From assembly GCA_021648525.1 (NCBI GenBank), contig JAKISP010000040.1:1-36212 (forward strand): a DNA stretch of 36,212 bases, given 5' to 3'. This stretch comes from Gammaproteobacteria bacterium. Its GTDB lineage: Bacteria; Pseudomonadota; Gammaproteobacteria; SZUA-140. The notes below the pieces were generated by a model, which was not told the origin of the DNA, did not search any database, and saw only the letters and a list, made by a program, of their open reading frames with translations. Position numbers and translations under genes: made by a program. Positions within the stretch are counted from its first letter, which is position 1; each line of letters opens with the position of its first letter. Positions 1 through 36,212 of this stretch are shown here, in pieces.

Positions 1-536
1 TGCAAAAAAATGTTGTTCGGTTATTGGCATACTCATCTATTGCTCAGGCAGGCTATTTTCTACTAGGTGTGATTGCGGTTGGTAGCAGTCCGCTGGCATT
101 TGAATCACTCATCGTATTTTCTGCCGCTTATGCTGCGATGAATCTCGGTGCGTTTGCTATTGTGATGCAAGTAGGACGAACACTTGATGCCTTTAAAAGC
201 ATTGGGCGTTTGTATCCGATGATTGGTATTGCGATGGTGGTATTTTTAATATCTCTTGCGGGTATCCCCCCGTTAGCTGGCTTTGTTGGGAAATTTTTAC
301 TCTTTGGCGCAGCAATGGATGTTGGATTCACCTGGCTGGTTGTCGTCGCGATAGTAAACAGCGTACTTTCACTGGCGGTGTATTTACGGATTGTTATTCC
401 CATGTATGAGAAAGCCGAAGCGGACGAAACAACACAGATTGTTGCGCTGCCGTTGGTGAAGCAGGTTTTCCTGGGCGCATTATTTTTCACGGTATTTATT
501 GGTCTAGCAGCGCAGATATTGCTGGATAAAATTTAA
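1..536 (+). CDS. nuoN: NADH-quinone oxidoreductase subunit N, 3' end (partial)
   Basis: This is the C-terminal part of the membrane subunit N of respiratory complex I, an antiporter-like subunit that takes part in proton translocation. The reading frame is open from position 3 and starts in mid-gene; the true start lies before the window. The visible 178 residues begin with the RLLAYSSIAQAGY segment typical of NuoN/MrpD-type subunits, then run through several hydrophobic helices, including the LAGIPPLAGFVGK segment with its conserved lysine. The TTG at 24 is an internal codon, not a start. The gene ends 6 bp from the convergent mtfA-like gene. NuoN is normally the last gene of the nuo operon, which fits the change of strand here. 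Only the paralogues NuoL, NuoM or an Mrp subunit are alternatives; the short C-terminus favours NuoN. Confidence 0.9.
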   Translation, partial: QKNVVRLLAYSSIAQAGYFLLGVIAVGSSPLAFESLIVFSAAYAAMNLGAFAIVMQVGRTLDAFKSIGRLYPMIGIAMVVFLISLAGIPPLAGFVGKFLLFGAAMDVGFTWLVVVAIVNSVLSLAVYLRIVIPMYEKAEADETTQIVALPLVKQVFLGALFFTVFIGLAAQILLDKI

Positions 537-542
537 TGGATT

Positions 543-1331
543 TTAATTTTTATGGGCTTGACGAGCAAGGGGATCTTGTCGATAAAATTGTACTAGCTGC
601 AGGTATACCTCAGGGCAATGTTGATTAAGAATATTGGGAGCGGCAAAAAAATATTCGCTGACAACGGCAAAAAATTCGGCGGGTGTGGTGGCCGCATAAG
701 CATCGATGCGGGTGCGATGATGATGCGCAACCTGTTGACGTAACATGGTGTAGGCCGTGCTGAGCGCATCTGCCCATTGTTTAACTTGCATTGTAGGATG
801 AAGCGGTGGTAAGCCGTCAGCACTGCCATCCAGCATGTCGAGTTTATGTGCGAATTCATGTATTACTACGTTATGTCCGAGGTGAGGGGCATGTAAATCG
901 TGTTCGATGGCATCCCAGGAAAGAACCACCGGGCCTCGTAACCAGGCTTCACCACTTAAGGTGTTTGTCTCATTTTCATTCACGCCAATGGCGTCGACGC
1001 TGTTATGGTTAACACGAAAAGCACCCGGGTAGACAATCACTTCAACCCAATTGTTGTAGTAGTTCAATCCAAGTTTCAAAATAGGTAGTGAGGCCTGGGC
1101 CGCGATTACGATAAGCATCTCGTCGCTAAGTTCAAAATCGCGTGTACCGTTGACCGCTTTTTGATGAAGAAAGAGCGTTGTTAACTTTCGCAATTGCGAT
1201 TTTTCTACTGAACTGAGATCGTGTAGAAACGTGGCCTTGCGAAGTGATTTTTGCCACAAAAAATAAGGAATAGAATGTTTTTTGAGGGTATGACGTGTAC
1301 GCCGACGTTTAAGCCATTTTATGATGTTCAT
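543..1331 (-). CDS. mtfA: MtfA-family zinc-dependent peptidase
   Basis: The 262-residue product matches the length of MtfA (about 265 residues in E. coli), a cytosolic zinc aminopeptidase that in enterobacteria also binds the glucose repressor Mlc. The zinc site is visible as HEFAHKLD at about residues 158-165 (the HExxH pattern). The TPAEFFAVVSEYFF segment at about 216-229 carries the conserved downstream glutamate (about E219) expected as third ligand. An N-terminal basic stretch (KRRRTRH) follows the start. It is convergent with nuoN and divergent from the copper operon, with 267 bp between the two starts. Many MtfA-like proteins occur in bacteria lacking Mlc, so a role in sugar signalling cannot be assumed; peptidase activity is the safer call. 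Confidence 0.88.
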   Translation of the reverse strand: MNIIKWLKRRRTRHTLKKHSIPYFLWQKSLRKATFLHDLSSVEKSQLRKLTTLFLHQKAVNGTRDFELSDEMLIVIAAQASLPILKLGLNYYNNWVEVIVYPGAFRVNHNSVDAIGVNENETNTLSGEAWLRGPVVLSWDAIEHDLHAPHLGHNVVIHEFAHKLDMLDGSADGLPPLHPTMQVKQWADALSTAYTMLRQQVAHHHRTRIDAYAATTPAEFFAVVSEYFFAAPNILNQHCPEVYLQLVQFYRQDPLARQAHKN

Positions 1332-1431
1332 AACGAGTTTTTTTGTGACCAGACGTTGACATGTGTGTAGCCCACAGGTGGTATACCCGGCGGTGGGGTT
1401 AGCATGTTATTTAAATTACATTCCTGAGTAT

Positions 1432-1447
1432 ATTACAGAATTGTCAT
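1432..1447 (+). promoter_or_regulatory. candidate copper box upstream of copA
   Basis: The 16-bp sequence ATTACAGAATTGTCAT closely matches the inverted-repeat box bound by CusR/PcoR/CopR-type copper response regulators (ATGACA-A-NN-T-TGTCAT), with two mismatches in 14 defined positions. It lies about 150 bp before the copA start, inside the otherwise empty 267-bp gap between mtfA and copA. The match is by eye to the known consensus; no regulator gene is present in the window. Confidence 0.45.
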
Positions 1448-1598
1448 TCATTAGTCATCCGATAGACATAGATCAAACGTTACTCTCTCAACTTGAATAT
1501 TTTGAAATTCAGGTTCATGAAACCAGGTGGGTGTATAGTGGTCTCAGTGTAACTGCTTAGTTGGATTTTGATTCAGGAATGAAAAAGGGAGAGTGTTT

Positions 1599-3290
1599 GT
1601 GAAGAAAAACCATCAGTTGATGACGAGACGACGTTTCGTAAAGGGAGTGGCGGCAGGTGCGATGTTGGCGTCGTCGGGCATGATGGGGCGTTTTTCATGG
1701 GCGAATTCAAATTTGAAAGCGGCTGAGTTAAGCGGTACCGAGTTTGATCTTGAGGTCTCGCCGCTGCCCGTTAATTTTACCGGCACGGCAAGTACTGCAA
1801 CCGCTATTAACGGACTGGTGCCTGGCCCCATTTTGAAAATCAAAGAAGGTGATACTGTGACTATACGGGTCACGAATCGACTTGATGAGATGACGACTAT
1901 CCATTGGCACGGCATTATTCTTGATGCTGAAATGGACGGTGTTCCTGGTATCAGCTTTCCGGGCATTGAACCGGGCGAGACTTTTGTGCATAAATTTAAA
2001 GTTGTTCAGCACGGTACGTATTGGTATCACGCCCATACGCTGCATGAGCAAACGGGGATGTATGGCGCGTTGATTATCGAGCCTCTTGATCAATCAGACG
2101 AACCAGAAGTTGATCGTGATTACCCGGTTGTGCTCAGCGACTGGACGGATGAAAACCCAATTGATGTTTACATGAACCTGAAAAAAATGGGCGGTTATTA
2201 CAATTATCAGCAGCTCACGGTCGGTGATTTTATCGATGACGTTTCGGTATTAGGTATCGGTAACGCGATTTCTAAACGATTGATCTGGCACAGGACGCGA
2301 ATGAGTCCGACCGATTTTAGCGACGTAACGGCTGCCACCTACACTTATCTTATGAATGGAAATTCGCCAGAGGGTAATTGGTCCGGACTTGCTAAAGCAG
2401 GAGAGCGTGTGCGATTGCGTTTTATCGGCGCGGGCACGGCAACCTATTTTGATGTTCGAATACCGGGGTTGAAGTTGACCGTTATTTCAACTGATGGTCA
2501 GCGGATTAAGCCGGTGGTTGTTGATGAATTCAGAATCGGGTCCGGTGAAACTTATGATGTGATTATTGAAATTCCGGATGATAAAGCCTACACAATTTTC
2601 GCACAATCAATGGATCGCTCCGGCTATGCGCGAGGTACGCTTTCTCCTCGACCGGGCATGCAGGCGGTTGTCCCTGAACTCGATGAGCCGGTGCGTTTAG
2701 AACCGGTTGATATGATGGGATTGATGGCGCAAGAAAATGCGGGTGATGGTGCGATGGTGATGGATCGCAAGAAACCGAATCACTCTCGTGCTGAATATGG
2801 TCCAGGTGTGGATATGCGTGTTGATTATCCTCGTGCTAATCTAGATGATCCCGGGCCGGGGCTGCGCAATAACGGTCGTCGCGTACTGACTTATGCCGAT
2901 TTGAAAAGTGTCGCCCCGATACCAGATCAAAGAGCGCCTACCCAGGAGATCGAGCTGCATTTAACGGGAAATATGGAGCGCTTTATCTGGTCGATTGATG
3001 GGCTTAAATTGAATGAGGCTAAACCGCTGCATTTTCGAAAAGGCGAACGCATTCGCGTGATATTTCATAATGACAGCACAATGACTCATCCGATGCATCT
3101 GCATGGTATGTGGTCGGACCTGGAGTCCGCTGATGGGGTATTTCAAGTGAGAAAACACACCATTTCAGTTCAACCCGCACAAACGGTCAGTATGTTGGTT
3201 ACCGCTGATGCGGAGGGCCGCTGGGCTTTTCATTGCCATCTGCTTTATCACATGGCGGCGGGTATGTTCAGGGAGGTGGTTGTCGCATGA
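1599..3290 (+). CDS. copA: CopA/PcoA-type multicopper oxidase, Tat-exported
   Basis: This is a periplasmic multicopper oxidase of the copper-resistance CopA family, thought to oxidise Cu(I) and bind copper in the periplasm. The N-terminus carries a twin-arginine signal (TRRRFVKGVAAGAML) ending near SWANS. Type 1/2/3 copper motifs are visible as IHWHG (about residue 100), YWYHAHT (about 142), THPMHLHGMW near the C-terminus, and the final HCHLLYHMAAGM. A short methionine-rich stretch lies in the middle (MMGLMAQ...MVMDRK), weaker than in classical CopA. The start was placed at GTG 1599 because the AGGGAGA ribosome site at 1586-1592 is 7 nt away; GTG 1593 would leave no spacing, and ATG 1620 would still keep the Tat motif. 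It overlaps copB by ATGA. The copper box upstream supports copper control. Confidence 0.92.
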   Translation: MKKNHQLMTRRRFVKGVAAGAMLASSGMMGRFSWANSNLKAAELSGTEFDLEVSPLPVNFTGTASTATAINGLVPGPILKIKEGDTVTIRVTNRLDEMTTIHWHGIILDAEMDGVPGISFPGIEPGETFVHKFKVVQHGTYWYHAHTLHEQTGMYGALIIEPLDQSDEPEVDRDYPVVLSDWTDENPIDVYMNLKKMGGYYNYQQLTVGDFIDDVSVLGIGNAISKRLIWHRTRMSPTDFSDVTAATYTYLMNGNSPEGNWSGLAKAGERVRLRFIGAGTATYFDVRIPGLKLTVISTDGQRIKPVVVDEFRIGSGETYDVIIEIPDDKAYTIFAQSMDRSGYARGTLSPRPGMQAVVPELDEPVRLEPVDMMGLMAQENAGDGAMVMDRKKPNHSRAEYGPGVDMRVDYPRANLDDPGPGLRNNGRRVLTYADLKSVAPIPDQRAPTQEIELHLTGNMERFIWSIDGLKLNEAKPLHFRKGERIRVIFHNDSTMTHPMHLHGMWSDLESADGVFQVRKHTISVQPAQTVSMLVTADAEGRWAFHCHLLYHMAAGMFREVVVA

Positions 3291-4195
3291 AAATATCAAA
3301 AATAAATACAAGGCACAGCCTGTTAGTTAGATCAGCACTCATCGTTGCAACGCTAGGGTACGGTTCTATTTCCACGTTCGCTTTTGCGGATGAAATGAAA
3401 ATGACACCTGAGCCAGCTAAATCTAAAACGATGTCTTCAATGAAAGGTACATCGATGCAGGGCGGGTCTGCTCCAGGCGATGCGCGAGACCCTAATGCAT
3501 ATTCTGGTGGGTATGAGTACCGGGGCATGGCAGGGTGGGAAGAAAGTGATGAAATTGTCTTTAGCAAAGTGATTGTCGATCAACTTGAGTATCGTAGTAA
3601 TAAGGGAAAGAATACGTTGGGTTGGGATATTCAAGGCTGGCGTGGTACAGACTACAACAAGTTCTGGTTCAAATTTGAAGGTGAGGATGAAACATCATCG
3701 AGCATTGGCGAATTAGAATTACAGGCGCTATATAGTCGCGCTATTGCACCATTCTGGGATTTTCAGATAGGTGCGCGGTATGACGGGGCTTATGGCGCTG
3801 GTTCAGCAAATGATCGTTTTTTTGCGGTTGTTGGTTTTCAGGGCCTGGCGCCGTACTGGTTTGAACTGGAGCCAGCACTTTTTATCAGTGACGATGGTGA
3901 TGTATCCGCTCGCATTGTCTCTACGTATGATCTCCTGTTTACTCAGCGGTTGATTTTACAGCCACGTTTTGAAATCAATGTGGCTGCAACTGAAGTGAAT
4001 GAATTCGGGATTGGAAAAGGGGTTAATGACATTCAGCTAGGTTTTCGGCTGCGATATGAGATACAGAGGAAAGTCGCTCCTTATGTGGGGCTGTCCTGGA
4101 CAAGGCTGGCTGGAGATACCGGAGATATGGCACGTACCGCTGGTGAGGACGTAGATAATTTGGCTTTAGTTACCGGTATTCGACTGTGGTTCTAA
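3287..4195 (+). CDS. copB: CopB-family outer-membrane copper resistance protein
   Basis: CopB/PcoB proteins are outer-membrane beta-barrels that act with CopA in copper tolerance. The 302-residue product has a signal peptide ending near FAFADE, then a short Met/Lys-rich segment (MKMTPEPAKSKTMSSMKGTSMQGG) likely to bind copper, then the conserved PNAYSGGYEY region and alternating strands such as KFWFKFEGEDE, ARYDGAYGAG and a terminal LVTGIRLWF ending in Phe, as outer-membrane barrels usually do. The start is ATG 3287, which overlaps the copA stop by ATGA and implies translational coupling. The open frame extends 54 bp further upstream inside copA, but that would put extra residues before the signal peptide. 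No other cop genes follow, so this is a minimal two-gene operon. Confidence 0.92.
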   Translation: MKISKINTRHSLLVRSALIVATLGYGSISTFAFADEMKMTPEPAKSKTMSSMKGTSMQGGSAPGDARDPNAYSGGYEYRGMAGWEESDEIVFSKVIVDQLEYRSNKGKNTLGWDIQGWRGTDYNKFWFKFEGEDETSSSIGELELQALYSRAIAPFWDFQIGARYDGAYGAGSANDRFFAVVGFQGLAPYWFELEPALFISDDGDVSARIVSTYDLLFTQRLILQPRFEINVAATEVNEFGIGKGVNDIQLGFRLRYEIQRKVAPYVGLSWTRLAGDTGDMARTAGEDVDNLALVTGIRLWF

Positions 4196-4383
4196 GTTGT
4201 GCCCAGACGGAAAGCTGCAATTAACTAACGCTTAATAAACAGACAAGAGACAATATTATTCCGTATGGGGCCGAATGACACGTTTAACCTGAATTTTTTA
4301 TATCAGTGATCGTCATGATAACCACTTACCGTGGTATTGATAATTTTTTCAAGGAATTTGTGACAGAATGATTCAGATGCAGA

Positions 4384-5628
4384 GTGAGCACAATCGAACC
4401 GTTTAATTTCATTGCCGGACTGCTGGTGCTGACAGCCCTGTTCGGTTATATCAATGAGCGTTTTTTTAAACTGCCGATGCCGATCGCGTTAATGTCCTTT
4501 TCATTGCTTTTTTCTTTACTTCTGATCGTATTTGGTAAAGTAGGCTTGCCTTTTGGTGACACTGCGCGCACCGTTCTGCAGCAGTTCGATTTCAGCACTT
4601 TTTTGCTGCATGGCATATTAAGCTTTTTGTTGTTTGCAGGGGCGGTGCGAGCGGATATCAATGATTTATTAACCCAAAAGCGGATCGTTATTTTGCTGGC
4701 AACGTTGGGAGTGGTGTTATCAACTGCCATTATTGGTCTATTGAGTTACGGGTTGTTAAATCTGTTGGGGCTGGGTACTCCGCTGATCTACTGTCTGCTG
4801 TTTGGCGCGCTGATTTCACCGACTGATCCCGTTGCAGTAATGTCCCTGCTCAAGTCGATGAAGCTGCCGAAGAGCATCCAGACCAAGATTATGGGAGAGT
4901 CACTGCTCAATGATGGTGTTGCCGTGGTGCTATTTTTTACGCTGCTTGGTATCGCCGTCGATGGTGCCGATCTTGGTGTGATGATGGTTTCAACACTGCT
5001 GCTGCGTGAAATAGTAGGTGGTTTGCTGCTCGGACTGGTTTGCGGTGCGCTGGCCTATGTTCTGCTTAAGGGCGTGAAAAGTGCCCAGGTCGCGATCTTT
5101 ATCACACTGGCCCTGGTTAGTGGTAGTTACGCGCTGGCGGATAGCTGGCATCTGTCGGGTCCCATTGCGGTGGTGGCGGCAGGATTATTGATTGGTAACC
5201 GGCTCACAATTTCTTACCGTGTACGTAGGCCACTGGATGAATTCTGGGAGTTGTTTGATGAACTGCTTAATGCGCTGCTGTTTATTCTTATTGGGTTAGA
5301 AGTTCTGGTGATGTCGTTTGAGTGGAACTATTTGATAGCGGGTGTACTGCTGGTACCGGTGGTATTGGCAGCGCGCTATTTGAGTGTTGGTGTGCCGGTG
5401 TTGCTGTTGAAGCCGTTTCGTGGCTTTACGCCGAATGTGGTGATGCTACTCACCTGGGGTGGTTTGCGTGGTGGTATCTCCGTTGCCATGGCGCTGTCGT
5501 TAGCACCAGGCCCACAGCGTGAGCTGATTGTCGTCGTGACTTATGTGGTGGTAATTTTTTCAGTGCTGGTGCAGGGTCTGACCCTCAGTAGGTTGAATCA
5601 CAATCAGAACAAGTTGCTTAATGACTAA
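4384..5628 (+). CDS. CPA1-family Na+/H+ antiporter (NhaP-type)
   Basis: This is an inner-membrane cation/proton antiporter of the CPA1 (NhaP/NHE) group, exporting Na+ (or K+/Li+) in exchange for protons. The 414-residue protein is almost wholly hydrophobic, with about 12 membrane segments. The family motifs SPTDPVAV (residues 145-152) and GESLLNDG (171-178) hold the Asp residues of the ion site, and WGGLRGGISVAMAL lies in the C-terminal part. No long cytosolic tail follows. The start is GTG 4384; the in-frame GTG at 4360 meets a stop three codons on, and no clear ribosome site precedes 4384, so the start is only moderately certain. A PsiE-like gene follows 11 bp downstream, probably in the same transcript. 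The exact ion cannot be read from sequence. Confidence 0.88.
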   Translation: MSTIEPFNFIAGLLVLTALFGYINERFFKLPMPIALMSFSLLFSLLLIVFGKVGLPFGDTARTVLQQFDFSTFLLHGILSFLLFAGAVRADINDLLTQKRIVILLATLGVVLSTAIIGLLSYGLLNLLGLGTPLIYCLLFGALISPTDPVAVMSLLKSMKLPKSIQTKIMGESLLNDGVAVVLFFTLLGIAVDGADLGVMMVSTLLLREIVGGLLLGLVCGALAYVLLKGVKSAQVAIFITLALVSGSYALADSWHLSGPIAVVAAGLLIGNRLTISYRVRRPLDEFWELFDELLNALLFILIGLEVLVMSFEWNYLIAGVLLVPVVLAARYLSVGVPVLLLKPFRGFTPNVVMLLTWGGLRGGISVAMALSLAPGPQRELIVVVTYVVVIFSVLVQGLTLSRLNHNQNKLLND

Positions 5629-5639
5629 GGAGTATCAAT

Positions 5640-6092
5640 ATGTTGGTATTTAAGCGCCCAGTTACCGTGTTGTTGCGTTGGACCAGTGATCTTGCCCATC
5701 TGGTGATTAGCCTGGCGCTAGTAGCGGCCACTGTTATTATCACCGTGTTTTTCTTTCACGAAGTGTATATAGCCATTCAGGTTCATTCGCTGATTAAGGG
5801 TTTTTTACACGCCCTGGGTATCCTGTTGTTGCTGTGGACCATGGTGGAATTGATTAACACCGAGATTCGTTATCTTCAGGGAGAGCGGATTGATATTGCC
5901 ATTTTTATTGAAGTGGCTCTGGTGGTTGTTGTGCGTGAAATTATCATGCTGCCGGTACAGGAGACCCCCGTAGAATGGATCGAAATTGGCATGTGGACCG
6001 GCGCGGCAGCATTACTGGGGGTGACCTATGTGCTGGTGCGTCTGGGGCAGCGTTGGCTGGTAACAGAGCCAGCCAAAGCACTGCAAAAATAA
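5640..6092 (+). CDS. PsiE-like (phosphate-starvation-inducible E) membrane protein
   Basis: The 150-residue product has four hydrophobic helices and resembles the PsiE family: FHEVYIAI near residue 40, a middle WTMVELINTEIRYLQG segment, then IAIFIEVALVVVVREIIML. PsiE is an inner-membrane protein of unknown biochemical role, induced by phosphate starvation in E. coli. A good ribosome site (AAGGAG) sits just before ATG 5640, and the gene follows the antiporter after 11 bp, so the two are probably co-transcribed. No pho box was seen. The C-terminal residues (TEPAKALQK) lie right beside the decayed ISL3 fragment, so the original tail may have been altered by that insertion. Confidence 0.75.
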   Translation: MLVFKRPVTVLLRWTSDLAHLVISLALVAATVIITVFFFHEVYIAIQVHSLIKGFLHALGILLLLWTMVELINTEIRYLQGERIDIAIFIEVALVVVVREIIMLPVQETPVEWIEIGMWTGAAALLGVTYVLVRLGQRWLVTEPAKALQK

Positions 6093-6544
6093 ATTCTGTA
6101 CTGTCTAAGTCATATAGGTTGCTGATATAGCGGTGGCCTGAGCGGAACTGTTTCTCGTCAATACCCAGGCAGCGAATATTGGCCTCTTTCCGCCTCGCCA
6201 GGCTACGTTGAACAGTCCGTACTTTAATCGCTTCAACCTGGTGCCATTCAATCCCAGATTTTTGCGCGCCTCTTCAACGCTACGGGCGGCCGTAAGAATG
6301 CGAATAGCAAAGGCCTCAAACAAATAAGGTGAAACGACTGTTCTTACCTGCCCGGGGCTGAGACCGTCTTTACACCGTGCGTTTCACAGCGAACCTTGGG
6401 GGCTTCGCAATGTAGGTAGGTCGAAAACTGCATCGTATCAAGATGAAGCCAGGTTCGGTTCTTGCGGCTGTCATGCTTTGGGCTGGTCTTTTTACACTTG
6501 GGGCAAGCGCCTTGATCATCTATGTACTCTATAACGATATCCAT
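6093..6544 (-). pseudogene. ISL3-family transposase remnant, frameshifted and truncated at both ends
   Basis: On the minus strand, 6544-6344 encodes the zinc-binding N-terminal domain of ISL3 transposases (CPKCKKTSPKHDSR, then TWLHLDTMQ and the CETHGVKTV segment). The homology continues in other frames: SRFTL, FEAFAIRILTAARSVEEARKNLGLN at 6323-6250, then after a one-base loss WHQVEAIKVRTVQRSLARR, CLGIDEKQFRSGHRYISNLYDLD down to about 6105. At least three frame changes separate the pieces. The N-terminal residues expected before the zinc domain and the whole DDE catalytic C-terminal half beyond the first acidic motif are missing, and no terminal inverted repeats flank it. The fragment lies between the 3' ends of the PsiE-like gene and the APC-like permease and can no longer move by itself. 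Confidence 0.8.
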
Positions 6545-6550
6545 AAAAAT

Positions 6551-7744
6551 TTAACCGGCAGGCACCGCAAATATCAGAACAAAAAGCAATATTGCGCCAA
6601 TACAAACAAACATAACTCGTTCTTTAGTATTCTTGCAAACTGAAAATGCGACGATGCATTGCAATAAATAATAAAATGCAAATGCGCGTGACGCCAGCGC
6701 GATTATTTCAAAGGTTGATCCTGACCAGGCCAGGATCATTGCGGTCACACCAACCAGTACATATCCCCACCGCACATCAAAACGTTGTTTGCTGGCCTCT
6801 CTTAAATTTGCCGCTGCTGCGACTGTATCTGCAACTGCGGCAGAAAATTGAGACATGCCCGCCGCAATAATCAATGGAATGGGCAATAAAAATGATGCGG
6901 CAGCGGCCAGGCTAATTAAACTGTTGTCGCCATAAATACCATTTAACACGGGTACAATCGGCTGTGCTAATGCGACAAATAGAACGTAAATGCTTAAGGA
7001 AAAATATTGTGACCAGCGCGAAGCTTTAATGCGAGTGGCTGCATCAAAATGTTCGCCCAGATAGCGGGTCGTTTCAAAGCCTTGAACAACGATCAGCGTG
7101 CCTGCGACAATGGTGATAATCTCCCACGTGCTTCGTTCCGGCATGGCAGGCAGGGAAAATTCTTTTAATGACAGGTATTGATTGATGTCATAAACGGCAA
7201 ACATGACGAGCAGCAATCCCAGTAGTGCAATGGTGACATACAGCGCCCAGCGTTCGAGTATTTCCAGTGGTTTTAACCCGCCGAAAAGGCCAATCAGTGT
7301 TATCGCCGCAATAACAAGGGTTGTTAACAGGCTTTTGTTAAATGCGTTATCAAGTCCAAAATCGGCGAGCACAAATGCGGAGAGAATGTGAACGTATAAA
7401 CAAACGGAAACTACATAAGCTGCTACCAGTGCAAAATCAGAAAGTTTTTCAACAAATACGGTGAATGGTTTGTCACCTTTCGCCAGGACGGGTTCCGCAC
7501 AAAGAATGTTATGTCGCACAATGCTGCCTACAAAATAAGCGACCAGGGCAACAATTAACATCGCTGGCAATGCATAGGGGCCAACGGCACTTGCTAAAAT
7601 AGGCACAACTACTAAAAAGCCACTGCCAAAAATAGATGCTAGTGGCGTGCTCATGGCGGGGATTATTTGTTTTACGGATGGTGAGCTGATTTTTTCATCG
7701 CAATTTGAATTGCTGTGCGGGGTGTGCGGTGATTTTGATTGCAT
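6551..7744 (-). CDS. APC-superfamily-like permease
   Basis: A 397-residue integral membrane protein with roughly 11-12 hydrophobic segments. The first segment, SIFGSGFLVVVPILASAVGPYA, resembles the discontinuous first helix of amino-acid/polyamine/organocation (APC) transporters, where the substrate binds at an unwound GSG motif. A VQGFETTRYLGEHFDAATR segment in the middle (about residues 225-245) also recalls the helix 6 region of that fold. A hydrophilic N-terminal tail of about 25 residues precedes helix 1. Substrate cannot be told; amino acids or a nucleobase are possible. It is transcribed alone on the minus strand. Its stop codon is 7 bp from the ISL3 remnant, so a few C-terminal residues may be altered, but the helix count looks complete. 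Confidence 0.6.
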   Translation of the reverse strand: MQSKSPHTPHSNSNCDEKISSPSVKQIIPAMSTPLASIFGSGFLVVVPILASAVGPYALPAMLIVALVAYFVGSIVRHNILCAEPVLAKGDKPFTVFVEKLSDFALVAAYVVSVCLYVHILSAFVLADFGLDNAFNKSLLTTLVIAAITLIGLFGGLKPLEILERWALYVTIALLGLLLVMFAVYDINQYLSLKEFSLPAMPERSTWEIITIVAGTLIVVQGFETTRYLGEHFDAATRIKASRWSQYFSLSIYVLFVALAQPIVPVLNGIYGDNSLISLAAAASFLLPIPLIIAAGMSQFSAAVADTVAAAANLREASKQRFDVRWGYVLVGVTAMILAWSGSTFEIIALASRAFAFYYLLQCIVAFSVCKNTKERVMFVCIGAILLFVLIFAVPAG

Positions 7745-7919
7745 ATTATTAGTATTTCATCCCTAAACATCTATTTCATAATACTCAAGCTAAGCCTACC
7801 ATTTCCCATCACTTTTATATTCATTTTTTCAATATTCAGGTTAAACTTACGTCAGTCCAGTTTAGCGGTGATTGATGTGGTGGCAGTGGTGATTAATCTG
7901 GTTTGATGAGTTTCTATTT
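7745..7919. other. intergenic, no gene recognised
   Basis: Divergent spacer between the APC-like permease start and the MFS remnant. It should contain the permease promoter on the minus strand. I see no distinct operator or coding segment. If the MFS remnant was once a full gene, its 5' part has been lost from here. Confidence 0.4.
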
Positions 7920-8105
7920 TTGAAAGTATCACCATTAGCTTCTCGTCTCTTTTTCCTCTACTACCTGTTGCAATGGCTGGTCGTGTCCCTTATTTCTCGT
8001 GGATGTGGGTATGTCATGCAGCTGGCTGGATTTGTCGCAATAGCCAGTTTGTTATTACTGGTGGTGTTTGTGATGCCGAATAGAACGATCGACGATGAAA
8101 AATGA
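7920..8105 (+). pseudogene. possible MFS transporter C-terminal remnant
   Basis: A 61-codon open frame with only a TTG start and no ribosome site. Its translation has SRLFFLYYL, then LAGFVAIASLLLLVVFVMP, which resembles the last helices of a major-facilitator transporter. In a second frame the intervening bases (about 7970-8030) read AMAGRVPYFSWMW and AAGW, which fill the expected middle of the same helix pair. Two compensating frameshifts would restore a continuous MFS-like sequence. I infer the 3' stub of a decayed transporter. The similarity is judged by eye, and a small real membrane protein is the alternative. Confidence 0.35.
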
Positions 8106-8211
8106 TCAACCTGCTGTTGTACTTTACAGGGCTACCTGTTCTTTGATGATCGAGGCGAGGAATGAATAGAGAGCGACGTTTAGCGATAGTTATGAGAAAA
8201 AACGCCAGAAC

Positions 8212-8229
8212 AGGGGCATATGAGCAGTG
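8212..8229 (+). promoter_or_regulatory. ribosome binding site and start choice for cti
   Basis: AGGGG at 8212-8216 sits 10 nt before GTG 8227, the chosen cti start. An ATG at 8220 is nearer to the site but opens only a four-codon frame (MSSD, stop) that overlaps the GTG. It could act as a tiny leader or simply be chance. Confidence 0.4.
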
Positions 8230-10644
8230 ATTAAGACGAGGCTAAAAAAATTAATCAGTAATAAATGGTTGCTGGCTGTTCTGTTTTTTACCCTGGTGTC
8301 AGCCGTTTTTTCCTATAGCGCTCAGTCACCACCACACTCTATGGAGAACGATATTGAACTGGCATCATCATCGGCCTTGCTCGATGGCCCGGTGAAATTT
8401 GAGCAGCAGGTCAGACCGATTTTAGAGCGACGCTGTGTGGTCTGTCACGGTTGTTACGATGCCCCTTGTCAGTTGAAACTTTCATCCATTGAAGGCGTGC
8501 AACGTGGTGCTAGTGATGAGCGCATTTATGAGCCTCAACGTGTTACCACCATGCACCCGACACGTCTGTTTATTGATGCTAAAACAACGCAGCAGTGGCG
8601 TGAGCGTGGCTTTTCTCCTGTGCTGAATGAGGAGCAACAGAACCCCCATGATAATCTAAAAAACTCCGTGCTTTACCATCTGTTGCGACTGAAACAGCAG
8701 CATCCACAACCGACTCAGGATCAACTGCCAGAGAGCTTTACCCTGGGGCTTGATCGAGAGGAGAGTTGCCCGACACTGGAGTCAATTGAAGAATTCTCAC
8801 AAAAAAATCCGTTATGGGGGATGCCCTACGCGATGCCAAACCTTTCAGAATATGAGCATCGAACGCTGGTCTCGTGGTTGGCTCAGGGGGCATCGGCACC
8901 ATTGCCAGCCCGCCCTTCTTCTTCGGTGTTGCCTCAGATCAACCAGTGGGAGGGTTTTTTAAATCAGTCATCGAACAAACAACGCCTGGTCAGCCGTTAC
9001 CTGTACGAACATCTGTTCCATGCCCATATTCATTTTTCCGCCTCACCCGAGCGTGAATTTTATCGCCTGGTGCGTTCTGTTACGCCACCGGGCGTGGCGA
9101 TTGATGAAATCTCAACGCTGAGACCTTATGACTACCCCGGTGCTGAGCCATTCTACTATCGTTTGTTGAGGTACCAGCCCTCCATTGTGGCCAAGAATCA
9201 TATTGTTTATAAATTTTCTCCAGAGCGAATGCAACGTTACCGTGAACTCTTTTTAGCAGTGGATTACGAGGTTGACCAGCTGCCATCTTATGAGCCAAAA
9301 CGAGCGGCTAATCCCTTTAAAACCTTTGCCGCGATTCCAATGAAATCACGTTATCAATTTTTACTGGATGAGGCGCATTTTTTTATTAACGGTTTTATTA
9401 AAGGGCCGGTCTGCCGTGGTCAGATTGCATTGAATGTGATTGAAGATCGTTTTTGGGTGCTATTTTTTGATCCGGAGCAAGCGGTGATTACCAATAATTC
9501 GGCGTTCATCGGTGAGATGGCTGATGAACTACAGGTTCCGGCAGATGGTGGTAGTAATCTGGAGCTGCTAGGCATATGGACGGACTACTGGAAAGGTCAG
9601 CGGCGTTACATGGAGAAAAAACAGGCCTGGTTCAAGACCATTGGCACTCACGACCTGGATCATGCAGTGAATTTCATCTGGGACGGTGATGGTAATAATC
9701 CCAATGCGGCGTTGACTGTTTTCAGGCACTTTGATAGTGGCTCGGTGGCTTACGGTCTAGTGGGCGATAACCCAGAGACGACCTGGGTTATCGATTATCC
9801 ATTATTTGAACGGATTCATTATCTGTTGGTGGCTGGATTTGATGTTTACGGTAATTTAGGCCACCGATTGAGTGCTCGAATCTACATGGATTTTTTGCGT
9901 ATGGAGGGGGAGGATTATTTCCTCGCCTTTCTGCCGGTAAACCAGCGGAAGGCGATACGTGACTCCTGGTATGTCGGTCAACGTCGTAAAATTGATGAGC
10001 TGTTTTCTGCGCCGCAGGAGTGGTTGAGCACGGAGGCTGTCATCGGCTATCAGAGCGATGATCCTCAACAAGAGCTTTATCAGCAGATCAAGAGCAGGCT
10101 TGTTGATGCAGCACAGTTGGCAGAAGCGATGAACCACTGTGGCAGCATCAATTGTAAAATACCGGAACGCAGAACAACACGAGCAGACTTGGCCATGGAA
10201 AAAATTGCACAGCTGAAAGGCGAAAGCTTACACGCTTTTCCTGATGTTGCCTTTGTGCGAGTCAGATCAGACAAGCGGGAAGAGGATTTTGGTTACACAC
10301 TGATCCGTAATAAGGCTTATAAAAATGTCACCTCTTTTCTCGCGGATGAACATGAGCGAAATCGCGCTGACCTTGAAAAAGATTCAATGACTGTAGTGCC
10401 GTGGCTGGAAGGAGCCTACCCGAATCTATTTTTCTCCGTTGCGCTATCAGAGATTGATGTGTTTGCTAAACATTGTGCCTCTATTCGTAATCATGAAGAT
10501 TACAAAAGATTTGTTGATCAGTATGGTGTGAGGCGCACTCATCCCGAGTTCTGGCGGTTAGCCGACTGGTTTCAGGATGAGCTAGCGAGAAACAGGCCCA
10601 TTTTATCAGGGTTGTTTGATCTTAATCGTTATCAAAACCGTTAA
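8227..10644 (+). CDS. cti: fatty acid cis/trans isomerase (Cti family)
   Basis: Cti is a periplasmic cytochrome-c-like enzyme that converts cis to trans unsaturated fatty acids of membrane phospholipids, stiffening the membrane against solvents, heat or metals. The 805-residue product (Pseudomonas Cti is about 766) has an N-terminal signal/anchor (LLAVLFFTLVSAVFS, residues 15-29), then the haem-binding CVVCHGC at 70-76 followed by YDAPCQLKL, the hallmark of the family. It continues with DEAHFFINGFIKGPVCRGQIALNVI and other segments I associate with Cti. The enzyme needs no ATP, and known versions are constitutive. It stands alone; neither neighbour is related. The start is GTG 8227 with AGGGG upstream. 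The identification is strong; only the N-terminal limit is open to doubt. Confidence 0.93.
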   Translation: MIKTRLKKLISNKWLLAVLFFTLVSAVFSYSAQSPPHSMENDIELASSSALLDGPVKFEQQVRPILERRCVVCHGCYDAPCQLKLSSIEGVQRGASDERIYEPQRVTTMHPTRLFIDAKTTQQWRERGFSPVLNEEQQNPHDNLKNSVLYHLLRLKQQHPQPTQDQLPESFTLGLDREESCPTLESIEEFSQKNPLWGMPYAMPNLSEYEHRTLVSWLAQGASAPLPARPSSSVLPQINQWEGFLNQSSNKQRLVSRYLYEHLFHAHIHFSASPEREFYRLVRSVTPPGVAIDEISTLRPYDYPGAEPFYYRLLRYQPSIVAKNHIVYKFSPERMQRYRELFLAVDYEVDQLPSYEPKRAANPFKTFAAIPMKSRYQFLLDEAHFFINGFIKGPVCRGQIALNVIEDRFWVLFFDPEQAVITNNSAFIGEMADELQVPADGGSNLELLGIWTDYWKGQRRYMEKKQAWFKTIGTHDLDHAVNFIWDGDGNNPNAALTVFRHFDSGSVAYGLVGDNPETTWVIDYPLFERIHYLLVAGFDVYGNLGHRLSARIYMDFLRMEGEDYFLAFLPVNQRKAIRDSWYVGQRRKIDELFSAPQEWLSTEAVIGYQSDDPQQELYQQIKSRLVDAAQLAEAMNHCGSINCKIPERRTTRADLAMEKIAQLKGESLHAFPDVAFVRVRSDKREEDFGYTLIRNKAYKNVTSFLADEHERNRADLEKDSMTVVPWLEGAYPNLFFSVALSEIDVFAKHCASIRNHEDYKRFVDQYGVRRTHPEFWRLADWFQDELARNRPILSGLFDLNRYQNR

Positions 10645-11132
10645 GGTTCTTCTGTTCCTGACGAAGAAATATCGCGAAGGTAGCATGCAGGGCGATGGTC
10701 AAAAGAGAGTGGGTGTGAAGAAGAAGCGAGCAATCAATGATTGTGAGTTAACAGAAAATGTACGTATTAAAAAGAGAATGATCTCCTGAAAAATTGGCAA
10801 TGGCCTCTGGCGAAGGCATATCAGGGCGATCTGGATTCATCAAAGATTAATGGAAAGTAGCAATGTCTGGCCACAGTGATGTGGCCAATCGTCCAGTGTA
10901 TTGCACGGATAATGCTTTTTGCGTGATGCATTAATCAATTTTATAACATGGTAAGATTGCACTCAGGTCTGGATTATATGTCGCCGGTAGAATATGAGCA
11001 ACGCGCAGGGTGAATAGTCTGGTGTTCATTTTATCGGGGAAAGATCAGGTATTGTCACAATTTGTTTCCTGCAAGTTCAGCGCGCCGCTGCTAAATTAAA
11101 ACGTTATATTTTAAACGGAATTCTTAGACCAT
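10645..11132. other. 488-bp intergenic stretch, no gene seen
   Basis: No coding segment with a plausible start, length or similarity was found on either strand. It contains one strong inverted repeat at 10868-10887 (listed separately) and becomes AT-rich towards the SGNH gene at 11133. The promoter of the SGNH/acyltransferase pair should lie in its last 100 bp, but I cannot mark it with confidence. Confidence 0.5.
10868..10887. repeat. perfect 8-bp inverted repeat with GTGA loop
   Basis: TGGCCACA (10868-10875), loop GTGA, TGTGGCCA (10880-10887). The stem is perfect and the RNA loop would be a GNRA tetraloop, but no T-tract follows, so it is not a standard terminator. It may be a protein-binding site, a REP-like unit or an RNA stability element for the cti message. 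No second copy was noticed in the window. Confidence 0.5.
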
Positions 11133-11849
11133 ATGAAAACTGTAGTTGTCATTTATCTTCTGCTTGTCCATATTTTTGTAGGCATCGCTATTGTAAAAAC
11201 GGATATTATTGCTCGTTTCCAGGTCAAACTAGGGTATGAAGTAACAAGTGATGAACTGACTCCCCATTATCGTGAGATGTTAGCCTTTCAAAAAAGAATC
11301 GATAAAAACATACCAGGTAAGTCATTGATTTTTATAGGTGATAGCCTTACTCAGGGCCTTGCTGTCATAGCGGTATCTCCACAATCCATCAATTATGGAA
11401 TCGGTCAGGATACAACTGTTGGCGTATTAAAAAGAATACCTTTTTATCGTTCTATCCTGAAATCGAAGGCGGTAATAATTGCGATAGGTATTAATGATTT
11501 AAAGAGAAGAAGTAATGATGAAATAGTAAAGAACTATCTGGATATAGTAGGCTTAATTCCCAAAAACATACCGGTATTATTGAGTGCGGTTCTTGCGGTG
11601 GATGAAGTGGCTAGTGGTAGAGCTGGGTTCAATGAAAGAATAAAAAAATTAAATGGCAGTCTGGAAGATATATGCAAAAATAGTCACAGATTGCACTTCT
11701 TGAACATTTCTAAGTTAGTTGTCAACTCTGATGGGAATCTTTCAACTGATTATCATCTTGGTGATGGTGTACATCTTAATGGCCTGGGAAATAAAATATG
11801 GATTGCCGAGTTAAAAAAATATATTAAAATAATGGCTAAGAAAGAATAA
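11133..11849 (+). CDS. membrane-anchored SGNH/GDSL hydrolase
   Basis: A 238-residue SGNH-fold esterase or acyltransferase. An N-terminal hydrophobic helix (VVVIYLLLVHIFVGIAIV) acts as signal or anchor, so the catalytic domain faces the periplasm. Block I is GDSLT (69-73, nucleophile S71), block III GIND (119-122) and block V DGVHLN (211-216, catalytic Asp and His). The stop overlaps the start of the next gene (TAATG), which encodes an acyltransferase-3 membrane protein. In many O-acetyltransferases of the OafA type these two domains are fused, so here they probably work as a split pair: the membrane protein passes an acyl group across the membrane and the SGNH protein transfers it to a glycan. 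The region is AT-rich with many ATA/AGA codons, unlike the genes before it. Confidence 0.85.
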   Translation: MKTVVVIYLLLVHIFVGIAIVKTDIIARFQVKLGYEVTSDELTPHYREMLAFQKRIDKNIPGKSLIFIGDSLTQGLAVIAVSPQSINYGIGQDTTVGVLKRIPFYRSILKSKAVIIAIGINDLKRRSNDEIVKNYLDIVGLIPKNIPVLLSAVLAVDEVASGRAGFNERIKKLNGSLEDICKNSHRLHFLNISKLVVNSDGNLSTDYHLGDGVHLNGLGNKIWIAELKKYIKIMAKKE

Positions 11850-12997
11850 TGGAGAGTAATAAAGTGGGCTTTAAAACAAAAGAACCGAGTGACTATATTG
11901 ACCAGTTAACCTGGCTGAGAGGCATCGCGGCATTTTTTGTGATAGTTTCACATACAGTACGTGCAACAGAGGTTAAATATGGCTCAAATGATGAAATAAG
12001 CAACTTTCTTCTTATGTCGTTGCTGGATTTGGGCAGTTTTGGGGTGGTACTTTTCTTTGTCCTGAGTGGATGCACATTGTATATAAGCAGCTCGGATAAA
12101 GTCAGGCATAAGGAAATTATAACCTTTTATATAAAGCGTTTTTTTAGAATATGGCCAGCATTCGTTGTTTCCCTGGTTTTATATATTGGTTTTAGTTTTA
12201 TTTTTTCTGCTTTATATATTAACCCACAAGGTCATTGGGTAGAAAAACAGTTTCTATCTCAGGCTTCAATTTATGATGTATTTTCATACTTATCTTTTAC
12301 ATTCAATATTACTGGGCCAGGAGGGCTTTTTAATAATGCCTATTGGAGTTTGCCTGTCGAATTTCAATATTATATTATTTTTCCTGTCATAGTTGCTTCA
12401 CTTAGATATGGTGTTCTTGGGCCAGTAGTTATAGGGGTATCACTATTTTTGTTCCCCAGGCTCGGTTTTTTTGATTTTGATAACAACATTGTATTTACGT
12501 TAGCCTTTAGTTTTTGTGGTGGCGTTTTAGTTGGTTACATATATAAGAAAACAAAATTCCGTATAAAATCTTTTACTGGAATTATTATATTGGCTATTCT
12601 TGTTGGCATTGTTTCAGCTATAACTAATTCCTATATTGTACTGCCTGATATTCCTGTTGTATCTGGAAAATGGAATTGGTATGGGGGTATCGCAATAATT
12701 ACAGTCTTTGTGGCGCTGGTAACAAAAATAAACCTCTACAACAGTATTGAAATGTTCCTTAAGCACTATGGGACAATTTCGTATAGCACGTACCTGTATC
12801 ATAATATTTTTATAGCAATCGCTGTTTTATTTATTATTCATTTCGAAATATATGATAGTAGTTTACGATTATTTATTACCTTCTTTTTTACGTTGATTGC
12901 AAGTTATTTTTGTGCAATCGCATCCTATATGTATATTGAAAAACCCTCTATTGAATTGGGTAGAAGTATCATAAAAAAATATAATAACTTAGGTTAG
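11849..12997 (+). CDS. acyltransferase-3 family membrane protein (OafA-like)
   Basis: A 382-residue integral membrane O-acyltransferase (acyltransferase 3 family), which typically moves acetyl groups from cytosolic acetyl-CoA onto surface polysaccharides. The first helix holds the conserved LTWLRGIAAFFVIVSHTVRA with the catalytic-type His, followed by SFGVVLFFVLSGCTLY and the FYIKRFFRIWPAF arginine-rich loop, all typical of the family. About ten helices follow. The C-terminus is short (EKPSIELGRSIIKKY) with no fused SGNH domain; that activity is supplied by the upstream gene, with which it overlaps by one base. Base composition is strongly AT-rich, suggesting recent acquisition. It is separated from the glycan cluster by mobile-element debris, so a link to that glycan is plausible but unproven. 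Confidence 0.88.
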   Translation: MESNKVGFKTKEPSDYIDQLTWLRGIAAFFVIVSHTVRATEVKYGSNDEISNFLLMSLLDLGSFGVVLFFVLSGCTLYISSSDKVRHKEIITFYIKRFFRIWPAFVVSLVLYIGFSFIFSALYINPQGHWVEKQFLSQASIYDVFSYLSFTFNITGPGGLFNNAYWSLPVEFQYYIIFPVIVASLRYGVLGPVVIGVSLFLFPRLGFFDFDNNIVFTLAFSFCGGVLVGYIYKKTKFRIKSFTGIIILAILVGIVSAITNSYIVLPDIPVVSGKWNWYGGIAIITVFVALVTKINLYNSIEMFLKHYGTISYSTYLYHNIFIAIAVLFIIHFEIYDSSLRLFITFFFTLIASYFCAIASYMYIEKPSIELGRSIIKKYNNLG

Positions 12998-13069
12998 ATC
13001 ACGAGAGTGACGAGGCAGGAGGAGCGATCCGCGACCTGAACCGAGGTCCGGCCTTAGTGATGACCGCAT

Positions 13070-13201
13070 GACTCAATCAGGCTGCTGGGGTATGCCCGAC
13101 GCAAGTTTATCGATGCTCAGAAAGCCGCCGTAGGAAAAACCAGGCGAACAGGTAAAGCTGATGTTGCCATCGGGGGCTTATCGGGTGAGTATGTGGTCTA
13201 A
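13070..13201 (+). pseudogene. IS66-family transposase (TnpC) remnant
   Basis: In one frame 13073-13087 reads QSGCW, and after a frameshift at the GGGG run the next frame reads YARRKFIDAQKAA (13091-13129) and then GKADVAIG (to about 13169) before a stop at 13199. This corresponds to the GCWAHARRKF-DA-KA segment of the IS66 DDE transposase. Only about 45 codons survive, with a frameshift and no terminal repeats, so it is a dead fragment. Confidence 0.65.
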
Positions 13202-13497
13202 ACGGGCTGTAATAACCGAGTATATAATCAGTGATATGTACCATGTTTTTCCTCGTTAAATGAGCGATAAGCAATCTCTGGGAGCCTACTTCTGGAAGTT
13301 AGCATGGTTTAATCATGGCCCCAAAGTGGAGTGTATCTCGGCCCTCCTAGCGTGTATCCGCGAGTCAACGGAATCAATTTTCCTCTGTTTAGTCGTCATG
13401 CGAGGCCTGGATTACGGTGATGATAAAAAACTGCATCGTCTGAATCAGCGCCTGGCAGGCTCTATATTATTGTTAGTGTCACGCTGTATTCTATTAT

Positions 13498-13637
13498 GTA
13501 GGCCTCTGCACGATTGCTCTTTTGTCCTCTGTCGGTGTTAAAAGGGGCCTCAATCGGTTATTGATAGCGGTAAACGCCCTCATTTCGTGCGATTCTCCCT
13601 TGCCAGAGACTAAAATTTCTGCTCGTGCAAAGGTCTC
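13498..13637. mobile_element. MITE-like element, copy 1 (140 bp, 5-bp target duplication ATTAT)
   Basis: The right end is CTCGTGCAAAGGTCTC (13622-13637) and the left end is GTAGGCCTCTGCACGA (13498-13513); they are imperfect inverted repeats of each other. The element is flanked on both sides by ATTAT (13493-13497 and 13638-13642), a clear 5-bp target-site duplication. It aligns along its length, in the same orientation, with the element at 34195-34333. It has no coding capacity, so it would have been moved by a transposase encoded elsewhere. Confidence 0.75.
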
Positions 13638-13764
13638 ATTATATTCAACCCTTATATATTATATACTTTGTTGTTTTTGTGATGCTCAGGTCTGCATAAA
13701 GTCGTGTGTGGCTATCGACAATGAAAACCTGGGTTGTCATTAGCGTGCTTAATCGGGGGTGGGG

Positions 13765-14583
13765 ATGGGTAGAGATCGTTCGTTTGTATTAGTTGATGCT
13801 CATGTGCATTTTCAGGATTGCTTTAATATGGCTCAATTTTTTCATAGCGCACACAAAAACTTCCAGCAGGCCGCTGATAAACTAGATGGTGAGTATACGG
13901 CTCTTATTATTTTGACTGAGGTCTCTGGGGTGCATTATTTTAGGCAGTTGAAAGAGATGTGTGCTAAGGCTGAGTTAATCCAGGATGATGTTTATGGTAA
14001 CTGGTCATTTCGGGCAACATTAGAAGATTGTTCACTTGAAGTTGTTGGCGATAAAGGGGCGTCATTAATCGTTGTCGCGGGCCGCCAGATAGTGACTAAG
14101 GAAAAGCTAGAGGTGCTTGCTTTATTTTCTGATGAGGAATTCCCTGAAGGTGAGGCGTTGACCGAGACCATTGAAAGAATAAAGGCGGCTGAGGCTCTTC
14201 CTGTTATACCCTGGGGTGTTGGGAAATGGTTAGGTGCGCGTGGAAAGTTATTAGCTAAGTTTATAACATCAGCGGATGCCGACGGTGTTTTTCTTGGGGA
14301 TAATGGTGGACGTCCAACGATGTGGGGAATGCCGAGTCATTTTAAGCAAGGCGAAGAAAAGGGGATGCTGGTATTGCCAGGGACAGACCCATTACCATTG
14401 GCGAAAGAGGTTGAGCGAGTGGGTAGTTTTGGTTTTTTTCAGACAGAAAAACTTGCTTCTGACAGCCCAGCAGCTGAATTAATGGCGAGGCTATTGGCGT
14501 TAAATGCGGTAGTGTCATCATATGGCAGGCTGCGGGCGCCCTTCTCTTTTGTAAAAGATCAGCTTGGAATTCGTTTGAAATAA
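13765..14583 (+). CDS. PHP-like (polymerase/histidinol-phosphatase-type) metal-dependent hydrolase-like protein
   Basis: A 272-residue soluble protein. The N-terminal LVDAHVHFQDCF carries the HxH motif that opens PHP and amidohydrolase-type metal sites. GRQIVTKEKLEVLALF near residues 112-127 resembles the second PHP motif, and LPGTDPLPL near 212 lies where PHP proteins have a GSDaH motif, but here the His is missing, so the metal site may be reduced or altered. WGVGKWLGARG and DGVFLGDNGGRP are distinctive. The start ATG 13765 follows a GGGGGT purine stretch; GTG 13759 is the alternative. As first gene of the glycan cluster, it may be a phosphatase or a sugar-processing enzyme; this is inference. 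I do not recognise a characterised homologue. Confidence 0.55.
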   Translation: MGRDRSFVLVDAHVHFQDCFNMAQFFHSAHKNFQQAADKLDGEYTALIILTEVSGVHYFRQLKEMCAKAELIQDDVYGNWSFRATLEDCSLEVVGDKGASLIVVAGRQIVTKEKLEVLALFSDEEFPEGEALTETIERIKAAEALPVIPWGVGKWLGARGKLLAKFITSADADGVFLGDNGGRPTMWGMPSHFKQGEEKGMLVLPGTDPLPLAKEVERVGSFGFFQTEKLASDSPAAELMARLLALNAVVSSYGRLRAPFSFVKDQLGIRLK

Positions 14584-14661
14584 AGCGTTAACTCTTTATT
14601 GGTTTACGTGACGATCTGTTAGAAATCATTAGAAATTGAATTGAATGTTAGAGGCTATACT

Positions 14662-15828
14662 ATGAAGATTCTTGTAATGGCTCCCCACCCGTTTTACCAG
14701 GAACGAGGGACGCCGATTGCCGTTGACTTACTTTTAAAGGCATTAAGTGAACGAGGTGATGAGGTTGACTTGCTGACCTTTCATGAGGGCAGTGATCGAT
14801 CATATCCAGGCTTAAGGATCGAAAGAATTAAGCCCTGGTTTCCAGTTGGGGCGATAAAACCGGGCTTTTCATTTAAAAAACTTCTTTGTGATGTTCATAT
14901 GATGGCCCGTTTCACCTATTTCATGTTGACCAGAAAATATGATGTTGTACATGCAGTAGAAGAATCTTCTTTCATGGCGCTCATTTTATGCCCATTAAGG
15001 AGGGTGCCTTTTATTGTTGATATTGATTCATCAATGACGACACAGTTGGTCGATAAGTTCTGCTGGTTACGCCGCGTGGAAAAGCCTCTGGCCTTTTTTG
15101 AAAGTTTACCGATTAGATTTGCAGCTGTTGTTGTGCCGGTATGTGATGCGCTAGCTAATGATGTTCGAAAATATCGTACTAAAAACATGGTTGTATTAAA
15201 GGATATATCGCTTGTTCAACCTCATGATGATGCAGAGAGAGGTCAATCCCTGAGGAAAGAGCTTGAGATTGACAGTGATAAAATTATGTTGATGTACATA
15301 GGTAATCTTGAGTCGTATCAGGGGATCGATTTATTGCTCAAAAGCTTTCAGCTTACGCTAGAGACAACGGCGGGTTGTGTTCTGGTTATTATTGGTGGTT
15401 CTGACGCTGATATTGAAAAGTATAAAGGGATTGTTAGCGCCTCAGAGGCTGGTGATAATGTACTGATTGTCGGGCGACGTCCGGTGAAAAATATTGGCCA
15501 GTATATGTCTCAGGCCGACATCCTGGTTTCACCCCGTATTCATGGCGTTAATACACCGATGAAAATCTATAGCTATCTTGACTCCGGAACGGTTGTGTTA
15601 GCCACCCGATTACCAACGCATACACAAGTGATGAGCAGTGAAACTGGTATGTTGTCTGAACCATTGGAACGTGAATTTTCTAATGGGATGTCTGCGCTCA
15701 TTTCTGATGCGCCACTGCGAGCTAAGCTTGCGGAAAACGCAAAGGTTTTTATTGAAAAAGAACACAGCTACGTGGCGTTTAAATCCCGTGTTGATGAAAT
15801 ATATACGTTGGTAGAACCGCGTTTATGA
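14662..15828 (+). CDS. GT4-family glycosyltransferase
   Basis: A 388-residue GT-B retaining glycosyltransferase, likely cytosolic at the inner membrane face and adding a sugar to a lipid-linked glycan. The N-terminal domain opens with MKILVMAPHPFYQERGTPIA, typical of family 4 enzymes with a flexible GTP loop. The C-terminal nucleotide-binding domain starts near MLMYIGNLESYQGIDLLL and contains DILVSPRIHGVNTPMKIYSYL, the donor-binding region. The usual E-x7-E motif is changed here to a HGVNTPMKI form found in a subset of this family. ATG 14662 was preferred to TTG 14641 because GAGG lies 7 nt upstream. The stop overlaps the next start by ATGA. Donor and acceptor cannot be read from sequence. 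Confidence 0.85.
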   Translation: MKILVMAPHPFYQERGTPIAVDLLLKALSERGDEVDLLTFHEGSDRSYPGLRIERIKPWFPVGAIKPGFSFKKLLCDVHMMARFTYFMLTRKYDVVHAVEESSFMALILCPLRRVPFIVDIDSSMTTQLVDKFCWLRRVEKPLAFFESLPIRFAAVVVPVCDALANDVRKYRTKNMVVLKDISLVQPHDDAERGQSLRKELEIDSDKIMLMYIGNLESYQGIDLLLKSFQLTLETTAGCVLVIIGGSDADIEKYKGIVSASEAGDNVLIVGRRPVKNIGQYMSQADILVSPRIHGVNTPMKIYSYLDSGTVVLATRLPTHTQVMSSETGMLSEPLEREFSNGMSALISDAPLRAKLAENAKVFIEKEHSYVAFKSRVDEIYTLVEPRL

Positions 15829-17498
15829 GTGGCCTGGCGGGCACAGATAGTCTGGCTCCCGATACATCGAGTACATATGACATTGTGATTGTCGGCGGTG
15901 GAAGTCACGGTGGCGCGTTAGCCTGGCAGGCATCGCTTAGAGGTTATAAGGTATTGTTGTTAGAGCGAGAGGACTTTGTATGTGCCACTTCGTCAAACAG
16001 TATGAAGATCATTCATGGTGGTGTCCGGTATTTACAGCGACTGGACATTGTACGGCTTCGATTGTCGGTTTTCGAGCGGACAAAATTATTGTCTATTGCG
16101 CCTCATCTGGTTTTTCCACTGAAGTGTGTTATCCCGACGTATAAAAAGCTCTCAAAAAATAAATGGGTGGTAGGTGCTGCATTCAGGTTGTACGATCTAT
16201 TGAGTGCGGGGAGAAACAGAGGGATATCAGAATGCAAACAAATCCCGGATACTCGAACTTTATCAAAGTACGAGCTAAAACAGGCTTTTCCTGGCATAAA
16301 AGATAATGGTTTCACGGGTGGCGCTGTCTGGTATGACGCGACAGTCCGTAGTGCTGAAAGGCTGGTATTATCATACCTTTTTTCAGCTCAGGAACTGGGT
16401 GCCAATATCCTGAATTATACTGCGGTCACTGACATATTGACCGAAGCAGGTCAGGTTGTCGGGGTTGTGGCTATTGACAAGTTTTCACAAAAAGAAGTTC
16501 GAGTGAAATGTGGTCTCGTTGTCGATGCAACTGGGCCCTGGTCATTTTTTAGACAATATTGTGATCAGGCTCGAAAAAAGTGGTATTTCACAAAGGCTGT
16601 TAACATTATCGTTAATCGGCGGCTGGTCGATGATGCGATTGGTTTGACGGTTCCCGCGAGTAAAAATGCAGTGAGTAGAATGTTATTTTTGGCTCCGACA
16701 GAAAATGCGACGGCTATTGGGACCTGGTATTTTCATTGTGAAGGTGGAACCGTTGCTGCGAATGATGTGACTCAGAATGAAATCACGCTGATATTACAAG
16801 ATATTAACAGTGTATTGAGTGGCGTTGTATTGACGCTAAATGACGTGTCTCGTGTTCAGGTGGGGTTGTTACCGATAAAGAGTGGTGAAGCGCCTGTTGG
16901 CGATCCTGATCTAATAAGTGATTCTGAGATTGAAATGGCTGATAAATATGGAGGGCCTGGTGGCCTGGTGTATATTCAGGGAACAAAGTTGACCACGGCG
17001 CTTTCATCGTCAATTCGTTGTTTAGATGTGATTAATGCCAATACAAAAGGGCGCTTTGCAAAGGCTATTCACAGTGAAAAATTGTTTGATTGGCAAACGA
17101 CCGATAAATACGGTGAGTTTTTGTCGGGATGTGAGGTAAAATATAAACACCTTTGGTCGGCGGACACTGTGCGCGAGATCATAGGCTGCCTCGGCACAAA
17201 GATTAAAAGAGTAGCAGCGATTGCTGAGGCGAATATGGAATTGCAGGGCGTTGTCCCGGGCGGGGCGAATATATCGCTCGCCCTGGTTGCGTATATTATT
17301 GAAAATCAACGTGTTTTTACACTCTCTGATTTATTGCTAAGAAGACTCAATGTGGGTGCCTATTCGGTACCAGCGATGGAAACGGTTGAATGTTGTGCTG
17401 ATATGTTAGCGCGACATTCTGGCTGGAGTCAGGCGGTGAGAGCTGAAAATATAAGAGACTTACTGGAGACGTATCCGTCGTGGACAAAGGAAAAATAG
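15825..17498 (+). CDS. FAD-dependent glycerol-3-phosphate dehydrogenase-like oxidoreductase (GlpD/GlpA-like)
   Basis: A 557-residue flavoprotein related to aerobic glycerol-3-phosphate dehydrogenase. The FAD-binding Rossmann motif DIVIVGGGSHGGALAW lies at 19-34, and CATSSNSMKIIHGGVRYLQ (53-71) matches the GTSSRS-KLIHGGVRYLE signature of GlpD. The helical C-terminal domain is present. GlpD oxidises sn-glycerol-3-phosphate to dihydroxyacetone phosphate at the membrane. Placed between a glycosyltransferase and an FkbH/ACP module, it is unlikely to serve simple glycerol catabolism; I infer a dedicated three-carbon-unit oxidation for the glycan. The signature differs from true GlpD at several positions (NSM for RST/SKL), which may reflect another substrate. 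It overlaps its upstream neighbour by 4 bp and its downstream one by 19 bp. Confidence 0.8.
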   Translation: MSGLAGTDSLAPDTSSTYDIVIVGGGSHGGALAWQASLRGYKVLLLEREDFVCATSSNSMKIIHGGVRYLQRLDIVRLRLSVFERTKLLSIAPHLVFPLKCVIPTYKKLSKNKWVVGAAFRLYDLLSAGRNRGISECKQIPDTRTLSKYELKQAFPGIKDNGFTGGAVWYDATVRSAERLVLSYLFSAQELGANILNYTAVTDILTEAGQVVGVVAIDKFSQKEVRVKCGLVVDATGPWSFFRQYCDQARKKWYFTKAVNIIVNRRLVDDAIGLTVPASKNAVSRMLFLAPTENATAIGTWYFHCEGGTVAANDVTQNEITLILQDINSVLSGVVLTLNDVSRVQVGLLPIKSGEAPVGDPDLISDSEIEMADKYGGPGGLVYIQGTKLTTALSSSIRCLDVINANTKGRFAKAIHSEKLFDWQTTDKYGEFLSGCEVKYKHLWSADTVREIIGCLGTKIKRVAAIAEANMELQGVVPGGANISLALVAYIIENQRVFTLSDLLLRRLNVGAYSVPAMETVECCADMLARHSGWSQAVRAENIRDLLETYPSWTKEK

Positions 17499-18469
17499 CA
17501 GTTACTGGCGCAACCGGTTTTTTAGGTTCGCATCTTACTACTCGATTAATTGACGAGGGATATCAAGTTAACATCCTCGCGCGCGATGAGGGTAAAGCTA
17601 AGAAGCTTGCTAATCAAGCTGTGAATATTGTGATTGGCGATATTGCAGATCCTGAAGCGGCAAAGCGCTTGTGTGAGGGGTGCCAATATGTCGTCCATTT
17701 AGTCTCTAATTTTCGAACAGCTTCTGGGCCACCTGAAAGCTATCGTCAGATTAATGTGGATGGTACGAAAAATATCTACAATGCTGCCGCTGATGCTGGG
17801 GCAAGTCGTTTTGTTCATTGCTCTACCATTGGAGTACATGGCAGTGTGAAGGTGAGTCCTGCAACAGAAGAGACTGAGTTTGCGCCTGGAGACCTGTATC
17901 AGGAAACGAAGCTTGAGGCGGAGCAGTATGTGACTGGGCAGGCGGGGAAGACGGCAATGGAACTCGTCGTGGTCAGGCCAACATCAATGTATGGGCCAGG
18001 TGATATGCGCATGCTTAAGATGTTTAAAATGCTTAAAAAAAGAACCTTTTTTAAAGTTGGCCCCTGTCAGGAGAACTTTCATGCGGTTTATATCGACGAT
18101 ATTGTCGACGGTTTTATTAAAGCAATAGAGACGCCAGGAATTGATAAAGAGAAACTATTGATTGGTGGCAGTGATTATCTCCCGCTGGAGGATTATATCG
18201 ATGTTGTTGCTCGGGCGGTTGATGCGCCTCCACCGAGGTTTCGCTTTCCTTATCCGCTATTTTATTATGCTGCAATTGTGTGTGAGAAAATATTTACCCC
18301 GTTTGGTATTGAGCCTCCGTTGCATGTGCGTCGCGTTCGGTTTTTTAAAAATAATCGAGCATTCAATATTGATAAGGCCAGGCGTGTTCTTGGGTATGCG
18401 CCCAAGGTATCACTAGAAGAGGGAATGAAGCGTACTGCAGCCTGGTACAAAGAAAATGGTTACCTTTAA
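17480..18469 (+). CDS. extended SDR NAD(P)-dependent epimerase/dehydratase/reductase
   Basis: A 329-residue extended short-chain dehydrogenase. The nucleotide-binding motif GATGFLG lies at residues 10-16, the catalytic Ser near S115 (HCSTIGVHG), and the YxxxK pair at Y140-K144 (YQETK). RPTSMYGPGDMRMLKMF is the typical substrate-binding loop. Such enzymes epimerise, dehydrate or reduce NDP-sugars, or reduce dihydroflavonol-type ketones; the late sequence (FFKVGPCQENFHAVYIDDIVDGFI) leans toward the latter-type subgroup also common in polysaccharide loci. The start is GTG 17480, inside the upstream gene's last 19 bp, so translation is coupled. Exact reaction unknown. Confidence 0.82.
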   Translation: MDKGKIAVTGATGFLGSHLTTRLIDEGYQVNILARDEGKAKKLANQAVNIVIGDIADPEAAKRLCEGCQYVVHLVSNFRTASGPPESYRQINVDGTKNIYNAAADAGASRFVHCSTIGVHGSVKVSPATEETEFAPGDLYQETKLEAEQYVTGQAGKTAMELVVVRPTSMYGPGDMRMLKMFKMLKKRTFFKVGPCQENFHAVYIDDIVDGFIKAIETPGIDKEKLLIGGSDYLPLEDYIDVVARAVDAPPPRFRFPYPLFYYAAIVCEKIFTPFGIEPPLHVRRVRFFKNNRAFNIDKARRVLGYAPKVSLEEGMKRTAAWYKENGYL

Positions 18470-18475
18470 AGGTAC

Positions 18476-20347
18476 GTGAACTTTATGGACAAAGAGACTA
18501 AAAGAAATATAAAAAGTACGGCGGACTGGAGCTCTTTATATTCAATTATTAAAGAGCTAGATTACACTTTACTCAATACACGAGAGATTGAGTTAGTGAA
18601 TCGACAGATAGCAAAGACACGAGCAAGTTCTGATTTGAAGGTTGCTTATCTGTCTAATCATACGATTGATACTCTGGCACCGTATTTAACTGTTATTTCT
18701 GCTATTCATGGAATAAATATTGAGAGTTATATTGCGCCGTATGATCAGTATTTTCAGGAATTATTATCTGAAACGTCAGGGACTATTTCATTTCAACCAG
18801 ATGTCATTCACCTTGATTTATCTGTCCGAGGGCTTGCGCCACTTATTTGCGAAAAATTTCTTTCATTAGATGATGAGCTAAAGCTCGCAGAGCAAGAGCG
18901 AATTATTTCATTAATATCTCAGCTTGCTAATTTAGCTATTAAGCAAACCAGTGCATATTTGTTAGTATCTAATTTTTTGCAGCCAGCTTATTCCCAGGCT
19001 GGCATAGCTGATTTAAAACAGCAACAAAGTGAAACCGAATGGTATTCACGGCTTAACCTGGCGTTGATTGAAAGCCTGAAAAATAATAACCGTGTTTTCC
19101 TGGTCGATAAAAATAATGCGCTTGCCCGTGTTGGTAAAGAGAATATAACGGATAGTAAGATGCTGTACCTTGCCAAAATGGAACTGAATGATGTGGGGTT
19201 GCAAGCATTAGCAAGTGAATTGAATCGTTACATCATTGCGATCGCGGGAAAAACAAAGAAAAATCTTGTACTGGATCTGGATAATACACTGTGGGGTGGG
19301 GTTGTTGGAGAGGACGGTGTTGATGGCATTAAGGTTGGAAAGGGGTATCCAGAGGGGGAAATTTACTATGCGTTCCAGACTTACATTAAAAATTTAAAAC
19401 AGCGCGGCATTATTCTGACATTGGCGAGTAAAAACAATCTGGAAGATGTCGAAGAGGCTTTTGAAAAGCGAACTGAGATGCCGTTAGGGTTAAGTGATTT
19501 TGCTAGCCGAAGAATTAACTGGAACCCTAAACATACCAATTTGGTATCAATGGCAAAAGGCTTAAGTATTGGAATTGATAGCTTTGTCTTTCTCGATGAT
19601 AACCCGGTGGAGAGAGGGCTAGTAAAAAGCACACTTAAGGAGGTGGTAGTCCCCGACCTCCCTGAAGACCCGAGTACCTATTTGAATATTCTCATGCGCA
19701 GCCCATATTTTGAAAAGCTATTTTTGACAGAAGAAGATGCTAATAAAACCGAGCAATATGCTGCAAATGCTCAGCGTGAAGACACCAGGGAAGAGATTGG
19801 TGATATGAGCGCGTTTCTTAGCAGTCTCGGCACAAAGGTGACTATTGAGACCGCGAAGAAGGAAAATATTCAGCGTGTACATCAGTTATTTAGCAAAACA
19901 AATCAATTTAATGTGACGACAAAACGACATGGTGTTCCTGAAATAGAAAATTTTATCGAGAATGAGGGCTTTGATTTATTCTCGATCTCGGTGACTGACA
20001 ACTTTGGTGATCTGGGGATGATTGGCGTCGTGTTAGTGGAAATGAAAGATGGTATTGCTTATATTGATAGCTTTATTATGAGTTGTCGAGCAATGGGTCG
20101 TGCGATAGAAACGGTGATTATGAATGTGATCAAAGAAAGGTATTTATCAGGTGCTTATGCTAAGCAGCTTGTGGCTGAATATATTCCCACAGCAAAGAAT
20201 GTACCGGTTAAAAGTTTTTTTGATGATCAGGGGTTTGATTTAGTGGAAAAGGGCGACAATGGGAATATGCGTTATGAGCTTAAGTCAAAAGCGAAGGGCG
20301 CAGAGTCATTGGAATGTACTGGTATTGAAATTTACGTTGGAGAGTGA
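18476..20347 (+). CDS. FkbH-like HAD-IIIC protein with C-terminal GNAT-like domain
   Basis: FkbH-type proteins take 1,3-bisphosphoglycerate and load a glyceryl group on the phosphopantetheine arm of an acyl carrier protein, removing phosphate. The 623-residue product has an N-terminal SGNH/alpha-beta-like region (about 1-255), then the HAD core: LVLDLDNTLWGGVVGEDG (DxDxT at 267-271), ASKNN (317-321) and FLDDNP (372-377), then a C-terminal acyltransferase-like domain with TNQFNVTTKR and DNFGDLGMIGVV near 480-520. All catalytic residues look intact. The ACP gene begins 2 bp after its stop, the expected partner. GTG 18476 or ATG 18485 may be the start. In macrolide pathways this gives glyceryl- or methoxymalonyl-ACP; here the glycan context suggests use as a sugar substituent. 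Confidence 0.9.
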   Translation: MNFMDKETKRNIKSTADWSSLYSIIKELDYTLLNTREIELVNRQIAKTRASSDLKVAYLSNHTIDTLAPYLTVISAIHGINIESYIAPYDQYFQELLSETSGTISFQPDVIHLDLSVRGLAPLICEKFLSLDDELKLAEQERIISLISQLANLAIKQTSAYLLVSNFLQPAYSQAGIADLKQQQSETEWYSRLNLALIESLKNNNRVFLVDKNNALARVGKENITDSKMLYLAKMELNDVGLQALASELNRYIIAIAGKTKKNLVLDLDNTLWGGVVGEDGVDGIKVGKGYPEGEIYYAFQTYIKNLKQRGIILTLASKNNLEDVEEAFEKRTEMPLGLSDFASRRINWNPKHTNLVSMAKGLSIGIDSFVFLDDNPVERGLVKSTLKEVVVPDLPEDPSTYLNILMRSPYFEKLFLTEEDANKTEQYAANAQREDTREEIGDMSAFLSSLGTKVTIETAKKENIQRVHQLFSKTNQFNVTTKRHGVPEIENFIENEGFDLFSISVTDNFGDLGMIGVVLVEMKDGIAYIDSFIMSCRAMGRAIETVIMNVIKERYLSGAYAKQLVAEYIPTAKNVPVKSFFDDQGFDLVEKGDNGNMRYELKSKAKGAESLECTGIEIYVGE

Positions 20348-20349
20348 GA

Positions 20350-20577
20350 ATGGATGAGAATCTAGTAGAAGTTGTTTCTGAAGTATTTGGTGTCGATGAA
20401 GATGATATTACCCCGGAAACTAGTCCTGAGAATCTTGATAACTGGGATTCAATGAATCACTTAAAACTGGTAACTGCGATAGAAGAAGAATTTAGCATTA
20501 ACTTATCAATGGATGAGGTTGAAGCGATTGTGGATGTGAAGTCGTTGTCTGATATTGTTAAAAGTCACGCGAAGTAA
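20350..20577 (+). CDS. acyl carrier protein
   Basis: A 75-residue acidic carrier protein. The phosphopantetheine attachment serine is in the NWDSMNHLKLVTAIEEEF segment (DSM in place of the usual DSL), with the LSMDEVEAIVDVKSLSDIV helix after it. The start is ATG 20350, 5 nt after GGAGAG (20339-20344), which lies in the end of the FkbH-like gene. It is surrounded by its likely users: the FkbH-like loader upstream, then a hexapeptide acyltransferase and a MaoC/SDR fusion downstream. It is not next to fab genes, so it is a dedicated rather than the primary fatty-acid ACP. No phosphopantetheinyl transferase gene is present, so activation must come from elsewhere. Confidence 0.93.
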   Translation: MDENLVEVVSEVFGVDEDDITPETSPENLDNWDSMNHLKLVTAIEEEFSINLSMDEVEAIVDVKSLSDIVKSHAK

Positions 20578-20583
20578 TTACTC

Positions 20584-21111
20584 ATGAATCCAGGAAAAAT
20601 CATAAGACGTTTTTTGATTCCAGCACCTCTAACGACGTTGCTGTATTTACTTAAATCTGGCTGTAAGGTGAGTCCTAAATCCGAAGTCGAACTGTCACCA
20701 TTGATTTCAATTGGTAAAGGCACTCAAATAAGTTCTTTTACAAAAATAAAAGCATCTGATGGTGAGTTGACTATCGGTTATGATGTCTCAATTGGAACAA
20801 GTTGTTTTATTTCTGCTGATAAAGGTGGGGTTTCAATTGGAGATCACTGCATGATTGGTTCTAATACAACGATTGTTGGTAATAATTATCGTTATGATTC
20901 GCTTGATACACCGATTTGTCAGCAGGAAAAGACGTCAAAAGGAATCAGTCTTGGTTCGAATGTATGGGTGGGTGCAGGTTGTGTGATTCTTGATGGTGCT
21001 CAGGTCGGTGAAAATGTCATCATTACCCCTAATTCTGTTGTCTCGGGAAAGATTGCACCCAATACCATCGTGCAAGGTAATCCTGCAAAAGTCATTTTCA
21101 CCCGGCGATAG
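20584..21111 (+). CDS. left-handed beta-helix (hexapeptide) acyltransferase
   Basis: A 175-residue transferase of the hexapeptide-repeat family. The repeats run from about residue 40 (ISIGKGTQISSFTKI, LTIGYDVSIGTSCFI, VSIGDHCMIGSNTTIVG) to ISLGSNVWVGAGCVILDGAQVGENVIITPNSVV and the usual end GNPAKVI. These enzymes move acetyl or longer acyl groups from CoA or ACP to sugar hydroxyls or amines. The position between an ACP and a beta-hydroxyacyl-processing fusion suggests that the acyl donor may be the ACP-bound unit; this is inference. A GNNY segment (YDSLDTPI follows) occupies the place of the active-site loop in maltose-O-acetyltransferase-like members, though the usual loop His is not obvious. 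It starts 7 bp after the ACP stop. Confidence 0.85.
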   Translation: MNPGKIIRRFLIPAPLTTLLYLLKSGCKVSPKSEVELSPLISIGKGTQISSFTKIKASDGELTIGYDVSIGTSCFISADKGGVSIGDHCMIGSNTTIVGNNYRYDSLDTPICQQEKTSKGISLGSNVWVGAGCVILDGAQVGENVIITPNSVVSGKIAPNTIVQGNPAKVIFTRR

Positions 21112-21116
21112 CACTT

Positions 21117-22778
21117 GTGACCAGCCCAGAAGAATTTGAATCTACACTTTGCGTTAGTGAGGAGATGATTAATGCATTTGCTTCACTAACAAGTGACGTC
21201 AACTCATTGCACCTGAACGAGGAAGTTGCGCGAACATCCAGATTCCGTACTCGCATTGTGCATGGAATGTTGCCCTTCAGTTTTCTGACTTTTTTAGCCG
21301 AAGAGTTTCCGAAGAAAAATGTACAGTTTACTTCATTTCGAACCCGTTTTTTAAAGCCGATTCATTATGACCAGCAGGTAGTTGTTAAAACTAGATATGC
21401 ACCCGTATCGACAGGTAGTGGTGATGTTGATGGGTTCGAGTTCGAGACTGTGATTTTGAAGCTGCCGCAACAGGAGAAGGTAACGGAGATTAAAGGGGCG
21501 TTTTATACAAGCGCTGCTTCAGAGGGGTTTTTATGCGATCAACACGTGTCAAGTACGGCTAGTTTGTTGGCGAATGAACTGGATGAAGAGAGACATACGC
21601 TGGATTCCCTGGCGGCAGGCGACAAAGATAGCTATGCTTTTCAACTTGATGACCAGAAGCTTAGCTATTTCTTAATGAAAGTGCTCTGCTGTGATGCTGA
21701 TTTTATTGAAGCTAATATACTTCCAGGCACAAATTTGATTGCTTCGTTATTGCTGTCAACTGTTGTTGGAATGAAAATTCCGGGCCGTTATGCGACATTT
21801 TCCAGTTTCAAAATTGACTTTACTCAAGCTGTACCGCTCAATACGCCATGCCATTTACATACTGTTATAAAGCGTATATCCAGGGCCTCAGAGGTTGTTA
21901 AAACAGCCGTCACGATTGAAAGTGGTGGGCAACAACTCGCTGTGGGCAAGATTGAGTCGCTGGTTAATCCACCGCCTGTGAAAATGCTCACATGTAATGA
22001 AATTCTTGATAGTGGTCTGCATGAAATGGGGTTGAGTGGAAAGGTTGCTCTGGTGACTGGCTCGTCCCGTGGAATTGGAGAAACGACTGTTAAATTGTTG
22101 GCAATGCTGGGCTGTAAGGTTGTTGTTACTTATTATCGAGGTAGTAGTGATGCGCAGCTTATTGCAGATGATATTACTGCTGCGGGTGGTGAGGCACTTG
22201 TGTGTCAATGTGATGTTACATCTGAAGCTAGTGTGGCTGAATTATATCGTGTGATTGCAGAGAGGTTTGGTGACGTTGATATCCTGGTTAACAATGCCGT
22301 AAAAGAATTTTCTGCGGCTGATTTAGAGCAGCTAAACTGGGATGATTTTCTCGGTGAGTTAGAAGTTACGCTGAAAGGCGCTCATCTCTGTTGCCAACAT
22401 GCGATACCTGGATTTAAGCGAAATAAAGGTGGCAAGGTGATCAACATTTCGACGATAGCTGTTGCGAACCCGCCGTCGGGGCAAGCAAAGTATATCGCCG
22501 CAAAGAGTGCGCTGGAGGGGTACACTAAAAGTCTTGCTAAAGATCTTGTGAAAAATAATGTACAGGCAAATATTGTGGTTCCGAATATGGCGGAAACTGA
22601 TCTGATCGCTGGGATACCCACCGCATATCGCAGTAAAATTGCGCAGTCTCGCCCTTATGGCCGTCATATAAAACCTGTTGAGGTAGCGCAGAGTATCGCT
22701 TTTCTCGCATCGCCATGGTCGGATGCAATTACTGGTCAAAAAATTGTTCTGAATTTAGGTGAGCCTCCATTTGCTTGA
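21117..22778 (+). CDS. MaoC-like dehydratase / hot-dog / FabG-like SDR fusion protein
   Basis: A 553-residue fusion. Residues 1-150 form a MaoC/R-hydratase hot-dog domain with TSDVNSLHLNEEVAR (catalytic-type D27 and H32) and RIVHGML. Residues 165-300 look like a second hot-dog unit (ILPGTNLIASLL, YATFSSFKIDFTQAVPL) without an obvious catalytic pair. From about 308 a FabG-like short-chain reductase follows: VALVTGSSRGIGE (TGxxxGIG), VNNAVKEF, INISTIA (Ser), and YIAAK (Y459-K463). Together they could hydrate/dehydrate and reduce a beta-oxo or hydroxyacyl group on the ACP. The start GTG 21117 lies 5 bp after the previous stop. No ketosynthase accompanies it, so what it acts upon is open. Fusions of this type in other glycan loci make hydroxyacyl groups for amino sugars. 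Confidence 0.85.
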   Translation: MTSPEEFESTLCVSEEMINAFASLTSDVNSLHLNEEVARTSRFRTRIVHGMLPFSFLTFLAEEFPKKNVQFTSFRTRFLKPIHYDQQVVVKTRYAPVSTGSGDVDGFEFETVILKLPQQEKVTEIKGAFYTSAASEGFLCDQHVSSTASLLANELDEERHTLDSLAAGDKDSYAFQLDDQKLSYFLMKVLCCDADFIEANILPGTNLIASLLLSTVVGMKIPGRYATFSSFKIDFTQAVPLNTPCHLHTVIKRISRASEVVKTAVTIESGGQQLAVGKIESLVNPPPVKMLTCNEILDSGLHEMGLSGKVALVTGSSRGIGETTVKLLAMLGCKVVVTYYRGSSDAQLIADDITAAGGEALVCQCDVTSEASVAELYRVIAERFGDVDILVNNAVKEFSAADLEQLNWDDFLGELEVTLKGAHLCCQHAIPGFKRNKGGKVINISTIAVANPPSGQAKYIAAKSALEGYTKSLAKDLVKNNVQANIVVPNMAETDLIAGIPTAYRSKIAQSRPYGRHIKPVEVAQSIAFLASPWSDAITGQKIVLNLGEPPFA

Positions 22779-22902
22779 TAGACATCTGTTTTTCGATAGT
22801 TGAATTTCGTAGTGGTACGATGATCCTGGCGGGGTGAGACGGCCCTTTATATCGAATGTTTTCAGCTACTATGTGTTGTTATTACTTATTATTGTAAACT
22901 AA
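22779..22902. other. intergenic gap inside the glycan cluster
   Basis: This 124-bp gap is the largest break between the MaoC/SDR gene and the flippase, and probably carries a secondary promoter or nothing. No clear terminator hairpin or ribosome site was seen; the bases just before ATG 22903 are AT-rich. Confidence 0.35.
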
Positions 22903-24402
22903 ATGAAAAGCTATAAATCATTGTTCAGTTCATCGGTAGTTGTCTTTATCGGTTTAGTGGTAAGAATCATTCTGGTAATGCTGTTTGAACTGCTGTGCGC
23001 ACGATATCTTGGCCCTGAGAAATACGGAACATACACGCTTTTATTTACGATTATCGTCATCATATCGACAATCCCAACGTTAGGTTTAATTCAATCGACA
23101 AGGCGTTTTATTGCGCTTTATTATGATCAGAATGAGCATCGTTATGTTAAAGGGATCGTGCGGCTGTGTAATTACTGGACGATTTTTTCTGGTGTGCTAT
23201 TGACCTGTATTGTCTATCTATTAATAACCTTTATTGATACTAGCGCTTACTCAAATGAGGAGTTAATTGCCTTACTCCCGCTCATGTTACTTATCATTCC
23301 ATTTTATGCACACAGGCGGTTAGCCATTTCAGTTTTTAGTGGCTTTAAAAATACGGTGTATAAAGTCATTCTTGAAGATCTGGCAGAGCCTGTTATTAAG
23401 ATACTTGCCATCTCAATTGTGATGATGATTGGTGGTTCGTTAACTGATCTGACATATGTCACCATCATCGGATACATGTTGCTCGGTGTAATATCCTTAA
23501 CGCTTGTAGCCAGGTCGTTAAAAAAGGTTGTTCAAGCTAGTGTTGATATTTCTATGCCATGGAAAGTGTTTATTGGTTTTAGCGGTGCGATGGTTGTGAC
23601 AGAGCTAGTTGAACTGATTCTGACATGGCTGGATATTATTATGTTAGGGATGTTGTCTAGCGATTATCAGGTCGGTCTTTTTCGTGCAGCAACTCAGCCG
23701 GCTATGTTGGCCTCAGTAATTTTAACTAGCTTTGCATTTATCTACATGCCTTTGGCGACTGAACTGTACGGAAGGAAGGAGCCTGTTGAGTGGAAAAACC
23801 TCAATAATCTGATTTCTCTCTGGTCTATGACCCTGGCATTTCCAGTCAGTGTTGTGTGCATAGCATATCCTGATGTAATAATTGGAGTGTTGTTTGGTGA
23901 GCAGTATGTTGATGCTGAAGTGACGCTTAGAATACTTGCTCTTGCATACATATTTCATTCTGCGTGTGGATTTACTGGTTTAAATTTAATTATCGGTGAT
24001 AAATCTACCACTCAAATGAAAGGAAAGTTAATTTCACTTTGTATTCATGTGATATTAAATATCATTCTGATTCCTGACTATGGGGCGAAAGGTGCGGCTA
24101 TTTCTGTATTATTGTCCTTGATATTTTCAAATGCTTACAATCTATACTGGACTAATAAGTATTTCTCTATTCACCCTTTTGAGAAGCGATATTTCAGTCT
24201 GTTAATGCTTAACATTGGGATATCCATTTTTCTATATCTACTGCTGGGGATTTTTGATATCCCGGGTTATCAAAAAGTTATTCTAATGGCGTTATTGCAC
24301 CTTCCATTGCTTGTGTTTATCAGTTTAAAGGTTGGCGTTGTAAAAAAAGAAAATTTCTTAATTATTCTTGAGTGGATTCAGCAGGCAAGGAAATCAAAAT
24401 GA
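22903..24402 (+). CDS. Wzx-like polysaccharide flippase (MOP superfamily)
   Basis: A 499-residue membrane protein with 12-14 hydrophobic helices, of the oligosaccharidyl-lipid/polysaccharide exporter family. It opens with SLFSSSVVVFIGLVVRIILVMLFELLCARYLGPEKYGTYTLLF, the usual first helix pair and GPEKYG(T/L)Y loop of Wzx-type flippases. It continues with repeated helices, including LDIIMLGMLSSDYQVGLFRAA, a conserved mid-protein loop. Such proteins turn undecaprenyl-linked repeat units from the cytosolic to the periplasmic face. Its presence makes a Wzx/Wzy-type or teichoic-like export route likely, although no Wzy polymerase is visible in the window. The stop overlaps the next start by ATGA. 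Confidence 0.88.
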   Translation: MKSYKSLFSSSVVVFIGLVVRIILVMLFELLCARYLGPEKYGTYTLLFTIIVIISTIPTLGLIQSTRRFIALYYDQNEHRYVKGIVRLCNYWTIFSGVLLTCIVYLLITFIDTSAYSNEELIALLPLMLLIIPFYAHRRLAISVFSGFKNTVYKVILEDLAEPVIKILAISIVMMIGGSLTDLTYVTIIGYMLLGVISLTLVARSLKKVVQASVDISMPWKVFIGFSGAMVVTELVELILTWLDIIMLGMLSSDYQVGLFRAATQPAMLASVILTSFAFIYMPLATELYGRKEPVEWKNLNNLISLWSMTLAFPVSVVCIAYPDVIIGVLFGEQYVDAEVTLRILALAYIFHSACGFTGLNLIIGDKSTTQMKGKLISLCIHVILNIILIPDYGAKGAAISVLLSLIFSNAYNLYWTNKYFSIHPFEKRYFSLLMLNIGISIFLYLLLGIFDIPGYQKVILMALLHLPLLVFISLKVGVVKKENFLIILEWIQQARKSK

Positions 24403-25766
24403 ATGGTTGGGCGTATGCATTATTGGGCGATCTTTTCAAGTCATTTAATCATTGTGAATTAGACGTGGTTCTGATGAGAAGCAATGACTGGTTAAATGAT
24501 CTCCCGGTCGGAGATATCGATTTGTTGGTACTGCCTGATCAGCTGAAGCGAATTATGTTGTGTATTGATCGTTTTACGAAAGAAGAAAACTGGCAAAAAA
24601 TATTTGTAGATACGGATTCAAATCATACTCACTTAGTCTATGTGAAATTACACCAGGGTGAATTTCGTTCTGTTCACATAGATTTACAGACATCACTTGG
24701 GCGAAAAGGTTTTTTATACTGCTCATCCTCAGAGGTCATGAGTACGCCAGTTTTGATCGATGGAATTTATGTCCAAAATGAGGCTAATGCCGTTTACTCG
24801 CTTATGCTTCATGTTTTGCTAGATAAGGGGAAAATAAAAGATGAATATAGGCAGCTAATATTAAATGTCGACCCCAACACTCTTGAAGAGCTCTTAGTTG
24901 AGAGGTTAGATGGTCATATGGCGGTACTGATTATGAACTGGGTGTCGAATGGGTTGTCAGATGAGAATATGTCGGAAGTTTGTAGCGCGACCAGGAAGTT
25001 TCTGGTCTTGAGGTACCCTATGAACAGGGTATTTCCGCTTGTCCATAAGGTGTGTCGAGTCTCCCGGTATTTTGCACGGAGACGGGGTGTTCTTATTGCG
25101 GCTTTAGGCCCGGATGGGGCGGGTAAAAGCACGGTGGTAGAAAAAGTAGATAAGATGTTAGCATTTGGCGCTTTTCCTGTTGCAACGGTTTATATGGGGA
25201 AAAGAGAAACACTACTACCAACAAGTAAATTGATACGCCTTTATTATGATTATAAAGAGAAAAAAACAAAGGGTAAAAATGGCGAGCCTGTGTCGTCAGC
25301 CGTGATTCAGGAATTAACGGAAGACAAGCCTCGTAGTGCGAAAAAAAACTGGATTGCCTGTGTGAAAGAAGCGTTAGGATTATCTAACTGGTTTTTAGAG
25401 CAATGGGCTAGATACTTGATTGATATCAGGCCAGTCATGCAGCAAGGTGGTGTGGTGCTTTGTGATCGATATATTTATGATCTGGCCGATCGATCCAGAC
25501 GTAGCATTGTTTATTCAAAATCATTTGCATGGTTCCTTAAGGTTTTTTTTCCAACGCCAGATATTACCTATTTTTACTGGGAAGAACCCGAGGTGCTTTA
25601 TGAGCGGAAAATGGAAAACACGGTAGAGCGCAGTGCTTTTTTGATAGCGAACTATCGTGCTATCTTGAGTAACATCCCTAATGTGATTGAGGTCAGGACT
25701 AATATTGATGCAGATGAAATTTGTATTGATGTGACGGACCGTATTGTCACTACAATGGAAATTTGA
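24399..25766 (+). CDS. nucleotidyltransferase-like plus thymidylate-kinase-like P-loop fusion
   Basis: A 455-residue protein of two parts. Residues 1-220 contain VLMRSNDWLNDLPVGDIDLLVLP (about 24-46); the GDIDLLV pattern resembles the paired acidic residues of the nucleotidyltransferase (Pol beta) fold, with an HIDLQ third acidic segment. Residues 230-455 hold a Walker A loop GPDGAGKSTV (about 237-246), a CDRYIYDLADR segment (the DRY motif of thymidylate kinases) and the late YRAILSNIP. Such kinases phosphorylate nucleotides, but those in glycan clusters are thought to phosphorylate sugars or polyols. A true start at ATG 24399 overlaps the flippase stop. I do not know a characterised enzyme with this layout. 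It is followed by another kinase-fold protein. Confidence 0.65.
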   Translation: MNGWAYALLGDLFKSFNHCELDVVLMRSNDWLNDLPVGDIDLLVLPDQLKRIMLCIDRFTKEENWQKIFVDTDSNHTHLVYVKLHQGEFRSVHIDLQTSLGRKGFLYCSSSEVMSTPVLIDGIYVQNEANAVYSLMLHVLLDKGKIKDEYRQLILNVDPNTLEELLVERLDGHMAVLIMNWVSNGLSDENMSEVCSATRKFLVLRYPMNRVFPLVHKVCRVSRYFARRRGVLIAALGPDGAGKSTVVEKVDKMLAFGAFPVATVYMGKRETLLPTSKLIRLYYDYKEKKTKGKNGEPVSSAVIQELTEDKPRSAKKNWIACVKEALGLSNWFLEQWARYLIDIRPVMQQGGVVLCDRYIYDLADRSRRSIVYSKSFAWFLKVFFPTPDITYFYWEEPEVLYERKMENTVERSAFLIANYRAILSNIPNVIEVRTNIDADEICIDVTDRIVTTMEI

Positions 25767-25771
25767 TCCGC

Positions 25772-27247
25772 ATGTTACAGCAATCAGCCTGGCGTATTTT
25801 TTTTCCCGGTCAGCAAAATCTGGCGATTGGTTTTTGTGGTGATAAAAGTAGAGCTGAATTTGAGTCTTCTTTAAAGGCATTAGCGCTTAGTCATGATGTT
25901 CGTGAGCAAACATCGGTCGATTTACTTTTTTGTTCGGAACAAGTTTCTGGTGGGCTAGCTCGGCAATTAGATGAATATCTGCCGATGTTGAAAAATAGTG
26001 GTATTTTGTTTTACCTTTCACATAGTGTGTCTGAGAATAATGCGACTGTGACTGAAATGAAGCACCGTGGTCTCTCTGTGATTGCGAACCTGACAGTAGA
26101 AGGTGAGGTGCTTTACGATGATAACTGTAAATGGATTACGCTTATTCCCAGAACAGGAAAGTTAGACTATGTGAAGCGAGTGTTAGCTGAGTGTGGCCTG
26201 TTATCGTTGAATGGTAATAAGAAAATGCAGCTTGCCATATTTTCTTATACAGATTCTGTTAGCTGGTTATCTGCGCTTATTGATGAACTTGGTCGGCTGG
26301 ATTATCTTAGTAAACCTGTAGCGGTTGGCCGTATTGATAAGATGCGGACTGGCAATGTTGTTGTACAGTTGATTGATAATGATGGGGTCAGATTTGCGAT
26401 TAAAGTATTAAATGAGGAAGGTGAAACGGATGGCGAGGCTGGAATTTATCCGTGGCTAGATAAAGTGATTGAACGGCCGGATTCACCACCTGAAATCAGT
26501 TCTACTATTCCAGGGGTCTTTGTTTCTACTGATTTTCAGGGAGCCTCTTTTCAACTGGAACCATGGATGAGTGGCAAGCCTGCCTCCCTGTTTTTTTATA
26601 ATGGAAAATATAGAGAGGTAATCATTGATCGTGCTATTAACTGGTCTGTGAAGTTTCTCAATACCACACGTAGTGATGATGGGCCACTGGTTATTGATGC
26701 TGGTTACATTAGGTCGGTCATGCGAGATTTTATTGCTAAATCAGGCAGGGCTGATACTCTCTCGACTAAAGTGATTGATTATATTTCAAAAAACCTGTCA
26801 TTACATGACTGTCCGGTTGTTAGTTGTCATGGTGATTTCTGGATAGCCAATATATTAGTGGATGAAAATTACCGCATTACGGGTGTAGTTGACTGGGAGT
26901 TTGCAGAAGAGAAAACTTTCCCGTTGATTGATGTGTTTCATTTGATTTTTCATCGGAAAACGGTTTTCAGCTCTTTTCAGCCATGGAAGGAGTTAGAGAA
27001 TGTTTTTCGAGGGAAGATGAGCGCTGCTAATCGTAAAAGAATAGCGAAGTGTTTGCAGCAGCTAAATATTGATGCCGCGTTGTTTTCATCCCTATTGCTA
27101 CTGTACTGGGTTAAATACCTGGATACCAGGATGACAATGATGGAGGTGAATGCTGGTTGGTATGAGGCTGCTTTTTTGGGTATTTACGAGCTGTTAGATA
27201 AGCAATCTGCTGCAGACTGGGATAGCCTGTGCAATAACCTGAGGTGA
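25772..27247 (+). CDS. APH-fold phosphotransferase with uncharacterised N-terminal region
   Basis: A 491-residue protein. The C-terminal half (from about 165) has the aminoglycoside-phosphotransferase/choline-kinase fold: a lysine-containing RFAIKVL strand (about 210), the catalytic CHGDFWIANILVDENYRITG (near 350-369; HGD-x4-N), and GVVDWEFAEE with the metal-binding Asp. The first 160 residues (GFCGDKSRAEFESSLKALAL...LLFCSEQVSGGLARQLDEYLP) resemble no domain I can name, possibly a degenerate methyltransferase or sugar-binding fold. APH-fold kinases phosphorylate small alcohols such as choline or sugars. Together with the thymidylate-kinase-like gene next to it, a phosphorylated sugar or polyol intermediate is likely. 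It starts at ATG 25772; the TTG at 25763 overlaps the previous stop. Confidence 0.68.
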   Translation: MLQQSAWRIFFPGQQNLAIGFCGDKSRAEFESSLKALALSHDVREQTSVDLLFCSEQVSGGLARQLDEYLPMLKNSGILFYLSHSVSENNATVTEMKHRGLSVIANLTVEGEVLYDDNCKWITLIPRTGKLDYVKRVLAECGLLSLNGNKKMQLAIFSYTDSVSWLSALIDELGRLDYLSKPVAVGRIDKMRTGNVVVQLIDNDGVRFAIKVLNEEGETDGEAGIYPWLDKVIERPDSPPEISSTIPGVFVSTDFQGASFQLEPWMSGKPASLFFYNGKYREVIIDRAINWSVKFLNTTRSDDGPLVIDAGYIRSVMRDFIAKSGRADTLSTKVIDYISKNLSLHDCPVVSCHGDFWIANILVDENYRITGVVDWEFAEEKTFPLIDVFHLIFHRKTVFSSFQPWKELENVFRGKMSAANRKRIAKCLQQLNIDAALFSSLLLLYWVKYLDTRMTMMEVNAGWYEAAFLGIYELLDKQSAADWDSLCNNLR

Positions 27248-27498
27248 TTTTTGAGTTGTTTGATCTGCTAAGATAAGATGTAGTGGATCAGTTTATTCTG
27301 GTCATTTTAACTGTTGGCATTGGGTTCTGTATGGCAGTGTATGATTGTTATGCTCTGGAAATTATGGTCAGGTTTTTTGCTTGACGTTAGCATTGTACTG
27401 GCGTTATTTGAATAGATTATTGGGCGAAACCAGACATTTCGTAGAAATGTCGATGGTTTCATTATGCTGAAAGCTGGCGAGTATGAATAGGTCATAGT

Positions 27499-28602
27499 AT
27501 GAAAATAGCATTAATGCTACGTAATTTGGGTCAGAAAGGAGGCATAAACGTATACACGATCAATGTTGTATCGAATTTATTGCGTCTGGATCAACGGAAT
27601 GAATATTTAATTTTATATAAGGACAAGGAGCAGTTAGGCGCCTTTAGTCAATATGATAATGCTAAAGAGTATCACCTGGATGCCCCAAATAAACTGCTAT
27701 GGGATCAGGTTGTTGTGCCGCGGTTTTTATCTAGAGAAGGGGTTGATCTGGTTTTTAACCCTAAGCATACGGTGCCTGTGCTGGGTGGGTGTAAAAAAAC
27801 GATGGTGATCCATGGTGCCGAACAGCTAGAAATTACGAGTGCATTTCCTTTTGTCAATCGTATCTATACTGCGTTAACGATGCCTTTTTATGCGCGGCGT
27901 TCAACTCTTGTTATTACTACGACACAAACGGGTGTTGATGATCTCTCCCGGCATCTAAAAATGCCGAAAGAAAAATTTCGTTTTTTTTATGAAGGTGCGC
28001 ATGAGCGCTTTAAGAAAATAGCGCCTGAAGTGAGCCTTCCTGTCTGTAATGCACTTGGATTGCCGGAAAAATTCATATTATTTGTTGGTGGACTGACGCC
28101 TATAAAGAACTTTGGTCGAATTGTAGAAGCTTATTCTTCTCTTATTCAAAAGCATGATTATACCCTTGTTGTGGTGGGCTTTAACCGATTTAAATTTGAG
28201 CGTGAGGTGGCAACTGCCTCTGAGTTAGTTAAGGATAACAAAATTGTTTTTACCGGGTTTGTACCAGATGAAGATCTGCCTGCTTTGTATAATCAGGCGG
28301 AATTGTTAATATTTCCTTCTCTATATGAAGGGTTTGGCCTGCCTGCGTTGGAGGCAATGTCATGTGGTTGCCCGGTGGTAACATCAACAAAAGGTTGCAC
28401 TAAAGAGGTGACTGGTGATGCGGCTATACTGGTTGACCCATATGATCCCAATGATATTTGTAATGGCATGGCGCGCGTAATTGAGAACCCTGATCTTAGG
28501 GCGAATATGGTTGAGTTGGGTTTAAAAAGGTCTAAAAAATTCAGTTGGGAGAAGGCTGCGCAGGAACTCCTGGCGTTGTTTGATGAAATGGACGCCGGTT
28601 AG
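27499..28602 (+). CDS. GT4-family glycosyltransferase
   Basis: A 367-residue GT-B enzyme. The N-terminus (MKIALMLRNLGQKGGINVYTINVV) is the usual acceptor-side glycine-rich loop, KNFGRIVEAY follows at about 200, and the nucleotide-binding motif LIFPSLYEGFGLPALEAMSCGCPVV (near 272-296) with E-x7-E in EGFGLPALE is intact, so it should be an active retaining glycosyltransferase. It differs from the first GT4 of the cluster, which lacks that motif. A 251-bp gap precedes it, so it may have its own promoter, although it shares the strand and likely purpose of the cluster. Donor sugar cannot be predicted. Confidence 0.88.
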   Translation: MKIALMLRNLGQKGGINVYTINVVSNLLRLDQRNEYLILYKDKEQLGAFSQYDNAKEYHLDAPNKLLWDQVVVPRFLSREGVDLVFNPKHTVPVLGGCKKTMVIHGAEQLEITSAFPFVNRIYTALTMPFYARRSTLVITTTQTGVDDLSRHLKMPKEKFRFFYEGAHERFKKIAPEVSLPVCNALGLPEKFILFVGGLTPIKNFGRIVEAYSSLIQKHDYTLVVVGFNRFKFEREVATASELVKDNKIVFTGFVPDEDLPALYNQAELLIFPSLYEGFGLPALEAMSCGCPVVTSTKGCTKEVTGDAAILVDPYDPNDICNGMARVIENPDLRANMVELGLKRSKKFSWEKAAQELLALFDEMDAG

Positions 28603-28854
28603 TTTTTTAGTAGTAGGCTCTCTATGTCGACTCAATTGCTAGTTGTAAACAGGCATATTATCGGGCTAACTGTACTCTGTACCGTTCTAAATGAAGAACT
28701 ATGTGAATAGCGAGTGTAGTCGTGAAATTTTTAATCGCTAGCATTGTTTAGCGAAGAAAGTATGGCAATCATGCTCGCCCCATCAATAATTGAGTGATGA
28801 CACGTAAGTGATATGTGGGGGCATGCCAGGGCCTGTAAATTAAACTGTACCCCG

Positions 28855-28872
28855 ACTCAGTTTTAACTGAGT
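28855..28872. repeat. 8-bp inverted repeat
   Basis: ACTCAGTT (28855-28862), two T bases, AACTGAGT (28865-28872). It lies in the gene-free region. No T-tract follows, so an operator or decayed terminator is as likely as any other role. Confidence 0.4.
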
Positions 28873-29493
28873 TTCTGGCATTCGATCGTCCTTATTTTGC
28901 CTCAGGGCCCTCTCTCTGAGCACTCTCTTTTTTGCATTAGGTTTCTGTCCTTTATATTTCAACGTTTGCTTCATCATTGTCTTCATGTTTTTTCTTAGTC
29001 AACTCCAGCGCCTCAAATGGTACCTCGTGTTGAGAATTTTTACATAAATTGAAACCCTTACACGAGCAGGTATTTTGTTCTCTGACAAGGCAAAAGCACA
29101 TGGAATGAGCGAGTTTATAGTTATAAATAACCAATTGAGATAGTTTTTAACATCGTTAGAGGGCAACAGAACAATTGTGCATCGATTTCAAATTAACCTT
29201 TAGGCTGAAATGTTGTAGTGGTTAGTCGCTAAGTTTTTGTGATGATGGTTTTTGTTAAGTCTGGTATCACCAGAGCGTTGGGGGATGAGAGATTATGAAA
29301 TTAATTCAGACAGTTGTAATGTGATCTAAAGATTTTAATGTGTACCATATTTGTGTTTTGAAGGCGGGTGTGGACAGGATGTGTATGTGGGGACGTTTTA
29401 TTGCAGGGTTGGACGTGTCAATTTTTTTTACAAAAAATAGCTCGCGCAAATAATAATTCTGTTAACTATCTGAATAATATGATTATATTATAT

Positions 29494-29508
29494 TGGCTTG
29501 AATTTTGC
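29494..29508 (+). promoter_or_regulatory. candidate sigma-54 (-24/-12) promoter of the LamG/SGNH gene
   Basis: TGGCTTGAATTTTGC has GG and GC separated by exactly 10 bases, as in the RpoN consensus TGGCAC-N5-TTGC; the mismatches are confined to the AC of the -24 element. It lies about 70 bp before ATG 29579. A 6-bp inverted repeat (TAATAT-GATT-ATATTA, 29475-29490) lies just upstream. No activator gene is in the window. Confidence 0.4.
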
Positions 29509-29578
29509 TTGCTAAAGATATCTCGGCGATGGTTTTTTGGGTAAACCGTTCAAACTAATTTAGGATCTATCAGTAATT

Positions 29579-32500
29579 ATGAAATTGATTCATGTGGTAG
29601 CAAGGTTACTTGCACTGAAATTAATTGTTCTTTCTGCTTTTATCGGTACGGCTAATAGCGCGACTTATACCGGAGTCTGGACGCTTGATGAAAGTACTGG
29701 GTTGATTGCGGGTGATTCAAGTGGGAATCAAAATGATGGAACCCTTGTGGGTAGCTCTGGCTGGACCGCAGGTATGCGAGGGACGAGTTTGACATTTTCA
29801 GGGGGCGCTGATCGTGTACTCATTACAGATGAGGAATCGCTTAATTTCGATGACTCAATGAGCATTTCGGCCTGGATAAGGCCTAATGGTATTGCGACCC
29901 AGTATGTGATTAAGAAAGGGCGTAATAATGTGACCGACGGTTACGAGATAGCGCTTTCTGTTTCTGGTGCGGTGTTTGTTCGTTTTAACCAGATGAGTTC
30001 TGGTAATGCGTATCGCGTGAATTCAGCCTCCAATTATCCAGTGGATGGTAGTACATGGATGCATGTGGCTGCTGTATATGATGGTCTGGAAATTAAACTC
30101 TATATAAACGGTGTATTGGAGAATAGTCAGCCTGCCAGTTTTATTATTGCAAATAACAACCTTGATTTATCTTTTGGTGGCCAGGATAATGGTCTTTCGC
30201 CTTTTAATGGTGCACTTGATGAGGTTTATATATCGGATCATGCATTGACAGCCTCTGAAGTATTGTTTCTATATCAGGAAGAAAATTCAGCCCCTTCTAT
30301 TTACATTTCTGAACTCCAGAGTGCTGGGATACAGGCATCTCAGGATTTAATAGTGCAAGCTAATATGACAGGTGTAGAGTCGGAGTGGGGAATTCGTTTT
30401 GATATAAACTCTACCTCTTTTTCTCAGCAAAATTTAGATTATAGCGACCCATTCGAACAAGCGTATTTGAATTTACCGCCTGGTGATTACACTATTCAGG
30501 CAACCATTGTAGATGAGTCTGGTACTGATGTGGTTGGTATGGATGTGAGTGATATTGTCAGCCCATACGGAATAGGCCGCACTTATATTGCAGTGGGTGA
30601 TAGCATTACTGCTGGTGCGCAAGATGATATTGCTCTAGATGATGTATCGAGCGATCTGCGAAATAGTGGTGGTGGTTTCACCCCTGTTTTAAATAATTTG
30701 CTAACTCAGTACCGAGGATACCCTAACTCTATCCTCAATATGGGGGTTGCTTCAACAACATCGTTTGATGGGATTTCAATGGTGTCAAATGCGTTGCAGG
30801 CGAACCCCAATGCAAGTCATGTTTTATTGCATTTTGGTGCGAATGATCGATATCAACTTGCTAGTGGGTTAGGGCAATATGGTGGCGACGTGGGGTATGC
30901 TGGTTCATATAAAGATAATATGCAGCAAATAATCGATCTCGTGATTTCAGCAGGTAAAACCCCTGTGCTCGGTAAGGTTGCGATAACATATACCGGTTGT
31001 TCTACGTGCACGCCGTTTGCTGATGCTGAGTTGGCACCGGTTAATGCGACTATCAGGGAATTTAATCTTGTTGTTGAGGAGTTAGTTGCGGACAATCTAA
31101 CGGCTTTAGTGGGGCCAGACTGGTATTCGCTTTTTAAAGATAATCCCCAATTGATATCTGCTGATGGAATTCATCCTAATGGTGTTGGTTACCAACGCAT
31201 GGCGAGAGAGTGGTTGAAGTTATTGGAGCCAACGGTTGATGTAGATGGTGATGGCTATTTAACTGATGAAGATGCCTTTCCATCAGACCCGACCGAATGG
31301 GCGGACTATGATATGGACGGCATTGGTAACAATGGCGACCTGGATGATGATAATGATGGCATGCCCGATAGCTGGGAAGTGCAGTATGGTTTTAATCCAC
31401 TGGATGCAGCCGACGCAATTTTAGATGCGGATGGTGACGGTACGACTAACCTGGACGAGTATTTAGCGGGTACCATTCCGCGGGTGCTGAATCTGGATAG
31501 CCACTGGCAGTTTGATGAGAGCAGTGGTGTGCTGGTGAGTGATGGCAGTACCAATGGTAATGATGGCAATGTGTCTGGTACCCCGGTCTGGTCGACGGGT
31601 GTCAGTGGCAGTGCGCTGTTCTTTGGTGGTGGCAATGATCGTGTTTTGATCGATGATGCGCCGAGTCTGAACATGAGCACGGCGATGAGTCTGTCGGTAT
31701 GGATTCAGCCCACGACGACGAGCACGCAGTATGTATTGAAAAAAGGGCGCTATAACAGCATTGATGGGTATGAGATTTCACTGTCGGGTAGCCAGGGCGT
31801 TGCCATGATTCGCTTTAATCAGGACAGCAGTGGCAATACCTATCGGATAAATGCGACGACGCCTTATCCTACAGATGGTGTGACGTGGATGCACATTGCG
31901 ACGACCTACGATGGTGCCACGATGCGCCTCTACATTAATGGTATTGAAGAGGGCAGTCTGGCAGCACCTGGGCTGGTGATTGCGAGTAATAGTTTACCCT
32001 TCAGTATTGGTGCACAAGATGATGGTGTTAAGCCTTTTTATGGTGCGATTGATGCGGTGCATCTGTATGACTATGCGCTTTCAGCGGCACAATTACAGGC
32101 ATTGAGTACCTTAGGTCAGGCGCCGGATAGCGATGGCGATGGTGTGCCGGATGCGCAGGATCTATTCCCATCAGACCCGACCGAATGGGCGGACTATGAT
32201 ATGGACGGCATTGGTAACAATGGCGACCTGGATGATGATAATGATGGCATGCCCGATAGCTGGGAAGTGCAGTATGGTTTTAATCCACTGGATGCAGCCG
32301 ACGCAATTTTAGATGCGGATGGTGACGGTACGACTAACCTGGACGAGTATTTGGCGGGTACCATTCCGCGGGTGCTGAATCTGGATAGCCATTGGCAGTT
32401 TGATGAGAACAGTGGTGTGCTGGTGAGTGATGGCAGTACCAATGGTAATGATGGCAGCGTGCATGGCGCACCGGTCTGGTCAGCGGGTGTCAGTGGTAGT

Positions 32501-34132
32501 GCGTTGTTCTTTGGTGGTGGTAGTGATCGTGTTTTGATCGATGATGCACCGAGTCTGAACATGAGCACGGCGATGAGTCTGTCGGTATGGATTCAGCCCA
32601 CGACGAAGAGCACGCAGTATGTATTGAAAAAAGGGCGCTATAGCAGCATTGATGGGTATGAGATTTCATTGTCGGGTAGCCGGGGGGTTCCCATGGTTCG
32701 CTTTAATCAGGATAGCAGTGGCAATACCTATCGGATTAATGCGACGACGCCTTACCCCACGGATGGTGTGACCTGGATGCACATTGCGGCGACCTATGAT
32801 GGTGCAACGGTGCGTCTCTATATTAATGGTATTGAAGAGGGCAGTCTGGCAGCCCCTGGATTGGTGATTGCGAGTAGCAGTTTACCCTTGAGTATTGGTG
32901 CACAAGATGATGGTATTAGGCCTTTTTATGGTGTGATTGATGCCGTTCATCTGTATGACTATGCGATTTCAGATTTAGAGATTGAAAGCTTGTCATCTAT
33001 TGGGCCGGACGGTTCATTCTTCGGATATCAAAAGCAGAATATTTCCAGTTTAACTATTACCAGTGATGTTGCTGATAAGCCTCAATCCAAGGTTTGGCAG
33101 TACAATAATGATTTTTGGATGATAGTGCCTGATGCAACGGGTACCTGGGTCTGGCGACTGGATGGACTGTTGTGGGTGAAAGTGCTTCAAGTTTCAACTG
33201 ACCTGGATACCAGGGTTGACGTTAAGCTTGCCTCTTCGGCTAGTGGCCTGGTTCACGCACTTCTTCATAATGGTAGTGACACAACACTGGTTTCACTTGA
33301 GCCTGTTCCTGGTGTTAGTACCACTTATCAATTATGGAGCCAGCGGTCATCTTTGGTGGATTTGCCACCCGGCTCCAGTACGGAAACGATTACGCTGGAA
33401 ATAGACAGTAACGACACTATGTGGGTTGCAAGAGACTTTGCAAATACGATTGAAGTGCTTTATAGCGTTAGCCCTTATAGTGACTGGAGCAATTCGCCTA
33501 TTACTATCGATAGTAATATTTCCGCAGATGACATTAGTGGAATTGTTCGGGTTGGAACACAGGGGATTGGTGTGATGTGGTCTAACCAGAATTCTCAGCG
33601 ATTTGGCTTTGTCTATCGTGATGATGTAGATGGCCCAACTGTCTGGTCCGCTACTGAATTTCCGGGGGCATTGAATGCGCTTAATTTAGGGAAAGGTTTA
33701 GCAGATGATCATATCAATTTGGCTACGCGTGCAGATGGTACGGTCTATGCAGCGGTGAAGACTGGATATGATGATGATACTTCTGTAAATCTTGGTTTGT
33801 TTGTGCGGTCTCCAGCGGGAACATGGGGTGACATTATTCCCATTGATTATACTGCGGGTATTGCAACAAGACCGATTATCCTGGTGAATGAGGTGGACAA
33901 TGTTTTATCCTATATCTACTCGAACAGTTCAGTGGGCGGTAGTATCGTTTATACGGAAGCCAGTTTAAATGACCTGAACTTTAGTCCAGTGCGCTTGTTG
34001 TTAGATGACACGGAATCTACTAATACTTCGTCTATGAAGCAAAACTACAGTGGCCAGTTTGTTGTGTTGGCTACACCAGCAATATCAAACCAGACTGAAG
34101 TTTCGTTAAAGTCAGTGCTGGTGACGAAATAA
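29579..34132 (+). CDS. secreted LamG / SGNH hydrolase / calcium-repeat multidomain protein
   Basis: A 1517-residue exported protein. A signal peptide (VVARLLALKLIVLSAFIGTANSA) ends near residue 28. A LamG-like concanavalin-type domain follows at about 30-235. An SGNH hydrolase domain lies at about 335-550 with GDS (340-342), GAND (420-423) and DGIHPNG (529-535), all catalytic blocks present. Next are thrombospondin type 3-like calcium repeats (DVDGDGYLTDEDAF, DYDMDGIGNNGDLDDDNDG) and two LamG copies inside a duplicated 296-residue unit (568-863 and 864 onward). The C-terminal 370 residues, rich in beta strands, may form a propeller-like domain. LamG domains bind sugars; the SGNH part may deacylate a polysaccharide. 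No PEP-CTERM or LPXTG anchor was seen. It may act on the surface glycan made next door; that is inference. Confidence 0.85.
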   Translation: MKLIHVVARLLALKLIVLSAFIGTANSATYTGVWTLDESTGLIAGDSSGNQNDGTLVGSSGWTAGMRGTSLTFSGGADRVLITDEESLNFDDSMSISAWIRPNGIATQYVIKKGRNNVTDGYEIALSVSGAVFVRFNQMSSGNAYRVNSASNYPVDGSTWMHVAAVYDGLEIKLYINGVLENSQPASFIIANNNLDLSFGGQDNGLSPFNGALDEVYISDHALTASEVLFLYQEENSAPSIYISELQSAGIQASQDLIVQANMTGVESEWGIRFDINSTSFSQQNLDYSDPFEQAYLNLPPGDYTIQATIVDESGTDVVGMDVSDIVSPYGIGRTYIAVGDSITAGAQDDIALDDVSSDLRNSGGGFTPVLNNLLTQYRGYPNSILNMGVASTTSFDGISMVSNALQANPNASHVLLHFGANDRYQLASGLGQYGGDVGYAGSYKDNMQQIIDLVISAGKTPVLGKVAITYTGCSTCTPFADAELAPVNATIREFNLVVEELVADNLTALVGPDWYSLFKDNPQLISADGIHPNGVGYQRMAREWLKLLEPTVDVDGDGYLTDEDAFPSDPTEWADYDMDGIGNNGDLDDDNDGMPDSWEVQYGFNPLDAADAILDADGDGTTNLDEYLAGTIPRVLNLDSHWQFDESSGVLVSDGSTNGNDGNVSGTPVWSTGVSGSALFFGGGNDRVLIDDAPSLNMSTAMSLSVWIQPTTTSTQYVLKKGRYNSIDGYEISLSGSQGVAMIRFNQDSSGNTYRINATTPYPTDGVTWMHIATTYDGATMRLYINGIEEGSLAAPGLVIASNSLPFSIGAQDDGVKPFYGAIDAVHLYDYALSAAQLQALSTLGQAPDSDGDGVPDAQDLFPSDPTEWADYDMDGIGNNGDLDDDNDGMPDSWEVQYGFNPLDAADAILDADGDGTTNLDEYLAGTIPRVLNLDSHWQFDENSGVLVSDGSTNGNDGSVHGAPVWSAGVSGSALFFGGGSDRVLIDDAPSLNMSTAMSLSVWIQPTTKSTQYVLKKGRYSSIDGYEISLSGSRGVPMVRFNQDSSGNTYRINATTPYPTDGVTWMHIAATYDGATVRLYINGIEEGSLAAPGLVIASSSLPLSIGAQDDGIRPFYGVIDAVHLYDYAISDLEIESLSSIGPDGSFFGYQKQNISSLTITSDVADKPQSKVWQYNNDFWMIVPDATGTWVWRLDGLLWVKVLQVSTDLDTRVDVKLASSASGLVHALLHNGSDTTLVSLEPVPGVSTTYQLWSQRSSLVDLPPGSSTETITLEIDSNDTMWVARDFANTIEVLYSVSPYSDWSNSPITIDSNISADDISGIVRVGTQGIGVMWSNQNSQRFGFVYRDDVDGPTVWSATEFPGALNALNLGKGLADDHINLATRADGTVYAAVKTGYDDDTSVNLGLFVRSPAGTWGDIIPIDYTAGIATRPIILVNEVDNVLSYIYSNSSVGGSIVYTEASLNDLNFSPVRLLLDDTESTNTSSMKQNYSGQFVVLATPAISNQTEVSLKSVLVTK
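31280..32990 (+). repeat. 888-bp in-frame tandem duplication (calcium repeats plus LamG)
   Basis: The sequence starting CCATCAGACCCGACC at 31280 recurs at 32168, an offset of exactly 888 bp (296 codons). Identity is nearly complete over the first 200 bases and stays high through the LamG domain, until the second copy diverges near 32965. Each unit holds one calcium-repeat block (EWADYDMDGIGNNGDLDDD) and one LamG domain (from LDSHWQFDE). The high identity points to a recent event or to gene conversion. Confidence 0.9.
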
Positions 34133-34155
34133 TAATAAAATATAGCCACTAGAAT

Positions 34156-34190
34156 GGGCCCCAGCACTGCTGGGGTGTTGTTTTTATTTT
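34156..34190 (+). terminator. rho-independent terminator of the LamG/SGNH gene
   Basis: The stem CCCCAGC (34159-34165), loop ACT, GCTGGGG (34169-34175) is followed by a T-rich tract (34176-34190). It lies 24 bp after the stop codon at 34132. The stem is perfect and GC-rich, the best intrinsic terminator in the window. Confidence 0.85.
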
Positions 34191-34194
34191 CTCA

Positions 34195-34333
34195 GAGACC
34201 TTTGCACGAGTCTATTTTCCGCTCCAGCTGCGTTATAAATGATCTCAAAACAATCATTTACCTGGTGTAAGCTTCATTTTTTCGGTCATTTATGCCTTGC
34301 TGGGATGAAAATTAGTTCTCGTGCAAAGGCCTC
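34195..34333. mobile_element. MITE-like element, copy 2 (139 bp, 5-bp target duplication TCTCA)
   Basis: The ends are GAGACCTTTGCACGAG (34195-34210) and CTCGTGCAAAGGCCTC (34318-34333), inverted repeats with one mismatch. The similarity extends inward to about 50 bp on each side (both arms share CCAGC and ATAAATGA segments), so the element could fold back on itself. TCTCA flanks it on both sides (34190-34194 and 34334-34338). It has no coding capacity. Copy 1 is at 13498-13637; the parent insertion sequence is not in the window. Confidence 0.85.
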
Positions 34334-34481
34334 TCTCAGTTTAACCTTTGAATAACTCTCCAGGGTACAAGTGACGTATTGCTTGCTTGTATTCCCTTGT
34401 TTTATGATTATATGAATATGGTATAATGTGCTGCTTGATCTCGGGTGCAGTTAATGCATCAAAGAGCGGGGTTAATCATTG

Positions 34482-34505
34482 CCTGATATATTGTCAATAT
34501 ACAGG
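34482..34505. promoter_or_regulatory. operator-like inverted repeat upstream of the phytase gene
   Basis: The arms CCTGATATATTG (34482-34493) and TCAATATACAGG (34494-34505) form an inverted repeat with one offset base, ending 41 bp before ATG 34547. The TTGGCTT element at 34515 lies just downstream. A repressor or activator site is likely; no regulator is encoded here. Confidence 0.4.
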
Positions 34506-34514
34506 TTATAATAT

Positions 34515-34529
34515 TGGCTTTAGTTTAGA
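34515..34529 (+). promoter_or_regulatory. weak sigma-54-like element upstream of the phytase gene
   Basis: TGGCTTTAGTTTAGA shares ATATTGGCTT with the element before the LamG gene, but its -12 part reads GA in place of GC. It is an imperfect match, supported mainly by the likeness to the upstream gene's element and by its distance to the start. A TATAAT at 34507-34512 gives a sigma-70 alternative, though no good -35 is in place. Confidence 0.25.
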
Positions 34530-34546
34530 ATGATGGTGGAGTTCGT

Positions 34547-36212
34547 ATGAGTAATGTATTTGTAACTACTAAAGTGCAAATTGCAATGTTTGCCTTATTG
34601 CTGTCCTGTACTATGAATTCATATGCTGCCTCGGACTCCGACGGTGATGGAATGTCAGATGCCTGGGAGGCATTTTATAGTTTTGACCCGCTTGATGCCG
34701 CTGATGCAAATGGTGATGCAGATCTGGATGGCGCTTCCAATCTTGCAGAGTTCATTGCGGGCACTGAACCTAAGTATATTACCGTCAATCCCACTATCGA
34801 GACTCAACCGGTTATCTCTAGCGGTGATGCGGCTGATGATCCAGCGATATGGATCCACCCAACTGATAACAGTTTAAGTAGAATTATTGGTACAGATAAG
34901 CGAAGCGGTATTTACGTTTATGATCTGGCTGGCGATGTAGTTCAATATCGAGCTGATGGTCGAATTAATAATGTTGATCTTCGTTACGGGTTTCCTTTTA
35001 ATGGCGACAACATCGACATTGCTATTGGTAGCAATCGTACGAATGATACGCTGATTATTTACAAAATCGACCCTGATACCGGTACGCTTTCCAATATAAC
35101 GCTGGGTAGTGGTATCGATACTGTTATGTCTGACGTTTATGGCTTTTGTATGTACAAAAGTGGTGTGTCAGGAAAGATGTATGCATTTATAAACTCTTTG
35201 AATGGAAAGGTTGAGCAGTGGGAAGTTTTTGATGATGGAGCCAATAAAGTTACCGGCCAATTAGTAAGAAGCTTCACTGTTGGGATGATAGTAGAAGGGT
35301 GTGTAGCGGATGATGTGAATGCGGTATTCTATATAGGCGAAGAGGATGTGGGTATCTGGCGATATGGGGCAGAACCAGATACAGGTACAGTGAGGACCAT
35401 GGTTGATGCTGTAGGTGCAGCAGGGCATTTAATTGCGGATATTGAAGGTTTAGCTATTTATCATGATGGCGATACTGCGGGCTATCTTATTGCTTCGAGC
35501 CAGGGTAGCAATGATTATGTTATTTATGATCGTATGGGTTCCAATAAATACATTGGTCGATTTAATATACTTGCTGGCAATGGTGTTGATGGGGTTACGG
35601 ATACCGATGGCATAGAGGTAATTAATGTACCGTTGAATGCAAATTTTCCGACAGGGATTTTTGTTGTTCAGGACGTTAAAAACCCAGGTAGTCGACAGAA
35701 TTTTAAGTATGTTTCATGGGCGGCTATTGCTAATTCATTTGAAACGCCGCTGGTTCAAAATGTGGTGTGGGAGCCGAGAGGAACTGGTTTACCTGTCTTA
35801 TCAATGATCGGTGACCAGCATGCCATAATAGACAACGAGCTGGTGGTTGATATTAGCGCTAATGGCGCGGGTGGGATACCACCAATATTAACGGCGGATC
35901 TTTCGTCGTTACCACCAGGTGATGCTAGCTTTGTTGATTATGGTGATGGTAACGGGCAGTTTAAATGGACGCCATTTAGTAGCGATATTGGAAGTTATAC
36001 AATTACTATTAGTGCTGAAGATGCCGTTGATAGCAGTCTGACTGACAGCGAAACCATCGTTATTACAGTATCTAATACGATAATTACGAGCAGCCAGGTG
36101 AATGCTGCTAGCGACGATGCGGAAGAAGACTCAAATGGTACCGTCACACTTAATAGTACGGACCTGGAGTTTGTTCAGGACGGAACAAAAACTCAGATAG
36201 TGGGCATGCGGT
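34547..36212 (+). CDS. beta-propeller phytase (3-phytase), N-terminal 555 residues
   Basis: An exported beta-propeller phytase, a calcium-dependent enzyme that takes phosphate off inositol hexakisphosphate. A signal peptide (VQIAMFALLLSCTMNSYA) precedes a calcium-type DSDGDGMSDAWE repeat and a GDADLDGASNLAEF repeat (29-70). The propeller follows: DDPAIWIHP (97-105), GTDKRSGIYVYDL, GRINNVDLRYGF (138-149), DIAIGSNR, and later IEGLAIY and GSNDYVIYDR, which match the family's calcium and phosphate site segments. After about 430 come an Ig-like domain (AIIDNELVVDISANG...SYTITISAEDA) and the start of another beta domain cut by the window end. LLSC could be a lipobox, so surface anchoring is possible. 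ATG 34547 has GGTGGAG 5 nt before it. It should help to win phosphate from outside the cell. Confidence 0.88.
   Translation, partial: MSNVFVTTKVQIAMFALLLSCTMNSYAASDSDGDGMSDAWEAFYSFDPLDAADANGDADLDGASNLAEFIAGTEPKYITVNPTIETQPVISSGDAADDPAIWIHPTDNSLSRIIGTDKRSGIYVYDLAGDVVQYRADGRINNVDLRYGFPFNGDNIDIAIGSNRTNDTLIIYKIDPDTGTLSNITLGSGIDTVMSDVYGFCMYKSGVSGKMYAFINSLNGKVEQWEVFDDGANKVTGQLVRSFTVGMIVEGCVADDVNAVFYIGEEDVGIWRYGAEPDTGTVRTMVDAVGAAGHLIADIEGLAIYHDGDTAGYLIASSQGSNDYVIYDRMGSNKYIGRFNILAGNGVDGVTDTDGIEVINVPLNANFPTGIFVVQDVKNPGSRQNFKYVSWAAIANSFETPLVQNVVWEPRGTGLPVLSMIGDQHAIIDNELVVDISANGAGGIPPILTADLSSLPPGDASFVDYGDGNGQFKWTPFSSDIGSYTITISAEDAVDSSLTDSETIVITVSNTIITSSQVNAASDDAEEDSNGTVTLNSTDLEFVQDGTKTQIVGMR

Follow-up and report, generated by a model that had tools for sequence, protein, structure and literature searches.

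Organization of the gene run

The window analysed here, a 36,212-nucleotide stretch of gammaproteobacterial DNA, places an FkbH gene among genes for a surface glycan, which raises the question of what FkbH loads in such a setting and where the loaded group goes. One same-strand (+) gene run spans 13759-28602 and contains, present and open, every gene of the original prediction: FkbH, a dedicated acyl carrier protein (ACP), a GlpD-like flavoenzyme, an extended SDR, a hexapeptide protein and a MaoC/SDR fusion in a tight operon, together with flanking glycosyltransferases, a Wzx-like flippase and two kinase-fold proteins. From 14641 to 22778 adjacent genes either overlap or are separated by 5-6 bases; beyond 22778 there are intergenic gaps of 124 and 251 bases. 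This downstream part encodes, all on the + strand, the Wzx-like flippase (22903..24402; PF01943, 8.7e-18), a protein with an unassigned N-terminal part and a thymidylate-kinase-like P-loop kinase domain in its C-terminal part (24372..25766; PF02223, 2.3e-5, at 24.6 bits below the 27-bit cut-off), an APH-fold phosphotransferase (25763..27247; PF01636, 1e-8) and a GT4 glycosyltransferase (27499..28602; PF00534, 5e-36). The flippase and the glycosyltransferases are traits of a Wzx/Wzy-type glycan cluster, although no Wzy polymerase came to light among the genes annotated in the run. Neither a ketosynthase nor an O-methyltransferase, both of which had been predicted to be missing, nor an acyl-CoA dehydrogenase was found in the run with Pfam/NCBIfam profiles.

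Contig QIKQ01000321 (locus L011 = G177:C58) repeats the gene order identically at about 90-93% protein identity, and thus the gene set is not due to chance. The neighbourhood search in other genomes that had been suggested recovered the full order on this contig, yet the exact full set is local, while the FkbH-ACP-MaoC/SDR core is widespread and lies near sugar-decoration genes across many Pseudomonadota. Comparison with other loci divides the run into two modules: one of FkbH, ACP and the MaoC-SDR fusion, and a second of the PHP-like, GT4 and GlpD-like proteins with the extended SDR.

FkbH and its carrier protein

FkbH (18476..20347, +) scores 292 bits against TIGR01686, for which the cut-off is 146.65 (3.8e-87; FkbH_N, 5e-8). 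It keeps the HAD motifs, and Cys537 in its SCR motif is invariant in all 16 FkbHs aligned. A scan of genome contigs with FkbH gave two relatives only. The window's own genome holds a single FkbH, the one described here. The ACP (20344..20577, +; PF00550 (PP-binding), 4e-8), with its Ser in WDSMNH, scores 189 and 181 to FkbH-linked ACPs versus 107 to the genome's own AcpP. Because the HAD motifs and Cys537 are kept and the ACP is nearest to FkbH-linked ACPs, a carrier-bound three-carbon unit best accounts for this pair; FkbH would load and dephosphorylate a glyceryl group from 1,3-bisphosphoglycerate (1,3-BPG) onto the ACP.

Stand-alone FkbH and ACP proteins are also encoded in tetronate glycerate-utilisation operons, for example as tetromadurin mad7/mad8 (PMC7489565), but the run lacks the FabH-like protein, the E2-like acyltransferase and the Agg5-like dehydratase, and a tetronate operon was rejected for the absence of these partner genes. 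Tetronate-type FkbHs (L093, L175) fall in a different clade and are without MaoC-SDR. A methoxymalonyl-ACP operon was likewise rejected, as its combination of two FkbK/FkbI-type dehydrogenases and an O-methyltransferase was not found. By description, a counterpart among surface-glycan genes is cj1302 of the Campylobacter jejuni flagellar glycan locus, which has an fkbH domain (PMC7099621).

Recurrence of MaoC-SDR beside FkbH

The MaoC hot-dog dehydratase fused to an SDR ketoreductase (21117..22778, +; PF01575 (MaoC), 2e-17; PF13561 (adh_short_C2), 1e-49) contains a second hot-dog stretch. The MaoC Asp/His and the SDR Ser-Tyr-Lys are kept in all 23 FkbH-linked fusions, and 18 of the 54 standalone FkbH loci carry a MaoC-SDR fusion no more than 7 kb away. 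Among the 30 genomes with FkbH, 29 of the 57 MaoC matches lie within 7 kb of FkbH where 0.34 would be expected, a roughly 80-fold enrichment obtained with a profile derived from FkbH-adjacent fusions, which biases the count toward that class; leaving out G000, G177, G339 and G140, 25 of 53 still do. The fusion was seen at one of seven loci with PKS context and 17 of 47 in other contexts (P=0.40), PKS loci being few. When plasmids were searched by tblastn with MaoC-SDR and GlpD-like queries, most matches were to generic SDRs and GlpDs.

MaoC-SDR is absent from many FkbH loci, and its presence is scattered over the FkbH tree with 18 changes, at least 16 of them forced by supported branches. These changes mark the fusion as repeatedly gained and lost, consistent with an optional tailoring step. 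A single-origin FkbH/MaoC-SDR clade was discarded, given the 18 changes and a clustering no greater than that of shuffled labels. The cassette was found beside dTDP-rhamnose genes and a hexapeptide transferase (L170), flagellar rod/hook genes (L043), a cytidylyltransferase, a polysaccharide deacetylase and a GT4 (L049), MBOAT (L150) and WcbI (L092).

These counts bear on whether the three-carbon unit stays as loaded. The original prediction had a glyceryl or related hydroxyacyl group built for a sugar; its carrier-bound three-carbon unit is supported, but the recurrent MaoC-SDR partner suggests that the unit is converted beyond glyceryl, most simply to lactyl. That glyceryl itself goes to the sugar, with MaoC-SDR unrelated and making, for example, a 3-hydroxyacyl group, we consider unlikely: although glyceryl loading is the reaction described for FkbH (PMC7489565), locus L041 has FkbH-ACP-LbH alone and the same-family genome G007 keeps the operon order with MaoC-SDR missing, the enrichment and the repeated gain and loss of MaoC-SDR beside FkbH speak against it, as does the window fusion, which begins 5 bases past the upstream acyltransferase-like gene in the same run. 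The G007 operon is predicted to be a natural glyceryl variant. Alternatively, the substrate of the fusion could be of the fatty-acyl or CoA kind.

A GlpD-like subfamily in a second module

The GlpD-like enzyme (15825..17498, +; PF01266 (DAO), 3e-39; PF16901 (DAO_C), 8e-8) shares with GlpD/GlpO glycerol-3-phosphate dehydrogenases the fold family, the FAD motif, HGG.RYL and Lys354. Against the NCBIfam equivalog PRK13369, however, it reaches 173 bits, below the cut-off of 352. In alignment to 2qcu, 2rgh and 3da1, all six members of its subfamily replace His233 by Asn and Arg317 by Leu (E. coli GlpD numbering), and four of six have lost the equivalent of Arg332, which L040 and L102 retain and which is Asp in the window copy. 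We take these three to be active-site residues of E. coli GlpD.

Its neighbours appear to belong with it. The run opens with an orphan conserved protein (13759..14583, +), PHP/amidohydrolase-like by its DAHVHF motif only, which is conserved in L040, L102-L104 and L106; it had no Pfam/NCBIfam match, and a PDB profile search with its family found no relative. It is followed by a GT4 glycosyltransferase (14641..15828, +; PF00534, 9e-20), and a GT4 stands beside PHP/GlpD in L040 and L102-L104 as well. The extended SDR (17480..18469, +; HpnA/OleD-like; PF01370 (Epimerase), 5e-39), whose best NCBIfam match is HpnA (TIGR03466, 1.5e-52, far below cut-off), also occurs in L040 and L102.

The original prediction had the GlpD-like enzyme process a glycerol-phosphate precursor. 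A supply of the three-carbon unit from glycerol 3-phosphate has in its favour that the enzyme is the sole DAO_C protein in the genome, lies just upstream of FkbH and accompanies FkbH in L040 too; it is nonetheless highly improbable and was rejected, as the enzyme travels with GT4 and the PHP-like protein without FkbH in G192, G212 and G076, the His233 and Arg317 equivalents are gone, and the substrate described for FkbH is 1,3-BPG from glycolysis. Because those two residues are lost in every member, it is improbable that the enzyme handles glycerol-phosphate and supplies FkbH. The target of the second module would be the glycan rather than the ACP-bound unit.

A proposed route to a lactyl group

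Taken together, the operon may make an ACP-bound three-carbon hydroxyacyl group and attach it to a surface glycan, a reading that we regard as evenly poised. As the operon has no ketosynthase, glyceryl would be the obvious three-carbon hydroxyacyl substrate. The route that we propose, by analogy, runs from glyceryl-ACP through pyruvyl-ACP to lactyl-ACP, as a free-standing analogue of a polyketide loading reaction. From family knowledge and motifs, FkbH would dephosphorylate D-1,3-bisphosphoglycerate and hold glyceryl on Cys537 before passing it to the dedicated ACP; MaoC would then dehydrate glyceryl-ACP (C2-H, C3-OH) to enol-pyruvyl-ACP, which would tautomerize to pyruvyl-ACP, and the fused SDR would reduce this to lactyl-ACP. 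FkbH-type polyketide loading that forms lactyl is of the bryostatin type. As in lactyl-forming loading, a dehydratase and a ketoreductase are paired in the window with FkbH and a carrier, with catalytic residues kept. For FkbH loading modules the reaction given is 1,3-BPG + ACP to D-lactate-ACP (PMC7901079), likewise by dehydration and ketoreduction of the 1,3-BPG-derived unit, whereas the window proteins are free-standing, the dehydratase is of the MaoC type and fused to an SDR, and glycan genes rather than a polyketide synthase surround them.

Two further fates of the loaded unit were weighed. Oxidation of glyceryl-ACP by the SDR to a tartronyl/hydroxymalonyl-type group would resemble methoxymalonyl-ACP pathways, in which dehydrogenases oxidise glyceryl-ACP twice (PMC7489565). 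Such an oxidation is very unlikely here, as acyl-CoA dehydrogenase and O-methyltransferase are absent from the run and MaoC would be left without explanation. The dehydrogenases of the methoxymalonyl-ACP pathways are of other families, which also counts against it. A longer hydroxyacyl chain, primed by FkbH and extended by ketosynthases encoded elsewhere, has a precedent in the 3,5-dihydroxyhexanoyl group on Qui2NAc4N of the Flavobacterium psychrophilum O-antigen, for which the wfp genes are predicted to encode an O-PS-specific ACP, ketosynthases, a reductase and a PglD-type (hexapeptide) transferase (PMC6519341), and ketosynthase III lies near FkbH in L012, L045 and L177. However, wfp has ketosynthases where the window has FkbH, the operon has no ketosynthase, and the queried kinds are absent from most FkbH-MaoC/SDR loci; this reading seems rather improbable.

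For the lactyl route, transfer is the weakest step. Lactyl would be put on the sugar by the left-handed beta-helix, acyltransferase-like protein (LbH; 20584..21111, +; PF00132 (Hexapep), 2.5e-15) or by another transferase, and the receiving sugar unit would be built by the two GT4 enzymes and flipped by the Wzx-like protein. In PDB alignments LbH has a Tyr (NNYRYD) at the position of the catalytic His of maltose O-acetyltransferase-type enzymes, as do the LbH proteins of L011, L040, L041 and L102. Because this His is missing and the L102 relative belongs to a genome without detected FkbH, the link of LbH to the ACP is tentative.

Implications

Open-licence papers on FkbH with O-antigen or polysaccharide yielded no such pathway. 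We tentatively suggest, at somewhat less than even confidence, that FkbH-ACP-MaoC/SDR represents a widespread, repeatedly exchanged and undescribed glycan lactylation of Pseudomonadota, running from 1,3-bisphosphoglycerate to lactyl-ACP and using LbH, WcbI, MBOAT or other transferases on LPS, flagellar and extracellular glycans, and that PHP-GT4-GlpD-like is a second system for sugar modification, with a flavoenzyme that acts on a new substrate. The GlpD-like subfamily cautions against the label 'glycerol-3-phosphate dehydrogenase' for genes of this kind. If the proposal is true, the operons with (G000) and without (G007) MaoC-SDR are a natural experiment, and lactyl and glyceryl on bacterial glycans would have a testable source directly from a glycolytic intermediate, so that glycan lactylation would need neither free lactate nor a CoA ligase. 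Many FkbH genes named only 'HAD-IIIC family phosphatase' could then be read as glycan-decoration genes, not stray polyketide genes.

Operon organization and conservation

The genes at 13759-28602 (+) form an operon-like set on one strand, in which neighbours from the first GT4 gene to the MaoC-SDR fusion gene overlap or lie 5-6 bases apart. Each gene named in the original prediction was backed by Pfam and NCBIfam. FkbH is the sole copy in the genome (3.36 Mb, 99.9% complete), and the operon ACP is among six carrier-domain matches. An identical gene order was found on the L011 contig (G177:C58) of a gammaproteobacterial MAG (SZUA-41), with about 90-93% protein identity although the search placed that genome in another family of the class. 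Same-family genomes mostly lack the operon, and this scarcity, together with the identity across families, hints at recent transfer.

Several other genes were observed in the window. At 11133-12997, in a low G+C stretch (0.32-0.37), a GDSL/SGNH hydrolase gene overlaps an acyltransferase-3 gene, which looks like an acquired acylation pair adjoining the glycan genes. The fatty acid cis/trans isomerase (CTI) encoded at 8227-10644 is full-length and scores 884 bits. In the 1517-aa, secreted-looking protein at 29579-34132, three LamG-like domains are joined by a GDSL domain and TSP3 repeats, and parts of the sequence are duplicated internally in near-identical form. An open-ended frame (34547-36211) runs off the contig end with, by eye, a TSP3-like start and beta-propeller-phytase-like sequence.

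Linkage of FkbH and the MaoC-SDR fusion

Sampling of the class found FkbH in 25 of 369 genomes, and sampling of the phylum in 48 of 397. Around 54 standalone FkbH genes (each flanked by 2 kb or more on either side), an ACP was found within 7 kb at 40 and a same-strand MaoC-SDR fusion at 18, proportions that are not unbiased as the loci are best-scoring matches. The operon is real and coherent, and its core is more widespread than originally thought. Over 30 FkbH genomes (126 Mb), 29 of 57 MaoC profile matches lie within 7 kb of FkbH against 0.34 expected, a figure inflated because the profile was built from FkbH-linked fusions and is biased to that class. Such bias is unlikely to explain the enrichment. 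With the three profile-building genomes and one near-copy removed (G000, G177, G339 and G140), 25 of 53 matches are near FkbH. Presence of the fusion switches 18 times on a tree of 59 FkbH proteins, and supported branches force at least 16 of these switches. The MaoC catalytic Asp and His and the SDR Ser-Tyr-Lys are intact in 23 of 23 fusions.

Two proposed modules in one cluster

In the same-family genome G007 (locus L040), the PHP-like, GT4, GlpD-like, extended SDR, FkbH, ACP and LbH genes follow the window's order, and MaoC-SDR was found neither beside FkbH nor elsewhere in that genome. Three genomes (L102-L104) harbour the PHP-like, GT4 and GlpD-like genes (one also the extended SDR and LbH) and gave no FkbH match. 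FkbH, ACP and LbH occur in L041, where the PHP/GlpD genes are absent. Thus, the GlpD-like gene is part of a set, PHP-GT4-GlpD, that can exist without FkbH, and FkbH-ACP is added onto this set. We interpret the two as distinct modules sharing a cluster.

The L041 mini-operon consists of LPG_synthase_TM, LbH, ACP, FkbH and asparagine synthase; L102 has outer genes in common with it, with the GlpD module sitting between them. The PHP-like orphan family (13759-14583; L040, L102-L104, L106) shares the motifs DAHVHF, GRQIVT.E.LEV, PWG.GKW.G.RG and G[TS]DPLP, is often followed by GT4 and then the GlpD-like gene, and returned no match in Pfam, NCBIfam or PDB searches.

Six GlpD-like module members were aligned with E. 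coli GlpD (2qcu), streptococcal GlpO (2rgh) and Bacillus GlpD (3da1). His233 is Asn, Arg317 is Leu and the GTTD motif is altered in all six; four (window, L011, L103, L104) have lost Arg332, which L040 and L102 still have; HGG.RYL and Lys354 are retained. His233, Arg317 and Arg332 are part of the glycerol-3-phosphate site of GlpD. Judged from the alignment, the GlpD-like substrate probably differs from that of GlpD. The proposed role as the glycerol-phosphate step of the pathway is accordingly corrected, given these His233/Arg317 changes and the occurrence of the set without FkbH. No other DAO_C protein occurs in the genome, so this one could conceivably have a housekeeping role.

Glycan settings of the cassette

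The other settings of the FkbH-ACP-MaoC/SDR cassette are glycan-related. Nearby genes encode dTDP-rhamnose enzymes, a hexapeptide transferase and a sulfotransferase (L170), flagellar rod/hook proteins (L043), a cytidylyltransferase, polysaccharide deacetylase and GT4 (L049), MBOAT (L150) and a WcbI-family protein (L092, a Niveispirillum plasmid).

A membrane-bound O-acyltransferase lies near FkbH, usually with ACP, at L091, L046, L090, L144, L150, L151, L158, L163, L166, L167 and L176, a set that includes Sinorhizobium meliloti pSymB; these loci resemble DltB/DltC-like cross-membrane transfer of a carrier-bound group. L045 is a single run of MaoC, radical SAM, FkbH, ACP and ketosynthase III, possibly an FkbH-primed chain-building variant.

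Proposed mechanism

The thioesters on which MaoC enzymes work carry 3-hydroxyacyl groups, of which glyceryl is one. The glyceryl group would be dehydrated to enol-pyruvyl and hence pyruvyl, which the FabG-like SDR would reduce to lactyl; as the operon has no ketosynthase, a product longer than glyceryl is unlikely here. Lactyl formation by an FkbH loading module is the bryostatin type of loading. A published pathway tool gives the reaction of FkbH loading modules as 1,3-BPG + ACP -> D-lactate-ACP (PMC7901079).

In LbH (20584-21111) the catalytic His is replaced by Tyr, likewise in relatives from L011, L040, L041 and L102; another mechanism or donor may be in use. No aminotransferase was found in 13759-28602, so our guess is that a hydroxyl is the more likely acceptor.

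ACP-built acyl groups for surface glycans and FkbH loading are known kinds, of which this is a variation, and the specific prediction it makes is testable. If the mechanism holds, the G007 operon, which lacks MaoC-SDR, should yield the glyceryl version.
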